Assembly (NCBI GenBank): GCA_002085445.1
Contig: NBMI01000017.1
Coordinates: 24,630-88,629, forward strand
Direction of reading: 5' to 3'
Origin: Candidatus Parabeggiatoa sp. nov. 2
GTDB taxonomy: Bacteria > Pseudomonadota > Gammaproteobacteria > Beggiatoales > Beggiatoaceae
DNA: 64,000 nucleotides
Shown: piece by piece, positions 1 through 64,000 of the stretch
How the letters are laid out: each line of letters opens with the position of its first letter
Numbering within the stretch: position 1 is the stretch's first letter
The notes under the pieces: generated by a model
What the model was told of the DNA's origin: nothing
Seen by the model: the letters and a program-made list of their open reading frames with translations, nothing else
Databases searched by the model: none
Position numbers and translations under genes: made by a program

Positions 1-3000
1 GGAAGTGTTCGGACAGATGTTTGAGGGTATCGGAACGGAATAAATCCGTCGCATATTCCCAATCACAAACCAAAATGTCATCGTGTTCTTCGATACTCAA
101 TGTTAAATCGAACTTGGCAATTGTACTCTCTGATTCTACCAAAGAAACCTTTAATTCTGTCAGATCAAGACTTTCAGTGGGCACGTTTTGGAGTACAAAC
201 ATCACTTGGAACAGCGGCGAATGACTCAAATGACGGGCCGGATTCAGTTGTTCAACCAGAACTTCAAACGGAATATCTTGATGCGCGTAAGCTTCCAACG
301 CGGTTTGTCTCACTTGTTTAAGCAATTCACTGACGGTTTGTTCGCCCTGAATCTGTGTTCGTAATACCAGCGTGTTGACGAAAAAACCTATGAGTTCTTC
401 TGTCTGATAATGGGTGCGGTTCGCAATGGGGCAGCCCACCAAAATATCGGGTTGTCCACTGTAACGAGACAACAGAATAGAAAAAGCCGTCAACAACATC
501 ATGTACAACGTCACCTCCTGTTGCTGACTGAGCTGTTTCAACTTGAGCGTCAAGTCAGCCGGTAACGTCGTTTGCCAATGGGCGCCTTGATAACTCATTA
601 CGGCGGGCCTTGGATAATCAACGGGTAATTCCAATAATTCTGGGGAACCGGCTAATTTGTTTTTCCAGTAAGCCTGTTGACGTTCTAAAATGTCACCCGT
701 TAACCAATGTCTTTGCCAAGCAGCGTAATCAGGATATTGAATGGGAAGTGCCGAGGTGTCAGCTTTCTGATTGTGACAATAAGCCGTATATAACGTGCGC
801 CATCCCCGAATCAGAATACCCAATGACCAACCATCACTGATAATATGCTGCATATTAACTAACAACCAATGCGTTTTGGCTGACAGTTTCAGCAATTGTA
901 CGCGCAACAACGGGCCCGTCGTTAAGTTAAACGGGGCCATAGCATGTGCCCTTCTTAGGCGTTCAACTTGGCTAGGTTGCTCGGTGTCAGAGAGTTGACT
1001 TAAATCTATGATTGAAATCGGGTTATAAACGGGTAACACCTGCACAACTGCTTGCCCATCAACTTCTGGGAAACACAAACGTAAGTTTAAGTGGCGTTCA
1101 ATTAGATGAATAAACGTCTGTTGCAAGGCACTGAGATTCAATTCTCCTTGAATTGTTAAGGCCGCCGGCATATTGTAAGTGGCACTTGGGCCTTCCAATT
1201 GGGCTAAGAACCAGAGTCGTTGTTGGGCAAAAGATAACACCTGTGGTTCGCCTTTGCCCAAAGGCGTGATGTTTGGTAATTCAGTCTGGCGTTGTTGTTG
1301 AGCCAGCCATTGCGCTTGTTCTTGAACCGTGGGCCGTTCAAAAACGACTTTCAGTGGCATTTCCAGTTGGAAACGCTCACGAATGCGAGATACGAGTTGG
1401 GTGGCTAACAAAGAATGGCCGCCGGCTTCAAAGAAATGCGTATTGAGATGAGTGACTTCAACACCCAACACTTGGGACCAGAGCAGACACAGAAGCTGTT
1501 CGGTTTCGGTTCGTGGGGCCACAGAGTCTACTTCAACCGCCAATTCAGGTGCCGGCAAGGCCTGACGATCAATCTTACCATTGGGCATTAAAGGCAACTT
1601 ATCAAGCACCGTCAAGTGAGCTGGTATCATATACTCTGGCAAACGGCTTTTTAGCCAAGCACGCAATTCAGTTATCAGTGAACCGTTATCAGCCGTTATC
1701 GGTGAGATTTGTCCACTCGCCTCATTATTCACTTGATCACTGATTACTGATAACTGATCACTGACGATATGATCACTGACTACTGATAACTGATCACTGA
1801 CGATATAGGCCACTAAACGCGGGTTATTCTCCTTATCATAAAGAACAACCACGGCTTCTTTAACGGTTTTGTGTTGAAGCAACGTGGCCTCAATTTCGCC
1901 CAATTCTATGCGGAAACCCCTTAATTTGACTTGATTATCAACTCGGCCCAAGTATTCTATATTGCCATCAGGTAAATAGCGGGCTAAGTCACCGGTTTTA
2001 TAGAGACGTGCGCCCGGTTCTAGCTCAAACAGAGCCGGCATAAAGACTTCGGCCGTTTTTTGTGGATTTTTCAGGTAACCACGCCCAACACCCACACCGC
2101 CAACATACAGTTCCCCCACCACACCAATCGGAACCGGTTGCCACCCGGCATCAAGAATATAAAGGCGCATATTATTGACGGGTTTCCCTATCGGTGTGTT
2201 GCTCACCTCCAAACCCGGCGATTTTTCAATACGGTAATGTGAGACATCATCGGAACACTCGGTCGGCCCATACGCATTTAACAACGGAATGGCCGGGTAA
2301 GCCGCCAGCCACTTTAAGCACAATTGGGGCGGTAATGCTTCTCCAGTCAAAATTAACCAACGTAACTGGGATAAATTAGGACGTGTTTCAGCTCGAAGCG
2401 TGACTTCTTCAAGTATCATTTGTAACAATGAGGGTACAATTTCAAGGACAGTTATCCGTTGTTGCACTACCTGTTTGAGTAACAGTACCGGATCGGCGGC
2501 CGTCTCATCATTGACAATGTGAACACGGCCACCCATCAGTAAAATGGCCAGAAATTGCCAGATTGAAATGTCAAACGTCTGTGACGCATTTTGGGCGACA
2601 ATATCGGTTTTGGTTAAATTGAGATCGGCAATTTTGGCGTACAGATGATTTAACATGCCTTGATGTTCGATCATAACGCCTTTTGGAACGCCCGTAGAAC
2701 CCGACGTATAAATCACATAAGCCAAATGAGAGGGTGAACGAAGTCTCACCGGATTCTCATCAGAATAAGTCGCAATCTGTTCCCATTCGCTATCCAGACA
2801 AACCACGCTTGCCTCTCCAACCGGCAATTTTTCAAGCATAAGACTTTGAGTCAACAATACCGGGACTTGGCTCTCTGTCAGCATAAATTGCAAACGGGAG
2901 GTGATATAATTGGGATCAAGCGGCATATAAGCCCCACCCGCTTTCATAACGCCTAATAAACCAATCAGCATCTCTAAAGATCGTTCCACGCAAATGCCAA

Positions 3001-4720
3001 CGAGCGTTTCTGTAGAAACGCCCAAACGCATCAAATAATGCGCGAGTTGATTCGTTTTTGCATTCAACTCAAGATAAGTCAATTGTTGATCTTCAAAAAC
3101 CACCGCAATCTTTTCTGGCGTTTTCTCAACCTGCGCTTGGAATAAATCCACAATCGTTTTGTCACGGGGATAATCCATTTCAGTCTGATTCCAAGCGATT
3201 AATTGTTGTTGTTCGGCCTCCGTCAACAGCGGTAATTGAGATAGCCGCCCAACGGGATTAGCGATGATTCCTTCTAATAGGGTTTTGAAATGGCCTGCCA
3301 TACGAGTTATCGTGGCTTTTTCAAACAGATCAGTATTGTAATTCCAGAGACCACTGAAAGAACGTTCCTTCTCAAAAATCGTTAAGGTCAAATCAAAATC
3401 GGAACCCCGCTGTTCAAAGGCAAAAGGCTCAAGAATCAATTCTTCTGAATGGGTGGTTTCGGTTGAGTTTTTGGAACTATATAGTTTATCCCAGACAAAA
3501 GCTACTTGAAACACCGGAGAGCGACTCGGCTCTCTTTTCACTTGAAGTCGTTCAACCAACTGCCCAAAAGGATAGTCTTGATAATCCAACGTTTCTAAGA
3601 CGTGATGATGGACACGCTGAAGTAGTTCCTTGAAAGTCGGATTGCCATGAAGTTCGGCTCGCAAGACAACCTGATTGACAAAATAACCAACAATTTCCGT
3701 TAATTCTCGACGGTTGCGGCCCGCCATAGGCGAACCCATCAGAATATCTTCTTGTCCGGTATAACGATATAAAAGCACTTGAAAGACGGCCAGAAAGAAC
3801 ATATAAGGTGTATTGTGGCTTTCTTCACATAATTGTCTAATCTGATCCGCCATCTTACCGGCCATTTTGTTAGTAAGTGAAAACCCATAAGTCGCACCAC
3901 GGTAGGTTTGCACCGGGGGTCTCGGATGATCCGTGGGCAGATTCAGCACCGGCAATTCATCACTAAGTTTGTTCTGCCAGTAATTCCAGAGCTTTTCGCC
4001 AGTAGAGCCGGCAAGCATCGACGTTTCCCAGTGAACGTAGTTTTGATAATGCCATTTCAAAGACGGAAGAGGATTTGGCCTATTTGACTTAAATGCTTGA
4101 TAGAGCAGTTGTAATTCTTTGATAAGGATTTCAAGGGACAACAGATCCGTTGCGATATGGTGTACCGTTAATAACAAAGCTGTCGTGTCATACAAGTGAG
4201 TCACAAGTGACAGTCGCACCACCGGCCCTTGCTCCAGATTAAAAGGACGATCGGCCTCTGTCGCCAGCCACTGATTGAAGTCTTCTTGGCACCACTCACT
4301 CGCGTCGATCACGTTAACTGGCACATCGGGATTGTGATGAACTTGTTGAATCGGGTTACCCTCGTTATTAGTCGTATAAGTCGTTCGCAGAATCGAATGG
4401 CGCTGCATCAAAACCTCAAACGCTTTTCGCAAGGTTTGAATCTCTAAATCTGACCGGCAACGTGCGGCATACATGATGTTGTAAGCAGGACTCTCAGGTG
4501 CCAACTGGTATAAAAACCATAGCGCACGTTGCCCCGATGACAGAGGATAAACCTTGGGTGCTTTCAGCAGCGCGATAATTTCAGATTTGTATTGTGTTAT
4601 CTTGGACAACAAGCTAGGCGTTAAGACACCTTTGGGCGCACGGTAACGCAATCGTTCATCTTCAACGAATAATTCGATCTTCTGAGCCGAGAGTTCTTGC
4701 AAAAAGTTGACTAAATTCAT
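1..4720 (-). CDS. Non-ribosomal peptide synthetase (TubC docking-C-A-PCP-C...), 3' end outside window
   Basis: This NRPS module condenses and activates one amino acid on the acyl/polyketide chain handed over by the upstream PKS. I translated the minus strand; the frame stays open from the ATG at 4720 to the window edge (about 1573 codons). In order I see: a TubC-type N-terminal docking domain (residues 1-50); a condensation domain with HHIATDL near 187, a variant of HHxxxDG; an adenylation domain with TSGSTG near 672, AYGPTE, and NGK; a carrier protein with GGHSL near 1103; and a second condensation domain with QHIISDG near 1292, whose first His is replaced by Gln. No epimerase or thioesterase is visible. 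Aligning by eye to GrsA gives a pocket of roughly D-I-W-E-I-T-A-D-D-K, whose acidic positions suggest a basic or polar substrate (weak inference). The ATG overlaps the PKS stop (ATGA), so the two are probably translationally coupled. An in-frame heptamer expansion lies near residues 972-997. Confidence 0.93.
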   Translation of the reverse strand, partial: MNLVNFLQELSAQKIELFVEDERLRYRAPKGVLTPSLLSKITQYKSEIIALLKAPKVYPLSSGQRALWFLYQLAPESPAYNIMYAARCRSDLEIQTLRKAFEVLMQRHSILRTTYTTNNEGNPIQQVHHNPDVPVNVIDASEWCQEDFNQWLATEADRPFNLEQGPVVRLSLVTHLYDTTALLLTVHHIATDLLSLEILIKELQLLYQAFKSNRPNPLPSLKWHYQNYVHWETSMLAGSTGEKLWNYWQNKLSDELPVLNLPTDHPRPPVQTYRGATYGFSLTNKMAGKMADQIRQLCEESHNTPYMFFLAVFQVLLYRYTGQEDILMGSPMAGRNRRELTEIVGYFVNQVVLRAELHGNPTFKELLQRVHHHVLETLDYQDYPFGQLVERLQVKREPSRSPVFQVAFVWDKLYSSKNSTETTHSEELILEPFAFEQRGSDFDLTLTIFEKERSFSGLWNYNTDLFEKATITRMAGHFKTLLEGIIANPVGRLSQLPLLTEAEQQQLIAWNQTEMDYPRDKTIVDLFQAQVEKTPEKIAVVFEDQQLTYLELNAKTNQLAHYLMRLGVSTETLVGICVERSLEMLIGLLGVMKAGGAYMPLDPNYITSRLQFMLTESQVPVLLTQSLMLEKLPVGEASVVCLDSEWEQIATYSDENPVRLRSPSHLAYVIYTSGSTGVPKGVMIEHQGMLNHLYAKIADLNLTKTDIVAQNASQTFDISIWQFLAILLMGGRVHIVNDETAADPVLLLKQVVQQRITVLEIVPSLLQMILEEVTLRAETRPNLSQLRWLILTGEALPPQLCLKWLAAYPAIPLLNAYGPTECSDDVSHYRIEKSPGLEVSNTPIGKPVNNMRLYILDAGWQPVPIGVVGELYVGGVGVGRGYLKNPQKTAEVFMPALFELEPGARLYKTGDLARYLPDGNIEYLGRVDNQVKLRGFRIELGEIEATLLQHKTVKEAVVVLYDKENNPRLVAYIVSDQLSVVSDHIVSDQLSVISDQVNNEASGQISPITADNGSLITELRAWLKSRLPEYMIPAHLTVLDKLPLMPNGKIDRQALPAPELAVEVDSVAPRTETEQLLCLLWSQVLGVEVTHLNTHFFEAGGHSLLATQLVSRIRERFQLEMPLKVVFERPTVQEQAQWLAQQQRQTELPNITPLGKGEPQVLSFAQQRLWFLAQLEGPSATYNMPAALTIQGELNLSALQQTFIHLIERHLNLRLCFPEVDGQAVVQVLPVYNPISIIDLSQLSDTEQPSQVERLRRAHAMAPFNLTTGPLLRVQLLKLSAKTHWLLVNMQHIISDGWSLGILIRGWRTLYTAYCHNQKADTSALPIQYPDYAAWQRHWLTGDILERQQAYWKNKLAGSPELLELPVDYPRPAVMSYQGAHWQTTLPADLTLKLKQLSQQQEVTLYMMLLTAFSILLSRYSGQPDILVGCPIANRTHYQTEELIGFFVNTLVLRTQIQGEQTVSELLKQVRQTALEAYAHQDIPFEVLVEQLNPARHLSHSPLFQVMFVLQNVPTESLDLTELKVSLVESESTIAKFDLTLSIEEHDDILVCDWEYATDLFRSDTLKHLSEHF
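1727..1803. repeat. Heptamer repeat (ACTGATA type) expanded inside the NRPS adenylation domain
   Basis: A run of ACTGATA/ACTGACG-type heptamers lies in the NRPS reading frame without breaking it. It encodes a 7-residue periodic peptide (SDQLSVV, then SDQLSVI), because three heptamers make 21 bp. It falls between the A8-like segment and the A10 lysine motif, in the hinge to the small C-terminal subdomain. The same heptamers occur in gaps across the window. Confidence 0.85.
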
Positions 4721-7700
4721 AGGATGTCTCCTTCTTCCCATTCGGGATTTTCGGTCTGTTCGATGGAATGATTTGGTGTAGCGGTTGTCGTTTCTAAATC
4801 CAAAACTTGAGTGAGATATTGGGCCAGTGCTTGAATGTTAGGATAATCAAAAGCCACTCTCACGGGTAGGGAAATGCCGAGTTGGGCGGCCAGTTTGTTT
4901 TTCAATTCGACGGCCATTAGGGAGTCCATACCGAGTTCCAAAAAGCTTTTTTCTGGTACGGGCAATTGATGGGGGGTGTCAAATCCACAAATCTTGGCAA
5001 CTTCACCTTGCAAGTGGGCTATTAATAAGGGCAAACGCTCCCCAGCATTTTTCTGAGCTAATTGTTGGACAATTTGCGCCATCGCCGGTTCGGCACTCAA
5101 TCCCAGTGGTTTGGTGGTTTCCGGTAATGGTATTTCAATTTGTTCAAACAGCGGTCGCTGATGCCGTGCGGTGTACAATTCTTTGAAAAGCGACCAATTG
5201 ACTTGTGCGACCACACTTTGGCATTCATCGGTTCCCAGTAAATAAGCTAATGTTTCTATGGCACTATCGGGTGACAATGCGGCCACACCTAGCCGCTTTA
5301 ACAAGGTTTGGGCCTCATCGGTTGTCATGCCACCCCCGGCCCAAGGGCCCCAATTAATCGTTAAGGCCGGTAGCCCAAGTCCACGACGATAGTGCGCTAA
5401 CACATCGAGAAAATGGTTTGCCGCGGCATAATGCGCTTGTCCCTGAGAACCCCAGACTGACGCAATTGACGAAAAACACACGAAAAAGTCCAATGGCAGG
5501 TTTCGGGTGAGTTGGTGCAAATTCCAAGTGCCTTGTACTTTGGGACGCAGCACGGCGTGCATGGTGCTAAGGGCTATCTCTTTGCAAGCTTCCAGTTCTG
5601 ACACACCTGCCGCATGAATAACACCCCGTAAAGGTGGCATGTTATTCGCTGTTGTGTCAAATAGGGTAGCGATTTCTGCTTCATTAGCCACATCGGCGAG
5701 CCCAACGACAACCTCCACACCGCTTTGTCGCAGTTGATTGATAGCTTCTTGGCTCTGCTGGGAAGGCTCGCGGCGTGCTGTGAGTATTAAGTGCTTCGCA
5801 CCTTGCGCCACCATCCACTTTGCTACATGCAATCCCAATGCACCTAAACCGCCCGTAATCAAGTAACTCGCTTCTGTTTGCAATGAGATTGCTGAAGAAG
5901 ACTCTGTCAGGTGGTTAGGTACCAGACGCGAGACATAACGGTGTCCTTCTCGATAGGCAATCTGATCTTCTGAGTCTGAATCCAGAATTTCGTTTACGAG
6001 TACTGTTGCGTCATCCATCATGTTGGATTTGTCATTGTCCATCGGCAATCCCAAATCCACCAGGCCACCCCAAATTTCCGGATGCTCTAGGGCCACCACT
6101 TTACCCAGTCCCCACAGGGGTGCCTGAGCAAGACCACTGATAGGGGTTCTTACCGGCACGGCATTTCGAGTGACTAACCATAATAAAGCAGAATCATAGT
6201 GTTGTTTAACCAAGGCTTGCACTAGCAACAAAACATTGCCACACCCTAAGGTTTGGGCTTGTTCTAAGGTTTGGAGGGTCAAATCATCGGGTAATGCCGC
6301 TTCTAAACTCCACAGATGGACAATGCCTCTTAACGGGGCGGCCTCTTTAGCCGGCGTTTCTTGCAATAATCTTTCAAAATCAGTGGGTTCCGTTGGATTA
6401 ATAGAAAAAATGTCGTCGGTTTTAGCGTAAGTCTCCCCCGCATAAACCAAAAAACAGTGCTGTTCATGCTTTTGTAACTGTTGTGCTAACGCTTGTCCTA
6501 CACCGCCTTGATCTGCAAAAATCAACCAACGGCCGGGTGACGAAGACTGAGGTTCAGTGGAAATATGGGTTGTGCTACGCGGTTTAGATTGCCATATCAA
6601 CTGGTATAACCATTCTTGTATGGTATTGAACCGGACTTGTTGTTGATGTTCCTGAACTAATACTTCCAGCACTGACAATAATTGTTCGCGAGCGACTGAT
6701 AAATGGCTAACCTGTTCTAGGCGTTGTGCCAGTTGCTCTGTTTCACCTTGAACGATAAGTTCAACAATGGAAGTTTGAGTCTCCGGTTTTGGTAATGAAT
6801 CGACATTTTTAGAGGTTTCAAACCAATAACGTTGTCTTTGAAACGGATAAGTTGGTAATGCAATACGACAACACGGATAATCTTGGTAAAAACCCGCCCA
6901 ATCAATAGACACGCCATGCACATATAACTCAGCTAAACTTTGGAGTAGTTGCTGCCAATCGGAGTACCATTGACGCAAGCTCGGTAGCCAAACGCCTACT
7001 TCAGGGGGTAGACACTGGCGGCCCATTCCTAATAAGGTGGGCTGAGGGCCAATTTCTACAAATATATCAATACCCTGTTGATGAAGGGTTTCCATACCGG
7101 CTGCAAATCTGACGGGTGCTTGGGCATGACGACACCAGTATTCGGGCGTGGTTATTTCATCTTTCTCAACCTGTTTTCCGCTCAGATTGGAAATAATGTC
7201 TAGCCTTGGCGATGAATAATTCACCTTGGCAGTGATTTTTTCAAAATCGGCCGATATCGGTGCCATCAAGTGAGAGTGGGCACCGACAGAAACGTTCAAT
7301 GGGTATGTTTTAATGCCGTCCGCTTCTAAACGGGCTTGCACGGCCTGAATCGCTTTGTTTTGCCCGGAAATGACAATATGAGCGGGTTCATTAATGGCCG
7401 CTATTGAAATCGCTTGTGAGTAAGGTTGACAAGCTTTGAGTACGTAGGCTTCGTCAGCCATCACCGTTAACATGGCACCATCAGGCGGTAGGGACTGCAT
7501 TAAACGGGCCCGTTCAACAATCAGTTGCAGTCCTTCTTCTAGGCTAAATACCCCGGCCACACAAGCGGCGACATATTCACCCAAACTATGACCCATGACG
7601 ACGGTGGGTTCAATGCCCCATGATTGCCACAGTTTGGCCAGCGCATATTCAAACGCAAACAGGGCGGGTTGTGTATAAATGGTTTCATGGAGGGAAAAAT

Positions 7701-10700
7701 GTCGGCCGCGGGAGACGATAATCTTCCTTTCTTCCTGAACATCTGACTCTTGATATAAAACCTCCAGCAATGGTTTTGGTAGATAGGCACGTAAAATTTC
7801 ATCACAACGTTCAAGTGTTTGGCGGAAAATTGGTTGCGTCTGATAAAGTTCACGGCCCATACCCACATACTGCGAGCCTTGGCCGGGGAATAAGAAGGCG
7901 ATTTTTGGGGAGAACTGACTGGCTTTACCTTTGGTATAACCGGTCATTTTCCCCATTTCCATTTCTTCAACAGCACTCAATTTATCACGCAATTGTCCGG
8001 TGGACTCAGTAATAATAGCCAGACGATGATCAAAGTGTGAACGTCCAGTATTAACGGTATAACAAATATCGGTTAAACGGACTTCTGGATGAGACTGGAG
8101 ATACGTTTTATAACGTTGTGCCAGTTCCCGTAATGCCGATTCATTTTTGGCTGACAGGGTAAACAGATGTTTGGGACGTTCCATAGAGAAGACTTTTGAG
8201 GTTTCCAAACGCTCTGCAGTCTGGGCCTTTGATGGATTTTCTAACACCATATGCGCGTTAGTGCCACCAAATCCAAATGAACTGATCCCAACAAAGTGTG
8301 GTTGATACGTTTGGCATTCTGTTGGGATGGATAACGGCGTATTCTCTATAGCAATCAGTGGATTCAATTCTTTGAAATGCAGATGAGGGAAAATTTCTCC
8401 CTTAAGTAATGACAGAACCACTTTAATTAAACCGGCAATCCCAGCTGCCGCTTCCAAGTGGCCGAGATTGGTTTTTACCGATCCAATCCAACACGGTTGT
8501 TCGACTGAACGATCTTCTAGCAGAACTTCTTTTAACGCATTGACTTCGATGGGATCACCTAGAGAGGTCGCACTACCATGGGTTTCAACGTAGCTGATTT
8601 GGGCATGTTCTACACTCGCATTTTTTAAGGCTTGACGAATAACCGCCTGTTGTGACAAACCATTGGGCGCAGTCAACCCATTAGTGCGTCCATCTTGATT
8701 GATAGCTGAACCTTTGATAATCGCAAGAATGTTGTCTCCATCCTTTACCGCATCTTGGAGCCGTTTAAGTACGACAATACCACAACCTTCCCCGCGCACA
8801 TAACCGTCCGCACTCGCATCAAACGTTTTACAGTAACCATCAGGTGCTGTCATCTTGGCTTGCGAAAAGGTGATGGTCAAGTCGGGGTTTAAGATAACAT
8901 TGACACCACCGGCGAGTGCTAAATGACATTCCCGTTGACGTAAATGTAAACACGCTTGATGAACGGCGACCAGTGAGGAAGAACAAGCCGTATCTATCGC
9001 TATACTCGGCCCACGTAGATCAAAAAAATAGGATAAACGGTTGGCAGCAATACTCGAAGCGTTACCAGTACCTGAATAAGTGTCAGGGGTAACACGGTAT
9101 TTTGACTGTAAGTGGGCATAATCATCGGTACTGATGCCGATAAACACGCCGGTTTGACTGCCAGCTAATTTATCTGGGGCAATACCGGCATTTTCCAACG
9201 CCTCCCAACTGACTTCCAGCAACAGCCGCTGTTGTGGATCCATCAAGTTAGCTTCACGAGGAGAAATGCCAAAAAATTCTGGATCAAACTCAGCGACTTC
9301 ATCCAAAAATCCTCCCCAGCGTGTGTTCATTTTACCGGGGATGTCGGGATTCGGATCATAAAAGTCATTAATTTCCCAACGGGAGGCAGGCACCTCGGTA
9401 ATTGCATCACGTCCGTCACGCAACAATTGCCAAAACTCAAAAATATCTTGAGCCCCCGGAAAACGGCAACTCATGCCAATAATCGCAATGGGTTCGTTTG
9501 CGGTTTTCGATTCACCAAAGCGCGTGGTTTTGTCATCCGATTGTTGTTTTTGGGCTAAGTACTGAGAAAGCGCTTGAATGTTGGGATAATCATACACTAG
9601 GGTGGGAGACAGAGATCGTCCTAACCAAGTTTCTAATTCGCCTGACAAGCTCACCGCCGTCATAGAATCAAGCCCATAACGGGCCAGTGGTTCTCGAATA
9701 TCTATTTCCGAGGCCGAGATTTTCAAGTGCTTAGAAAGTTGAGTTAATAACCAAGTTTGAATGGCTTCGGCCGTTACTAATTGTTCTTTTAGGATTGTGT
9801 TTTTAGAATTATTGTCATTTATGACTTCTTGGGAAGAAATCTCTTGTTGCCATGTTGCGATTGTTTTAAGTGTCCCTTCTAAAAACTTTAATTGACAGGT
9901 ACGCCGTTGAACTTTACCACTGGACGTTTTTGGCAGTGTTGCCGGTTTCAGTAATAATAGGGTATAAACTTGTAATTCATGTTGTTCTGCAATAGCTTGA
10001 CGAATGGCACTGACGATTTCATCCGTGTTTAAGTTTTTAAGCGCGGTGCGTTCGACTTCTTGTGCAACAAACAGCCTTTCTTCGCCAGCGATTTCTACCG
10101 AAAATGCGGCCCCACTATTGGTTTTCAATGCTGGATGACTTTTTTCTGTCGTTAATTCAATATCTTGAGGATAATGATTGCCACCTCGAATGATAATGAT
10201 ATCTTTAAGACGACCGGTGACAAACAATTCACAGTTTTGCAAAAATCCCAAATCACCAGTGCGTAAAAAGGGCCCTTCGCCGGTATCAGCGAGGTAGGCT
10301 TGGAAAGTTTGTTGAGTTTCTTCGGTTCGATTCCAATACCCCAGCGCCACATTCGGCCCTGACACCCAAATTTCGCCCACTTGTTGCTCGGAACACGGGC
10401 GGAAAGATTCGGGATCAACAATAACAATTTTCTGCTCTAACCATGTTTGACCACAACCCACTATAGATCGTGTACCCTCTTCCTCTAACGTGGTTTCCGC
10501 CATGCCGTAACAGGGATAAAAGGCCTCACGCCGAAAGCCACAGTCAGCAAAGGTCTCGCTAAACCGCTCCAACGTTTGGGCATGGATGGGTTCAGCACCG
10601 TTGAAAGCCACTTCCCAACTTTTCAAGTCCAATTGCGCCCGTTGTTCTTTGGTAATCTTTTGAACACACAAGTCAAACGCAAAATTAGGCCCCCCACTCG

Positions 10701-11481
10701 TCGTCGCTTTGAAACGTGAAATCGCTTGCAACCAACGGTAAGGCTTTTGTAAAAACGCCACCGGAGACATAAGAATAGAGGGAATGCCGAGATATAAGGG
10801 CTGCAACAGGTTGCCAATCAACCCCATATCATGGAATAACGGCAACCACCCGACAAAAACCGTGTTTTCGGTATGCCCAAATCCTTGCAGAATCATTTCT
10901 TCATTGTGCAGCAAATTACCATGACTCACCATCACACCCTTGGGCGTACCCGTCGAGCCTGAGGTATATTGAAGAAAAGCCAGCGTGTCACTATGGATAT
11001 CAGACACTTGCCAATTATCGGCCAATTCCTCGGCGAGATTATCGGTAGCAAGCCATTGCTGATTTTTCAATTCTGGCACTTGGGCAAGGCGCTGTGCCAT
11101 GTCAGACAAAATGTCAGTCGTGGTCAGTACTTTTGTCGCCTGTGCGTCGGCGACAAGCGCTTGAATACGAGGATCAAGACGGTTGCGCCGTGGTGGATAA
11201 GTGGGCACGGCCACAACACCCGCGTACAGGCAACCGAAAAAAGCGGCGATATAATCCAACCCGGCGGGGTAGAGTAACAAGGCACGCTCGCCGGCGGCCC
11301 CCAAGTCCTGAAGTGCCGAGGCTATGGCTCGCGCACGTTGGTCTAACTGTGCATAAGTCCAGCTAATTTTTTCAGTTTCACCATCAACCAGAAAAGTATA
11401 AGCCCGCTTATTGGGTTGGTTTTGCGCTCGAAGGCGCAGTAGTTCAAGTAATGTAGTTGGTTGAATAAGGTTTTTAGCCAT
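4717..11481 (-). CDS. FAAL-ACP-KS-AT-KR-ACP type I polyketide synthase
   Basis: This loading and first-extension protein of a lipopeptide pathway activates a fatty acid as acyl-AMP, loads it on the first carrier, extends it with one malonyl-type unit and reduces the beta-keto group. Approximate domains, numbered from the GTG at 11514: fatty acyl-AMP ligase 20-560 (YTSGSTGTPKG, CYGMAE); ACP with GLDSM near 616; ketosynthase 675-1100 with DTACSSS near 840 and later conserved His; acyltransferase 1205-1500 with GHSLGEY near 1310; ketoreductase around 1880-2060 with GGLGALG and AHYAAAN; ACP with GMDSL near 2196. No dehydratase or enoylreductase is seen. The AT has VGAH where malonyl ATs usually have HAFH and methylmalonyl ATs YASH. 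I prefer the ATG at 11481 (MAKNLIQ), a typical FAAL start; an in-frame GTG at 11514 adds 11 residues. The stop overlaps the NRPS start by 4 nt. Confidence 0.93.
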   Translation of the reverse strand: MAKNLIQPTTLLELLRLRAQNQPNKRAYTFLVDGETEKISWTYAQLDQRARAIASALQDLGAAGERALLLYPAGLDYIAAFFGCLYAGVVAVPTYPPRRNRLDPRIQALVADAQATKVLTTTDILSDMAQRLAQVPELKNQQWLATDNLAEELADNWQVSDIHSDTLAFLQYTSGSTGTPKGVMVSHGNLLHNEEMILQGFGHTENTVFVGWLPLFHDMGLIGNLLQPLYLGIPSILMSPVAFLQKPYRWLQAISRFKATTSGGPNFAFDLCVQKITKEQRAQLDLKSWEVAFNGAEPIHAQTLERFSETFADCGFRREAFYPCYGMAETTLEEEGTRSIVGCGQTWLEQKIVIVDPESFRPCSEQQVGEIWVSGPNVALGYWNRTEETQQTFQAYLADTGEGPFLRTGDLGFLQNCELFVTGRLKDIIIIRGGNHYPQDIELTTEKSHPALKTNSGAAFSVEIAGEERLFVAQEVERTALKNLNTDEIVSAIRQAIAEQHELQVYTLLLLKPATLPKTSSGKVQRRTCQLKFLEGTLKTIATWQQEISSQEVINDNNSKNTILKEQLVTAEAIQTWLLTQLSKHLKISASEIDIREPLARYGLDSMTAVSLSGELETWLGRSLSPTLVYDYPNIQALSQYLAQKQQSDDKTTRFGESKTANEPIAIIGMSCRFPGAQDIFEFWQLLRDGRDAITEVPASRWEINDFYDPNPDIPGKMNTRWGGFLDEVAEFDPEFFGISPREANLMDPQQRLLLEVSWEALENAGIAPDKLAGSQTGVFIGISTDDYAHLQSKYRVTPDTYSGTGNASSIAANRLSYFFDLRGPSIAIDTACSSSLVAVHQACLHLRQRECHLALAGGVNVILNPDLTITFSQAKMTAPDGYCKTFDASADGYVRGEGCGIVVLKRLQDAVKDGDNILAIIKGSAINQDGRTNGLTAPNGLSQQAVIRQALKNASVEHAQISYVETHGSATSLGDPIEVNALKEVLLEDRSVEQPCWIGSVKTNLGHLEAAAGIAGLIKVVLSLLKGEIFPHLHFKELNPLIAIENTPLSIPTECQTYQPHFVGISSFGFGGTNAHMVLENPSKAQTAERLETSKVFSMERPKHLFTLSAKNESALRELAQRYKTYLQSHPEVRLTDICYTVNTGRSHFDHRLAIITESTGQLRDKLSAVEEMEMGKMTGYTKGKASQFSPKIAFLFPGQGSQYVGMGRELYQTQPIFRQTLERCDEILRAYLPKPLLEVLYQESDVQEERKIIVSRGRHFSLHETIYTQPALFAFEYALAKLWQSWGIEPTVVMGHSLGEYVAACVAGVFSLEEGLQLIVERARLMQSLPPDGAMLTVMADEAYVLKACQPYSQAISIAAINEPAHIVISGQNKAIQAVQARLEADGIKTYPLNVSVGAHSHLMAPISADFEKITAKVNYSSPRLDIISNLSGKQVEKDEITTPEYWCRHAQAPVRFAAGMETLHQQGIDIFVEIGPQPTLLGMGRQCLPPEVGVWLPSLRQWYSDWQQLLQSLAELYVHGVSIDWAGFYQDYPCCRIALPTYPFQRQRYWFETSKNVDSLPKPETQTSIVELIVQGETEQLAQRLEQVSHLSVAREQLLSVLEVLVQEHQQQVRFNTIQEWLYQLIWQSKPRSTTHISTEPQSSSPGRWLIFADQGGVGQALAQQLQKHEQHCFLVYAGETYAKTDDIFSINPTEPTDFERLLQETPAKEAAPLRGIVHLWSLEAALPDDLTLQTLEQAQTLGCGNVLLLVQALVKQHYDSALLWLVTRNAVPVRTPISGLAQAPLWGLGKVVALEHPEIWGGLVDLGLPMDNDKSNMMDDATVLVNEILDSDSEDQIAYREGHRYVSRLVPNHLTESSSAISLQTEASYLITGGLGALGLHVAKWMVAQGAKHLILTARREPSQQSQEAINQLRQSGVEVVVGLADVANEAEIATLFDTTANNMPPLRGVIHAAGVSELEACKEIALSTMHAVLRPKVQGTWNLHQLTRNLPLDFFVCFSSIASVWGSQGQAHYAAANHFLDVLAHYRRGLGLPALTINWGPWAGGGMTTDEAQTLLKRLGVAALSPDSAIETLAYLLGTDECQSVVAQVNWSLFKELYTARHQRPLFEQIEIPLPETTKPLGLSAEPAMAQIVQQLAQKNAGERLPLLIAHLQGEVAKICGFDTPHQLPVPEKSFLELGMDSLMAVELKNKLAAQLGISLPVRVAFDYPNIQALAQYLTQVLDLETTTATPNHSIEQTENPEWEEGDIL

Positions 11482-11620
11482 GGGTAAATTCTTGTAATCC
11501 CGGTTATCTGTCACTTATTTGTTTTTATTAGTAAAAAAAGTGTTCATCATATGAGTTCTACTTTAATATCAATCAGTTATAGAGTTACAATTCTCTCAAT
11601 CAGTTATGATAAATTAGAGT

Positions 11621-12056
11621 GTGACCTTGACTTGATGTGACTGAAAAACTTTAAATATGCTTAAAATCAATCAGTTGTATCATTGGAGTCCAAAGCTAAA
11701 GCTCTGGAAGAAAAGTACATCAAATGGTTGAGTGAATCCGTTAATTCCGCTAATCTTTTGTACTTGCTCTTCTACCCGACGAAACGATTGGACACTCGTG
11801 CAGAAGAAAAGCTATTATTGAGAGTCGAACGAAAGAGGGCCATCATCAAATTTGAAATCACTCAAATGACAACATGGCCCTCAAAAGTTCTTCGACCTTT
11901 ATCCATAAAAAATACAGGGTTATTGACGGAATTAAAAGTTATTGAGGACTGTGACCTTGACTTTATGTGACTGAAAAACATTTAATATTTTTAAAATCAA
12001 TCAGTTGTATCATTGGAGTCCAAAGCTAAAGCTCTGGAAGAAAAGTACCTCAAATA
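11621..12056. repeat. Pair of 106-bp direct repeats (11621-11726 and 11951-12056) around an AGGGCCA palindrome
   Basis: The two copies start GTGACCTTGACTT, continue through CAATCAGTTGTATCATTGG and GGAGTCCAAAGCTAAAGCTC, and end at AGTAC(A/C)TCAAAT. They differ at only a few positions and are 330 bp apart. Between them lies one copy of the AGGGCCATCA...TGGCCCT palindromic family (about 11835-11886). The 95-codon ORF at 11683-11970 starts in one copy and ends in the other, so I do not regard it as a gene. Confidence 0.75.
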
Positions 12057-12592
12057 GAGGCCACACTCGATAAATTATGGCTTTTTTAATTTGACAAATT
12101 AAATTGTCTTTGTATTCAGTTGCTTATTAATCGGCCCCGTCAATTTTTAAAAGCTGTAAAATCAAACAGTTATATCTTGGGTGCGTAAGTCCTAAAGTTA
12201 TAAAAACAGACTCGTGCAGAAGAATTAAAAAGGGCCAAGCAAGGTTTTTTTTCAGACAATAAATCAGGGAATGCAGACCTTGGTCCAATTCATAAAAATT
12301 AATTATACTGCAAACGGTTAGGATTTGAAACTTATCTTGCTTAAGCTTCGATCCGCAGTAACGAGCGTAGCGAGATAACATCGTTCTTCGCTGTGCGATA
12401 TCACTTTTAGGACTTACGCATTGACAAAATAAATTGATTGAGTCTTCAATCAGTTACGTCTAAAAGGCCCAAGCCTTTATTTGGAAAGTTTTTAAATAGA
12501 CTCAGCGTGGGAACAAATTTAACTTTTCCAATAAGGCAGGTGGGCAAGAAAAAGACTTTGCCCACCCTACTATTAATATCAATGAGTTATGA
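12057..12592. other. Gene-free AT-rich gap downstream of the 106-bp repeats
   Basis: I see no convincing coding sequence. The stretch holds degenerate hairpin motifs (GTAACGAGCGTAGCGAGATA near 12357), two copies of CCTAAA/CTTACGCA-type sequence, and AT-rich spacers. The stretch between 12127 and 12381 is open on the minus strand for 84 codons but has no recognisable motif or ribosome binding site. Confidence 0.5.
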
Positions 12593-12703
12593 ATATTTTA
12601 CCCATGGGTAAATTGATGAAAATTGTCCAAAAACAACTGACCCTAAATTGGTAATTTCTTGTAAATCATAAATCTTTTCATCTGTCAATGCGTCAGCGAG
12701 CGA
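12593..12703 (-). pseudogene. Possible C-terminal coding remnant, unidentified
   Basis: The minus strand reads ADALTDEKIYDL then QEITNLGSVVFG, then QFSSIYPWVKYS and a stop, about 36 codons of protein-like composition. It breaks off exactly where a repeat beginning TTCGGGTGTGTCCCACTTG starts (near 12707), as expected if that element cut away the rest of a gene. I do not recognise the family, and a chance open frame is possible. Confidence 0.3.
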
Positions 12704-12706
12704 AGT

Positions 12707-12840
12707 TTCGGGTGTGTCCCACTTGTCCTTTTAGAGGTTTTTAGGGAAAAGGGCCATCAATCAAATCAATTCGCTAACCTGGCCCTCAAAAAAGGAATTC
12801 CAGGCAAAAGTTTTTCTAAGCAAAAAATTTTGCCTGGAAA
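12707..12840. repeat. Composite GGGTGTGTCCCACTTGTCC / AGGGCCATCA palindrome element
   Basis: The element begins TCGGGTGTGTCCCACTTGTC. It is followed by a palindromic block, AGGGCCATCAATCAAAT to CTGGCCCTCAAAAAA (about 12750-12791). Related composites occur at 23447-23547 and 36203-36303. The complementary ends AGGGCCA and TGGCCCT could form a stem around a 30-nt loop. It has no coding capacity. Confidence 0.7.
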
Positions 12841-12908
12841 TGAAGAATGAAGAATGAAGAATGAACAATTTATAAAAATTTTGCATTTTTCATTTTTCAT
12901 TTTTCATT
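12840..12908. repeat. Heptamer tracts GAAGAAT and TTTTTCA
   Basis: GAAGAATGAAGAATGAA is followed after about 20 bp by three copies of CATTTTT in the opposite sense. The TTTTTCA heptamer recurs at 23562-23680 and 23864-23895 and is one of three heptamer families in the window. Confidence 0.75.
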
Positions 12909-13130
12909 TATAAAATGGTAAGCCATTAACAAAAGCTTACCAAATCAAGAAAGAAAACCGGGCAGGAAAAAGAAACCTTAGCTTTAAAGCGGCAAGACAA
13001 CTCAAAATCTGTCGGATAAGTGGGACACATTCATCATATTGTCATATTCTTGAGGCAAACTAATAGCCTTACCACAACACCGGAAAAAAATTAATTATTA
13101 ATCATTAATTATTTACGTAGGGGCAATCCC

Positions 13131-13242
13131 TTGTGGTTGCCCTTTCTTGTGGTTGCCCTTTCTTGTGGTTGCCCTTTCTTGTGGTTGCCCTTTCTTGTGG
13201 TTGCCCTTTCTTGTGGTTGCCCTTTCTTGTGGTTGCCCTTTC
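13131..13242. repeat. Perfect 16-bp tandem repeat, seven copies
   Basis: The unit TTGTGGTTGCCCTTTC is repeated seven times without spacers just downstream of the Nudix gene stop. Copies are virtually identical, which implies recent expansion. Related single copies (GGGCAACCACAAGGGATTGC) occur near 32690, so the unit derives from a dispersed GGGCAATCCCTTGTGGTTGC motif. Confidence 0.9.
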
Positions 13243-13286
13243 GGTTCGGGCAAAATACTACTACAAACTAGTCGCTAAAGCGACTA

Positions 13287-13907
13287 CTACAAACCGTTCC
13301 AACGCGCCTTAACTTCGTCACGATGTAAGGCTAACCATTGCAGCGCGATAATAGCCGGGGCAAAACGAATTTTACCCGCTTGTAACATTTCCAAGGCGGT
13401 GTCGAAAGACACGACATGTACTTGAATATCTTCATGTTCCGAGGCAACGCCATGAATGCCGCTGGCTTTGCTTGCATCTACCCGCCCACAAAAGAGGGCC
13501 GTCGTTTCAGAGGTACTGCCTGGACTGACAAAAAAATCGCAGATGTGAATAATGTCCGAAACGGGGCAACCGGCTTCCTCTACAACTTCTCTATACACCA
13601 CCTCACCAGGGCTTTCTCCCGGCTCCAAAATACCCGCAACGATTTCCCATAGCCAAGCGCCGTCAGCATGTCCTATCGCCCCGGGGCGAAATTGTTCAAT
13701 CATCACGACTTGCTCACGAATTGGATCATAAGGCAAAACAGCGGCCGCATGGCCTCGCTCTAGCACTTCGCGCAGTAATTCGCGGCTCCAGCCGCCGGCA
13801 AAGAGTGTGTGCTTGAGCCGATAGCGGACTAATTTAAAAAAACCTTCATAGCAAGTGGTTTTATCAAGAATTTCAATATCTTTTTTTGGAGACGTGGTAG
13901 CAGACAT
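13287..13907 (-). CDS. nudF: ADP-ribose pyrophosphatase, Nudix family
   Basis: It is predicted to hydrolyse ADP-ribose and related nucleoside diphosphate sugars in the cytoplasm. The 206-residue length is typical of NudF. A complete Nudix box is present around residues 95-117 (GILEPGESPGEV, then REVVEEAG), preceded by a QFRPGA segment as in other ADP-ribose pyrophosphatases. The catalytic glutamates are intact. The start at 13907 has GAGAGAAC about 7 nt upstream. It stands alone: a 16-bp tandem array follows the stop and a long heptamer array lies upstream. Exact substrate is not decidable from sequence. Confidence 0.9.
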   Translation of the reverse strand: MSATTSPKKDIEILDKTTCYEGFFKLVRYRLKHTLFAGGWSRELLREVLERGHAAAVLPYDPIREQVVMIEQFRPGAIGHADGAWLWEIVAGILEPGESPGEVVYREVVEEAGCPVSDIIHICDFFVSPGSTSETTALFCGRVDASKASGIHGVASEHEDIQVHVVSFDTALEMLQAGKIRFAPAIIALQWLALHRDEVKARWNGL

Positions 13908-13920
13908 AAGTTCTCTCGTT

Positions 13921-14155
13921 TTCAGTTAATCGTTCACAGTTAATCGTTCACAGTTATCAGTTTTCTTTCAGTGAACAGTGTAAACTGAAAAACGGATAAC
14001 TGAAAAACTGAATTCTCGGAATCTTTTTTTAGGCACAAAAACTGATTCCGAGAACTGAAAAACTGATAACTGAAAAACTGATAACTGAAAAACTGATAAC
14101 TGAAAAACTGATCACTGAAAAACTGAAAACTGATAACTGTGAACGATCACTGAAA
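13921..14155. repeat. Long ACTGATA/ACTGAAAA heptamer-octamer array
   Basis: AACTGATAACTG and AACTGAAAAACTG units alternate over about 230 bp, with interspersed GTTCACAGTTAATC and TCCGAGAACTGAAAAA variants and some copies in reverse orientation near 13921-13965. The array ends abruptly at a paralogous gene fragment at 14163. Confidence 0.85.
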
Positions 14156-14162
14156 AGTATTC

Positions 14163-14274
14163 CAACAAACCGTCACCAAGGGCAAATTAAATGCCGTTGT
14201 TGCATTAACACGCCCCGGCGTAAAATGTGATAACATGGTTCAACGTAAGGCGGAAGTGATTCAATCTATACTTT
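14163..14274 (+). pseudogene. C-terminal fragment of a paralogue of the 14518-16497 gene
   Basis: The plus strand reads QTVTKGKLNAVV, ALTRPGVKCDN, MVQRKAEVIQSI. The end of the downstream 659-residue protein reads QTATKGELNTIA, SLLRPGVKCDN, DIRHRAEVIQTI, so about two thirds of residues match. The fragment has no start, is cut on the left by the heptamer array, and runs on without the expected stop. It is the leftover of a tandem duplicate whose body was replaced by repeats. Confidence 0.8.
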
Positions 14275-14378
14275 GCCTCGATCACAAATTGCGCTTTTGG
14301 AATGAAGACAGATACGAAATATTGTTGAAATGGCTCCATTGTACTAGCTGCGTGAGACATGACAAAAAACTCAGTTTA

Positions 14379-14455
14379 TGGCTATCCAGGGGCGTTGCCC
14401 CTGGCTATCCAGGGGCGTTGCCCCTGGCTATATTAATATCGCCCCGTTGGGGCTA
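14379..14455. repeat. Dispersed GC-rich palindrome (CCAGGGGCGTTGCCCCTGG)
   Basis: Two copies of the palindrome CCAGGGGCGTTGCCCCTGG stand in tandem, followed by TTAATATCGCCCCGTTGGGG. Related copies lie at 18132-18180, 18961-19025, 26275-26325 and 26400-26495. They are hairpin-forming and non-coding. Confidence 0.75.
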
Positions 14456-14517
14456 AATTGTTAACCTACTGATAACTGATAACTGATAACTTACCAACCA
14501 ACGATGGAGAATATATT

Positions 14518-16497
14518 ATGGCAAGCATGTTCCAAAAAAACGTTATTTTACAGGTAGTTGCTTATGTGGTCGCAACCCTGTTGTTGTGGGCCGGGCTGAG
14601 TTTTGCGCCAAGTTATGCTGACGAGGCGGAGGTGACATACTATGCTTTTGTCACGCACAAGCTTGACGGAGAAAGCTTGTGGAAAACGGCCTATCAATTT
14701 CCACTATTGCGTCCGGGTATTTATCGTTTCCAAATTGTCATGTTCCCCAAGTTGCTTGAGGGTAAGTCACCAAATTGGTATGCGTTGCGGGGAGAAATTG
14801 AGTTTGAAACTGATCCTGGGGGGGGGGTTAAGGTCAAAAAGCGACATACATTAGAAGATCAAGAAGAAACTTCCGGTCTTTGGGCAATCGCAGAAACCGC
14901 ACAAAACGCACCCCAAAATAATTGGGCAGCTATAAGACAAGAAAAATTGCAGCCCATAATTGAGCAAATGACAAAATTACGCAGTAGTGGTTCTCCCGAT
15001 CCAAATCTCATGCGTTTCCTTGTACTTAATCAAAAAGTAAAGGACACTTCTTGGCAATCGTATGATGGTAGTAAAAACTATCGTCTCTTTCGACTTCATT
15101 ATTTAGAGGCAGATGATCTCAACAACAAGTATAAAAATGCACTTTCGCGTTTTCTCAATCCGGGCGAAGAGCCAACCACTGACATCGAGCAACTTCAAGA
15201 ATGGGTGGACGAGCAAGACAGTTTTAAATCGGCCGGTTATTTGGGGGAAGCTGACGACAAACACAAGGATTTTTACGGGGCGTTTAAAACCTGGTTTAAC
15301 CAGTTGAATTTATCCCAGCTTGACGAAGGCAATGGGGAAGAGAGTTCCTCGTGGGTGTGGCTATTTTTGGCCGTTTTGTTCGTGGTTATCGTTGCAGTTA
15401 TCGGCCGAGAGGTTTGGCTACCTGCTGAAAAACCACCGTATCGTCTTGATTATGAAGATGACGACGAGACAGAAGAAGGCACTAAAAAACCCGGTTTCAT
15501 CAACCAACTAATAAAACAAACCGCCGCTACCATTGGCAACCGGACTACCAAACCTTCCAACTACGTGTCGAAAAATGAATTGAAGTCGTTAAGGAATGAA
15601 TTAGCAAACTCTAATAATGTCCAGCCATTGGAAAAACGCTTAACTAAGTTGGAAAAGGAATTTTCTTCAGTAAATCATCACATAAAGCAACAACTCGAGA
15701 TGATGAATAAAAAGCTGATAGAATTAGAAAAAAACCCCGCACCGAGTAACCGTGGCGGGAATCAAGTCTCGTCCGCTTCCATGATGTATTCTTACGTGTC
15801 GAAAGCCGAATTTGCTGATGCCGTAGAAAAAGTGATACGGCAAAAACTGCTCGCCCAGACAGAAAAGTTACAAAACATTTCAAAAAGTGAAAGTGTTGAA
15901 AACATTGTCAGACAACAACTGAATCTTTATTTTGGCACCGATCAATTCCAGAGAACTGTGGCCGATCAGCTTGAATTCTCAACAAAAACAAACCCTTATC
16001 TGAAAGATAAAACACCAGCACCAGCACGGCCCAAAAAGGCACTTCAAGCACCGCCGGAGACAAAACCCACAGTCAACACAGCGGCCGAGCCAATCCAAGA
16101 ATCGCGGCCGCCTAATGCCACCACCAACGACGTGATTGACAAAATAAAAACCGTCTTATTGAGTATGAAATCAGTAGAAGAAGCCGCACTCGACACGCTG
16201 GATGCTAACGTCGATCCATGCACCTTTGTGACAAATGTCGTGGCTAACTGCTTGAAACTGAATCAGTCGGCGACACACTACCAGCGTTTGGATCGCAGCA
16301 TTCAAGAAATCACTGGTGGCAAGGTTTCTCTGATTATCCCCAATGTTGGAGAAGACATCCGTCAAGAAGAACACAATGCGATGTCTACCCAAACCGCTAC
16401 CAAAGGCGAGCTGAACACTATCGCAAGCTTACTACGCCCCGGCGTCAAATGTGATAACGACATCCGACACCGGGCTGAGGTTATTCAAACGATATGA
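14518..16497 (+). CDS. Exported/membrane coiled-coil protein of unknown function
   Basis: I do not recognise the family. The 659-residue protein has an N-terminal signal-like segment (residues 8-30, ending PSYADEA), a predicted extracytoplasmic domain up to about 275, one transmembrane helix near 278-298 (WLFLAVLFVVIVAVIG), then an acidic cytoplasmic stretch, coiled coil around 345-430, a proline/alanine-rich linker, and a conserved C-terminal domain that also survives as the fragment at 14163-14274. GGAGA lies about 9 nt before the ATG. A 40-codon ORF overlaps its stop by 4 nt, then comes a terminator. Its position near the SrfB-like, GTPase and VWA genes suggests, but does not prove, a joint role. 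Confidence 0.8.
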   Translation: MASMFQKNVILQVVAYVVATLLLWAGLSFAPSYADEAEVTYYAFVTHKLDGESLWKTAYQFPLLRPGIYRFQIVMFPKLLEGKSPNWYALRGEIEFETDPGGGVKVKKRHTLEDQEETSGLWAIAETAQNAPQNNWAAIRQEKLQPIIEQMTKLRSSGSPDPNLMRFLVLNQKVKDTSWQSYDGSKNYRLFRLHYLEADDLNNKYKNALSRFLNPGEEPTTDIEQLQEWVDEQDSFKSAGYLGEADDKHKDFYGAFKTWFNQLNLSQLDEGNGEESSSWVWLFLAVLFVVIVAVIGREVWLPAEKPPYRLDYEDDDETEEGTKKPGFINQLIKQTAATIGNRTTKPSNYVSKNELKSLRNELANSNNVQPLEKRLTKLEKEFSSVNHHIKQQLEMMNKKLIELEKNPAPSNRGGNQVSSASMMYSYVSKAEFADAVEKVIRQKLLAQTEKLQNISKSESVENIVRQQLNLYFGTDQFQRTVADQLEFSTKTNPYLKDKTPAPARPKKALQAPPETKPTVNTAAEPIQESRPPNATTNDVIDKIKTVLLSMKSVEEAALDTLDANVDPCTFVTNVVANCLKLNQSATHYQRLDRSIQEITGGKVSLIIPNVGEDIRQEEHNAMSTQTATKGELNTIASLLRPGVKCDNDIRHRAEVIQTI

Positions 16498-16616
16498 CAA
16501 ACTCAAAATACCGTCAATACTTGTGCCATCTGAGTCAAGCACCGTTGAGTAACCAAGCCAATCGGCGTGGAAACAGAGATTATTTTGAAGAAGAACCTTA
16601 TAAAGATTATGATTAA
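16494..16616 (+). CDS. Small coupled ORF, 40 aa, unknown
   Basis: The ATG overlaps the stop of the 659-residue gene (ATGA), the classic arrangement for translational coupling. The product is 40 residues, polar, and ends in an acidic, aromatic tail (YFEEEPYKDYD). It stops 23 bp before a strong intrinsic terminator, so it fills exactly the space between the upstream stop and the transcript end. No family is recognised. It could be a small partner of the membrane protein, or a fortuitous ORF. Confidence 0.5.
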   Translation: MTNSKYRQYLCHLSQAPLSNQANRRGNRDYFEEEPYKDYD

Positions 16617-16639
16617 CGGGCCCGATTAAAACCTCCAGA

Positions 16640-16674
16640 AACCTCCAATGTTTACAAAACATTGGAGGTTTTTT
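16640..16674 (+). terminator. Intrinsic terminator after the 14518 operon
   Basis: A perfect 14-bp inverted repeat (AACCTCCAATGTTT / AAACATTGGAGGTT) with a 3-nt loop is followed by TTTT. A second weaker hairpin (AAGGTTTACCAAACCTT, then AGAGGTTTTT) follows at 16684-16713. Confidence 0.85.
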
Positions 16675-16827
16675 CCGCAAATATCCAAGGTTTACCAAAC
16701 CTTAGAGGTTTTTAGCAAGACGATATACGGAACGTACATATGCCCGCTCATTAGAAATGCATCAGATCGCGTCGAAAATTCGCCTAAATCTTCATCAGGG
16801 GCACTCAAAAATGCCTATAAAAATCCG

Positions 16828-16863
16828 TTTATTCCCAAAATCCGTTGTACTCTCACGATAACA
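16828..16863 (+). promoter_or_regulatory. 36-bp leader shared with the GTPase gene at 25995
   Basis: The 36 bp directly before the trhP ATG (beginning TTTATTCCCAAAATCCG and ending ATAACA) recur with a single mismatch 3 bp before the ATG of the dynamin-like GTPase (25999-26034, minus strand). Similarity stops upstream in both cases. It replaces a normal Shine-Dalgarno region and may be a mobile leader or a regulatory/5'-UTR motif. The core TCCGTTGTACT also recurs in the 39-bp repeat near 62590. Confidence 0.7.
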
Positions 16864-18126
16864 ATGAAAAAACCAGAACTACTCTCACCCGCCGGCACCC
16901 TCAAAAACATGCGCTACGCCATCGCCTACGGTGCCGACGCCGTTTATGCTGGGCAACCGCGTTACAGCCTACGAGTGCGTCAAAACGACTTTAATAAACT
17001 CAATAACTTAGAACGAGGCCTCCAACAGGCCCACGCCCAAGGCAAAAAATTCTATGTCACCACCAATATTTTACCCCATAACGCCAAACTAAAAACCTTT
17101 ATCGCCGACATAACGCCCATCATCGAAATGCAGCCCGACGCGCTAATTATGGCTGATCCCGGCTTAATTATGCTAGTGCTTGAACGTTGGCCTCAAATAC
17201 CCATTCACTTATCCGTGCAAGCCAACACCATGAATTACGCCGCCGTCAAATTTTGGCAACAGCTTGGCATCACTCGCATCATCCTATCGCGTGAACTCTC
17301 ATTAGAAGAAATCGCCGAAATTCGCCAACAATGCCCCGACATAGAACTAGAAGTCTTTATACATGGCGCCTTATGTATCGCCTATTCCGGCCGCTGCCTA
17401 CTCTCAGGCTATATCAATCACCGCGACGCCAACCAAGGCACTTGCACCAATGCCTGTCGCTGGAATTACAAACTGCATCAAGCCAAAGAAGATGAATCGG
17501 GCATCTATTTATTAGAAGAAAAAGATCGCCCCGGTAAATACATGCCCATCTTTGAAGATGAAAACGGCACTTATATTATGAATTCCAAAGACTTACGCGC
17601 TATTCAACAAGTAGGCCGCTTAATGGAAATTGGGATAGATTCACTTAAAATAGAAGGGCGGACAAAATCTCATTACTATGCAGCGCGAACCGCGCAAGTT
17701 TATCGCCAAGCCATTGACGACACGGTGGCAGGTAAACCCTTTGATAAAAAACTGATGGCCGAACTAGACAAATTAGCCAACCGCGGCTACACAGAAGGCT
17801 TTTATCGCCGCCATCAGCCTTCTGAATCTCAAAACTATCAAAACTACCACATCGGCGGATCAAATAACACTCAACAATTTGTGGGAGAAGTGTTAGGGCA
17901 TGACGAGAAAACGGGGCTATTAGAAATAGCCGTCAAAAATCATTTTGAACTCGGAGACAACTTAGAACTCATGCGCCCCCAAGGAAATTTACACTTTACC
18001 TTAGAACACCTTGAAAATCAACAAGGTGAAAATATCACCGTAGCACCCGGTTCAGGACATACAGTGCGAGTTCGCGCCCCAGCATCAGACGAAGTGGCGT
18101 GTGGGCTACTGCTCAAAGAATTATAA
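16864..18126 (+). CDS. trhP: Peptidase U32 family tRNA hydroxylation protein
   Basis: It belongs to the U32 group that includes E. coli YegQ/TrhP, which takes part in prephenate-dependent hydroxylation of U34 in tRNA. The protein starts MKKPELLSPAGTLKNM and shows the family signature around residues 165-200 (EVFIHGALCIAYSGRC, LSGYINHRDANQGTC), with the cysteines expected for an Fe-S site, then NSKDL and SLKIEGR. A C-terminal beta-barrel domain follows from about 335. At 420 residues it is a little shorter than E. coli YegQ. The open frame extends 72 codons further upstream through terminator hairpins, but homology starts at this ATG. It is a single gene with an unusual leader shared with another gene. 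Confidence 0.9.
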   Translation: MKKPELLSPAGTLKNMRYAIAYGADAVYAGQPRYSLRVRQNDFNKLNNLERGLQQAHAQGKKFYVTTNILPHNAKLKTFIADITPIIEMQPDALIMADPGLIMLVLERWPQIPIHLSVQANTMNYAAVKFWQQLGITRIILSRELSLEEIAEIRQQCPDIELEVFIHGALCIAYSGRCLLSGYINHRDANQGTCTNACRWNYKLHQAKEDESGIYLLEEKDRPGKYMPIFEDENGTYIMNSKDLRAIQQVGRLMEIGIDSLKIEGRTKSHYYAARTAQVYRQAIDDTVAGKPFDKKLMAELDKLANRGYTEGFYRRHQPSESQNYQNYHIGGSNNTQQFVGEVLGHDEKTGLLEIAVKNHFELGDNLELMRPQGNLHFTLEHLENQQGENITVAPGSGHTVRVRAPASDEVACGLLLKEL

Positions 18127-18131
18127 ATAGT

Positions 18132-18380
18132 TCCAGGGGCGTTGCCCCTGGCTTTAATAATACGCCCCTTCAGGGCTAATAGAGATTTTAAAGTCAGCCC
18201 CTTTGGTACGAGATTAATATAGTAGTAGGCGCTTTTTTGCGTGCGTTTGTAGTAGGTGCTTTAGCGCCTAAGTTTGTAGTAGTCGCTTTAGCGACTTAAT
18301 CTTTATGTGAGTTGTGGCTAAATAAAATACCCACACAAAAAACTTTTTTTCTCTATGGGTATATTATTTTCACGCTCCTC
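18132..18380. repeat. Dispersed hairpin repeats after trhP
   Basis: The stretch holds one CCAGGGGCGTTGCCCCTGG palindrome, then GTAGTAGGCGC / GTAGTCGCTTTAGCGAC units related to the 27-bp array at 19.3 kb. A block from GTGGCTAAATAAAATACCC to TTCACGCTCCTCCC (18313-18377) recurs inverted at 58275-58360. I see no gene. Confidence 0.65.
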
Positions 18381-18524
18381 CCTTAGCTTTCAACCAAACT
18401 TATCTAGCTTCGCTTGAGACGACAGTTTATCTCGTTTCGCTCGGAACGAAAGTTTATCTCGCTTCGCTCGTTACGGCGTTTCGGTAACTGTGCTTAAGCG
18501 AGATTACGGCTTGTGCGGTTGGAA

Positions 18525-18633
18525 TTGAGGGCCATCGCACGGTTTTAATCAATCAGTTTTTGAACATTTTAACTTTGATTGATAACTCATTGATGTGATT
18601 GATTTAACAATAAAATTAACGCGATGGCCCTAG
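18525..18633. repeat. AGGGCCATCGC / GCGATGGCCCT terminal-inverted element
   Basis: Eleven-bp inverted ends (AGGGCCATCGC and GCGATGGCCCT) enclose an AT-rich, itself roughly palindromic core (GATTGATAACTCATTGATG). It is a long version of the AGGGCCA family and has no coding capacity. Confidence 0.65.
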
Positions 18634-18749
18634 AGGGCCGATTACGGCCTAAAATCCTATTTCTTCAATAAATCTGATTTCTCTTCGGCCGATGACGGTT
18701 AAAAACAATTAACTCGTTGAAAAACCTAATCTTTTTAAGATAAACTGAC

Positions 18750-18901
18750 TCAAGCATCGCACGTTCCAAAAGTGTTTTCCTCTGTAAAAACATCACGTAG
18801 CCATCCGATAAACGCTTGCATTTCCGGTGATTACCGGTTAATTAAATAATCGGCATTAATGGTACTGACTAACGCTTGTCCTGGTTTGCCAAGCCAACCA
18901 A
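18750..18901 (-). pseudogene. C-terminal remnant of a probable LysR-type regulator
   Basis: The minus strand reads WLGKPGQALVSTINADYL, then INR, a stop, SPEMQAFIGWLRDVF and TEENTFGTCDA before a stop codon. The spacing and the P-x-x-x-A-F-x-x-W-L ending resemble the effector-domain C-terminus of GcvA-like LysR regulators. An internal stop is present, and the sequence is cut on its 5' side by the MITE that begins at 18902. Family assignment is by eye. Confidence 0.4.
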
Positions 18902-19078
18902 GTATACTCAACGTGGCCATAACTTGGAATTTTATGACGGTTTAATGACGTATTATTGCAGCCAGGGGCGATGCCCCTGGCTATTAAGATCGCCCCGTTG
19001 GGGCTTGCAGGGGCAACGCCCCTTTCGTTATTTTGGTTTCTCAAAAAGTCCAATTTGTTCCCATCTTGAGTATATATA
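18902..19078. mobile_element. MITE-like element with TATACTCAA termini
   Basis: The left end TATACTCAACGTGG pairs with the right end whose reverse complement is TATACTCAAGATGGG. Internally it carries a CCAGGGGCGATGCCCCTGG palindrome. A second member with the same ends and the internal motif TTTCTCAAAAAGTCCAATTT lies at about 26356-26565. No transposase is encoded. It truncates the LysR-like remnant. Confidence 0.6.
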
Positions 19079-19111
19079 CACTCAGTAGTTGAGAATGGCT
19101 CTAAAAGGCGA

Positions 19112-19302
19112 TCAATCGCCGATGACGAACTGGCCCACTAAAGGCGAACTCTCATCGACGAAGAACCGGCCCACTAAACGCGAACGCTCGCCGATGACGA
19201 ACTGGCCCACTAAAGGCGAGCGTTCGCCGATAACGAACCAGCCCGCTAAAGGCGAACTCTCGCCGATGACGAACTGGCCCACTAAAGGCGAACTCTCATC
19301 GA
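19112..19302. repeat. 36-bp tandem repeat, about five units
   Basis: Units of the form GATGACGAACTGGCCCACTA then AAGGCGAACTCTCGCC repeat without spacers and stay open on both strands (12-residue period, SPMTNWPTKGE on plus). Copies differ by several substitutions. The related CGCCTACGACAAACTGGCCC unit occurs near 55880-56040 and 58150-58260. Confidence 0.8.
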
Positions 19303-19305
19303 CGA

Positions 19306-19845
19306 CGACAAACTTAGGCGCTAAAGCGCCTACTACAAACGCACGCAAAAAAGCGCCTACTACAAACTAAGGCGCTAAAGCGCCTACTACAAACTAAGGC
19401 GCTAAAGCACCTACTACAAACTTAGGCGCTTTTGCTCCTACTACAAACTTAGGCGCTAAAGCACCTACTACTAACTAAGGCGCTAAACAACTCCTACAAA
19501 CTTAGGCGCTAAAGCGCCTACTACTAACTAAGGCGCTAAACAACTCCTACAAACTTAGGCGCTAAAGCACCTACTACAAACTAAGGCGCTAAAGCGCCTA
19601 CTACTAACTTAGGTGCTAAAGCGCCTACTACTAACTTAGGTGCTAAAGCGCCTACTACTAACTTAGGCGCTAAAGCACCTACTACAAACTTAGGCGCTAA
19701 AGCACCTACTACAAACTTAGGCGCTAAAGCACCTACTACAAACTTTGGCGCTAAAGCGCCTACTACAAACTTAGGCGCTAAAGCGCCTACTACAAACATT
19801 AGATTAAGTCGCTGAAGCGACTACTACAAACTAAAAATTAAGTCG
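19306..19845. repeat. 27-bp tandem array built on an AGGCGCTAAAGCGCCT palindrome
   Basis: About 20 copies of AGGCGCTAAAGCGCCT plus CTACAAACTT-type linkers run up to the stop of the SrfB-like gene. Because 27 is divisible by 3, both strands show long open frames (LGAKAPTTN on plus, GALAPKFVV on minus). There is no ribosome binding site, and members also occur singly (18227-18300, 58400-58490). I therefore read it as a DNA/RNA hairpin array, not a gene. Confidence 0.85.
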
Positions 19846-22323
19846 CTAAAGCGAGCCGCTCCGACGTGTTTGTGAAACAATGCGTTTCAAAAAGCCCGCC
19901 GGCTCACAGTCAATTCTTCCAGTATCATTGAAGTTATCCACAATGAAATCATTGCCACCAGGCGCCCATTCTGACATAAAAACCTTCTTATGGGAAGACA
20001 TATGTACCGAGTAATCGTCAAGAATATTGAGCTTCACTTCGTGGCATTCGGTGTGCGAGTGGTTGGATAAATTGGCAATCACTTGGGCAACACCCTCCTC
20101 GCGGAAAGCATGACCAATACGCACGTCTACAGCAGGTTCGACTGCTACCGTAATCGTTTGGGGCTTGCTGTCGCCGGGCCGAATGTGGATTTGATTGAGT
20201 TGGAGGCCATTAGGCGTTTCAAGTACAGTACCAATATAGCGATTAAAGATAGGCTCATCTGCCAAGGTGGCGAAACGGACGTGATCGCCAAAACGGAACC
20301 GTTGCGCTCCACAAACCACCGCTAATTTGTCCATGTTTTCAAAACCCAGTAGTTTGAGAGAATCCGGCAAAATTTGGTCAAGGGTGCGAATACGATGCGG
20401 TGGCAATTGCGTCGATTCAACAATCATGTCCTTGATAAATGGCAGTCTGGTAGAACGTCCGCTGAGAATCACGATATGCGGTGTCCGTTGATCCGCGCTG
20501 AGATTATCGCACAGTTCTTCCAAATACAGAAAAATATCCATAAAACCCGGTTCGCCATTAGTTTCTAAGGACTGCGTATCGGCCTCTACCCATGCCTTTA
20601 ACATTTCTATTGTTAACATCAATGGCTCTTCTTGTTCCACTTGATCCTCTCCCACGCCAAAGAATTCTAGTTCAAAAGCGCGGATGAGTTCGCGTTTATC
20701 CTCAAGTGGTTCAAAGGCGCGAATGAGATTGTATTCATCCCTTGGTTTGAGTACCCATTGAGCTTCTTCGGAAGCTAATGCCGCTTTAGCGGCTTCCGCT
20801 AATTCTGAGATTTTTGAGACCGCTTTTCGTTTGTAAGCGATTGTAAACTCACGGTTTTTAGAATTTTTCTTGAAATCCAGTGATTCTTGGATACCATACT
20901 TTTCTCGAATGTACTCATGGATGGCGGTGGCAATGATATGTGAAAGACGATCCCCGGCGCGATTGAAACGCATAGATTCAATCATTTTAAAGCTGACATC
21001 GACTGATTTGTCCTCCGATTTGACGGCCCACTGAATGTCCACACAGGCGATGTCAGTGGAACCGCCCCCGATGTCTACAACCAACATCCGTAGTTCTGGT
21101 GTTCCGTGCATATTGCCCATAGAACTGGCCGTCAGTGCTAAGTTATCTGTCCCAAAATGGAATAAGGTTTCCCAAAGCACATAAGCCGCTACCGCCACTG
21201 GCTCACTGCAAATCAGTTCCACCACGAATTGGTCTTTGATAGCTTTTTCTTGGACGAGAATCTGGGCGGCGGCTTTCTCCACCATCTCCTTGAAGAGCGT
21301 TTTATCCATTTCCCGCCATGTCAGTGGATAGGTGAGCATGAAACGGGCTATCTGCGGATAAAATTCGGGCGCGTCTGAGACAGAGTGCGGATTAGTGAGT
21401 GAGGAGAGGACTTGTTGGAACATTTGATTTAAGGTGTGTTGTACAAACTCCAACATAGGCGATAAACCGTCACGTTGCCCCACGAGGCCTCGGAATTTCA
21501 TAGTCGGTTCGTCCGCCTTAAGATGTTCTTGCCAACGGCGAACATACTTTTTGGGCGCATAAAGATAAGTCGCCATCGGGGCCTCATTAATAAGTTCTTC
21601 GGCGCGATCTCCCATGACGATCCAAGGCGCATCGGCCTCCTTGCGATCTACGCGCAATACGATCATGTTAGAACGTAGGATATTTCGCTGATTGTCGGGA
21701 CGTTCTTGGTAGCGAGGATCAAAGGGATTGGTGGCTTGTACAATGCGAGCCTGTAGTGGGCCGGCACCATTTTTTGAAAAGATGAATGAGCTACCACTAT
21801 TGCCGAAATCCATGATCAGGCTGCCAGTCTCGTTGCGAGCCTTGGCGTGTTCTTCTACATAAATATCGGCCAAATGACGACGCTTGCGAAATAGGAAGAA
21901 GCCCGTTTCCAAAAGCACGGGAAGCTTGCGAAATAGGAAGAAGCCCGTTTCCAAAAGCACGGGAATCTTATTTTTGACTTGGGCACCGGCCCCGTTTTGG
22001 GTGTCAATCACTAAGTCTAGGTGAATTTCCTCACCAGTACGAGTCAAACGAAAAAACACAAATTCATTGATATCACAAGCAATCCAGTCAGTTCTATCAG
22101 CCGATTCAATCTCTTGGTTGCAGGCGATGTGATCCTTAATCAATCGTATTACTTCGTTTTTAGCTTGCTTTGTTGACACTTGGGCTGCCAACTTCTTAAG
22201 TTTGTCCCAATGCTGGTCGGCCGGCTTCAGAGAAGTCGCAAACTCTCGACAAATCTGAATACCGGTGTTGGGGAGTACAATTAATTGATAAACATGATGA
22301 TTAGTCTGTTTAGTATTTTTCAT
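19846..22323 (-). CDS. SrfB-like Hsp70/actin-fold ATPase
   Basis: This 825-residue protein has the signatures of the sugar kinase/Hsp70/actin ATPase fold: an N-terminal phosphate motif (LIMDFGNSGSSF near 170), the second phosphate motif VVDIGGGSTDIA near 417, and ILSGRSTRLPFI near 619, which resembles the adenosine region of SrfB virulence-factor proteins. SrfB normally approaches 1000 residues. The protein ends 'MKNTK...RRSGSL', with the stop at the edge of the 27-bp array. Residues about 120-147 contain a perfect 14-residue tandem duplication (PVLLETGFFLFRK twice). AAGGAAT precedes the ATG. Downstream of the GTPase and VWA genes on the same strand, it probably works with them. Its role is unknown. 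Confidence 0.75.
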   Translation of the reverse strand: MKNTKQTNHHVYQLIVLPNTGIQICREFATSLKPADQHWDKLKKLAAQVSTKQAKNEVIRLIKDHIACNQEIESADRTDWIACDINEFVFFRLTRTGEEIHLDLVIDTQNGAGAQVKNKIPVLLETGFFLFRKLPVLLETGFFLFRKRRHLADIYVEEHAKARNETGSLIMDFGNSGSSFIFSKNGAGPLQARIVQATNPFDPRYQERPDNQRNILRSNMIVLRVDRKEADAPWIVMGDRAEELINEAPMATYLYAPKKYVRRWQEHLKADEPTMKFRGLVGQRDGLSPMLEFVQHTLNQMFQQVLSSLTNPHSVSDAPEFYPQIARFMLTYPLTWREMDKTLFKEMVEKAAAQILVQEKAIKDQFVVELICSEPVAVAAYVLWETLFHFGTDNLALTASSMGNMHGTPELRMLVVDIGGGSTDIACVDIQWAVKSEDKSVDVSFKMIESMRFNRAGDRLSHIIATAIHEYIREKYGIQESLDFKKNSKNREFTIAYKRKAVSKISELAEAAKAALASEEAQWVLKPRDEYNLIRAFEPLEDKRELIRAFELEFFGVGEDQVEQEEPLMLTIEMLKAWVEADTQSLETNGEPGFMDIFLYLEELCDNLSADQRTPHIVILSGRSTRLPFIKDMIVESTQLPPHRIRTLDQILPDSLKLLGFENMDKLAVVCGAQRFRFGDHVRFATLADEPIFNRYIGTVLETPNGLQLNQIHIRPGDSKPQTITVAVEPAVDVRIGHAFREEGVAQVIANLSNHSHTECHEVKLNILDDYSVHMSSHKKVFMSEWAPGGNDFIVDNFNDTGRIDCEPAGFLKRIVSQTRRSGSL
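21878..21961. repeat. 42-bp in-frame tandem duplication inside the SrfB-like gene
   Basis: The sequence CTTGCGAAATAGGAAGAAGC and its continuation to AAAAGCACGGGAA is present twice in a row, adding 14 residues. The two copies are almost identical, so the event is recent. Confidence 0.85.
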
Positions 22324-22339
22324 GTAAAAATTTATTCCT

Positions 22340-22664
22340 TGGGGCGCAATTTATGATGGAGTCCAAAGCTTTAGCTTTGGACTGGGGTATTAAATCTGAA
22401 TTTATGATGGAGTCCAAAGCTGGGGTGGTGAAAATAATGATTAATTATTGATTAATGATTAATGATTAATGAATTAAAGAATGTTTTTAAAATAATAAAA
22501 CTTCAAAAGGAATAAAAATGGGATCAAGTTTTAGAACCAAAGGAACCTCCTTTTCATTAAATCTGTCGTCAAACGATCAAGTTGTGTTATCCCCAATAAA
22601 TTTCAAATCACAGAACACTGATAACTGATAACTGATAACTGATAACTGATAACTGATAACTGAT
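22340..22664. repeat. Truncated TGGGGTGGTGAAAA MITE, hairpin repeats and heptamers
   Basis: Two copies of TTTATGATGGAGTCCAAAGC flank a GCTTTAGCTTTGGACT stem. At 22421 a TGGGGTGGTGAAAA end begins. It continues through TGATTAA heptamers and the internal GATCA-GTTTTAGAACC segment seen in the 35692-35850 element, but its right end is lost near 22560. ACTGATA heptamers (six copies) occupy 22616-22664. Confidence 0.65.
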
Positions 22665-23446
22665 CCTGACACGGTAGGCGCGTGCGTTTTGGAGGAGGGT
22701 AATTGCCCGCCGGATTGATGACTTTTTTTGTAAAAATGAAATTTCATAAAAGCGCCTACTTGAATCTTCGATGTTTTGCACACAATTTTTTTTGGTAAAG
22801 CTAAAAATATAAACGGCACAGTACCGCTACCTATCAGTATATCCAACTGGATGAGTATTCATAATAAGAGACGGTAGCCATTAATACGCAAGACTCACGA
22901 TAATATTAAGATGAATTTTGGGCTAGTCTCAGTTTCAATAGAGACAACCAGTCCGACATTTTTTTTGTGTACTCGTAAAATATAACTGACTGTTTTATAA
23001 GCAATAATTAAACTATTTTTTAAGAATAGTCCATATATTATTAATTTAAAGAGTAGTCGTTATAATAGTAAACCGTATTTTTTATGTGGTTAAAACCAAA
23101 ACACGCGGCCTTTCAGAAGGTATTTCACGGCGTATTTTAGCCGTATTTTATAAAAATACGCGATTTTAGTTATTCTATAGAATAATGAGTCATTTTAATA
23201 AGATAAAACAGGCGATTGTTAGAAAATTTACGGGGGTTATAATTTTTTCTAGTTATTATTTTAGAATAACTAAATGCTTGTTTTAAATAAGAATTTTAAA
23301 ACAATTCTGTCTCCTCAACCCATGAACGAGTCTAACCAACGTTTATAACCATACCCCACCCACTCCCACACACGAAGCAACTCACTGATGCTTGGGCCTT
23401 TTGGAACATAAAAAAAAATGAAAAATGAAAAATGAAGAATGAACAT
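22665..23446. other. Gene-free AT-rich stretch
   Basis: No gene is recognisable on either strand. The sequence is very AT-rich. It includes imperfect palindromes such as CGTATTTTAGCCGTATTTTA (near 23131), and AGAATAACTAAATGC opposite TATTCTATAGAATA near 23173. It could carry promoters for neither flank that I can defend. Confidence 0.4.
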
Positions 23447-23755
23447 CGGGTGTGTCCCACTTGTCCAAGTAGCAAGTTTTTATTGATAGGCCATCAATCA
23501 AATCAAGTGACTAAATTCGCCAACATGGCCCTCAAAAAACCGCTTTGGAAAGACACCTTAGTATTTTTCATTTTTCATTTCTCAAGGGCCATCAATCAAA
23601 TCAAGTGACTAAATTCGCCAACATGGCCCTCAAAAAACCGCTTTGGATTTTTCATTTTTCATTTTTCATTTTTCATTTCTCAAGGGCCATCAATCAAATC
23701 AAGTGACTAAATTCGCCAACATGGCCCTCAAAAAACCGCTTTGGAAAGACACCTT
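23447..23755. repeat. Three tandem copies of the AGGGCCA palindrome element separated by TTTTTCA heptamers
   Basis: The first copy has the GGGTGTGTCCCACTTGTCC front. All three carry GGCCATCAATCAAATCAAG, then ATTCGCCAACATGGCCCTC and AAAAAACCGCTTTGG, near-identical. Heptamer tracts (CATTTTT) fill the joints. Tandem multiplication shows that element and heptamers expand together. Confidence 0.8.
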
Positions 23756-23859
23756 ATACCAATTCTGGATTGAAACACTTGTTATGGTGTCGGTGGATTG
23801 CTGCGCGTAATCTGCCCCTAGCCATTTTCAAAACATGAAATTCAATTAAGAACTGGTAT
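23756..23859. mobile_element. Small MITE-like element with ATACCAATTCT ends
   Basis: The left end ATACCAATTCTGG pairs with the right end AGAACTGGTAT over a 104-bp span. The interior reads GTGTCGGTGGATTGCTGCGC. Only one copy is recognisable in this window, so its mobile nature is inference from the inverted ends. Confidence 0.45.
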
Positions 23860-23907
23860 TAGTATTTTTCATTTTTCATTTTTCACTTTTCATTTTTTTC
23901 AAGTTTC

Positions 23908-25995
23908 TTACCTGACGACTTCATATTTTTCACAGGCGACTTTTCCCACTTGTTGTGCCTTAGTTAACTTATTGATAATAGTGCAAATCTGCGGTTTTTC
24001 TTCCGCACGCTGCTCGAAGCGGCCCTGTCCGTCGTTCATCACTTCTTCAATCAACAAATGATAGAGAATTTCTCGGCAATGAAGTTTTAGGCAGTGAGTC
24101 ACTAAATCGGCGCTGTTGGAAAAACCTTTTTTGGGTGGCCTCAATTGAGCAGTCGTATAGCCCCAACGTTCCGCCCACAGTTTTTCCTGACTATCAAAGT
24201 ATTGACTGAACAGTGCCGACGCTTCGGCCGACATGTTGCTCTTTCCAATAATGCTTTCTTCCACTAAGGCACACATTTCATGGAAGTCATCAGCCACCCA
24301 ACTTTTGCTGATATTGCGTTTATTATGCCTTTCGGCGATCTTTTCAATGTCAGAATCAAGGGCCTTGGTGGCAAATTCCTCAATGCTATGCAAGCTTTCA
24401 GGATCGGATAGGCAACTGAGCAAAGCCGTCCGCACAGTGTCCTGCATGGCTCCCTGATTCATCGTTCCTTCTTGATCATAATAAGTGGTCAACAATTCCA
24501 GAAGTTCTTTAATGGCCGCGAGGAGGCCGGTGTTCACCAGATATTTACGCAATAGCAACGCTGGGCCTTTTTCTTGGATCAGACTTAAGAGTTGTCGCAC
24601 TAAAAAGCCTTGCCCCCGATCTTCTGGATTCGCCAGCGCGTCGAGGTTTTCCTTGAAAGTGTCTACCAAGTTTAATTCAGACAACGTCTTATAGCCAATG
24701 TTGTCCGGTTCCACCCATTTTTCCATAATGGGGCGGTATTTTTGGTAGGCCTCTTCATAAGGCCCCGTGGTATTGCTTTCTACATAAGATTTAGCATCCA
24801 GAAAACAAATTCGAGCCGGTTTAATCCGGCCGCGGGGACTCATTTTCTGTAACATGTTGTCTTCTAGGGTGGTAGAAAAATGATCGCCTTCGCGTTGAGC
24901 CGTCTCAGCCTCTTCATATTTATTTCGGATGTCCGGGTTGGTGAAATAAATGCTCATGCCATTAACCGCTAAGATGAGACGCTCAGATAAGCTTTCCATC
25001 GCTGCCGGGCCGCATTCTCTTTCAATCGTTTTCCACAATACCGCGAAATCGGATTGTCGCCCACATAAGACAAGATGCACCACGATATCCAATTCATCAT
25101 TCTTCCACAGTTGAAGGGCAATATGGTCACTTTTCTTTTCTAAACAATGACGTAGCACTTCGTCTTTGACGCTACCATTGACGGCTAACCCTGGTGTATC
25201 TACAAAAATAAGGGACGCTAATTGTTCTTCTGATAAGCCGCTCCAGTCCTTGATTCGTTCATAAGAGTCGCGCAAGCTGACATCCTTGACGATGGCTCTG
25301 AGTTGTAAGGCGTTATAGGAACGCTCGTCTTGAGTGATGATTGGATTGGTCTCTATCGCGGCCGACTGTTCCTTGACGGTGAGTGCGCGGATAAATTGAC
25401 GATCGCGGCTTTTCTCTGAAGGCACTTGGTAAGGTTGCGAAAAGGGACGCAATTCTAATTGGTTAGGAAAACGGAACTGTGCAATGTCGTCAGCGGGAAA
25501 GGCGACATCGGTGCCGTCTATATCAACGCCCTCTTCTGGGTAATTAACCAGAATCTTGTCTTGTTCATTTTGTTCCTCTACCTCTGGATGTCTCATTAAG
25601 GACTTAATCTGTTCGACGTTCCAAGAATGAACGATGACTTCTTCTAACTCTGCGGAATTGGGCGGCGCGTAGCTAATGCGTAGTGATTGCGCCGTCGTAT
25701 CGGTGACATCGGTGACTAGCCAGCCTCGTTGCGAGAGACTGGGGAACATTTCGTCCATGATTGTCGTCTTGCCGTGCCCACTGGAACCAATGATGGCGCA
25801 AGTGATTTTGCCGTCACAGGGTTCTTGTAGATGCAATGATTGGGTGACTCGAACAATATTATCAAAGTCGGTTTTGACCGAAGTTGAGGTTTCAAGCAAT
25901 GACCGAAAACTCGGTATTTTGGGAAGAATCTTGATCGCTTCAAGTAAGATGGCTCGTACACCATTGATGGTTTTTAGTATGTTGTCTTGAATCAT
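23908..25995 (-). CDS. Dynamin-like P-loop GTPase (SrfC-like)
   Basis: The 695-residue protein has a helical N-terminus, a P-loop GSSGHGKTT at residues 70-78, a DTPG switch motif near 265 and a hydrophobic strand LILAVNG in the G4 position, followed by a long alpha-helical C-terminal half. This is the plan of bacterial dynamin-related or SrfC-type GTPases. Such proteins oligomerise and often act at membranes, but no transmembrane helix is seen. G4 lacks a clear NKxD, so nucleotide specificity is uncertain. The ATG is preceded by the 36-bp leader also found before trhP, not by a clear Shine-Dalgarno. Its neighbours on the same strand are the VWA gene upstream and the SrfB-like gene downstream. 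Confidence 0.75.
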   Translation of the reverse strand: MIQDNILKTINGVRAILLEAIKILPKIPSFRSLLETSTSVKTDFDNIVRVTQSLHLQEPCDGKITCAIIGSSGHGKTTIMDEMFPSLSQRGWLVTDVTDTTAQSLRISYAPPNSAELEEVIVHSWNVEQIKSLMRHPEVEEQNEQDKILVNYPEEGVDIDGTDVAFPADDIAQFRFPNQLELRPFSQPYQVPSEKSRDRQFIRALTVKEQSAAIETNPIITQDERSYNALQLRAIVKDVSLRDSYERIKDWSGLSEEQLASLIFVDTPGLAVNGSVKDEVLRHCLEKKSDHIALQLWKNDELDIVVHLVLCGRQSDFAVLWKTIERECGPAAMESLSERLILAVNGMSIYFTNPDIRNKYEEAETAQREGDHFSTTLEDNMLQKMSPRGRIKPARICFLDAKSYVESNTTGPYEEAYQKYRPIMEKWVEPDNIGYKTLSELNLVDTFKENLDALANPEDRGQGFLVRQLLSLIQEKGPALLLRKYLVNTGLLAAIKELLELLTTYYDQEGTMNQGAMQDTVRTALLSCLSDPESLHSIEEFATKALDSDIEKIAERHNKRNISKSWVADDFHEMCALVEESIIGKSNMSAEASALFSQYFDSQEKLWAERWGYTTAQLRPPKKGFSNSADLVTHCLKLHCREILYHLLIEEVMNDGQGRFEQRAEEKPQICTIINKLTKAQQVGKVACEKYEVVR

Positions 25996-25998
25996 GGT

Positions 25999-26034
25999 TG
26001 TTATAGTGAGAGTACAACGGATTTTGGGAATAAA
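25999..26034 (-). promoter_or_regulatory. 36-bp leader shared with trhP
   Basis: This is the second copy of the leader at 16828-16863, differing by one base and again placed immediately before a start codon. It contains TCCGTTGTACTCTCAC. Sequence further upstream is unrelated between the two genes. Confidence 0.7.
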
Positions 26035-26055
26035 CGTCTTTTTTCAAAGGTTTAA

Positions 26056-26265
26056 AATTTGAGTCGGCCAACTTTAGTTTAGCCGGAGTCCAAACCGGAG
26101 TCCAAACTTTAGTTTGGCAGTCCTCCAAACTGGAGTCCAAACTTTGGCAGGAGTCCAAACTTTAGTTTAGCAGAGTAGTGATACGCAGGCTCCTGTTATT
26201 TACCTATTTTTGGCAAGTTTTTGGACGCTCGATTTTGAGGGCCATAAAATACTTTGGAAGTATTC
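26056..26265. repeat. CCAAACTTTAGTTTGG hairpins and an inverted GGGCCATAA element
   Basis: GGAGTCCAAACTTTAGTTTGG-type hairpins occur about five times (26084-26170). They lead into a truncated copy of the GGGCCATAACTTAATTTGGA element in reverse (26153-26265), the family seen complete at 42391-42528. Confidence 0.65.
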
Positions 26266-26274
26266 AAATTAAGC

Positions 26275-26565
26275 CTGGGGCGATGCCCCAGGCTTTATTA
26301 ATGTCGCCCCGTTGGGGCTTGAAGATAGTTACATTAGGTTATGAAAAGTTTCTCAAAAATATACTCAACGTGGGCATAACTTGGATTGCCTGGTAGATAC
26401 ACAGGCTTTATTAATGTCGCCCCGTTGGGGCTTGAAGATAGTTACATTAGGTAGATACACAGGCTTTATTAATGTCGCCCCGTTGGGGCTTGAAGATAGT
26501 TACATTAGGTTATGAAAGGTTTCTCAAAAAGTCCAATTTTTTCCATTTTTGAGTATATACTGAAC
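26275..26565. mobile_element. TATACTCAA MITE with duplicated GTCGCCCCGTTGGGGC segment
   Basis: TATACTCAACGTGGGCATAA at 26358 and a right end near 26565 reading TTTTTGAGTATATA define a second member of the 18902-19078 family. A segment ACAGGCTTTATTAATGTCGC through TTGAAGATAGTTACATTAGG is present two to three times in tandem from 26285 to 26510. Confidence 0.55.
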
Positions 26566-26720
26566 GTACTTCTTTGGCCGTGAAAATGATTTGTGTTCTG
26601 ATATGTAAGAGAAACAGGTGAGATTAGGCGTTATCAAGATTAGGCGTTATCAAAATTCATTCACAATTCGTTTACTTCGTTCTCTTCGTTCTCTTCGTGA
26701 TCGTCAACAATAACTTTTTT

Positions 26721-28004
26721 TTACGGATTTCCAAAGTGACCGTTAAGTGCCGCCGCTAGTTCGCTCAGTTTTTGTTCTAGTTCATTGATAGGTTTAGGGT
26801 TTACGCCACTGAATACACGGGGCGTTAGGGTATTGCCAACAATCTCGACTCCCTGAAATTGGCTCAGGATCGGATTGACGTCTTGAAGCATCTCAGCAAC
26901 GCTGGTATCTTCACCGTCGGTAAAAATCAGCAGGGTTGTCGGTTTTTGGTGCGCGGCGACTTCTTTAGCAGCCAGTTCAATGCCCGCACGTAAATTGGTG
27001 CCACCTTCGGCCTTGATATTGTCCAAAAAGAAAATCAGTTGTTGCCCCGTTTCGTTGTTTACTTCTTTGATACCCCCTAAGGCACTGGTTGCCGAAAAAT
27101 GGTAGGCAATGACATTGGCGTAGTGTTTGGCGAAAAATGATTTTCTCATCTTTTCGAGGGTTTTCCTCGCCTCGGCTTGAACCGCCGAAAAATGGGGCTC
27201 CATACTGGAGCTTTTATCCATAATAATAATAAAACTTTGGGTTTCGATTGGCACGAAAATCTTTGGAGGGCTACAGTCCCTAAGCGAAAATAGCAAAAGC
27301 AATAGTAAGAGTAAAGCTAACAGCCAGATTTTACGACGACGGCGCAACCGTAGTTGATTAGCCCATTGCAAAAGGCCGTCCATTCCCGTTTGTTGCTCAA
27401 AAGTCTTTGGAGACTCAATGACTAAAGCCGATTTTTGCACGGCCCGCACAATGTGACTTAGTTGATTAGCCCATTGCAAAAGGCCGTCCATTCCCGTTTG
27501 TTGCTCAAAAGTCTTTGGAGAGTCAATGACTAAACCCGATTTTTGCACGGCCCGCACAATGTGACTGTGGCACTCGTGAGCGGCCTCGGTTTCATTGGAA
27601 TAACGGCCGGTTGGATCGAGATACAAACCAAATTTGACGCGGCTTCCCGACTCATTGACTCCGCGGTGAATTTCATCGGACAACACAATGTTGGAAAGGG
27701 CCGGGGTTTCTCGCAATCGAATTAGCGATTGGACGAGATTGACCACATCCTGCCGACACTGGCGCTCTGGCTCAGGGTTTTCGCCGCGAGGATCAGCGGC
27801 TTGGAGTCGGACACCGCTGATTTTGGTACTCACTTGGGCAATCTCATCCTTATTAATGGAAAAACGCCCACGATGCCAAGCCGCATGTCCCAACGGAAAG
27901 AAAAATTCTGAGACGATATCAGGCTGGCGCATACGATCACGAAAAATGTTTTCGTCAACCGCGGCGCTTTTTTGAGCCGGCATCTCTTTTAGGTTATTTT
28001 TCAT
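26721..28004 (-). CDS. Membrane-anchored VWA-domain protein
   Basis: The 427-residue protein has a cytoplasmic N-terminal region, one very hydrophobic transmembrane helix near 230-247 (LLALLLLLLLLFS), and a von Willebrand A domain with an intact metal-ion-dependent adhesion site: DKSSSM near 263, the Thr loop, and TDGED near 363. The N-terminal part contains a 36-residue perfect-to-near-perfect tandem duplication (SHIVRAVQKS...WANQL twice). VWA proteins of this kind usually scaffold complexes, often with ATPases. Here the partners are probably the GTPase and the SrfB-like ATPase downstream on the same strand. The start lies next to GTAGTTTGTAGTTT repeats with no clear ribosome binding site. 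Confidence 0.8.
   Translation of the reverse strand: MKNNLKEMPAQKSAAVDENIFRDRMRQPDIVSEFFFPLGHAAWHRGRFSINKDEIAQVSTKISGVRLQAADPRGENPEPERQCRQDVVNLVQSLIRLRETPALSNIVLSDEIHRGVNESGSRVKFGLYLDPTGRYSNETEAAHECHSHIVRAVQKSGLVIDSPKTFEQQTGMDGLLQWANQLSHIVRAVQKSALVIESPKTFEQQTGMDGLLQWANQLRLRRRRKIWLLALLLLLLLLFSLRDCSPPKIFVPIETQSFIIIMDKSSSMEPHFSAVQAEARKTLEKMRKSFFAKHYANVIAYHFSATSALGGIKEVNNETGQQLIFFLDNIKAEGGTNLRAGIELAAKEVAAHQKPTTLLIFTDGEDTSVAEMLQDVNPILSQFQGVEIVGNTLTPRVFSGVNPKPINELEQKLSELAAALNGHFGNP
27351..27566. repeat. 108-bp in-frame tandem duplication inside the VWA gene
   Basis: Two consecutive 108-bp copies (period measured from TAGTTGATTAGCCCATTGC) differ at only a few bases and add exactly 36 codons. The Gly/Ala and Asp/Glu differences between the two protein copies show that slight divergence has begun. 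Confidence 0.9.
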
Positions 28005-28256
28005 TCGTTTGTAGTTTGTAGTTTGTAGTTTGTAGTAGGCGATTTATCGCCTTTGAGTAACTATACTCAAACCGATATAATAACTCAATTGCACACTGCT
28101 ATAGATTGCGCTTGGTAATGGGTTATCGAATTCAGTTTTTTAAAGCAAAAAATAATTCCGAGAAGTGTAATGGGGAATTGATTTGACATTGATTCATTTT
28201 TTGACCAATTACCGATTAGCAAAAGCGCAACCATTGGCAGTGTTGAACACAACTAA

Positions 28257-28506
28257 TAACGTGAGCTCGACTTGAAATATCAGTGAGTTATATCATTATT
28301 AATTATATCAACTCGTTATTTATAATGACGGTTAAATCAATCCGTTAAAAACAACAACAAACTTTACTGACTCATTTCATTCTATGGCCCACAATTTCCT
28401 GTTATTGACCGTATTAATGTTAAGGGTTTAATCGTAAAAAAAGTTTTTTAAATAAATTAATTATTGTGAAACTTATCTAATTTATTGAAAAGTCGAACTG
28501 ACGTTA
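28257..28506. mobile_element. MITE with TAACGTGAG(C/T)TCGACT ends
   Basis: The left TAACGTGAGCTCGACT and the right end, reverse complement TAACGTCAGTTCGACT, match at 14 of 16 positions over a 250-bp AT-rich element without coding capacity. A perfect-ended member lies at 31527-31795 and a left half at 56055-56190. Its right end is 25 bp before the ruvB start, so it forms the ruvB leader. Confidence 0.7.
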
Positions 28507-28530
28507 ATATCAAAGCCTACTACCGTTACA

Positions 28531-29565
28531 GTGACCATTGAAACAGACCGTTTAATCAGCCCTGTTGGGAATACTGAAGATCGCGCCATTGATAAAGCCA
28601 TTCGTCCGCGACATTTAGCCGATTATGCTGGACAACCGCGCGTCCGTGAGCAAATGGATATTTTTATTCCGGCCGCCAAATCGCGGGGCGAGGCGCTTGA
28701 TCATGTATTGATTTTTGGAGCGCCAGGACTCGGCAAAACCAGTTTGGCATACATAATAGCCAACGAAATGGAAGTCAAGATACGCCAAACTTCGGGGCCC
28801 GTTTTAGAACGCGCCGGCGACTTAGCAGCCTTATTGACCAATTTAGAACCGCGTGATGTCTTATTTATTGATGAAATTCATCGCCTAAGTCCTGTCGTTG
28901 AAGAAATTTTGTATCCGGCGATGGAAGATTTTCAACTCGATATTATGATAGGCGAAGGCCCCGCCGCCCGTTCCATTAAACTAGATTTGCCACCCTTTAC
29001 GCTAGTGGGCGCTACCACTCGCGCCGGTTTACTAACATCGCCGTTGCGGGATCGTTTTGGCATCACGCAACGATTAGAATTCTATAATAGTCAAGATTTA
29101 GCAGTTATTATTACTCGCTCGGCCGGTATCTTGAACGTGCCGATTGATACCGACGGGGCAACGGAATTGGCTTGCCGCTCGCGGGGAACGCCGCGCATTG
29201 CTAACCGTTTACTGCGGCGAGTGCGCGATTATGCCCAAGTCCGTGCCGACGGGCAAATTAACCGAGAAGTCGCACAAAAAGCCTTGGATTTACTCAATGT
29301 CGACACCTACGGTTTAGACATTATGGACAGAAAATTATTATTGGCTATCATGGAAAAATTTGATGGGGGGCCGGTTGGCGTAGAAAGTCTAGCGGCCATT
29401 GTCGGTGAAGAACGTGGTACGATAGAGGATGTGATTGAACCATTTTTGCTGCAACAAGGCTTTTTGATGCGTACACCACGAGGGCGCATGGTAACACGGT
29501 TAGCGTGGCAACATTTTGGCATAACCCCCAAAGGTTCAAAGGATTTATTTGATAACGGCCCCTAA
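28531..29565 (+). CDS. ruvB: Holliday junction DNA helicase RuvB
   Basis: The AAA+ motor drives branch migration of Holliday junctions with RuvA. The length of 344 residues is standard. I see Walker [10 protein letters not shown] (residues 65-73), Walker B LFIDEIH, sensor 1 GATTRAG, the LRDRFG arginine-finger region and the C-terminal winged helix ending in RTPRGRMVT. The start codon is GTG and no clear Shine-Dalgarno precedes it, because a MITE supplies the leader. ruvA and ruvC are not adjacent. The neighbour downstream is ybgC and the tol-pal genes, a common gammaproteobacterial order. Confidence 0.97.
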
Positions 29566-29625
29566 TTAATAGTTAATAATTAATTGTTAATGATTAATTA
29601 TTAATTAATTAAGGAAGGGGTGAGC

Positions 29626-29872
29626 TGGGCTGATGAAAATAAGCTTCCTTTGGTGTCTAAAACTGATCTCGCGTAGCGAAAAACGAAGTTTGATCCCCTA
29701 AAATATTCCGCTTCAATTTTCTTAATTTAAAAACAACAATCGCATCGGCAAAATTCGCTCTGCGAAACTTTTGCCGATGCGAGTATTCTTTAATGATCTC
29801 GCGTAGCGAAAAACGAAGTTTCATTAATCATTAATCATTAATCATTAATCATTAATAATTTTCATCACCCCA
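29626..29872. mobile_element. MITE with TGGG(G/C)TGATGAAAA ends between ruvB and ybgC
   Basis: The left end TGGGCTGATGAAAA and right end TTTTCATCACCCCA are inverted repeats (13 of 14). The core carries two copies of GATCTCGCGTAGCGAAAAAC and runs of TTAATCA heptamers. The flanks GGGGTGAGC and GGGCTGAAC match at 7 of 9, which may be an eroded 9-bp target duplication as at 35692-35850. Confidence 0.65.
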
Positions 29873-29906
29873 GGGCTGAACTGAGTTTAGCAAGATTTAT
29901 TTAACA

Positions 29907-30317
29907 ATGAATGAATTTATTTGGCCCATTCGCGTCTATTACGAAGACACAGATGCCGGTGGCTTTGTTTATCATACGAATTATTTGAAATTTATGGAAC
30001 GTGCCCGCACAGAATGGTTGCGTGAATTGGGGTTTGAGCAAACGCAACTGAGAGCGCAATATAATCTAGTATTTGTGGTACGGCAACTTTCCATAGATTA
30101 TTTAAAAACCGCTTTATTCAATGACTTACTGCATATCAATACCAGCCTAACCCATATGGGCAAAGTCCGCATGACATTGACACAACAAGTGTTGCGCGAC
30201 GCGGAAATTTTATGTACGGCCGTCGTTAAAATCGCGGCTATCAATGTTATCAAGCAGCGCCCACAAGCGATTCCACCGGACATTCTCAAAGCATTACGCC
30301 TTATCAGTGATCAGTGA
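29907..30317 (+). CDS. ybgC: Acyl-CoA thioesterase YbgC, hot-dog fold
   Basis: It is the Tol-Pal-associated thioesterase that acts on short or long acyl-CoA or ACP at the inner membrane. The 136-residue protein has the family signature YYEDTDAGGFVYHTNYLKFMER at residues 10-31, cut here in two: YYEDTDAGG with the catalytic Asp, and VYHTNYLKFMER. It is the first gene of the tol-pal cluster, as in E. coli. The last codons (RLISDQ, stop) and the stop itself come from a heptamer tract (TCAGTGATCAGTGATCAG), so the native C-terminus has been replaced or extended. Confidence 0.95.
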   Translation: MNEFIWPIRVYYEDTDAGGFVYHTNYLKFMERARTEWLRELGFEQTQLRAQYNLVFVVRQLSIDYLKTALFNDLLHINTSLTHMGKVRMTLTQQVLRDAEILCTAVVKIAAINVIKQRPQAIPPDILKALRLISDQ

Positions 30318-30375
30318 TCAGTTGTCAGTGATCACTCTGATAACTGATAATAAATCAGTGCTCACTGATCATTGA
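30301..30375. repeat. TCAGTGA/ACTGATA heptamers at the ybgC 3' end
   Basis: CAGTGATCAGTGATCAG, then CACTCTGATAACTGATAA. The first units lie inside the ybgC frame and provide its stop. Confidence 0.75.
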
Positions 30376-30534
30376 AAAAACGGCTATATACTTTGCATTG
30401 CGTTTTTGTCATTTCGACTTGAGGATAAATCTTGTTGAAATGGCTCAATTTCTCGCGATGTGAGACATGACAAAAAACTTCTTCGATGATGGTGTCTAGT
30501 ATAAGTCTAAGGCTTTTCATTTTTCATTTTTCAT

Positions 30535-30720
30535 TAGTGATGAGCCTCTTGCAAAACTCATTAAAAATGACTATTCCTACTTTGTCAGATTTAATGTAAC
30601 TCATTGATTTCTACAGAATGGCCCCCAAAAGGGCCTCTATATAAATCAATTACTTAGGTGTAATGTGACAAAGTAGAACTATTCGCCGTTGGCGAAAAGA
30701 CTTTTGCAAGTTCCTCACTA
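30535..30720. mobile_element. MITE-like element with GAGCCTCTTGCAAAA ends
   Basis: The left TAGTGATGAGCCTCTTGCAA and right TTTTGCAAGTTCCTCACTA ends are imperfect inverted repeats. An inner palindrome runs from CTACTTTGTCAGATTTAATG to GGTGTAATGTGACAAAGTAG. The whole 186-bp block lies between ybgC and tolQ and codes for nothing. TTGCAAAA termini are seen in several IS families, but no transposase is present. Confidence 0.6.
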
Positions 30721-30821
30721 AAAAACTGATAACTGAAAAACTGATAACTGATAACTGAAAAACTGATAACTGAAAAACTGATCACTAAAAACTGATCACG
30801 GAAATAACTGAAAACTGATAA
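30721..30821. repeat. Heptamer/octamer array before tolQ
   Basis: AACTGATAACTGAAAAACTG units run from the MITE up to the tolQ ATG, leaving no recognisable ribosome binding site. Confidence 0.75.
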
Positions 30822-31485
30822 ATGTTAACTGAAACGATAGCTGAGTTAGACTTATCATTTGTACAATTAGTGCTTGAAGCCAGCTTGCTAGTGCAAATGG
30901 TCATGTTGTTGTTATTGCTGATTTCCATCTTTTGAAGACAACTTTTGGAAATTTAAGGATTTAAATGCGTTATACAATCGCATCTGTAGCTATGATGACG
31001 AGCCAAAAGGCATGGAAAGTATCTTTACCGCCGGCTATATGGAATTTGTGAGACTGCGTAAACAACCCAATATGACACCCCATGCTTTATTAGAAGGCTC
31101 ACGCCGCGCCATGCGCGTGGCACTGCATCGAGAGATGAACGAATTGGAAGCCCATTTAGCGGCACTGGCAAGTGTCGGCTCTGTCAGTCCTTATATCGGT
31201 TTATTTGGTACCGTTTGGGGAATTATGAATTCATTTCAAGCCTTGGGCGGGATACAGCAAGCCACTTTAGCGATGGTGGCGCCGGGCATTTCAGAAGCAC
31301 TGATTGCCACAGCAATGGGTTTGTTTGCGGCGATTCCCGCCGTTATGGCTTATAATCATTATGTGGATGATGTTGATCGTTTAACGACTCGCTATGAGAC
31401 TTTTTTGGAGGAATTTACCGGCATTTTGCAACGTCAAGCACATACCACCGTGAACTATCCGCCACCTGCACCTGCCAGCGCATGA
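30822..31485 (+). pseudogene. tolQ: tolQ with an internal deletion and frameshift
   Basis: TolQ is the inner-membrane motor subunit of Tol-Pal. The 5' frame (30822-30935) reads MLTETIAELDLSFVQLV then LEASLLVQMVMLLLLLISIF and stops at TGA. From about 30928 a +1 frame reads FEDNFWKFKDLNALY, then KGMESIFTAGYMEFVRLR and the rest of TolQ to 31485, including GSVSPYIGLFGTVWG and APGISEALIATAMGLFAAIP. Compared with E. coli TolQ, about 22 residues between SI and FED are missing, so roughly 65 bp were lost, which also shifted the frame. The junction is TTT TGA with a slippery TTTT. A +1 slip there would restore a shortened protein. An open stretch from the ATG at 31012 (157 codons) lacks helix 1. It is most likely non-functional. 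Confidence 0.88.
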
Positions 31486-31526
31486 TAAAATTCCCCCGTG
31501 AACAAATCCCCCTAATTAATAATTAA

Positions 31527-31795
31527 TAACGTGAGTTCGATTTTTCAATAAGTTAGATAAATCTTATGTTAATCAAGTATTTGATGACAATTAATTGATT
31601 AAAAAGACATTTTTATTATATGGGATACCCTTAGCATTAATACGTTAAAACCGGATATTTGTGGGCCATCAACTGGAATGAACCAGTACAGCTTATGGTT
31701 TTTTTAACTGATTGATAATTGAGTCATTATAACTAAATAATTGATATAACGACTAATTTTATAACACATTGATATTTAAAGTCGAACTCACGTTA
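31527..31795. mobile_element. MITE with perfect 14-bp ends between tolQ and tolR
   Basis: TAACGTGAGTTCGA at the left and TCGAACTCACGTTA at the right are perfect inverted repeats around a 269-bp AT-rich, non-coding core that includes ATTAATACGTTAA. It is the best-preserved member of the family at 28257 and 56055. It separates tolQ from tolR, which are normally adjacent. Confidence 0.75.
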
Positions 31796-31814
31796 GTTAT
31801 TTCGTCAACGACTA

Positions 31815-31837
31815 CTACTGATAACTGATAACTGAAA
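31815..31837. repeat. Heptamers abutting the tolR start codon
   Basis: CTGATAACTGATAACTGAAA ends exactly at the tolR ATG, so the translation initiation region consists of repeat sequence with no Shine-Dalgarno motif. Confidence 0.8.
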
Positions 31838-32257
31838 ATGTCGCGCTCTCGCCGTCGCCGTCGTCTTTCTGAGATGAATGTTGTGCCCTACATCGATGTG
31901 ATGTTGGTACTGTTGATTATTTTTATGATCACCTCGCCTTTATTAACAAGAAGCGTGGATGTAGAATTGCCGGCTGTCAAACAAGCCGAAAATGTCGTCC
32001 CCACGCAAACGAAATTTGTAATCGTCACCATTGATGCACAGGGGCGCCTATTTTTGGATGATGACGAAAAAGCACTGTCAATGGAGACACTACTCACCCG
32101 TGTAGCTGCTTCAATACGTTTTGCCCCCGACTCGCAAGTGTTAGTGAGAGGAGATAGTCGGTTAGCTTATGGAGAAGTTGTGAAAGTCATGTCATTGTTG
32201 CAAGAGGCGGGTGTGTCTAAAGTTGGGCTGCTGACAAAACCGATACATTTTAATTAA
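31838..32257 (+). CDS. tolR: Tol-Pal system protein TolR
   Basis: TolR is the ExbD-like subunit that uses the proton gradient with TolQ to energise TolA. The 139-residue protein begins with a basic cytoplasmic tail (SRSRRRRR), then MNVVPYIDVMLVLLIIFM containing the essential transmembrane Asp, and a periplasmic domain ending TKPIHFN. The length is normal and the gene appears intact. It starts directly after heptamer repeats. A MITE separates it from the damaged tolQ and about 590 bp separate it from the tolA copies, so the operon is interrupted. Confidence 0.96.
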   Translation: MSRSRRRRRLSEMNVVPYIDVMLVLLIIFMITSPLLTRSVDVELPAVKQAENVVPTQTKFVIVTIDAQGRLFLDDDEKALSMETLLTRVAASIRFAPDSQVLVRGDSRLAYGEVVKVMSLLQEAGVSKVGLLTKPIHFN

Positions 32258-32845
32258 CAATTGTTACCAATTACTAATTAATGCACACAAACAAAGTTTG
32301 TGAGGGGGTATCTCCCAAGGCTCTTTTTTGACAAAAAGAGCGCTTGAATTGCCGTTTAGGTCGCAATCACCTACGCTCGCCCTTTTACCTAACCAACGAT
32401 TTTAGGTTAGAACCACACCCAAAAGAGAGCTTCTGCACTCACATAATAATTATAAAGACTTGCTCCAAAAATTCAAGAGCATCCATCTTAAAGTCAATAC
32501 AGAGAAGGTGGGTAAACAGATTGATTGCAATTGGTAGATTTTGTTAATGTTTGTTAATAAATTGGGTCATAAGCATGAACCTTTGTAATCTTTTAAGTAA
32601 AGGCATCTTCGATGCACCAACCCCAAAGGGTTGTGGTGCTTGGTTCGATTCCCCCCCCCAGGTTTTACCTCAATGCCATAAAGGATTGGGCAACCACAAG
32701 GGATTGCCCCTACGAAACCTCGCGTCTTTAGGGACTTTCGAGGTTTTCCAACCGGTTCGCCCAGGCTTAACTTACGATCACTTCTCACTGAAAAACTGAT
32801 AACTGATAACTGATAACTGATAACTGAAAACTGATCACTGAATAA
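32258..32845. other. tolR-tolA gap: hairpins, dispersed motifs and heptamers
   Basis: No gene is recognised. GCTCTTTTTTGACAAAAAGAGC (32320-32341) is a perfect-stem hairpin. AAACCTCG...CGAGGTTTT (32717-32755) is terminator-like. GGGCAACCACAAGGGATTGC resembles the 16-bp array unit of 13.1 kb, and CACCAACCCCAAAGGGTTG recurs near 51725. From about 32786 to 32845 a clean ACTGATA tract runs into the next start codon. Confidence 0.6.
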
Positions 32846-33247
32846 ATGTGGGATAAATTGATTTCATTAATTGACGCACTTCTCATTCACGCCATTTTTC
32901 TGGCGATATTGTTATTCAGTGCCAATTTGCCTAAATTCTCATCACCTACCCCCACCACGCCAGAACAAACTGTGGTGGACGAAAGTGCCGTGCTTGAAGA
33001 AATGGAACGTTTAAAACGCGAAGACGAATTCAAAAATGCCACGCAACAGGCACAGCACTATGCGTTGGAACAGAAAAAAATAGAATATGAACAATTTGTT
33101 GTACAAGAACGAGTCCATTTGGAGGACTTACACGACGAACAAGAAAAGGAAAGGCAACAATTAGAGGCACTGAAACAACGTCGGCAGGCAGAGGCACAGA
33201 CATTAGAAAAACTCCGGCGCGATAAAGCCCTTCTCAGTGAACAGTGA
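32846..33247 (+). pseudogene. Truncated tolA duplicate (membrane anchor and coiled coil only)
   Basis: The 133-codon ORF starts MWDKLISLIDALLIHAIF, closely parallel to full TolA (MWDKFISFINALIVNALL), and continues as a charged coiled coil. It lacks the rest of domain II and the TonB-like C-terminal domain. The last residues (LLSEQ, stop) are encoded by heptamers. It is the upstream partner of a tandem tolA duplication whose 3' half was replaced by repeats. A short anchored protein could still be made. Confidence 0.8.
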
Positions 33248-33394
33248 GCAGTGATCAGTGAGCATTTTCAGTGAGCATTTTCAGTGAGCTGTGTAAACTA
33301 AAAAATTGATAACTGATAACTGAAAAACTGATAACTGAAAAACTGATCACTGATAACTGAAAAACTGATAACTGACAAACTGATAACTGATAAC
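33237..33394. repeat. Heptamers between the two tolA copies
   Basis: CAGTGAACAGTGAGCAGTG-type units change to ACTGATAACTGAAAA units and end at the ATG of full-length tolA, so stop and start codons on both sides lie in repeats. Confidence 0.85.
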
Positions 33395-34375
33395 ATGTGG
33401 GACAAATTCATTTCATTTATCAACGCGCTCATTGTCAACGCGCTACTGCTGGCGATAGTGTTTTATAGTGTGGTTCTACCAAAGGAGCCTAGCAAAACCT
33501 TACTAATCGCGCCAGAGAATATTATGCAAGCGGTGGCTGTCGATGAAAAACAAATGCTGGTGGCAATGAGACAGATAAAAAGCCAGTCTGTCCGCGAAAG
33601 GCGGACACTACGGGCACAACAGCGTGAATTGGATAGAAAAAAACGACAGCTTGAACGAACAGTCCTCAAAGAAACCCAACGTCTCGATAAACTACGCCAA
33701 CAAAAAGAAAAAGAGCAACAGCGGTTGGCAAAGACTAAACAACGCAAATGGGCCGAGGCGGAGACATTAAGAGCGCTTAAACGCAAAAAAGCCGAGCAAG
33801 CGTATTTAAGGCGAGAAGCCGAAGAAATAAGAAGGCTAGAAGAAGCCCATCGTAAAGCGTTGGAAGCCGCAGCGCGAGAAAGAAAACAAAGAGAACAAGC
33901 AGCGAAACGTCGAGCCGAACAAGCACGATTAGCCAGAGAAGCTGAGAAAAAACGTCGAGCCAAACAAGCGCGATTAGCCAGAGAAGCTGAAAAAAGACGT
34001 CTCGCCGATGCCAAGCGTCGTCAAGCCGAAAGGCGAGCGCGTTTAGCCGCCGAAAAAAAACGCAAAGCGGCCCAAGTTGCGAAGCAAAGAGCAGAACAAA
34101 AAAAACGTATTCAAAAAGTGATGAGGGATATTCAACAACAAGTTCTCAATTTCTGGGTACGCCCCCGTGGTTATTACAGAGGCTTGTCTTGTATTATAGA
34201 AATACGTTTAGGGCCGGGGGGCGAAGTAACTTCCGTTCAAATCATTGAGCGTAGTGGTAACTTTGTCTTTGATAACTCAGCCTTGAAGGCCATTCGTAAC
34301 GCGTCACCATTACCGGTACCAGCGGATATCTTTGATACTTTTAAACATTTTAACTTTCGATTTAAACCTAAGTAA
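33395..34375 (+). CDS. tolA: Tol-Pal system protein TolA
   Basis: TolA links the TolQR motor to TolB and Pal across the periplasm. The 326-residue protein has an N-terminal transmembrane anchor (about 8-27), a long Lys/Arg/Glu/Ala-rich helical domain II (about 60-240) and a C-terminal TonB/TolA-like domain with CIIEIRLGPGGEVTSVQI and DNSALKAIRNASPLPVP. All three domains are present, so this is the functional copy. Its ATG follows directly on heptamer repeats. tolB starts 14 bp after its stop. Confidence 0.95.
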   Translation: MWDKFISFINALIVNALLLAIVFYSVVLPKEPSKTLLIAPENIMQAVAVDEKQMLVAMRQIKSQSVRERRTLRAQQRELDRKKRQLERTVLKETQRLDKLRQQKEKEQQRLAKTKQRKWAEAETLRALKRKKAEQAYLRREAEEIRRLEEAHRKALEAAARERKQREQAAKRRAEQARLAREAEKKRRAKQARLAREAEKRRLADAKRRQAERRARLAAEKKRKAAQVAKQRAEQKKRIQKVMRDIQQQVLNFWVRPRGYYRGLSCIIEIRLGPGGEVTSVQIIERSGNFVFDNSALKAIRNASPLPVPADIFDTFKHFNFRFKPK

Positions 34376-34388
34376 GTTGGGAGAACTT

Positions 34389-35687
34389 ATGCGTACACTC
34401 TGGTTGTGTTTATTAAGTTATATCGTGTTATTTAGCCATGTCCACGCCATTTTAACCATCGACATCATTGGCGGCAAAGAAGAAGGCGGACAACCCATTG
34501 CCATCGTGCCCTTTGGCTTAGAAACCGGGATGCCATCTCCGTATCAAAATATAGCCAAGATTGTGTCCAATGATTTACACCGCAGTGGACGCTTCGCCAC
34601 GATGCCGGTACACCTGTTACCAGAACAACCTTCTTACTCTGATCAAATCCGTTTTCGACGTTGGCAAGCGGCCGGGATGCCACATCTGGTGATAGGACGT
34701 ATCGCCGGCGGACTAACAGGTGGGTACACCGTTGAATTTGAGTTATTTGATGTCTCTCGACGCAAACCCATTATCGGTTACCGCTATACCGCTGACGCTA
34801 AAACGCTACGGCAAGTCGCTCATCAAATCAGTGATGATATTTACAAAGCCTTGACGGGAAAGCGCGGAGTATTTAGCACCCGGATTGTTTATGTGACGGT
34901 GCTGCGTCGCGGCTTGCGAACTCAATATCACCTCTATATTGCCGATGCCGACGGTGCTAATCCACGCTTGATGTTGAGATCGAAAGAACCGGTTTTATCA
35001 CCCTGTTGGTCACCCGACGGGCAACGCATTGCTTATGTGACTTACTCCAAAACTAAAAGAACCAAAAACATGGCCGTCTATATACAAGAGATTCGCACTG
35101 GGCGGCGCACTCGTGTGTCAGCCAGACGAGGCCTCAATGCGGCCCCAGCGTGGTCACCTGACGGCAAACATTTGGCGTTGACTTTATCGAAAGATGGCAA
35201 CCCCGAAATCTATCTTCTGAATTTACGCACTGGTGCCTTAACCCGCTTGACTCATCATCAGGCGATTGATACAGAGCCAGAATGGTCACCCAATGGCAAC
35301 TCGTTGGTATTTACTTCAGATCGCAGCGGTAAACCACAGATTTATCGCATGTCGGCCAACGGTGGCAAAGCGCAGCGTTTAACCTTTAAGGGCGACTACA
35401 ATGCGCGTCCACGTTTTTCTCCCGATGGACGTAAACTGGCTTTACTGCATGGCAGTGGCAATAAATATCAGATTGCGGTGCTAACGCTAAGTAGCGGAAA
35501 ATTGGATATTCTGAGCAAAACCACTTTAGATGAATCGCCCAGCTTTGCACCCAATGGTAGTATGATTATCTATGCAACGGGCACTGAACTTGCAGCCGTC
35601 TCAATAGATGGGCGTGTACGCCAACGTTTGGCGGTGGATATGAGCGAAGAAGTGCGGGAGCCAGCTTGGTCGCCTTTTTATAGATAG
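34389..35687 (+). CDS. tolB: Tol-Pal system beta-propeller protein TolB
   Basis: TolB is the periplasmic partner of Pal and TolA. From the ATG at 34389 (GGGAGA 7 nt upstream) the protein has 432 residues: a signal peptide (MRTLWLCLLSYIVLFSHVHA), an N-terminal domain, and a six-bladed propeller with WSPDGQRIAY, WSPDGKHLAL, WSPNGNSLVF and FSPDGRKLAL repeats, ending WSPFYR. An ORF start 19 codons upstream overlaps tolA and would spoil the signal peptide. A MITE lies 4 bp after the stop. Confidence 0.97.
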   Translation: MRTLWLCLLSYIVLFSHVHAILTIDIIGGKEEGGQPIAIVPFGLETGMPSPYQNIAKIVSNDLHRSGRFATMPVHLLPEQPSYSDQIRFRRWQAAGMPHLVIGRIAGGLTGGYTVEFELFDVSRRKPIIGYRYTADAKTLRQVAHQISDDIYKALTGKRGVFSTRIVYVTVLRRGLRTQYHLYIADADGANPRLMLRSKEPVLSPCWSPDGQRIAYVTYSKTKRTKNMAVYIQEIRTGRRTRVSARRGLNAAPAWSPDGKHLALTLSKDGNPEIYLLNLRTGALTRLTHHQAIDTEPEWSPNGNSLVFTSDRSGKPQIYRMSANGGKAQRLTFKGDYNARPRFSPDGRKLALLHGSGNKYQIAVLTLSSGKLDILSKTTLDESPSFAPNGSMIIYATGTELAAVSIDGRVRQRLAVDMSEEVREPAWSPFYR

Positions 35688-35691
35688 AGCC

Positions 35692-35850
35692 TGGGGTGGT
35701 GAAAATAATTAATGATTAATGATTAATGATTAATGATTAATGATTAATGATTAATGAATTAAATGAGATTTTTTACAACTAAATTTACTAAGCGGAATGA
35801 AAATGGGATCACGTTTTAGAACCCGTTGGAACTTCCTTTTCATCACCCCA
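35692..35850. mobile_element. MITE with 14-bp inverted ends and a target site duplication
   Basis: The ends TGGGGTGGTGAAAA and TTTTCATCACCCCA are inverted repeats (13 of 14). GATAGAGCC stands immediately on both sides (from 35683 and from 35851), a 9-bp target duplication (10 if the following T is shared). The left flank copy overlaps the tolB stop. Inside are seven TTAATGA heptamers and the motif GGGATCACGTTTTAGAACCC. Relatives lie at 22421 and 29626. Confidence 0.85.
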
Positions 35851-36372
35851 GATAGAGCCTCTAAAAACCTTGTAATAGGGTGGGCAACGTGTTGCCCGCC
35901 CTCGTCGTATTTTGATGGGCAAGAAGCAAAAAACGGGAGCAAAGAACACCCTACATATATGGATTTATTCTTAACTTAAGGTTTAGTCTCTTACTTTAAA
36001 ACGCCAAAACCACAAAAAGCGGCTCTGGTTATGTCTAAGGGGCAAGCTCCCTTGGGTGATAAACCATCTATCACCTTTAATTATATATAATAACTGCTTT
36101 AGCAGACTTTAGCTTTTAGCCTTGGGATTTATCCCAAGGCGCTGGGATTTATCCCAAGGCGGGGGGAACTACTGTTAATTAAAAAACGTGATCATCGAGA
36201 ATTCGGGTGTGTACCACTTGTCCAAGTAGCAAGTTTTTATCAATAGGGCCTTCAATCAAATTAACAGAATCAATTCGCCAACCTGGCCCTCAAAAAAACC
36301 GCTTATGTTTGACATTTTCATTTTTAAATTTGCCCATTACCCATTACCCATGAGATTAAAGGAGTATGTTCT
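35851..36372. other. tolB-pal gap with repeat elements
   Basis: No gene is seen. There is a GGGTGGGCAACGTGTTGCCCGCCC hairpin cut here to GGGTGGGCAACGTG (near 35878), two CTGGGATTTATCCCAAGGCG palindromes (36120-36165) and a composite GGGTGTGT/AGGGCCTTCA...TGGCCCTC element at 36203-36303. AAAGGAG at 36357-36363 is the pal ribosome binding site. Confidence 0.6.
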
Positions 36373-36942
36373 ATGAACAAATGGCATTATTTAGTGCTGA
36401 TGTTAGCGGCACTCGTTTTTGCGGGATGTAGCACTCCACAGGTAAAGCAACCGGAGGTAACTGAAGCCAGTGCCAGAATACCTCCCCCGATTTTTGGTAC
36501 TACGACAAGGGCACCCAATATCCCAGATGACACGACGCTTGGTGCCGATGATGATATACCCCTGACAATGAGTGAAACCGAAACGGAAGGAGACGTGAGT
36601 GGTAGTGGTATTCCCCGTAAGCGGATCATCTACTTTAGTTATGATAGGAGCGAGATTGGACCTAAATATCGCACCATACTTGAAGCACATGCCGCTTACC
36701 TGAACAAAAACCCGGATGCCTCTGTCCGCTTGGAAGGCCATGCCGATGAACGGGGTTCGCGTGAATACAATTTGGCCTTGGGTGAGCGGCGTGCAGAGGT
36801 GACCAAAGACACCTTGATGGGGTTGGGTGTCTTTGAAAATCAATTGAATACCTTAAGCTACGGTGAAGAACGGCCCACAACATCGGGACACAACGAAAAA
36901 TCTTGGTGGCGTAACCGTCGAGTTGAGATAGTCTATCCTTGA
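36373..36942 (+). CDS. pal: Peptidoglycan-associated lipoprotein Pal
   Basis: Pal anchors the outer membrane to peptidoglycan. The 189-residue protein has a lipoprotein signal with lipobox VFAGC (Cys at 19), a flexible linker and an OmpA-type C-terminal domain (about 80-188) with YFSYDRSEI, LEGHADERGSREYNLALGER, and the closing NRRVEIVYP; the longer run is quoted only in pieces: LEGHADERGS, REYNLALGER. The peptidoglycan-binding residues are present. The ribosome binding site AAAGGAG is well placed. Confidence 0.97.
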   Translation: MNKWHYLVLMLAALVFAGCSTPQVKQPEVTEASARIPPPIFGTTTRAPNIPDDTTLGADDDIPLTMSETETEGDVSGSGIPRKRIIYFSYDRSEIGPKYRTILEAHAAYLNKNPDASVRLEGHADERGSREYNLALGERRAEVTKDTLMGLGVFENQLNTLSYGEERPTTSGHNEKSWWRNRRVEIVYP

Positions 36943-36949
36943 TGAAAAT

Positions 36950-37141
36950 CAGGAGTCCAAACTTTAGTTTGGCAGAGTAGTAATACGCGGATTCCTGTTA
37001 TTGACCTATCCTATTTTTTGGCGGGTTATTTAGACTATCGATTTTGGGGGCCATAAAAGACTTTGGAGGTATTCAAATTAAGTTATGGCCCTCTGTCGCG
37101 CTGGTAAGAGAAATCCGATTTCTTGAAGAAATCGGATTTCT
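36950..37141. repeat. Inverted GGGCCATAA element and AAATCCGATTTC hairpin
   Basis: From 36957 a CCAAACTTTAGTTTGG end leads to GGGGGCCATAAAAGACTTTG and TTATGGCCCTCTGTCGCGC at about 37101, the reverse of the 42391-42528 element. It is followed by a near-perfect hairpin GAAATCCGATTTCTTG / AAGAAATCGGATTTC (37109-37141), related to one inside the tpsA debris at 42170-42202. Confidence 0.7.
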
Positions 37142-37204
37142 TCCAACATTGACATTTTTACACTTTTTTTACACTTTTTGACACTTTTTAAAGGAGTTAC
37201 TTCT

Positions 37205-37840
37205 GTGGATAAAAATCGTCGCGATTTACTGAAGGCTGGCAGTTTAACGGCTGTCGCGGGTATTGCTGGTGTTGCTGCTTTGACTTCTTCTAAGCAAGCA
37301 CAGGCCGCACTTTTTGGCGCTGAAAAGGGGCCCCTTCCCCGTGAAGCTGGGGCCGGTGTTCGAGTTTTTTATGATGTCGGCCGAAGAGATGTTCCGGCAA
37401 TGGGGCAAATTTTTGTCTACGATTATTCCAAATACCAACCCAAAAATTTGGTGCTCCAAACGCCCGGTGGCAAAGTGGGGATTGGCACCGTCAATCCAAG
37501 AGAGAAACTTGATGTTGCGGGAAAAGTTCGTGCCAGACGTTTCATTCAAACTTCGTCAAGAGAGTTCAAGGAAAACATTGCGGAACTTTCCACTCAAGAA
37601 GCTGTCGAGGCGTTAGAAAAACTTAACCCGGTCAAATTTAGCTACAAAGTGGATGACGATAAAACTCAGTATCCTGGCTTTATTGCTGAGGAGGTGCCTG
37701 AGTTAGTGGCAACACCTGATCGGCAAGGTGTGGACTCGATGGATATTGTGGCGGTGTTAACTAAAGTTGTGCAACAACAACAACAGAGTATTTCCGCATT
37801 ACAAGAAGAATTCAAATCGCTTAAGGAGCGAATTGGGTGA
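37205..37840 (+). CDS. Tat-exported protein with C-terminal S74 intramolecular chaperone domain
   Basis: From the GTG at 37205 (AAAGGAG 10 nt upstream) the protein begins with a twin-arginine signal ([19 protein letters not shown]). It continues with a tail-fibre-like segment, [20 protein letters not shown], and ends with a peptidase S74/intramolecular chaperone domain: SSREFKENI with the Ser/Lys pair, [24 protein letters not shown] and a C-terminal coiled coil rich in Gln. Such domains trimerise and self-cleave in phage tailspikes and adhesins. Here one sits in the position usually taken by cpoB/ybgF, and its stop overlaps the queC start (GTGA). Combination with Tat export is unusual. Function unknown. 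Confidence 0.85.
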
Positions 37841-38532
37841 GTTCTGACAAGGCGGCAGTTGTGCTAGTGTCTGGCGGACTAGATTCCGCCACCACCCTAG
37901 CCATCGCTAAATCACAAGGCTATGCTTGTTACGCCCTGAGTTTTGATTATGGGCAACGCCACCGTGTTGAGTTGCAAGCCGCTCGTCAAGTCGCGGAAAG
38001 CTTAGGTGCCCAAGAACATAAATTCATTCACCTGAATTTAGACAGCATCGGCGGTTCCGCGCTGACAGATACTCAAATTAAGGTGCCTGTTTCAGGACTG
38101 ACTGACCAAATTCCAGTCACTTATGTGCCGGCTCGTAACACCGTTTTTTTAGCTTTAGCCTTGGGTTGGGCGGAAGTGTTATTAGCTTATCACTTGTTTA
38201 TGGGTGTTAATGCTGTCGATTATTCGGGTTATCCTGACTGTCGTCCCCAATTCATTGCCGCTTTTGAAAAGCTGGCGAATCTTGCCACCAAGGCGGGTGT
38301 AGAAGGGCATCCCTTCAAAATACATACGCCCTTGATTCATTTGACGAAGGCACAGATTATTCAAGAAGGGTTGCGTTTAGGCGTGGACTATAGTATGACA
38401 ATTTCGTGCTATCAACCGAGCCCAGAAGGTTATGCGTGTGGTGTTTGCGATGCTTGCCGTTTACGGGCGGGCGGATTTCGTGCGTTAGGGGTGGCTGATC
38501 CAACTCAATATATTTCTCCATCGCCTTTCTAA
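37837..38532 (+). CDS. queC: 7-cyano-7-deazaguanine synthase QueC
   Basis: It converts 7-carboxy-7-deazaguanine to preQ0 with ATP and ammonia in queuosine biosynthesis. The 231-residue protein has the PP-loop SGGLDS near residue 13, [15 protein letters not shown], and the zinc-binding cysteines in the tail ([20 protein letters not shown], shown at its full 20 residues). The GTG start overlaps the preceding stop by 4 nt. queE, often adjacent, is absent here. Confidence 0.96.
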
Positions 38533-38578
38533 TAATTAATATTTCATTTGAGTTCTCCGGAGTTTAAGGTATAGTATT

Positions 38579-39075
38579 ATACACAATAACTACAAGGATT
38601 CGTTATAAAAACGGATTAAAAACCTATAACTACAAGGATTCTATATAATAAAGGATTAAAAACCTATAACTACAAGGATTGTATATAATAAAGGATTAAA
38701 AGCGAACTACAAGGATTGTATATAATAAAGGATTAAAAAACTATATCTACAAGGATTGTATAATCGATACGGATTCTGCTTCCAACGCTGGAATGTTGGA
38801 ACAAAAGCTTGAATTTGTAATCCTGTAATCCCTTTTTATATACAATCCTTGTTGTTCTGGCTTTTTTTTAATCCGTTTTTATAACGAATCCTTGTAGTTA
38901 TTCCTTTTTAGATACAATCCTTGTTGTTCTTGCTGGTGGTTTGAATTTGTAATCCCTTTTTATATACAATCCTTGTTGTTCTGGCTTTTTTTTAATCCGT
39001 TTTTATAACGAATCCTTGTAGTTATTCCTTTTTAGATACAATCCTTGTAGTTTATAACTAATCCTTGTAGGCCCG
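38579..39075. repeat. CTACAAGGATT array, inverted about a central hairpin (left of tpsA1)
   Basis: The left half carries about five units CTACAAGGATTGTATATAAT then AAAGGATTAAAA in direct orientation. The right half carries about eight in reverse (ATACAATCCTTGTAG). The centre contains TTCCAACGCTGGAATGTTGGAA, a small hairpin (quoted in part: TCCAACGCTGGAATGTTGGA). The same centre and order recur right of tpsA1 at 41740-41815. Confidence 0.9.
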
Positions 39076-39079
39076 CTTT

Positions 39080-41485
39080 TCAAAACAACTGCTCATCAAT
39101 CACGCTACTTTCTGGAGTGGCTTGGGGTTGAGATGCCAACCCTTTATGGGCCGACGGCCGAGCAGTGGTGTCCTTGCCTTTCTTGCTGGGCGATGGATTC
39201 GGTTTTTCTCGTTTGCAATGACTGGTTGAAAGAGCCAATTTGTTAGGTGGATTCTTAATAAAGGTTGCTGTTTTAATAGGTAAACTATCCGACAGCAATG
39301 GCCCACTTGGCAACAAATCACCCACCGCATTGGAAGTGCCTTCGCTGGGTACTATAACAAAGCGGCTCTGCTTTTCAGCAATCCGTGAACGGCACGGGGG
39401 TTGCAGTTGATTGCTTTTTACAAAAGCAGCCGGTAACACGACCAAAAAGCTATCCATATCCACCGACGGCGAGTCAATCTGCACGTCGCCATCTAAACCC
39501 AATCTTGACGAGGCACTCACCAAACTGCAAGGTGATTTGATAAACTGTTCAGCCACAATGCGAATATTGCCACCATGCCCAGCATCAGCTTGGGCTTTGA
39601 TTTGTCCTTTGTCTAAAACGACAAATACCGGGTGGGAAATGGTGATATTGCCACCATCGCCTTTGCCACCTTTAACACTGGTTGTGATTTCACCCCCTCG
39701 TAAATAGAGTAAGTTGGGGGTTATGACGGTAATATTGCCACCGGCGGCATTGTCTGCTGATGTTTCAATAGAACCGTTTAAGTTTAGGGTGCCGGCCCGC
39801 ACCACAATGTTGCCGGCATCCCCCGCTTCATCATCGGATTCCTCATCAGACGAAGCGCTGGTGATACCACCAAAGCCTTCTTTTTTCGTACCTGAAATAG
39901 TTAAAGTATCAGTCACAAAGATATCGAGAGCGCCGGCATCTCCAGAAGAGTTATCTGTGAGTGTGGCAATGAAACTATTATTCGTCAAGCGCAGAAAAAC
40001 CGCTTCTATTTCAATACTTCCAGCATGACCACGACTACCTTCCACCGACGCAGTCGTAATAGCAGCGGCATTTGGGATGGCACCCGAAAGAGCCAACGTA
40101 TCCTTCACTCTGATAATGATAGAGCCACCGTTTCCTAGCCCAAATGTCTGGGTGCTAATGTACGCGCCCTCGCTCATTGTGACACGGCCAGCCTCTATCA
40201 AGATACTGCCACCATCACCTTGCGCTTTTGCCAGGCGAGTTCCAGAAGTAGAGCCAATACTTGAACCGCCATAAACCCAATCTTTACTGGTGACATCATG
40301 TGCGCTATTGACCCCGGAAAGTTCCAAAGTCTCAGTGACTTTGAGAGTTATTGTTCCTCCCTTTCCATCCCCAAATACGTCACTAGTAATATTTGAGCCA
40401 TTTTTGAGTGTGATTTGGCGGGCATGGATATCAATATTTCCGCCCTGACCGGCACTAAACGAAGTCGTCGAAATCACATTACTCATGGTATACGTATCAC
40501 TTCGTTTAAACAATATTTCACCTTCTCCGGCAAGAATTAAGCTATCTGTCACATCAAGGACGATGGAACCGCCTTTTCCCGTTCCTTTGGTCTCTGCAAA
40601 AATGCCGCCGCCTTGCAACAACGATAAATTGTCCACCCGAATGTCTGTTATTCCACCGTCTTGTTCACCTAGCGTGTTACTACTGATTTGACTACTCATC
40701 AATTCAAAACGTCCCCCTCGAATAAAAACATTACCGCCCCGATTGCCACTGGTTGTTATCTGCGTGTTATTGGAGGCGATAATGGAGCCACCCGGCGTGT
40801 CAAGACTTATATTTAATCCCGTCTGGCTCGGTATCACTTCGGCCGGTGAGGCAACCGAAGCCAGATTAATTCGTCCAGAGGGTGTCGAGAGTTGCGTATT
40901 TGAAAAACGTAGTGAACCGCCGATGAGCGAAAAAGTTTGCTCTTTGGGAATGGACAGCTGGCTATCTTGAGTGGTGAGAGGGGCTGGATTATTGGTTAGA
41001 AAACCAAACGCTTCAACTGGTGCAACCTTCAACAAACTCTGACTCGGTTGACGCGCATCAAAACGCCCGTTATCTCCCAAACGCAAATAGTCGGCCGTGC
41101 TGGCATGAAAACTCCCTTGCACATCCAGCCGCGCATTAGGCCCAAACATGATCCCATACGGATTAAGGAAATACAGGTTTGCGTTAGGGATGGTTGAGCG
41201 AAAGAGTCCGTCAATGTGTGACGGATTACCACCTGTGACGCGACTGAGGATGTTTTGGACACTGTTTGGGCCAGAAAACGTTGCGCTTTCGTGACTGTTC
41301 AGATTGAAGTCACGAAAACTGTGGAACAGATTGGGGCCATGTTGTCGTCCTAACTCGGCCCCAATTTGAAAGTTTGGGCCTTCTAAGTTGATAGAGGGGC
41401 CTAATGTGCCGTCGGTGGTGATTTGGGCCGTGGTTGGTAAGGCCATGATTGATAAAGAGATTGTCAGTATGGTTTGTGGTTTCAT
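39080..41485 (-). CDS. Two-partner-secretion exoprotein, filamentous haemagglutinin family (TpsA1)
   Basis: It is a secreted beta-helical adhesin or matrix protein exported by a TpsB transporter that is not in this window. The 801-residue protein has a signal peptide (about 1-20), the TPS/haemagglutination domain (about 25-270) with HSFRDFNLNSHESATF, GPNSVQNILSRVTGG, FLNPYGIMFG and GSFHASTAD, then many degenerate Gly-rich beta-helix repeats. The C-terminal module resembles TpsA2: SSRLGLDGDVQIDSPSVD, FLVVLP, and PPCRSR with one Cys. It is bracketed by near-identical CTACAAGGATT arrays on both sides. Confidence 0.92.
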   Translation of the reverse strand: MKPQTILTISLSIMALPTTAQITTDGTLGPSINLEGPNFQIGAELGRQHGPNLFHSFRDFNLNSHESATFSGPNSVQNILSRVTGGNPSHIDGLFRSTIPNANLYFLNPYGIMFGPNARLDVQGSFHASTADYLRLGDNGRFDARQPSQSLLKVAPVEAFGFLTNNPAPLTTQDSQLSIPKEQTFSLIGGSLRFSNTQLSTPSGRINLASVASPAEVIPSQTGLNISLDTPGGSIIASNNTQITTSGNRGGNVFIRGGRFELMSSQISSNTLGEQDGGITDIRVDNLSLLQGGGIFAETKGTGKGGSIVLDVTDSLILAGEGEILFKRSDTYTMSNVISTTSFSAGQGGNIDIHARQITLKNGSNITSDVFGDGKGGTITLKVTETLELSGVNSAHDVTSKDWVYGGSSIGSTSGTRLAKAQGDGGSILIEAGRVTMSEGAYISTQTFGLGNGGSIIIRVKDTLALSGAIPNAAAITTASVEGSRGHAGSIEIEAVFLRLTNNSFIATLTDNSSGDAGALDIFVTDTLTISGTKKEGFGGITSASSDEESDDEAGDAGNIVVRAGTLNLNGSIETSADNAAGGNITVITPNLLYLRGGEITTSVKGGKGDGGNITISHPVFVVLDKGQIKAQADAGHGGNIRIVAEQFIKSPCSLVSASSRLGLDGDVQIDSPSVDMDSFLVVLPAAFVKSNQLQPPCRSRIAEKQSRFVIVPSEGTSNAVGDLLPSGPLLSDSLPIKTATFIKNPPNKLALSTSHCKREKPNPSPSKKGKDTTARPSAHKGLASQPQATPESSVIDEQLF

Positions 41486-41529
41486 TTGAGTTTATCCTGA
41501 GTTTAAGTTGAGTGCAGTTAGGTATAATA

Positions 41530-42048
41530 TTAGACACAATAACTACAAGGATTCGTTATAAAAACGGATTAAAAACCTATAACTACAAGGATTCTATATA
41601 ATAAAGGATTAAAAGCGAACTACAAGGATTGTATATAATAAAGGATTAAAAACCTATAACTACAAGGCTACAAGGATTGTATATAATAAAGGATTAAAAA
41701 CCTATAACTACACGGATTGTATAATCGAGATGGATTCTGCTTCCAACGCTGGAATGTTGGAACAAAAGCTTGAATTTGTAATCCTGTAATCCCTTTTTAT
41801 ATACAATCCTTGTAGTCCTTGCGGTTTTTTAATCCGTTATTATAACGAAACGAAGTTCAGCGAAGCTAATCCTTGTAGATATTGCGGTTTTTTAATCCGT
41901 TATTATAACGAATCCTTGTAGTTCTTGCTGTTTTGAATCAATAACTACAAGAATTATATCTATCTAAAAACGGATATTAAAGCTGATGATTTCAGTCATC
42001 CTCGGTACCAATCCCTTATAAAATACAATCCTTGTAGTTATTCCATAA
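41530..42048. repeat. CTACAAGGATT array right of tpsA1, near-copy of 38579-39075
   Basis: It has the same direct-then-inverted layout and the same centre (GGATTCTGCTTCCAACGCTG, AACAAAAGCTTGAATTTG). The right half contains an extra GAAACGAAGTTCAGCGAAGC insertion. Because both arrays lie in the same orientation, tpsA1 sits between long direct repeats. Confidence 0.9.
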
Positions 42049-42301
42049 AACTCTTCGGTGTCGTTGGCATCCCATCGCCTTCGATGTTGACGGTAAACGT
42101 ACTAAGTTTATTAAAGCCACGAAAACTGTGGAACAGATTGGGGCCATGTTGTCGTCCTCTTGGGGATCGATCTCCGATTTTTCTAAAAAATCGGATTTCT
42201 TTGACTCAAATGTGTGACGGATTTCCGCCAGTGACGCGATTAATAACGTTTTGGACACGGTTTGGGCCAAAAAACGTGGCGCTCTTGTTCAAGTTAAGGG
42301 A
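42042..42301 (-). pseudogene. Scrambled tpsA fragments
   Basis: The segment 42206-42301 reads SLNLNKSATFFGPNR, VQNVINRVTGGNPSHI, stop. The segment 42042-42158 reads GRQHGPNLFHSFRGFNKL and runs to FME, stop. In intact TpsA the second piece comes before the first, so the order is reversed. A CGATTTTTCTAAAAAATCG hairpin sits at the joint. These are remains of a second tpsA shuffled by repeats. Confidence 0.8.
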
Positions 42302-42390
42302 GTCCAAAAAAAATAATTCTCCCAAATGCCAATTCAAGCCGTAAAGGATGGCTAGCTTATCACCTATCACTTTAGTACAACTAATGAACG

Positions 42391-42782
42391 ATGAAGCGCG
42401 ACAGGGGGCCATAACTTAATTTGGAAACCTCCAAAACACTTTATGGCCCTCAACGTGTTCAAATAACCCTACAAATATAGGTAAATAACAAGAACTGCGT
42501 ATCACTACTCTGCCAAACTAAAGTTTGGACGACAGCCAAACTAAAGTTTGGAGGACTGTTTGAGAACGACCAACAATTCTGCGAATGTTTTCATTTAAAG
42601 GCGGCCTAGTTAAGCAACAAAACACCTACAAAAAGTGTCAATAATGAAGCGCGACAGGGGGCCATAACTTAATTTGGAAACCTCCAAAACACTTTATGGC
42701 CCTCAAAGTGTTCAAATAACCCTACAAATATAGGTAAATAACAAGAACTGCGTATCACTACTCTGCCAAACGTTAGTTTGGA
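42391..42782. repeat. Two direct copies of the GGGCCATAA/TTATGGCCC element
   Basis: Copies at 42391-42528 and 42643-42782 share ATGAAGCGCGACAGGGGGCC, the stem GGGCCATAA...TTATGGCCC, and GAACTGCGTATCACTACTC ending in CCAAAC(TA)AAGTTTGG. They are about 95% alike by eye. A third copy lies at 44123-44222, and reverse copies lie near 26.2 and 37.0 kb. The family is MITE-like. Confidence 0.8.
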
Positions 42783-42789
42783 CGACTAG

Positions 42790-43516
42790 TTGCGTGAGGC
42801 GATAAATCGCCTACTACAAACAGCTTAACTTAATGGCAATGATCCTACAACTGGGATAATTTATTTTTTGGATATTCCTTAGTTAGTAGCAGGTGATTCA
42901 TCGCCTAACCAAACTCGTTTTCGCTTTAACTCCGAACGAGTTAGTTAGTAGTAGGCAATTCATCGCCTAACCAAAGTCGTTTTCGCTTTGACGTAGAACG
43001 AGTTCGTTCGTAGTAGGCGATTCATCGCCTTAACCAAACTCGTTTTCGCTTTGACGTAGAACGAGTTAGTTAGTAGTAGGCGATTCATCGCCTTAACCAA
43101 AATCGCTTTCGCTTTGACGTAGAACGAGTTCTACTTGTTTGTAGAAGTTTTGTCCATTCCTGATGAGTACTTTGATTGGGAAATAAACGAATTTTGAAAA
43201 ACTTGGCTTGATTCGTTAATTTCTTAATTCAAAGTACTCTGGTTTTAGGTACAAAAGTTATCTGGATAACTAGAGTCGTAGGCAATTCATCGCCTCAACC
43301 AAACTCGTTTTCGCTTTGACTCCGAACGAGTTAGTTAGTAGTAGGCAATTCATCGCCTCAACCAAAGTCGCTTTTGCTTTGACGTAGAACGAGTTAGTTA
43401 GTAGTAGGCGATTTATCGCCTCAACCAAACTCGTTTTCGCTTTGACGTAGAACGAGTTCTACTTGTTTGTAGAAGTTTTGTCCATTCCTGATGAGTACTT
43501 TGATTGGGAAATAAAT
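42790..43516. repeat. 63-bp GTAGTAGGCGATTCATCGCC arrays in two blocks
   Basis: Units of AGTAGGCGATTCATCGCC, then AACCAAACTCGTTTTCGC and TTTGACGTAGAACGAGTT, repeat four times at 42885-43130 and three times at 43270-43455. Both blocks end with an identical 64-bp segment, TTCTACTTGTTTGTAGAAG through TTTGATTGGGAAATAAA, so the whole block was duplicated at a distance of about 325 bp. Confidence 0.85.
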
Positions 43517-43613
43517 TGTCATGGCTAAGTTATTTCGCCTAAAAACCACCGTCATTCCTTGTGATCCAAAAATCCGTTATAACGTTATAATCAAAAAAAG
43601 TTTATCTGAAAAA

Positions 43614-44012
43614 CTATACCAACTTTTCTAAACCAGACTTGATTGTTTCTAGTAAGTCTTGGTCATTCCAAGGTTTGCGTAAATAACGGTGGAGATTAGC
43701 TTGTTTTCTGGCACGTTCAACCGCATCATCATCAGCTTGCCCGGTTAGCATGATTTTGATCATCTTGGGATAGCGCTTGTGAACCTCAATGAGAAGTTCA
43801 TCGCCTTTTTTTCCGGGCATGAGCCAGTCAGAAACAATGAGTCGAATTTCTTCGTTTTCCTCTTCTAATTCCTCTATGAGTTCCATCGCATCTTCAGCAT
43901 TCTCCGCGAACTCGTACTGATAGGTTTGACCAAATTCGTGTTTTAATTGTCGCTTGATGCTCTCTAAGATAAATTTTTCGTCATCAACACATAAAATGAT
44001 GGGTTTAGGCAT
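43614..44012 (-). CDS. Single-domain response regulator (CheY-like receiver)
   Basis: The 132-residue receiver has the acidic pair in ILCVDDEKFI, the phospho-acceptor Asp in IVSDWLMPG near residue 62, the Thr in IMLTGQ, and the Lys in YLRKPW. There is no output domain. AAGGAG is well placed before the ATG. Two histidine kinase genes lie upstream on the same strand, so it is a likely phosphate shuttle or terminal element in that pathway. The LRKPWND ending is typical of receivers associated with PatA- or HD-GYP-like regulators. Confidence 0.93.
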   Translation of the reverse strand: MPKPIILCVDDEKFILESIKRQLKHEFGQTYQYEFAENAEDAMELIEELEEENEEIRLIVSDWLMPGKKGDELLIEVHKRYPKMIKIMLTGQADDDAVERARKQANLHRYLRKPWNDQDLLETIKSGLEKLV

Positions 44013-44229
44013 GGTGTGTTTCTCCTTATGAACTGAAAATTATGATTATGATTGCTTTTCTTTAGTCCCCAAGTTCCACTGCCATTAAGTTAAGTAAATA
44101 AACACCTACAAAAAGTGTCAATAATGAAGCGCGACAGGGGCCATAACTTAATTTGGAAACCTCCAAAACACTTTATGGCCCTCAAAGTGTTCAAATAACC
44201 CTACAAATATAGGTAAATAACTCCTCAGC

Positions 44230-44457
44230 CAATGAAAGCCAAAGTACCCTAAAGGGCACTACAAGAGGACGGGTATTTAGTAGGCTTTAGCCTACTTTAG
44301 CTTTTAGACAACGGCTTCAGCCGTTGGCGTTGGGGTGCAGTTGTCTGAAAGCCAAAGTACCCTAAAGGGCACTACAAGAGGACGGGTATTTAGTAGGCTT
44401 TAGCCTACTTTAGCTTTTAGACAACGGCTTCAGCCGTTGGCGTTGGGGTTGACACTG
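44230..44457. repeat. Tandem duplication of about 114 bp reaching into the kinase 3' end
   Basis: GAAAGCCAAAGTACCCTAAA through TAGGCTTTAGCCTACTTTAG and ACGGCTTCAGCCGTTGGCGT occurs twice. The second copy encodes the last residues and stop of the 44417-45841 kinase. The first is a spare gene end in non-coding DNA. Each copy contains three short palindromes. Confidence 0.8.
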
Positions 44458-45841
44458 TAAATGTCGTTTTACCCGGTTGACTTGCGACGGTAATGTTACC
44501 CTCATGTTTTTCAACAATCTTTCTGACAATGTCTAATCCTAAGCCGCTCCCTTCGCCGGCGCGTTTGGTGGTGAAAAACGGCTCAAAGATTTTCTCTTTA
44601 ATTTCTTGGGCAATACCTTTGCCACTGTCAGTGATGCTGATAACAACTTGATGGTTTTGCAGGGACGCATCAATTGTTAAAGTGCCTTGATAGTCCATCG
44701 CTTGCAACGCATTATGAATCAGATTAGTCCAAACCTGATTAAGTTCATCAGCATAGCACCAAATAAGGGGTAACTGGGTATAGCGTTTTATGACCTTAAT
44801 ACTACCGGATTTGAGTTGATTGTGATAAAGGGTTAACACCGTTTCAAGGCCTTCCGTGATATCTGCTTTGACTTTTTTGCCACTTTGATCAAAGCGGGCA
44901 AAACTTTTCAGCGCAAACACCACTTTAGAGGCACGCTGGGCTGCAATTTCAATGGCTTGAGAACTTCTGTTTAAATCAGAAAGTTTATCAGCCGTGTCTA
45001 AAATCCTTTGACTTTCAGAACATTGTAACAAAGATAACCAGGGCTCAACATTATCATAAATACCCATATCCACCAAAGTATCAGCGACAACGTCAGCATT
45101 CTCAATTTCTTGCTCTTCTAATTGGCGAATGAGCTTACGTTTCAATTTGCGTTCTTCTTTGGCCGACAGCATCTTTTCTTTTGCTAATGCTTTTTGCAGT
45201 AAAGCCAAAAAAACGGGCAGTTGGGCTTCGGAAAGTGAGCGAAAAAATTCAGGTAACAGTGTGAGCGTTTGGCTTAATAATGTTTTAATACTGTTCACAC
45301 TGGAACTAATGGCACCCAGTGGCGTATTGATTTCATGAGCCACACCGGCAATGAGTTGTCCTAACGCGGCCATTTTTTCAGATTGAATCAGTTCTTGTTG
45401 GGTGGTTTGGAGTTCCTCTAAAGTGTTGTGTAATTCTTCGTTTTGGGCCGTCAATTGTTGTTGCAATTGATGCAGTTGTAAATGGGTTTTGACACGCGCC
45501 AGCACTTCTTCTGCCTGAAACGGTTTGGTGACATAGTCCACCCCACCGACAAAAAAAGCTTTAACCTTATCTAGGGTTTCGCTTAAAGCACTGACAAAAA
45601 TCACCGGGATATCCCGGGTTTTTTCATTGGCTTTTAACTGTTCACAAACTTCATAGCCGTTCATGCCCGGCATATTGATGTCAAGCAAAATCAAGTCGGG
45701 CAGACTTTTTTGGACAACATTTAAGGCGACTTTCCCACTGATCGCGGAAAATATCTGATAGCCTTGCTCAACAAGCATTGAAGTGAGCAGTTGTAAATTC
45801 GCCGGGGTATCATCAACAATTAGAATATTGCTTTTAGACAT
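44417..45841 (-). CDS. Receiver-histidine kinase (REC-HisKA-HATPase)
   Basis: The 474-residue soluble protein has an N-terminal receiver (5-120; ILIVDDTPANL, LLDINMPGMNG, TKPF), a coiled coil, a HisKA domain with the phospho-His in VAHEINTPLG near 168, and a HATPase with NLIHNALQAM, DSGKGI and GEGSGLGLDI. The REC-first layout marks a relay kinase that itself receives phosphate. The extreme C-terminus (TPTPTAEAVV) is encoded by a tandem repeat. Neighbours are a REC-only gene downstream and a large hybrid kinase upstream. No strong ribosome binding site is visible. Confidence 0.93.
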   Translation of the reverse strand: MSKSNILIVDDTPANLQLLTSMLVEQGYQIFSAISGKVALNVVQKSLPDLILLDINMPGMNGYEVCEQLKANEKTRDIPVIFVSALSETLDKVKAFFVGGVDYVTKPFQAEEVLARVKTHLQLHQLQQQLTAQNEELHNTLEELQTTQQELIQSEKMAALGQLIAGVAHEINTPLGAISSSVNSIKTLLSQTLTLLPEFFRSLSEAQLPVFLALLQKALAKEKMLSAKEERKLKRKLIRQLEEQEIENADVVADTLVDMGIYDNVEPWLSLLQCSESQRILDTADKLSDLNRSSQAIEIAAQRASKVVFALKSFARFDQSGKKVKADITEGLETVLTLYHNQLKSGSIKVIKRYTQLPLIWCYADELNQVWTNLIHNALQAMDYQGTLTIDASLQNHQVVISITDSGKGIAQEIKEKIFEPFFTTKRAGEGSGLGLDIVRKIVEKHEGNITVASQPGKTTFTVSTPTPTAEAVV

Positions 45842-45887
45842 TTATGGTTACCAATTGGTTTGACTCAATGAGTATTTGGAGAAATAA

Positions 45888-46100
45888 AACTTTTACAAGG
45901 ATTGTATATAATAAAGGATTAAAAGCAAACTCTTACAAGGATTGTATATAATAAAGGATTAAAAGCAAACTCTTACAAGGATTGTAGTTGTTATAAAGGA
46001 TTAAATCCCAACATTGTCTCGATCTAATCCCTTATTAGATACAATCCTTGTAGTTATTGGTTTTAATCCCTTATTAGATACAATCCTTGTAGTATTTTTC
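45888..46100. repeat. CTACAAGGATT array between the two kinase genes
   Basis: Three direct units (TACAAGGATTGTATATAATA, AAGGATTAAAAGCAAAC) are followed by two inverted ones (TTATTAGATACAATCCTTG). The short centre is CCCAACATTGTCTCGATC. Confidence 0.85.
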
Positions 46101-46129
46101 ATTAATGTGGGACTCCACTTTTACGAACA

Positions 46130-49100
46130 CTACCCTTCTTCAAAGATTTCTTGAAGTATATCAAAACGGAACCCCTTCGCTAATTGAGTCAATGTTTTAG
46201 CTAACGGTTTGTCGTTAATCTGTTCAATGAGGGGTTGCATGGCTTGTAGATTCGCGGTTTCTATGGCTTGTTGCAATTCCGTCAATAACTCACTGGGTAA
46301 TTTGGCGAGTTTGGATTTGAGGTCTTCGACTTCTTCCTCGCTCTCTGCTTCGCTTATCTCATGACTGTCTTCATACACATAACGCACCCCCAAATGTTTG
46401 TGCATGAGTTCAAAAATATCGCTGTCACGAAAGGGCTTTCGCAAAAAGTCATCACAACCGGCATCCAAAACCACCGCCCGTTCTTCTTCTAAAACACTGG
46501 CTGTCAGGGCAATGATGGCAATGGCTTGCCCTTTGGTATGGGCCTTAATATGCTGCATGGCCTCATAACCGTCCATCACCGGCATTCGCATGTCCATCCA
46601 AATCAGGTGCGGTTGCCATTCGTTCCATAAATCAATGGCTTGTTGACCGTTTTCGGCTTCTTTCAATTCAAAGCCAAGGGGATTGAGCAGTTTGATTAAG
46701 AGTTGCCGGTTGGCCCATTTGTCATCCACAATCAATATCCGATAGCGGGGCTGATTGGGTGCCAACGCGATCACTTGTTTTGCGAGGGGTGATTTTTGCA
46801 TGTCAGTGGCTTGGGCCAGTTGACAGTGTATGTCAAACGCAAAAAGGCTGCCACGCCCGACTTCACTGCTTACGGTCATTTCGCCGCCCATTAATTGGGC
46901 AAATTTACGGCTAATGGCTAAACCTAAGCCGGTGCCCTCAGAAGCTTGTTTGCCGGTGCTTGTTTGCACAAAGGCTTCAAAAAGGCCTTCTAATTCATCG
47001 GGGGCAATGCCTGGCCCCGTATCTTCGACTTCAAAGGCAATAATAACCAGTGATTGGGTAGCCGAAATGGGGCGGTTTGGATCAGGATGCCTAACCCCAA
47101 CCCGCACGTTCACGCCGCCTTCAACTGTAAACTTCAACGCATTATTCAGCAAGTTAATTAACACTTGACGCAACTTGACATCATCGGTATATAGATAGTG
47201 CGGCACCGCAATGTCACGCTCAAAAATCACTTGTAATTTTTTATTCTCGGCTTTGAGGCGAAACATATCTTCTAAATCATTCAGCAAACGGTATAAATCA
47301 AAGTGGGTTTCGTTCAGCGTTGTGCGCCCTGCCTCAATTTTAGACAAATCAAGCACTTGGTTAATCAGCGTCAACAGGTGTTCACCACTGCGGCTGATAA
47401 TGCCGATATTTTCTTGATCTTCTGGCTCCAGTCTTTTATGCCGAGTCATCACTTGAGCAAAACCAAGAATCGCGTTGAGTGGCGAGCGGAGCTCGTGGCT
47501 CATATTAGCGATAAACCTGCTTTTAGCTTCATTTGCAACTTCGGCCTTTTCTTTGGCTATTTCCAGTTGTTGATTTGACTTTGCTAATTCTGCGGTTTTT
47601 TCCGACAATTCTTTGGTTCGTTGCGCTACTTGAACGGCCAATTCGTGTTTTTGATGCTCAATCGCACGCAGACGCCAACGGAATCCGCCAAAGACTAAAC
47701 CGACTATCACGAAGAATAGGCTGGCTCTAAACCAAGCGGTTTCCCACCACGGCGGCGTTATCGTGATTTTTAAAGCGGTGCCTTGTTCATTCCACAAGCC
47801 ATCATTATTGCTCGCTTTGACTCTGAAAACATAGTCACCCGCGTCTAAGTTGGTATAAGTGGCAAACCGGCGGCTACTATCTACATACGTCCAGTTTTTA
47901 TCAAAGCCTTCCATCATGTAGGCGTACTGATTTTTGGCCGAAGCACGATAATTCAACGCGACAAACTCAAAACTAAACACCGATTGTTCATAAGACAGCG
48001 TTATCTGTTCGGTGAAATTAATCTGTTTTTGCAACGGCGAATCGTTCCCAAGCGAAACGGATTGATTAAACAGTTGAAAATCGGTTAACACGACCGGCGG
48101 AATGGCTTGATTATCAACCAATTTATCGGGATAAAAGGCATTAAAGCCATTGATACCCCCGAAAAAGAGTTCGCCCGTTGCACTTTTATAGGCGGAACGC
48201 GGCAAAAATAGATTGCCTTGCAAACCATCGTGTTTGTCATAATTGCGAAAGGTTTCAGTTTGTGGGTTAAATTTGGATAAGCCCTTATTCGTACTAATCC
48301 AAAGATAGCCCTGATTGTCTTCTAAAATGCCAGCGACACTATTACCCGCTAAACCCTGTTGGTCTTTATAACTTGTAAATGTTTGATTTGAAGGATTAAA
48401 TCTGTTCAAACCGTCATAAGTACCAATCCAGATCGTACCTTGGCTGTCTTCAAAAATGCTACTGACAACACCGTTGCTTAAACTTTGTGGGTCTTTTTCA
48501 TTAGGCAAATAGTGGGTAAACGTTTCGTTCACCGGATCAAATTGGCTTGCCCCTGCTTCATCCGTGCCAATCCATATCAGTCCAGAAGAATCTACCTTAA
48601 CCACAGAAAGCCAGTTAGTCATGAGACCTTTTTGATTATTTTCATCAGCGCGATAATGCACTACGGTGTTGTTGACGGGATCAAACCGATCCAAGCCAGC
48701 ACCAATATAGGCAATCCATACGTTACTGGTCTGATCAACATCAAGGTTCCATATCACCTCGCTATTTAAGTTATTGGGATTATTCGGATCGGTTTGGTAA
48801 TGGCTAAATGTTTCGGTTTCAGGAAAAAACCGATTGAGCCCCCCGGCTTCGGTACCAATCCATAACGCGCCCGTGTTATCAGGATGAATCGTGCTAATAT
48901 TATTATTACTAAGACTATGTGGATTATTAGCGTCATGTTGATAATGAATAAAGGTGCCGGTTTGCCGATCAAATTTGTTGAGTCCACCGCCTTTGGTACC
49001 AATCCAAAGTATGCCATTTTTATCTTCATAGATAGCACCAACTTGGTTATTATTTAAGCCGTTTGGTTTAAGCGGGTTATGGTAATAATGGGCAAAACGG

Positions 49101-50167
49101 TCACTGCCCGGATCATATTTATTCACCCCATTATCGGTCATAATCCACAGCGCACCGTTAGTGTCTCCAGCAAGCCCAAAAACGCTGTTATTACTTAGAC
49201 TGTTGGGATTGCCTGGTTCATTTTGATAACGGATAAACCGGTTATTGAGCCGATCAAATTGGTTTAGCCCACCGCTTGTGCCTATCCACAGTATTCCTTT
49301 GCTATCTTCGTAAATTGACATGATCAAATTAATACTTAAAGTGTCGGGATTGGTTTTATCGTGTTGATAATGGGTAAAGGTGTCGCTGTTGGGCGCATAG
49401 CGATCCAGTCCAGCCCCAGTTGCAATCCATAACATCCCTTCATGATCGAAGTAAACCGTCAAAATTAAATCATTAATCAAACTATTGGGGTTATTCTCAT
49501 CATGCTGATAATGGGTGAAGGTTTCGTTTTCTGGATCAAATTTATTCAAGCCACCGCCATACGTGCCAATCCACAAGACACCGTTATCATCTTGAGCAAC
49601 AGAATAGATGTAATTATAACTCAAACTATTTGGATCGTTTTTGTCGTGCCGATAATTGACAAAGGTTTCATTGACGGGATCAAATCGGCTTAAACTACCA
49701 CTAGTCGCAATCCATAATCGGCCATTTTTGTCTTCGTAAATGGATTGAACAATGTCACTACCTAAACTGTTGGGATTGTTTTCGTTATGTTGATAACGGG
49801 TAAAGGTTTCGCTGATAGGGTCAAATTTATTGACTCCCCCGCCTATGGCACCCGCCCATAATATGCCATTATGGTCTTTAAAAATGGACCAAACATAGTT
49901 ATTGCTGAGGCTATTCGGATTATCGGGATCATGCTTATAAACGGTAAATTCGGTACCGTCATATTTGGCAAGGCCATTTTTGGTGGCAAACCAGATAAAG
50001 CCTTGATCATCTTGAACAGCATCGCTGGTAAAATTACTCGGTAATCCGTCTTCAATGTTTAGGTGGTCAAATTTGATGGGGTGATTCTGTTGAGCAAACA
50101 CTGTTTGTGTTAATGCTGTGATGGTAAAAAACAGGGTACTTATAAGGGTTTGGAGTGAAGTTTTCAT
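46130..50167 (-). CDS. Hybrid two-component sensor with double beta-propeller
   Basis: The 1345-residue sensor has a signal peptide (1-25), about 14 two-component-regulator propeller repeats (SLSNNYVWSIF, LWIGTYGGGLNKFDP type) forming two seven-bladed propellers, a Y_Y_Y domain (SSRRFATYTNLDAGDYVF), a transmembrane helix near 817, HisKA with MSHELRSPLN near 890, HATPase (GTGLGLAIS), a receiver with the Asp in IWMDMRMPVMDG near 1189 and a helical tail. There is no AraC-type output, unlike HTCS sensors of Bacteroidetes. The ligand is unknown; many such sensors bind extracytoplasmic glycans. The leader is a repeat array with no ribosome binding site. It probably feeds the REC-kinase and REC genes downstream. 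Confidence 0.95.
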   Translation of the reverse strand: MKTSLQTLISTLFFTITALTQTVFAQQNHPIKFDHLNIEDGLPSNFTSDAVQDDQGFIWFATKNGLAKYDGTEFTVYKHDPDNPNSLSNNYVWSIFKDHNGILWAGAIGGGVNKFDPISETFTRYQHNENNPNSLGSDIVQSIYEDKNGRLWIATSGSLSRFDPVNETFVNYRHDKNDPNSLSYNYIYSVAQDDNGVLWIGTYGGGLNKFDPENETFTHYQHDENNPNSLINDLILTVYFDHEGMLWIATGAGLDRYAPNSDTFTHYQHDKTNPDTLSINLIMSIYEDSKGILWIGTSGGLNQFDRLNNRFIRYQNEPGNPNSLSNNSVFGLAGDTNGALWIMTDNGVNKYDPGSDRFAHYYHNPLKPNGLNNNQVGAIYEDKNGILWIGTKGGGLNKFDRQTGTFIHYQHDANNPHSLSNNNISTIHPDNTGALWIGTEAGGLNRFFPETETFSHYQTDPNNPNNLNSEVIWNLDVDQTSNVWIAYIGAGLDRFDPVNNTVVHYRADENNQKGLMTNWLSVVKVDSSGLIWIGTDEAGASQFDPVNETFTHYLPNEKDPQSLSNGVVSSIFEDSQGTIWIGTYDGLNRFNPSNQTFTSYKDQQGLAGNSVAGILEDNQGYLWISTNKGLSKFNPQTETFRNYDKHDGLQGNLFLPRSAYKSATGELFFGGINGFNAFYPDKLVDNQAIPPVVLTDFQLFNQSVSLGNDSPLQKQINFTEQITLSYEQSVFSFEFVALNYRASAKNQYAYMMEGFDKNWTYVDSSRRFATYTNLDAGDYVFRVKASNNDGLWNEQGTALKITITPPWWETAWFRASLFFVIVGLVFGGFRWRLRAIEHQKHELAVQVAQRTKELSEKTAELAKSNQQLEIAKEKAEVANEAKSRFIANMSHELRSPLNAILGFAQVMTRHKRLEPEDQENIGIISRSGEHLLTLINQVLDLSKIEAGRTTLNETHFDLYRLLNDLEDMFRLKAENKKLQVIFERDIAVPHYLYTDDVKLRQVLINLLNNALKFTVEGGVNVRVGVRHPDPNRPISATQSLVIIAFEVEDTGPGIAPDELEGLFEAFVQTSTGKQASEGTGLGLAISRKFAQLMGGEMTVSSEVGRGSLFAFDIHCQLAQATDMQKSPLAKQVIALAPNQPRYRILIVDDKWANRQLLIKLLNPLGFELKEAENGQQAIDLWNEWQPHLIWMDMRMPVMDGYEAMQHIKAHTKGQAIAIIALTASVLEEERAVVLDAGCDDFLRKPFRDSDIFELMHKHLGVRYVYEDSHEISEAESEEEVEDLKSKLAKLPSELLTELQQAIETANLQAMQPLIEQINDKPLAKTLTQLAKGFRFDILQEIFEEG

Positions 50168-50171
50168 TTTT

Positions 50172-50560
50172 TTTAATCAAACTACATGGATTCGTTATAA
50201 TAACGGATTAAAAGCTAACTACAAGGATTCGTTATAATAACGGATTAAAAGCTAACTACAAGGATTCGTTATAATAACGGATTAAAAGCAAACTCTTACA
50301 AGGATTCTATATAAACCAATAACTACAAGGATTGTATATAATAAGGGATTAGATCGTGGTATTTTTTGAGTTCGTAGTCATACTCACTGAGTGATCTGTT
50401 ATTATATACAACCCTTGTAGTTCGCTTTTAATCCCTTTTTATATACAATCCTTGTAGTTAGTCAATCCTTTATTATATACAATCCTTGTAGTTGTTTGCT
50501 TTTAATCCCTTCTTATATACAATCCTTGTAGTTATTAGTAGTCAATCCGTGTAGTTATAG
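50172..50560. repeat. CTACAAGGATT array upstream of the hybrid sensor
   Basis: Five direct units, mostly the GATTCGTTATAATAACGGATT variant with a 36-bp period, precede a centre containing ATTTTTTGAGTTCGTAGTCA. Six inverted units follow (ATACAATCCTTGTAG). The last inverted units touch the stop of the GxxExxY gene. Confidence 0.88.
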
Positions 50561-51331
50561 GTTTTCAAGATAGCGATAATCCAAACGTACCGCATTAAAA
50601 TTAACAATTAAACCTCTCTTACAATTAAAATGCTTAATGTGATAAGCAAATCTTGATAGGATGATCTGATTGAGTGCTTTAACAGCAACCACTGACAATA
50701 ATAAATCACCAATCAAAAAGAAATTAACCTCCTTTGAATTGAGGGCCCTGCCATGGTAAACGGCAGTCATTTTTTTGATGACTTCAAATTGAATTTGGGA
50801 CGGTCGTAATTCATAGTAAAAGGCCTTTCGGTAAATTTTATGAAAATAACCGGGCCCCAATGTGATTAAAATTCGATTGGCAATTAATAACAATTCTTTG
50901 ATTTCTTCCTTGCCTTTGAGTTGTACTTGGTTGAAATCAAAGGTATCGGTGAGCGGATTTTTTTGGTCAAGTTTGTTTGGGAAAGTCTCATGATACAATG
51001 ATTTACCACCAAAATTCGCCAAAATGCCCAGTGGTTTGTTATAGCCTTTTAAATAGGAAATCAGTTGAGCTTTATCAATCGTTTGTATTTCTTGCACTGC
51101 CTTTAATTCCACAATCACAATGTCTTCAACCAAAATATCCAGCCGATAACGCCCAACTTGTTGATTAAAATAGAAAACGTCGTATTGCTGTTGGCGTTTA
51201 ACATGCAAACCTTGGGCCAATAATTCTAATTCTAGGGCCTCTTCATAGACTTCTTCTTGCCAGATATTTTTTAATTGATTAAAAACCCGGAACAGACAGC
51301 CGTTGATTTGGTAGGTGAGTTCTTTGTGCAT
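50555..51331 (-). CDS. GxxExxY-family protein, tandem double domain
   Basis: GxxExxY proteins are small PD-(D/E)XK-fold proteins of unclear function, normally about 125 residues. This one has 258. Residues 1-125 form one domain, with EEVYEEALELEL, RLDILVED and VELKAVQE supplying the D and E-x-K nuclease residues. Residues about 150-258 look like a second domain (LGPGYFHKIYRKAFYYEL) in which the E-x-K position has become VAVKAL. I infer tandem duplication with loss of the second active site. Arrays flank both ends. Confidence 0.8.
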   Translation of the reverse strand: MHKELTYQINGCLFRVFNQLKNIWQEEVYEEALELELLAQGLHVKRQQQYDVFYFNQQVGRYRLDILVEDIVIVELKAVQEIQTIDKAQLISYLKGYNKPLGILANFGGKSLYHETFPNKLDQKNPLTDTFDFNQVQLKGKEEIKELLLIANRILITLGPGYFHKIYRKAFYYELRPSQIQFEVIKKMTAVYHGRALNSKEVNFFLIGDLLLSVVAVKALNQIILSRFAYHIKHFNCKRGLIVNFNAVRLDYRYLENL

Positions 51332-51339
51332 AGTTTATT

Positions 51340-51640
51340 GACTACAGGGATTGTATATAACCTACAGGGATTGTATATAATAAGGGATTGGTTCGTGGTA
51401 TTTTTTGAGTTCGTAGTCAGACTCACTGAACAACAATCCTTTCAACTTAAAGCGAACTACTACAAGGATTCTATATAATAAAGGATTAAATCCCAACATT
51501 GCCTCGATCTAATCCCTTAAGGATTAAATCCCAACATTGCCTCGATCTAATCCCTTATTATATACAATCCTTGTAGTTATTGTTTTATCGATAGGGCCTT
51601 CAATCAAATCGAGTTAATCAATTAGACAACATGGCCCTAT
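51340..51640. repeat. CTACAAGGATT array and AGGGCCTTCA palindrome
   Basis: Direct CTACAGGGATTGTATATAA units and ACAAGGATTCTATATAATAA are followed by inverted AATCCTTGTAG, with TCCCAACATTGCCTCGATC twice in the centre. A copy of the AGGGCCTTCA...TGGCCCT palindrome ends the stretch (51594-51635). Confidence 0.8.
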
Positions 51641-51968
51641 ATTAATGAAAAGTGAAAAATGAAAAATGAACAAAGGCTTCTAAAAACGGGTGCATTTCTA
51701 TTTTCCCGCTTACTAAAGTAAAGCACCAACCCCAAAGGGGTTGAATGTGAATAGCCACAGGTGCAACCTGTGGGAAATGTGCCCCCGACGCGCCAACCCC
51801 GAAGGGTGAATAAGCATAGTATTGATATAATCAATAAATTTCAACAAGTTATACCGTTCAAAAAAAAAGTGACAATCAGAAATTGAGGAGGCTGTTTTGC
51901 GGCATATTCACGTCCCCATTGTTTGTATTTTTTCAAACATGATGGGGCAGCAGAGCGAGTGAATTTCA
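51641..51968. other. Gene-free gap
   Basis: Short GAAAAATGAAAAATGAA heptamers, CACCAACCCCAAAGGGGTTG and CCACAGGTGCAACCTGTGG palindromes are visible. I see no coding sequence. Confidence 0.5.
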
Positions 51969-53127
51969 TCATACTGATAAGTCCTTGTTTAAAATACGGG
52001 ACATTTGCCGCAATTCTATACCAACAATTTCTCTGGCTTCAATGCCTTTTTCCATCAATTGACGTGCTATTTCTAAAAATAACGGTATTTTTTCAAAATT
52101 ACCCTGCATAATGTCGTCTTCCAGTTGATAAAATCGGTCAAATTCTGATTCCGTTTCGACATCAAATAATTCATCAATCGTAAAAATTTCATCTAATACG
52201 AGAGAATAACTACTACCTGCCTTGGATTCTTCAACGGTTTCTAAACGAGATACGCCATTTTCTAGCCGGAACTGATACACATAAGCGTCACTGACGGAAG
52301 CGACAACAAAAGGAGAATGGCTTGATACAAAAATCTGCGCGTTGGGAAAAAGTTTTTGTATCACAGGCAAGATTTTACGTTGCCATACTGGATGATCGTT
52401 CCTGTCAATTTCATCAAGAAATAAAATAAAACGACGTTCTAAAATGCTACAATCATCAATCCAAGGAATTCTGTCCATACGCATAAATAGATCAGATATC
52501 CAACTGATGATTGATTTTAAACCATCCGGTAGCACCTCAAATTCCAAAGCTTGTCCGTTCATTTTGAGTTCGATCTTAAATTCTGGTTCGGTTTCTAATT
52601 CAAATTTCACTTGAAACCCAACGATTTCTGTTATAGCCGCTTCTAAAAGTTGTATAGCTGTTTGATACTTTGCGGCTTTTTGGAGTTCGTTTTTGACTTG
52701 TGCCAATGCCGCCTTTGCTTTATTGTTAGCAACCCACTGCATCAGTATTAAAGAGTCAGTAGAATTAAAAGAAAGACTCCCTTCAAAAGGGCTTTCGGTG
52801 ATTTCTTTAATACCGACTAAATGATGAGATTTTAAGGAACGATTACCGGCGTAAGCAAAAACAGCCAACTTAAAAACATTTTTCTGGTAATTATGAATTA
52901 AGTTTTCATATTCCAGAGGTTGTGCTGATTGAGTATAAAAAATACTGGGTAATGAAGACTGAGTCTCCTCAAAATACTTATAGCTTTTCATGTCAGTCTT
53001 TAATTCTTCCATTTTCTCCGGCAAAAATGTGAATTTCAGCCTTATCAGGTTGCTGACACGGCTGAAATTGCAAATCAAGGCGATCAAATACGCCAATATT
53101 TTCTAAATGAAGTTGTTCTATTCGCAT
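51969..53127 (-). pseudogene. AAA15/OLD-like ATPase, Walker A lost by deletion and frameshift
   Basis: From the ATG at 53127 (AAGGAG upstream) the protein begins as the family does: MRIEQLHLENIGVFDRLD, LQFQPC, then IHIFAGENG, exactly where the P-loop should continue as GxGKS/T. It instead hits a stop at 52993. The rest of the protein is in another frame (51969-53096) and carries SIFYTQSAQPL, the Walker B LFLDEIDRND and the H-loop FVSSHSPFVVAS. The missing part covers Walker A and its helix. Reinitiation at an internal Met could give a fragment without nucleotide binding. In related systems such ATPases act in defence or DNA transactions, but the partner here is unclear. Confidence 0.85.
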
Positions 53128-53592
53128 GTCATCTCCTTGATTGACATTGTTTTTAATAATTTGACAGAAGCTATCTCAAACTTTAGGAGTCCAAACTTTA
53201 GTTTGGCAATCGACAGACTTTAGTTTGGCAGTTGACAGGAATCCAAACTTTAGTTTGGCAGTCGTCAATTTGGAGGAATTTCATATATATTTTACCCGTC
53301 AAAACAATGTTGACAGACTACTAGCCCACTTTTTAATTTCAAAACCTGGCCCACTTTTTAAAGCAATAACTACAAGGATTGTATATAAGAAAGGATTAAA
53401 AGCAAACTACTACAAGGATTGTATATAAGAAAGGATTAAAAGCAAACTACTACAAGGATTGTATATAAGAAAATAACCGGTTCTGCCGATACCATTCAGG
53501 TTACTCTCGGTACCGCTTTCGAGTTCTCGCCAATAGAGTCCGTCATAGCGCAGAATGACTCCGCCAAAGCCGCTGGCAAACACAATAGGCAA
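53128..53592. repeat. CCAAACTTTAGTTTGG hairpins and direct CTACAAGGATT units
   Basis: Four AACTTTAGTTTGGCAG hairpins (53185-53265), AAAACCTGGCCCACTTTTTA, then three direct TACAAGGATTGTATATAAGA units (53370-53472). Unlike other arrays there is no inverted half. From 53473 to 53592 the minus strand is open (GTGAACCTGAATGG region) but shows no recognisable product. Confidence 0.7.
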
Positions 53593-55254
53593 TTATTGAG
53601 CAGTTAATTGTTTAATTCTGTCAAGGCTCACACCGGTTGCTTGACTGATTTCTGCTATTGAAAATTTCTCCATTTTCAGCATGTTGCCGGCAATCTTGTC
53701 CGCTTCGGTTAGTTTCAATTCGTCTGGCACCGGAACGCGGCTCGCTTGTTCAAACTGGGTCGGAATGATATGGGTATATATCCGTTTTCCTTGAATCAGT
53801 TCTTCGGAATTCAGTTCATCTTTTTCGGTATGTTTCTGGCTGAAAACCACATAATATCCTTCCAAAAGCGCTTCGGATTTTAGATATTCTGCTAATTGGC
53901 CTTTACCTTTTTTGAAATAAGTCTCATCGGAATACACTTTTGTTTCAATGAGATTTGATTGATCTTGATAGCGAATCAGAATATCGGTCCTTCCGCGTCC
54001 CGAAGGCACTTCCACATAAGTTTGTCCACCAAGACGCTGAATAAAAAAATAAATAAAACCATCAAGTGAGTAATGCCAGGCGCCCTCCTTTAAATGTTCG
54101 GTATCAAAGGCCCGAAAACCGCGCCGGCGAACATAAGCTCGGTATTCTTTTAGCAACTTATTGACGTTTAACTCACCCGCCGGGGTTAGATATTGGTTAA
54201 TTGTCTCATGAGGCGAATTGATATAATATTGAGTTTCACCATTTATCGACGGGCGGAATGCGTTTATCAAGCGTTTGGCATATAACGGCACCAGAATCTC
54301 CACATAACCCTCTGTCTCGTCAACAACCCCGTTCGCATATAAAAAAGCAATATCCGGATCATCAATCGTAAATGCCACGGGTTCGTCCCTGAACAGGAGT
54401 TTTATCATAAACTCCCGTTTTTCTCGGGCTTTCTGAACAATATTCAAAATATTTTTATCAAATTTCTTGGTCAGAAAAAAGCCAAGTGTTGTGTAAAAAT
54501 CAGCCCTCGTCACAGACTGGCTTTTGTCGGTGGCAACTTCTGTAACCAGATGTAAGCATAACGCGCAAACTAAGCCGGGCTGTCCTTTGGTGTTATCATA
54601 GATTGCTTTTATCACCGATTTTTCGACCGGTTGCCCCGATTCTATGACGTATTGTTCAATCAGCAAAGTCACTTCTTCAAAGGTAAAGTAGGGAATCTGT
54701 AATTCCTCGGCAATGTTAAATGGCGAGGCGGAGGAAACGATTAATTCGGCAAGAGTGCTTACCCCTACTAAGATCAGTGAATGGAGATTATAATATTCTT
54801 TTTGATGATAGATTTGCCGAAAAGTGTGCATGACTTCGCTTAATACACAGTCCGGGATACCTTCAAATTCATCAATCGCTAGGACAACGGGTTTGGACTG
54901 AGCTGAGGTTTTTTCAAAAAAATGCTCCAAGCTAATTGAGTTATGGATGATGAGTTTAGATTGAGTCTTAGGTTTGGAAAGTCCACGGTGAAGTTTATGG
55001 TTTAGTGCTTGGTAAAATTCCTCTTTTGAGACGGTTTTCAGATTTTCAAAACTGATCCAGACCGTTGTAAAGTCTTTCTCAAGCTCGTTCAGCAGCAATT
55101 TGAAAAAGGTGGTTTTGCCGGCTTGTCTGGGCGCAAACAGGGTAAAAAAGCGGCCTTTTTTGACCTTTTTTTGGCCTTCTAGCATTAAGGCTTCGCGCAT
55201 AACTGTGTAATGCAGGGCCGGATCACAGGGGCCGGTTGTGTTAAATTCGCGCAT
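53593..55254 (-). CDS. AAA-like ATPase with C-terminal PD-(D/E)XK nuclease-like domain
   Basis: The start MREFNTTGPCDP at 55254 has AGGAGA 7 nt upstream, and the nine codons before it are not needed. The protein (553 residues) has the common layout of AAA-ATPase-like proteins linked to a nuclease: P-loop APRQAGKTT near 38-46, Walker B VVLAIDEFEG near 125, sensor LILVGVST, a winged-helix region, then a PD-(D/E)XK core with GRGRTDILI near 415 and LIETKVY, and a short C-terminal helix-turn-helix-like tail (FSIAEISQATGVSLDRI). Such genes are abundant in large sulfur bacteria and cyanobacteria. Proposed roles are in mobile-element or defence biology, without proof. Confidence 0.88.
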   Translation of the reverse strand: MREFNTTGPCDPALHYTVMREALMLEGQKKVKKGRFFTLFAPRQAGKTTFFKLLLNELEKDFTTVWISFENLKTVSKEEFYQALNHKLHRGLSKPKTQSKLIIHNSISLEHFFEKTSAQSKPVVLAIDEFEGIPDCVLSEVMHTFRQIYHQKEYYNLHSLILVGVSTLAELIVSSASPFNIAEELQIPYFTFEEVTLLIEQYVIESGQPVEKSVIKAIYDNTKGQPGLVCALCLHLVTEVATDKSQSVTRADFYTTLGFFLTKKFDKNILNIVQKAREKREFMIKLLFRDEPVAFTIDDPDIAFLYANGVVDETEGYVEILVPLYAKRLINAFRPSINGETQYYINSPHETINQYLTPAGELNVNKLLKEYRAYVRRRGFRAFDTEHLKEGAWHYSLDGFIYFFIQRLGGQTYVEVPSGRGRTDILIRYQDQSNLIETKVYSDETYFKKGKGQLAEYLKSEALLEGYYVVFSQKHTEKDELNSEELIQGKRIYTHIIPTQFEQASRVPVPDELKLTEADKIAGNMLKMEKFSIAEISQATGVSLDRIKQLTAQ

Positions 55255-55274
55255 GTTATTTCTCCTAAAAAAAA

Positions 55275-55460
55275 GCAACAACTACAAGGATTGTATATAA
55301 TAAGGGATTAAAAGCAAACTACAAGGATTCGTTATAATAAAGGATTAAATCTCAGTATTATCTCGAGCCAATTCTTTCATAAGTAATAATATATGCTTTT
55401 AACAGGGATTGCATAATGCCGCGGATTAAATCTTAGTTTTATCTCGATCTCATTATGCGT
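55275..55460. repeat. Degenerate CTACAAGGATT units
   Basis: Two good direct units (55279-55345) are followed by diverged ones (ACAGGGATTGCATAATG, CGGATTAAATCTTAG) and AATCTCAGTATTATCTCGAG. Confidence 0.7.
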
Positions 55461-55554
55461 AATGCTTGTTGTTTGTTTTTGTTATAACGAAAGAGTTTGT
55501 ATTTTTGAAGGGATTTGTAGTAAGGGATTTTTTTAATGTGCGTGCGGTTGGGAA

Positions 55555-55995
55555 AAAATCTGAGGTCTTTAAGATATCGGATTTTTAGTCTGAAGGAATT
55601 TGTGGTAGAGGGATTTTTTTTAAACGTGCGGCGAAACATTGAGCGAAGAACGTCGTCTCGATGGCTTTGCCAATTGAGGCCCAGCTAAAGTCGTCTGCAT
55701 GTCTAATAAATGGCCTTTGAATTGAGGGCCATTAACAAAATCAAGGCTTATCATTTCAAAACCTGGCCCACTTTTTAATTCAGAATGAAAAATTAAAAAT
55801 GGATAATGAACAAAGACTTATAAAATCACTCTCAATGACGAGGTTTTTATAAGTTATTGGTTTTATCAGATTCAAAAAGGCGAGCCGTCGCTTACGACAA
55901 ACTGGCCCCAAAGCTTGGGGATAAATCCCCAAGCTAATAGCTGAAGTCGGCTAAAGCCGACTAAAATGTGAGTCGTCGCCTACGACAAACTGGCC
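55555..55995. repeat. Long direct repeat, copy 1 (copy 2 at about 57690-58255)
   Basis: It carries, in order, ATTTTTAGTCTGAAGGAATT, AAACGTGCGG, GAGCGAAGAACGTCGT, ATGGCTTTGCCAATT, TGAGGGCCATTAACAAAA, AAAACCTGGCCCAC, ACGAGGTTTTTATAAGTTAT and AAAGCTTGGGGATAAATCCC. All reappear in the same order 2.1 kb downstream. The two copies bracket the methyltransferase and the epmB remnant. Confidence 0.85.
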
Positions 55996-56054
55996 CAAAA
56001 AGTCGAGCTGTCGCCTACGACAAACTGGCCCTCAAAAGGCGAACCGTCGCATAC

Positions 56055-56190
56055 TTACGTGAGTTCTATTTATTTTTCAATAAGTTATATAAAATTTTTC
56101 GTAATCAATTGGTTGAAAATGATTAGTTGATTAAAAAATATTTTTTGACAGCCTTAGATTAATACGTTAATAACTTTGTAGGCCATAATA
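56055..56190. mobile_element. Left half of the TAACGTGAGTTCGA MITE
   Basis: TTACGTGAGTTCTATTT, TTTTTCAATAAGTTATATAA and GATTAATACGTTAA follow the left half of the 31527-31795 element closely, then similarity stops near GGCCATAA. The right end is missing. Confidence 0.6.
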
Positions 56191-56453
56191 AGTAATGAGT
56201 AATCCTTTCATAAGCATACAATCCTTGTAGTTATTGGTTTTAATCCCCAGCATTGCCTCGCCTCGATCTAATCTCAGTATTATCTCGAGCCAAGTAGTGG
56301 TGTATAATGTAGCGCAAATTTGACGAAAGTTTCCAGTGACACAATTAATTGATCAATTATTGCTGGAAAATATTCCTTTAGCTGGCATTGATGGCTTAAT
56401 TTTCGCCTTGGCCTGTGGGATTATTGTGTGAAACCTATTTATTTGAAATATAA
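56191..56453. other. Gap with array debris and an unidentified short open frame
   Basis: One inverted ACAATCCTTGTAG unit and CCTCGATCTAATCTCAG debris are followed by 56337-56432, where GTG opens a 31-codon frame: VTQLIDQLLLENIPLAG, IDGLIFALACGIIV. It is hydrophobic and protein-like but ends just before the methyltransferase. It may be the stump of a membrane protein gene. I do not recognise it. Confidence 0.35.
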
Positions 56454-56465
56454 TTGAAAAACGAT

Positions 56466-57119
56466 ATGAAAAAGAAAGATATCGCGTTTGCAAAAAGCTT
56501 ATATAGTAGTTATGCCTTTGGCATGAAGATTCTTGGGTTTGAAAGAAGTATTTCAAATTTTATTTTAGGCCTTAATTTGGATTATCCAAACGATGCTACA
56601 ATCCTAGATGTTGGGTGTGGAACTGGGATTATTGGGTTAACATTAATGCAAGGCCATTCTGATTCAACTCTTATTTCCACAGACTTAAATAGTGAGCTTT
56701 TATTACAAACAAAACGAAATGCACAAAAAATGGGAATAGAAGAATCAAGAATTACTTTAGGAATATCTGATATCACCCAGCCTAACAAGGCAAAATCAAT
56801 AACTAGCCCATCAACATTTTTGGAGATTGGTGATTTTGATGTTATTTCAACAGGAGCAGCCATTGGTTACTCTAAATCTCAGGAAGCCACAATTATAACT
56901 TTATTGGATATGGTAAAACCTAATGGCTATTTTATTAATATCGAAATGAATGAAAATCTAATTGGAAAACTCATTTCAAAAAAATATTGTTACCCCATAT
57001 TACCACTGTCAAAAATGGAAAAGATAATAAAAAACCGCGGATTTAATGTCACATCAGTTCCGGTTTCGAGATTTCCAGCCAATTTGACAAGAACTTGTTA
57101 TATTGCTAGAAAAATATAA
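56466..57119 (+). CDS. Class I SAM-dependent methyltransferase
   Basis: The 217-residue protein (from ATG 56466; a TTG 12 nt upstream is also open) has the SAM-binding motif I ILDVGCGTGIIGL near 45 and the acidic loop STDLNSELL. A hydrophobic strand DFDVISTGAAIG is followed by helix-strand elements typical of the Rossmann core. The substrate cannot be inferred. The gene is AT-rich and lysine-rich compared with neighbouring genes and lies between long direct repeats, which suggests separate acquisition. No partner gene is adjacent. Confidence 0.85.
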   Translation: MKKKDIAFAKSLYSSYAFGMKILGFERSISNFILGLNLDYPNDATILDVGCGTGIIGLTLMQGHSDSTLISTDLNSELLLQTKRNAQKMGIEESRITLGISDITQPNKAKSITSPSTFLEIGDFDVISTGAAIGYSKSQEATIITLLDMVKPNGYFINIEMNENLIGKLISKKYCYPILPLSKMEKIIKNRGFNVTSVPVSRFPANLTRTCYIARKI

Positions 57120-57134
57120 TCTATAATCTTTTTC

Positions 57135-57505
57135 TTAAAACGGTTGTTTATAAGGCATCCCCACCACCTCACGCACTAACTTTGGCACTAAATAACCGGG
57201 TAATGCTATTTGTAATTGTTCTTGTAATTGAATAGCCGTTTTAGTAGATACCTCAAAATGAGCCGCTCCTTGTACGTTCTAATAAATGCAAATAGTAGGG
57301 TAATACTCGACTACTAAATAATCTTTTACTTAAAGCAATTAAAGCATTGGCATTGTCATTAACACCACGTAATAATACGGATTGATTCAAAACCGTAACA
57401 CCGGCAAAAGCCAATTTTTGTAGGGCATTGTTTACTTCATCATCTATTTCGTTGGCGTGATTGGCATGGACTACCATTACCGGTTGTAAACATATCACTC
57501 AATGT
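57135..57505 (-). pseudogene. epmB: epmB (EF-P lysine 2,3-aminomutase) 3' remnant
   Basis: The minus strand reads PVMVVHANHANEIDDEV, LLRGVNDNANALIALS, VLPYYLHLLER, then, after a frameshift near 57265, GAAHFEVSTKTAIQLQEQ and LPGYLVPKLVREVVGMPY up to the stop at 57135. These are the last third of EpmB (YjeK), which modifies elongation factor P. The N-terminal radical-SAM part, with its Cys motif, is absent, and the joint RTRSGSF shows a loss of about 2 nt. It is non-functional. Confidence 0.88.
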
Positions 57506-57690
57506 TCTAGTTTGTTATTAACGCATTGATTTATCAGGTTTTTTAAAATACCACCTTGATTTAAGAGTAATTATTTTTATTGAATAAAAACAATTAGTTA
57601 GTCTGATAACGGCCCACACTGCGAACCTTTATCACCCCCCGTTTTCATCAAAAACTAGAAGATCGAGTATCAGGGATTTGTGGTTTCAAA
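57506..57690. other. Gene-free spacer
   Basis: This AT-rich sequence is adjacent to the truncated 5' end of epmB. I see no gene and no clear element boundary. Confidence 0.4.
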
Positions 57691-58258
57691 AAATCCGAGG
57701 ATTTTTAGTCTGAAGGAATTTGTGGTATAGGAATTTTTTTTAAACGTGCGGTGAAACTTTGAGCGAAGAACGTCGTTGAGATGGCTTTGCCAATTTCGGC
57801 CCAGCCAAAGTCGTCTGCATGTCTAATAAATGGCCTTTGAATTGAGGGCCATTAACAAAACCAAGGCTTATCATTTCAAAACCTGGCCCACAGTTGTATT
57901 TTAATCTGAGAGCGTTAGATTGAGCGAAGAACGTCGTCTCAATGGCTTTGCCAATTTCGGCCCAGCTAAAGTCGTCTACATGTCTAACAAATGGCCTTTG
58001 AATTGAGGGCCATTAACAAAACCAAGGCTTATCATTTCAAAACCTGGCCCACTTTTTAATTAAAATGAAAAATCTATAATGAACAAAGAGTTATAAAATC
58101 ACTGTTAATGACGAGGTTTTTATAAGTTATTGGTTTTATCAGATTCAAAAAGGCGAGCCGTCGCCTACGACAAACTGGCCCCAAAGCTTGGGGATAAATC
58201 CCTAGGCTAATAGCGGTAGGAGGCTAAAGCCGACTAAAATGTGAGCCGTCGCCTACGA
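57690..58258. repeat. Long direct repeat, copy 2, with internal duplication
   Basis: It matches 55555-55995 in order, but the part GAGCGAAGAACGTCGT through AAAACCTGGCCCAC is present twice (57765-57900 and 57920-58052). Confidence 0.85.
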
Positions 58259-58549
58259 TGGCATCAAAGCCGTCGCTTAGGGAGGAGCGTGAAAATAATA
58301 TACCCATAGATAGAGAAACAAAGTTTTTTTGATTGTGTGGGTATTTTATTTAGCCACAAATCCCTTAGTAGTGTTTGTAGTAGGCTTGTAATCGCCTTAA
58401 CGAGATTAAGTCGCTAAAGCGACTACTACAAACAAGCCAGATTAAGTCGCTAAAGCGACTACTACAAACTGACTACTACAAACTGACTACTACAAACAAG
58501 CAATCGTCAATCTGTTCTTATAAACAATCCATGTCGTTCTTGTATTATT
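58259..58549. repeat. Inverted copy of the 18.3-kb block and CGCTAAAGCGACTACTAC units
   Basis: GGAGGAGCGTGAAAATAATA to TTTATTTAGCCAC is the reverse of 18313-18377. It is followed by AAGTCGCTAAAGCGACTAC hairpin units (58400-58500) of the 27-bp array family. Confidence 0.7.
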
Positions 58550-59644
58550 TTAAAGTCTAGCCGCATCACGAAAAACCGTCCAAAGCGATTTAGGCAAACC
58601 TTTAAAGGTTTTTTGATAGCGCCTCGCTTTTTCGCCTTCTCCTGTCACGTCGCGGATGAAAATGCGTATAACCTGTTGAGGATAGCGACGGGCAATACTA
58701 GCATAAATTTCTGGATCAGCCTCCCCGGAATCTCCTATCAAAATAAAACGTCGTTGACGGCAACACTCTATCAATAATTGAATCGCTTTAATTTTATGGT
58801 ATCGTGACGATTTGAAGAACTTAAAAAAGGTGCTATCTTTCCAGCGAAACAAGCGCATATGAAAACTTCCCGCCGGAAAGCCATTGGTGCTGAGAAAATC
58901 GCGCAGCGGCTGATAAAGTTGCCAAGGGCTGGCGGAAACATAGTGAAATGTGACGTTTCCCTGCTGAGCGATGGCATTATAGAAATTAGCCATCTTTGGC
59001 ACTGGCTGAAACGGGCGTGTAAAAGTATTCGCCAGCAAAGCCCATTTATCCTGAACTTCACTGATTTTAATCGTGTCGTCAATATCGGATATGACAGAAA
59101 TTCCTTGTTTCTCAATGAGTTGAATTTTGCCGTGAAAACGGCGTGAATCGTTGGTACGAGTAACCGCTTCAAATGGAATGAAATCACCGGTTTTTCCCTG
59201 ACGGCGCAACGCGTTAACCTTGGCAGCGGGTAAGCGTAGCACGTCGGAAAAATGACCATTTGGGGCCGATTTGTTGTTTAGTTTAATGCGTTTTCCGCCT
59301 AAATGGATAGCTATTTGTTTGCCTCTTTCATTATCGACGAAAAAACGGCCGGCTCTTCGTTTAAAAAGGGAATTGTCATCGTTTTCTTCGTCTTGCAGAT
59401 TGAACAGGTGACGCATTAATAGACTTATCTCCGATTGCGGTTCATAAATCCAACCGTGAATGTGTAGCGCCCAGGTTTTACCATTAATGGGATAACCGAT
59501 GGTGGGAAAGAAAGTCACTACTTCATCGCTTTTGATGGGAGAAGTCTCAGCCAGTAGTAAACTAGCCGCGCTCTGGCTCAATAATCCCGTCAAAAAAGCC
59601 AGTAATGGGATAATGGTATTATTTTTACGTTTTAATAGTGGCAT
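58550..59644 (-). CDS. App1/DUF2183-family phosphatidate phosphatase-like protein
   Basis: It belongs to the HAD-related App1 family, proposed to dephosphorylate phosphatidate. The 364-residue protein has a signal peptide or N-terminal helix (LLAFLTGLLSQSAASLLLA), an N-terminal beta domain, then the catalytic core: ISDIDDTIK near 190 with the nucleophile Asp, YVSASPWQLY, HKIKAIQLLIE and FILIGDSGEADPEIY. All HAD motifs are present. The N-terminal hydrophobic stretch suggests export or membrane attachment. A long CTACAAGGATT array forms its leader. Confidence 0.88.
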   Translation of the reverse strand: MPLLKRKNNTIIPLLAFLTGLLSQSAASLLLAETSPIKSDEVVTFFPTIGYPINGKTWALHIHGWIYEPQSEISLLMRHLFNLQDEENDDNSLFKRRAGRFFVDNERGKQIAIHLGGKRIKLNNKSAPNGHFSDVLRLPAAKVNALRRQGKTGDFIPFEAVTRTNDSRRFHGKIQLIEKQGISVISDIDDTIKISEVQDKWALLANTFTRPFQPVPKMANFYNAIAQQGNVTFHYVSASPWQLYQPLRDFLSTNGFPAGSFHMRLFRWKDSTFFKFFKSSRYHKIKAIQLLIECCRQRRFILIGDSGEADPEIYASIARRYPQQVIRIFIRDVTGEGEKARRYQKTFKGLPKSLWTVFRDAARL

Positions 59645-59649
59645 TCCGA

Positions 59650-60022
59650 TTAATAACTACAAGGATTGTATATAAACCTATAATTACAAGGATTGTATAT
59701 AATAACGGATTAAAAGCAAACTACAAGGATTCGTTATAATAACGGATTAAAAGCTAACTACAAGGATTCGTTATAATAACGGATTAAAAGCTAACTACAA
59801 GGATTCGTTATAATAACGGATTAAAAGCTAACTACAAGGATTGTATATAATAACGGATTAAAAGCTAACTACAAGGATTCGTTATAATAACGGATTAAAA
59901 GCTAACTACAAGGATTCGTTATAATAACGGATTAAAAGCGAACTACTACAAGGATTGTTAATAAAGGATTAAATCCCAACATTGCCTCGATCTAATCCTT
60001 TATTATATACAATCCTTGTAGT
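59650..60022. repeat. Long CTACAAGGATT array reaching into the tpsA2 stop codon
   Basis: About nine direct units with a 36-bp period (ACAAGGATTCGTTATAATAA, CGGATTAAAAGCTAACT), highly uniform. Then comes the CCCAACATTGCCTCGATC centre and one inverted unit, which encodes the C-terminus of TpsA2. Confidence 0.9.
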
Positions 60023-62403
60023 TTCGGCCTTTGTTCATCTGTTGGCGGTAGCAATACTAGCCGAGTCGATTTCCAATCATCTGGTGAAGGAGGACTGCCA
60101 GCAATACGCTTAACCACAAAGCTATTAGGATTGGTGGCGCGTTGTACATGGCAAGGCGGTTGAAGTTGGCTGCTGGCATCAATATAACCTCCCGGCAATA
60201 CGACCAAAAAGTCATCCAAATTCACGGCCGGGGAGTCAATTTCTACCTCACCCTCTATGCCCAGTTGTGATGAGGCATCTATGGGACTTTGAGAAAATTT
60301 GTAAATGCCGGTGGTAGCAATGTCAATATTGCCACCATCGCCACCAACGGCTCTGGCAATTATTTTACCATCATCTAGCACGATAAATTGAAGTGTGAGG
60401 CTAATATTGCCACCATTTCCATTTTCAGCATTGACGCTCGTGGTGATGTCACCGCTGATTAAATGCAGGTAACTTGGGGTAGCAATATAAATGTTGCCGC
60501 CATCGGCACTGGCCGCCTCTGTTGTCACAAAACCATTTTGTATGTCTAGCCCCTCTGCCACATTCAAGACAATATTCCCGGCATTGCCGTCACCTGAACT
60601 GCTCGCGGTGATATTGCCTCGCTTAGTCAGACTAATATAGCGTGCTTGTATATTGATGTTGCCGCCTTGGCCGTACCCACTGCTTGAAGCACTTATCGTC
60701 GCGTCATCCTTCAAGCTTAATTTGTCCGTTTCTAATACAATGGCCCCAGCATCACCCGCTTTGGCCGTTTCGTCTTCTGAAGCGGTAAGAATTCTGCTGG
60801 GATGACCCTGAGCGCTTTTTTTACCAGAAAGAGTAATACTCTCTGTCACTTTCAAAAGGCTACTGCCTCCTTGCCCTGGCCCCGCGGTGCCGGTTTCTAT
60901 CGACGCGCCATCAACGATATATAATTGTCTCGCCTGTAATTCAAGATTGCCGCCGTTGCCGGCATTCTCAGTGTGAGCCCATGTGCCAGCCCCAATAAAA
61001 CTGCCGGTTCCGTTACTATCGACACCAGACAGGGTAACTAAGTCTTCAACCTGAATCTTTATCGTACCGCCTTGTCCGGCCCCAAAGGTGGAACCACTTA
61101 TCGCGGCCCCATCCTTGACTATTAATTCTCTGGCCGTTAAAAAAATGTCACCACCTTCACCGGCAGTGTTAGCCTGACTGTTGGTTCTAGAAAAAATACC
61201 GCTATAATTACCTTGGCTGTCTTCGCCAGAAAGGGTGACTAAACCTTTGATCCAGATATTAATATTACCACCTTGACCAGAACCGTAGGTAGAAGCACTG
61301 ATGCTGGCCCCGTCCTTTAGCGTTAATTCGCCCACTTCCAACAGAACTTTACCGGCGTTACCTGCATTCACGGCCGTGCCTCGCGAGTTGCTGTAAATAC
61401 CACTACCCGTTTCAGGTTCATCTGAAAAACCGGCTTGATTCTCCCCAGCGAGCCTCAAAACATTAGCCACTTTAAGGACGACATCGCTACTTTTTCCGGC
61501 CCCAAAAGTATCCGTATAAATCCTTGTCCCTTGTAATTCAAAATTGTCCACTTGAATATCTATCACTCCACCGTTTTTGTGGCCTAGCGTTTTGCTATTA
61601 ATCTCACTATGGGTTAATTCAACGCGGCCACCGCGAATAAAAATCTTGCCCCCACCCTCACCACTGACATCAATCTGGGTATTGTGAGCCAAGATTTGCC
61701 CACTTTGTGCTTCGGCGCTAAGGTTTAATCCAAAGGCAGTCGGCACAACTTCACCGCGAGAGGCGACACTTGCCAAATTGATTCGCCCAGATTGTGCAAA
61801 AAGTGTCGCCGCATTCAAGCGCAAATCGCCACCCACCAGTGATAAAGTGCGTCCTTCGGAAAGAGACAGCGTGTTATTTTGAACTGTAAGAGTCGGCGGA
61901 CTATCAGTTAAAAATCCGAATGCACTCGGAGGCGCAATGGATAACAACGATTGCTCCGGATGGCTGGCGGCAAATTGTCCGTCTGTCCCTAAACGCAAAG
62001 TATCTGCTGTGCTGGCATGGAAAGAGCCACCGACATCAAGTTTGGCATTAGCACCAAATAAGATACCCGCCGGATTGATAAAATAAACATCGGCATGAGG
62101 AATCGTAGCACGTAGCGTACCATTAATCGTTGAGGCCGTTCCGCCCGTCACACGGCCGATGATATTGTTAACGCTGTTTGGGCCCGATAAAGTAGCACTT
62201 TCGTGACTGTTGAGATTGAATTTCTCAAAACTGTGGAATAAATTACCACCACGTTGTTGACCCAATTCCGCACCAATGGCGTAATTGGGGCCCTGCAAGG
62301 CGCCACGAAATCCCAAAGTGCCATCAAACACAACTTCGGCATGGGCAGAACTCTTCGTTAATAGGGCCGCCATGATTACCACTTTCAAATTATATTTTTT
62401 CAT
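59992..62403 (-). CDS. Two-partner-secretion exoprotein, filamentous haemagglutinin family (TpsA2)
   Basis: The 803-residue exoprotein has a signal peptide (about 1-22), the TPS domain (about 25-265) with HSFEKFNLNSHESATL, GPNSVNNIIGRVTGG, FINPAGILFG and GSFHASTAD, then some 20 Gly/Asn-rich beta-helix strands. Its C-terminal module is PIDASSQLGIEGEVEIDS, FLVVLPGGY and PPCHVQ, as in TpsA1. The final KLQGLYIIKD and stop are translated from an inverted CTACAAGGATT unit, so the native end was replaced. No tpsB gene is nearby. Confidence 0.92.
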   Translation of the reverse strand: MKKYNLKVVIMAALLTKSSAHAEVVFDGTLGFRGALQGPNYAIGAELGQQRGGNLFHSFEKFNLNSHESATLSGPNSVNNIIGRVTGGTASTINGTLRATIPHADVYFINPAGILFGANAKLDVGGSFHASTADTLRLGTDGQFAASHPEQSLLSIAPPSAFGFLTDSPPTLTVQNNTLSLSEGRTLSLVGGDLRLNAATLFAQSGRINLASVASRGEVVPTAFGLNLSAEAQSGQILAHNTQIDVSGEGGGKIFIRGGRVELTHSEINSKTLGHKNGGVIDIQVDNFELQGTRIYTDTFGAGKSSDVVLKVANVLRLAGENQAGFSDEPETGSGIYSNSRGTAVNAGNAGKVLLEVGELTLKDGASISASTYGSGQGGNINIWIKGLVTLSGEDSQGNYSGIFSRTNSQANTAGEGGDIFLTARELIVKDGAAISGSTFGAGQGGTIKIQVEDLVTLSGVDSNGTGSFIGAGTWAHTENAGNGGNLELQARQLYIVDGASIETGTAGPGQGGSSLLKVTESITLSGKKSAQGHPSRILTASEDETAKAGDAGAIVLETDKLSLKDDATISASSSGYGQGGNINIQARYISLTKRGNITASSSGDGNAGNIVLNVAEGLDIQNGFVTTEAASADGGNIYIATPSYLHLISGDITTSVNAENGNGGNISLTLQFIVLDDGKIIARAVGGDGGNIDIATTGIYKFSQSPIDASSQLGIEGEVEIDSPAVNLDDFLVVLPGGYIDASSQLQPPCHVQRATNPNSFVVKRIAGSPPSPDDWKSTRLVLLPPTDEQRPKLQGLYIIKD

Positions 62404-62835
62404 CTTATGATTAATTATGATTATGACCTTCGTAAGTACAACGAATTTGGAATTTAACGAATTAAATGCAAAAATGCTATTCTTTCATGGTTGGGGGAGG
62501 ATAATTATCTTATCCATGACGATTTTTTGTGAAAGTACCCACAATATCTATTGTACTACTTTTTTTTATCCGTTAATTTCGAGTATCCGTTGTACTACTT
62601 TTTTTAATCCGTTAATTTCGAGTATCCGTTGTACTACTTTAATAAAATAAGTCAGTTATTCGTTACGATATGGCATTGATGCGATATCTCTCAAGATTTC
62701 TCCGATCAAAGAAACCGAAATGACAAAAGCGCCGTTTGTAACGGTGCATTTTAAAACACGCTCTTAGTTCGATATTCGTTGTACTTGATTTCGTTGTACT
62801 TGATTTCTAAGGCACAGCCCTACAATAAAACACTT
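62404..62835. other. Gap with a 39-bp tandem repeat
   Basis: From about 62549 to 62640, TTGTACTACTTTTTTTAATC then CGTTAATTTCGAGTATCCG repeats 2.3 times, with a final TTCGTTGTACTTGATTTCG doublet at 62777-62803. The TCCGTTGTACT core resembles the shared leader at 16828. No gene is seen. Confidence 0.6.
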
Positions 62836-63858
62836 ATGAAGACAAAATTTCTCCTATTTGTTGTTATATATATATATTGTATCATTTTGTTGGGTTGTAA
62901 AAACGACGACGAAAATACTCAGGAAAAAGTGAGTGTTGCTGTTGTATTAAGTGTAGTGGAAAAAGACGGCGGCTTCAATGAATTTACCCTAAAAGGTGCC
63001 CGCCAAGCGGCGGAGAATTTTGACTTAGATTTTACCTATCTGGTTTCTTTCCCAAACCAATTTGAATTTGACATCAAAAAATTAGCTGACGACGGTTACG
63101 ATTTGATTATTGGACTTGGTTTTTTGATGACGGATGCGCTATCCAATGCAGCTAGCGCTTATCCTGATACCCATTTTGCCATTATGGACGTTGTTTACGA
63201 GAACTACGATGAGTTACCCAATGTCACCAGTTTGGCCTTTGCAGAAGATCAAGTCGGTTACCTCGCCGGTGCATTAGCGGGCTGCGTAACGGAAACTCAT
63301 GTTATTGGTACGGTGGCTGGTATGGAAATTCCGCCCGTCATCCGCTTTGTGACGGGTTTTCAGAAAGGGGCACTCAGTGTGAATCCAAGCGTAGTGGTAT
63401 TAAACGAATATATTCCTTCCTTCAACGATCCGATGACGGGACGACAAGTTGGTGAAGCGCACATCGCTCAAGGTGCAGACGTTATCTTTGCGGTTGCTGG
63501 CGAGACGGGCAATGGCGCTTTAGAAGCCGCCCATCAAGCTGGCATAAAGGCTATCGGCGTAGACGTTGACCAATATTATACCTTTCCTCAAATTGCCCGT
63601 TCTCTTATAACAAGTGCTATGAAAAAGGTCGATATGGTTGCCTACGATGCCGTCCGTGATTTTGTTGCTGGCAAACGTGGCATCGTTATTCGTGGCGCAG
63701 CCAGTACACTTGAAAGCGGCATCCGTCTTGCGACTGTCGCTAATGGTGGTGTTGGTTTAGCACCTTACCACGACTGGGAGAATAAAATTTCCGAACAGTG
63801 CAAACAGAAGGTGATAAATGCTCGGCAAAGGATTGCCATCGATCCGGTTAAGAAGTGA
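62836..63858 (+). CDS. BMP-family (PnrA-like) substrate-binding lipoprotein
   Basis: It is predicted to be the periplasmic lipoprotein of an ABC importer for nucleosides or a related ligand. From the ATG at 62836 it has 340 residues, with a hydrophobic signal and lipobox ILLGC near residue 21. Family features follow: KDGGFNEFTLKGARQAAE, DDGYDLIIGLGFLMTDAL, FAEDQVGYLAGALAG, IFAVAGETGNGALEAA, GIKAIGVDVDQYYTFP, and TSAMKKVDMVAYDAVRDF. A start 19 codons upstream would lie before the lipobox signal and is less likely. Permease and ATPase genes are not in the window and could lie to the right. Confidence 0.92.
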   Translation: MKTKFLLFVVIYIYCIILLGCKNDDENTQEKVSVAVVLSVVEKDGGFNEFTLKGARQAAENFDLDFTYLVSFPNQFEFDIKKLADDGYDLIIGLGFLMTDALSNAASAYPDTHFAIMDVVYENYDELPNVTSLAFAEDQVGYLAGALAGCVTETHVIGTVAGMEIPPVIRFVTGFQKGALSVNPSVVVLNEYIPSFNDPMTGRQVGEAHIAQGADVIFAVAGETGNGALEAAHQAGIKAIGVDVDQYYTFPQIARSLITSAMKKVDMVAYDAVRDFVAGKRGIVIRGAASTLESGIRLATVANGGVGLAPYHDWENKISEQCKQKVINARQRIAIDPVKK

Positions 63859-63889
63859 ATGAATTGAGTGTGATATCAATTTGAGATCA

Positions 63890-64000
63890 TGTTATCCAAT
63901 CCTTGTAGTTAGTGCGACTCGTTTGGCCTAATTAGATTTCGATGGGGCTGATACAGTTCAGCCAAGGAGACTCTATAAATAAAGCCTGATGGTAAAACTT
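63890..64000. other. Right edge, isolated ATCCAATCCTTGTAG unit
   Basis: A single inverted repeat unit follows the lipoprotein gene. The remaining bases show nothing further. Confidence 0.5.

Follow-up and report, generated by a model that had tools for sequence, protein, structure and literature searches.

A conserved VWA–dynamin-like GTPase–SrfB-like ATPase trio in a giant sulfur bacterium: a variant of known SrfBC and Hsp70/GTPase/vWA systems

What might a SrfB-family protein do beside a dynamin-like GTPase and a VWA protein predicted to cross the membrane once? The question is raised by a 64,000-nucleotide stretch of DNA (hereafter the window, meaning the whole stretch that was analysed) from Candidatus Parabeggiatoa sp. 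nov. 2. An initial annotation had proposed a multi-component system encoded by three consecutive minus-strand genes, with a 659-aa membrane protein as a possible fourth part. An ORF check of the window located all four reading frames, together with the motifs claimed for two of them: the 825-aa protein has DIGGGSTD and LSGRSTRLP, and the 695-aa protein has GSSGHGKT and DTPG. As a whole, that interpretation is partly supported. The features of the trio are the following.

26721–28004, minus strand: VWA gene, 427 aa, with an N-terminal part of ~225 residues, one predicted TM helix and a C-terminal VWA domain
27351–27566, minus strand: in-frame tandem duplication in the VWA gene, 2 x 108 bp, 2 mismatches
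27273–27329, minus strand: predicted TM helix, residues 226–244 (Kyte-Doolittle scan and charge count)
27201–27218, minus strand: MIDAS DxSxS core DKSSSM, residues 263–268
23908–25995, minus strand: gene for the dynamin-like GTPase, a dynamin-fold P-loop protein of 695 aa
25765–25788, minus strand: P-loop GSSGHGKT, residues 70–77; Gly70, Gly75 and Lys76 invariant in 26/26
25189–25200, minus strand: G3 motif DTPG, residues 266–269; Asp, Pro and Gly in 26/26, Thr in 25/26
19846–22323, minus strand: gene for the SrfB-family, Hsp70-like ATPase, 825 aa (Pfam and Foldseek)
21880–21963, minus strand: in-frame tandem duplication in the SrfB-like gene, 2 x 42 bp, 1 mismatch
20260–21831, minus strand: predicted Hsp70-like nucleotide-binding domain, residues 165–688 (phosphate-1, phosphate-2 and adenosine motifs)
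19960–20256, minus strand: predicted beta substrate-binding-like domain, residues ~690–788 (DnaK alignments, moderate pLDDT)

In the window the three genes follow one another on the same strand but are loosely spaced, and both intergenic gaps (1,584 and 725 bp) are filled by tandem repeats. One genome scan returned 11 further loci, from Pseudomonadota, Planctomycetota, Verrucomicrobiota, Omnitrophota and one unclassified source, and the order VWA-GTPase-SrfB, all on the same strand, is identical in 12/12 loci. Outside the window a VWA relative stands upstream of the GTPase every time (11/11), the genes overlap or lie no more than 30 bp apart, and each genome carries one copy (11/11). This conservation across phyla is far beyond chance, and the three genes evolve congruently; co-location in 11 loci beyond the window supports the single unit that had been suggested. 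Compared with Candidatus Parabeggiatoa sp. nov. 3, pN/pS is 0.23–0.27 for the VWA, GTPase and SrfB-like genes, with synonymous sites near saturation, and all three look to be under purifying selection. Beggiatoa relatives were confirmed as hosts; no cyanobacterial locus, also anticipated, is among the 11 found in the scan. Among the window's kin (95 genomes, its own included) there are two intact copies, in its own genome and in G002, and a broken one, and full-length matches occur in 4 of 392 sampled Planctomycetota. In the SrfB-like tree, the Verrucomicrobium sequence L006 falls with Planctomycetota, L015 and the window (a fork of eight rows, SH-aLRT 96), and the Verrucomicrobium sequence L010 pairs with Omnitrophota (97).

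An apparent GTPase-SrfB fusion at L015 proved to be an ORF-picking artefact, its upstream part having been read from the GTPase gene in the wrong frame. Matches in G120, G182, G202, G212 and G402, spanning 35–62 columns around the P-loop (E 5.5e-5 to 9.3e-4), were treated as generic P-loop matches and left uncounted. Also left out of the trio count was the SrfB-profile match in G010 (E 1.5e-4), part of the cluster at L086, where another genome from the family of the window's host pairs a Dynamin_N protein with a Hsp70-like one. The matches in G562, G625, G659 and G776, of which three were inspected, represent distant members of the SrfB family.

The suspected SrfB relationship of the 825-aa protein was upheld. 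It scores 38.5 bits against PF07520 (cut-off 27.1), a partial match covering only profile positions 528–797 of 992; 9 of the 11 aligned SrfB-like members match at E ≤ 0.01, and profile-profile comparison with three Verrucomicrobial SrfB proteins gave 97.8% over 300 columns. The earlier description as a Hsp70/actin-like ATPase can be sharpened to the Hsp70 type, the best Foldseek matches of its model being DnaK and GRP78/BiP (best E 2e-18). We regard the protein as Hsp70-like rather than simply actin-like because the model matches the nucleotide-binding domain of DnaK and, less firmly, its beta substrate-binding domain; the alignments to 7krv_B, 7kzi_A and 7kru_B reach DnaK residue 500–503 at an rmsd of 8.2–8.8, and rows that take in the beta part, up to residue 503, have an rmsd of 8.0–8.8. 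Three groups of residues are invariant in 11/11 SrfB-like proteins (D172, G174, N175; D417, G419–G421, S422, D424; G622, R623, R626), and we take these to be the phosphate-1, phosphate-2 and adenosine motifs. The nucleotide motifs are conserved, and the Hsp70-type nucleotide-binding fold is predicted from a model of middling confidence (pLDDT 70.5, 160 residues under 50); PF00012/HSP70 stays below its cut-off (8.7 bits vs 20.6). The duplication in this gene is unseen in 10 other aligned loci.

For the 695-aa protein, the dynamin-like character that had been claimed is borne out by the predicted model: 43/43 PDB matches at E ≤ 0.001 belong to the dynamin superfamily. The absence of other folds from the VIA-align rows was not taken to exclude them. 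TM-scores over the whole chain are low (0.14–0.32 by query length, rows at E ≤ 0.001), and therefore only the GTPase-plus-bundle core is matched to dynamins. The model predicts a GTPase domain of the dynamin type that is flanked by bundle helices. Against Dynamin_N (PF00350) the window GTPase scores 16 bits, under the cut-off of 27; across the 26 members, E ≤ 0.1 is reached by 22, with 6.5e-7 as the best value. The nucleotide of this "GTPase" is uncertain, because residues 345–348, which strand order in the model suggests to be the G4 position, read N-G-x-[NS] and not [NT]KxD (N and G in 26/26, N or S in 26/26). Some 165 residues separate the switch-I threonines from G3, and no TM helix is predicted in 12 GTPase proteins (highest 19-residue Kyte-Doolittle mean 1.08–1.49).

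Comparison with SrfB, SrfC and dynamins, as the initial annotation had suggested, gave a divided answer: the SrfB and dynamin relationships stood, and SrfC gave a profile match around the P-loop only. PF10139 (Virul_Fac/SrfC) has no match to the window GTPase at E ≤ 1 and is not among the 25 of 40 families listed for 26 GTPase relatives. In hhalign the GTPase and SrfC reach 40–50% probability (highest 50.5%) over only 48–49 columns around the P-loop; the value of 50.5% over 48 columns compares with 0.2–6.1% for six controls, which are single sequences, the SrfC profile having five rows, two of them partial. This comparison is insensitive, since a true Dynamin_N control (L086) scored only 4.6%.

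The VWA protein was found to combine a strongly hydrophobic stretch with an intact MIDAS (DKSSSM...GGT...TDGED), in line with the earlier description. Its VWA domain scores 33.6 bits against Pfam VWA_2 (cut-off 27), and Asp263, Ser265, Ser267, Thr336 and Asp363 of the DxSxS/T/D signature are invariant in 12/12 proteins. The N-terminal ~225 residues have no convincing Pfam match, and the only NCBIfam match of the protein at E ≤ 1 is to a sortase-target model whose cut-off it misses by a wide margin. The sequence RLRRRRK precedes the predicted helix, and a Cys at its outer end is kept in 11/12 (column counts). Because of this Arg/Lys-rich flank, the N-terminal part is predicted to lie inside and the VWA domain outside. 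The charge rule fails in 2/12 proteins, L010 and L014, in the latter of which the scan picked a VWA strand. In L007, L008 and L009 the best hydrophobic stretch scores only 0.96–1.39, which does not exceed the values of the soluble partners, so the hydrophobicity score by itself is no proof of a TM helix. The duplication in this gene is absent from 11 other aligned loci, and two relatives, 91–92% identical, have 391 aa, the length expected without it.

The 659-aa gene (14518–16497) lies on the plus strand, opposite to the trio, and a U32-peptidase-family gene (16648–18126) stands between them. Six of 40 genomes, counting that of the window, carry a member of its family. In G002 the relatives and the trio sit on different contigs, and in G003, G006 and G022 they are present where GTPase and SrfB-like matches were not found; on these grounds of linkage its proposed place as a fourth part was rejected. 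Its C-terminus resembles the GrpE head (hhalign 80.8%, E 1.3e-5 vs 22 GrpE sequences), with 7/7 family members leading the non-GrpE scores. One G002 paralogue just reaches the Pfam GrpE cut-off of 25.8 bits, and the window's own protein lies below it (11.6 bits). With such a GrpE-like C-terminus, a functional link to some Hsp70 is possible. In 5/10 loci having downstream DNA a fourth gene follows SrfB, and its product is small, with a hydrophobic N-terminal end. Five small downstream proteins (L006, L009, L011, L012, L013) were considered as GrpE, the C-terminus being GrpE-like by eye, and provisionally rejected: the profile comparison gave 0.2%, and hmmscan found GrpE in none of the five.

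The trio would likely reshape or guard the cell membrane together. Our tentative reading, to which we give somewhat less than an even chance, is that the three proteins form one inner-membrane machine, which would reshape or tether the membrane when the outward VWA domain binds a ligand. This domain would sense the ligand, with metal-dependent binding as the input, and the N-terminal part of the same protein may recruit both NTPases. The dedicated Hsp70-like ATPase would control dynamin-like assemblies at the inner membrane, its ATP cycles perhaps loading, releasing or dismantling dynamin-like oligomers, and the output would be an altered membrane shape or contact. Hsc70 acts by ATP-driven cycles on clathrin coats, and we liken the putative action on dynamin-like oligomers to it. 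We count against the inner-membrane machine that the GTPase lacks a predicted TM helix and shows a non-canonical G4 and low whole-chain TM-scores, that the SrfB model is middling and the HSP70 match below cut-off, and that the TM score and charge rule have exceptions.

A chaperone or quality-control relay, in which the NTPases would assemble, activate or export a VWA-bound partner and the dynamin fold would be only a switch, is an unlikely reading drawn by analogy. The predicted beta substrate-binding-like domain of the SrfB-like protein suits it, the small fourth-gene protein (5/10 loci with downstream DNA) could be the client, and the pairing of VWA with a chaperone-ATPase is the logic of MoxR-vWA systems as presented in PMC7159879; the GTPase core, however, is joined to long helices, as in membrane-acting dynamins. 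Also unlikely in our judgement is a conflict (anti-phage or abortive) system, whose VWA/Hsp70-like pair would sense invasion and whose dynamin-like protein would contain or kill the infected cell at the membrane. The patchy distribution and the mixing of phyla in the SrfB-like trees would fit. Beggiatoa relatives grow as filaments, and planctomycetes build rosettes. Rosettes of planctomycetes are described in PMC7159879 (2020), which proposes comparable Hsp70/GrpE/vWA/GTPase neighbourhoods as conflict systems in multicellular bacteria. Yet the sole PADLOC match below E 0.001 is weak: the SrfB-like protein matches the candidate model PDC-M61B at E 4e-4 and 17.1 bits. The GTPase and VWA protein match only at E 0.01–0.04. 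Scans of 10 neighbouring ORFs from four loci and of 10 window stretches revealed no recognisable toxin or nuclease, the trio is single-copy in 11/11 genomes, and no match was obtained in plasmid records or viral contigs (GTPase) or in phage records (SrfB-like).

There is very little probability that the trio is a strict srfABC operon with the released or cytotoxic role claimed for SrfABC. The SrfB family membership of the 825-aa protein and the GTPase-then-SrfB order, as in Verrucomicrobial SrfC-SrfB pairs, agree with it; the missing PF10139 match at E ≤ 1, the profile match limited to 48–49 columns, and a third gene whose VWA product has a predicted TM helix and only a sub-cut-off sortase-target NCBIfam match do not.

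The inner-membrane machine may extend to a class in which a dedicated Hsp70 would drive a dynamin-like GTPase under a transmembrane VWA receptor, with SrfB-SrfC operons and the L086 pair as diverged members, which we regard as doubtful. If true, it would parallel in bacteria the coat handling that Hsp70 drives, and would be the first biochemical logic for SrfABC. SrfB and SrfC bear "virulence factor" names in Pfam, and no enzymatic activity of either was found in the literature searched; if SrfB is a Hsp70-type ATPase with a fixed dynamin-fold GTPase partner, the function of the operon becomes directly testable in organisms that are harmless, such as the cultured planctomycete Rubripirellula obstinata. 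The Hsp70 and dynamin classes cooperate in eukaryotic coat handling, and a chaperone-controlled dynamin would link the two. No Hsp70–dynamin-fold pair in bacteria is described among the matches listed in open-access literature, and the literature searched yielded no experiment with any protein of the trio. The host of the window is a giant sulfur bacterium, and it shares the trio order with very distant bacteria.

How does the trio compare with known systems? With srfABC it shares the SrfB family, an adjoining P-loop protein with DxPG and the number of three proteins, which in one case are reported to bind each other (PMC6950479); it differs by a GTPase that is not PF10139 and by a third product with a VWA domain and a predicted TM helix. 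The GTPase-then-SrfB order is common to the trio and the Verrucomicrobial SrfC-SrfB pairs. Bacterial dynamin-like proteins (SynDLP, BDLP, IniA, the 5owv/5oxf dynamin pair) have the same GTPase core fold and flanking helices, whereas the window GTPase is below the Dynamin_N cut-off, has the ~165-residue stretch from switch I to G3 and an altered G4, and has a Hsp70-like protein as its conserved neighbour. The FtsZl1-vWA-GTPase system, a predicted membrane-remodelling system of Makarova and Koonin (2010, PMC2875224), likewise unites a cytoskeletal-type NTPase, a vWA protein (mostly with intact MIDAS) and a diverged GTPase in a membrane-linked setting. Its NTPase is of the tubulin type, in contrast to the Hsp70-like ATPase here, and its GTPases are said there to keep the G4 signature that is altered in the window; none of the 14 window stretches scanned matched tubulin/FtsZ. 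The systems in PMC7159879 bring together a TRAFAC-type GTPase, Hsp70 and a membrane component within a single neighbourhood, some themes adding vWA components, with planctomycetes and verrucomicrobiae among their hosts, as for the trio. Its main text mentions neither SrfB, SrfC nor dynamin, and the window proteins differ from these systems in that Pfam gives them no match to DO-GTPase, GAP1 or FNIII at E ≤ 1 and a sub-cut-off match alone to HSP70 (DO-GTPase matches 1/26 GTPase members, at E 0.016; GAP1 has no Pfam match among the 14 window stretches). The trio is a variant of known SrfBC and Hsp70/GTPase/vWA systems.

The initial annotation had proposed that three genes, coding for a membrane VWA protein, a dynamin-like GTPase and an SrfB-family Hsp70-like ATPase, belong together, and their co-location in other genomes was borne out. 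One scan of genome contigs found at least 11 loci with this trio outside the window, and by tblastn the order VWA, GTPase, SrfB-like is the same in the window and in 11/11 of the other loci. These lie in Ca. Parabeggiatoa sp. nov. 3, two Verrucomicrobia, six Planctomycetota (including the cultured Rubripirellula obstinata CECT 8602, locus L009, and a Gemmataceae MAG), one Omnitrophota and one unclassified bacterium; at one of them, L007, a contig end truncates the SrfB gene. In the window, the trio and the features within and near it are laid out as follows:

28004-26721, minus strand: VWA gene, first in transcription order
25995-23908, minus strand: GTPase gene, second in transcription order
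22323-19846, minus strand: SrfB-like gene, third in transcription order
27351-27566: in-frame tandem duplication in the VWA gene
21880-21963: in-frame tandem duplication in the SrfB-like gene
26289-26510: tandem array, 58 bp x 3.9, between trio genes
23489-23756: tandem array, 98 bp x 2.7, between trio genes
19308-19802: tandem array, 27 bp x 18.4, downstream of the trio
29907-36942: thioesterase, TolQ/ExbB-, TolR/ExbD-, TolA/TonB-, TolB- and OmpA-type genes, near the trio, beyond a ruvB-like gene

With the chosen start codons, adjacent trio genes overlap or stand at most 30 bp apart in all 11 loci outside the window, and gaps as long as those within the window's trio are found in the window only, among the 12 loci. 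Downstream of the window's trio lies a convergent U32-family gene, and upstream, divergently, a gene that looks ruvB-like is followed by the thioesterase gene. A thirteenth locus (L004, on contig C98 of the scanned genome G020) holds decayed, short VWA, GTPase and SrfB pieces with stops, in the same order.

Of 7,994 candidates scored in the protein search with the GTPase, 142 are relatives at E<=0.001; the best 120 of these were listed, and the window sequence and 25 of the 120 make up the GTPase alignment of 26 sequences. For 7 of 29 VWA relatives, both the source and the length of the longest contig (e.g. 11505, 12637 or 20968 bases) match those of a listed GTPase relative, which suggests, without proving, that these seven, one of them from locus L014, are on the same contigs as GTPase relatives. 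Across the 12 loci, the pairwise distances of the three proteins are correlated with r of 0.885, 0.897 and 0.905, and none of 2000 label permutations reached such values. The three genes are inherited together, are tightly packed outside the window and evolve congruently, which shows, as far as genomes can, that the trio is one functional unit.

The trio is thinly spread. Among the window's kin, 95 genomes with the host counted in, two have the full GTPase, namely the host genome (8.45 Mb, 406 contigs) and G002 of the same genus, and a third has a broken piece. The full GTPase is also present in 4 of 392 sampled Planctomycetota, all four already among the 11 loci. Among 288 sampled Verrucomicrobiota, two carry the trio-type SrfB-like protein, both previously known, and four more a distant SrfB relative. 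All 11 host genomes (5.0-10 Mb) have a single copy of the trio. Phyla are intermixed in the trees: for the SrfB-like protein, the Verrucomicrobium locus L006 sits in a fork of eight (SH-aLRT 96) that also contains Planctomycetota, L015 and the window, and the Omnitrophota sequence is the partner of the Verrucomicrobium locus L010 (SH-aLRT 97), in a tree with SH-aLRT as its sole support measure, many open forks and long branches for three rows. The simplest reading is that the whole trio moved by horizontal transfer.

The VWA protein begins with some 225 residues that have no convincing Pfam match and include 36 contributed by the duplication; an Arg/Lys-rich stretch, a predicted transmembrane helix and the VWA domain follow. 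Two relatives with 91-92% identity measure 391 aa, the length left when the duplication at 27351-27566 is subtracted. The metal-binding MIDAS motif is intact in 12/12 proteins. In 10 of the 12, Arg and Lys are commoner in the 15 residues that precede the best hydrophobic stretch than in the 15 that follow it; the bias is reversed in L010, and in L014 the scan chose a VWA strand instead. Because of these two exceptions, and because by hydrophobicity score alone the VWA proteins of L007, L008 and L009 do not exceed their partner proteins, a periplasm-facing VWA domain is only predicted. L010 also has a second, CoxE-like VWA gene (7648-8364) immediately after SrfB.

The combination of an Hsp70-type ATPase, a dynamin-fold NTPase and a receptor-like membrane VWA protein suggests that the VWA protein would recruit both NTPases to the inner membrane, where an Hsp70-like cycle may govern assembly of the dynamin-like protein. 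Envelope remodelling or guarding is the most likely output. Two other accounts of the same trio are live, one giving it a role in conflict and the other making it a chaperone relay. Among the open-access literature matches listed, none describes the trio in its title or the start of its abstract.

Five of the 10 loci with downstream DNA (L006, L009, L011, L012 and L013) encode, after SrfB, a small protein whose N-terminus is hydrophobic and whose C-terminus is conserved; the window, L005, L008, L010 and L014 have no such gene at this place. Profile comparison spoke against the small protein being GrpE. It also rejected, at 0.1%, the 659-aa gene (14518-16497, plus strand), which the initial annotation had put forward as a fourth part, as the small gene's counterpart in the window.

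The 659-aa protein itself has a hydrophobic stretch at its N-terminus, a second near residue 290, and polar and coiled stretches; its C-terminal residues 603-655 resemble the GrpE head (hhalign 80.8%). One paralogue in G002 matches GrpE at Pfam's cut-off, and in its relatives in the genomes G006 and G022 the N-terminal half alone matches. If it is a membrane-tethered GrpE-like exchange factor, it would be an unusual one. Just upstream of its gene, 14145-14270 holds a partial second copy of its C-terminus, with a stop.

At locus L085, a 1,035-aa protein (1842-4949) whose C-terminus matches HtrA/MarP-type serine proteases is encoded next to the genes for SrfC, SrfB and a 400-aa protein, and is possibly a periplasmic partner of an SrfBC pair. 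Related ARRANGEMENTS: SrfC-SrfB pairs are present in Verrucomicrobial genomes (L083 and L084), with 64.8 and 43.2 bits to PF10139 and 207.1 and 220.8 bits to PF07520. In G010, from the window's own family, a four-gene cluster (L086, 2587-13012) encodes a 913-aa Dynamin_N protein (39.2 bits vs a cut-off of 27), an adjoining 1,333-aa Hsp70/SrfB-like protein (HSP70 23.1 bits vs a cut-off of 20.6; SrfB 18.7 bits, below cut-off), a 515-aa protein and a 568-aa protein with a P-loop-like start. With the trio, the Verrucomicrobial SrfC-SrfB pairs and the Dynamin_N/Hsp70-like pair of G010 taken together, a predicted P-loop or dynamin protein adjoins an SrfB/Hsp70-like ATPase in at least three sequence types.
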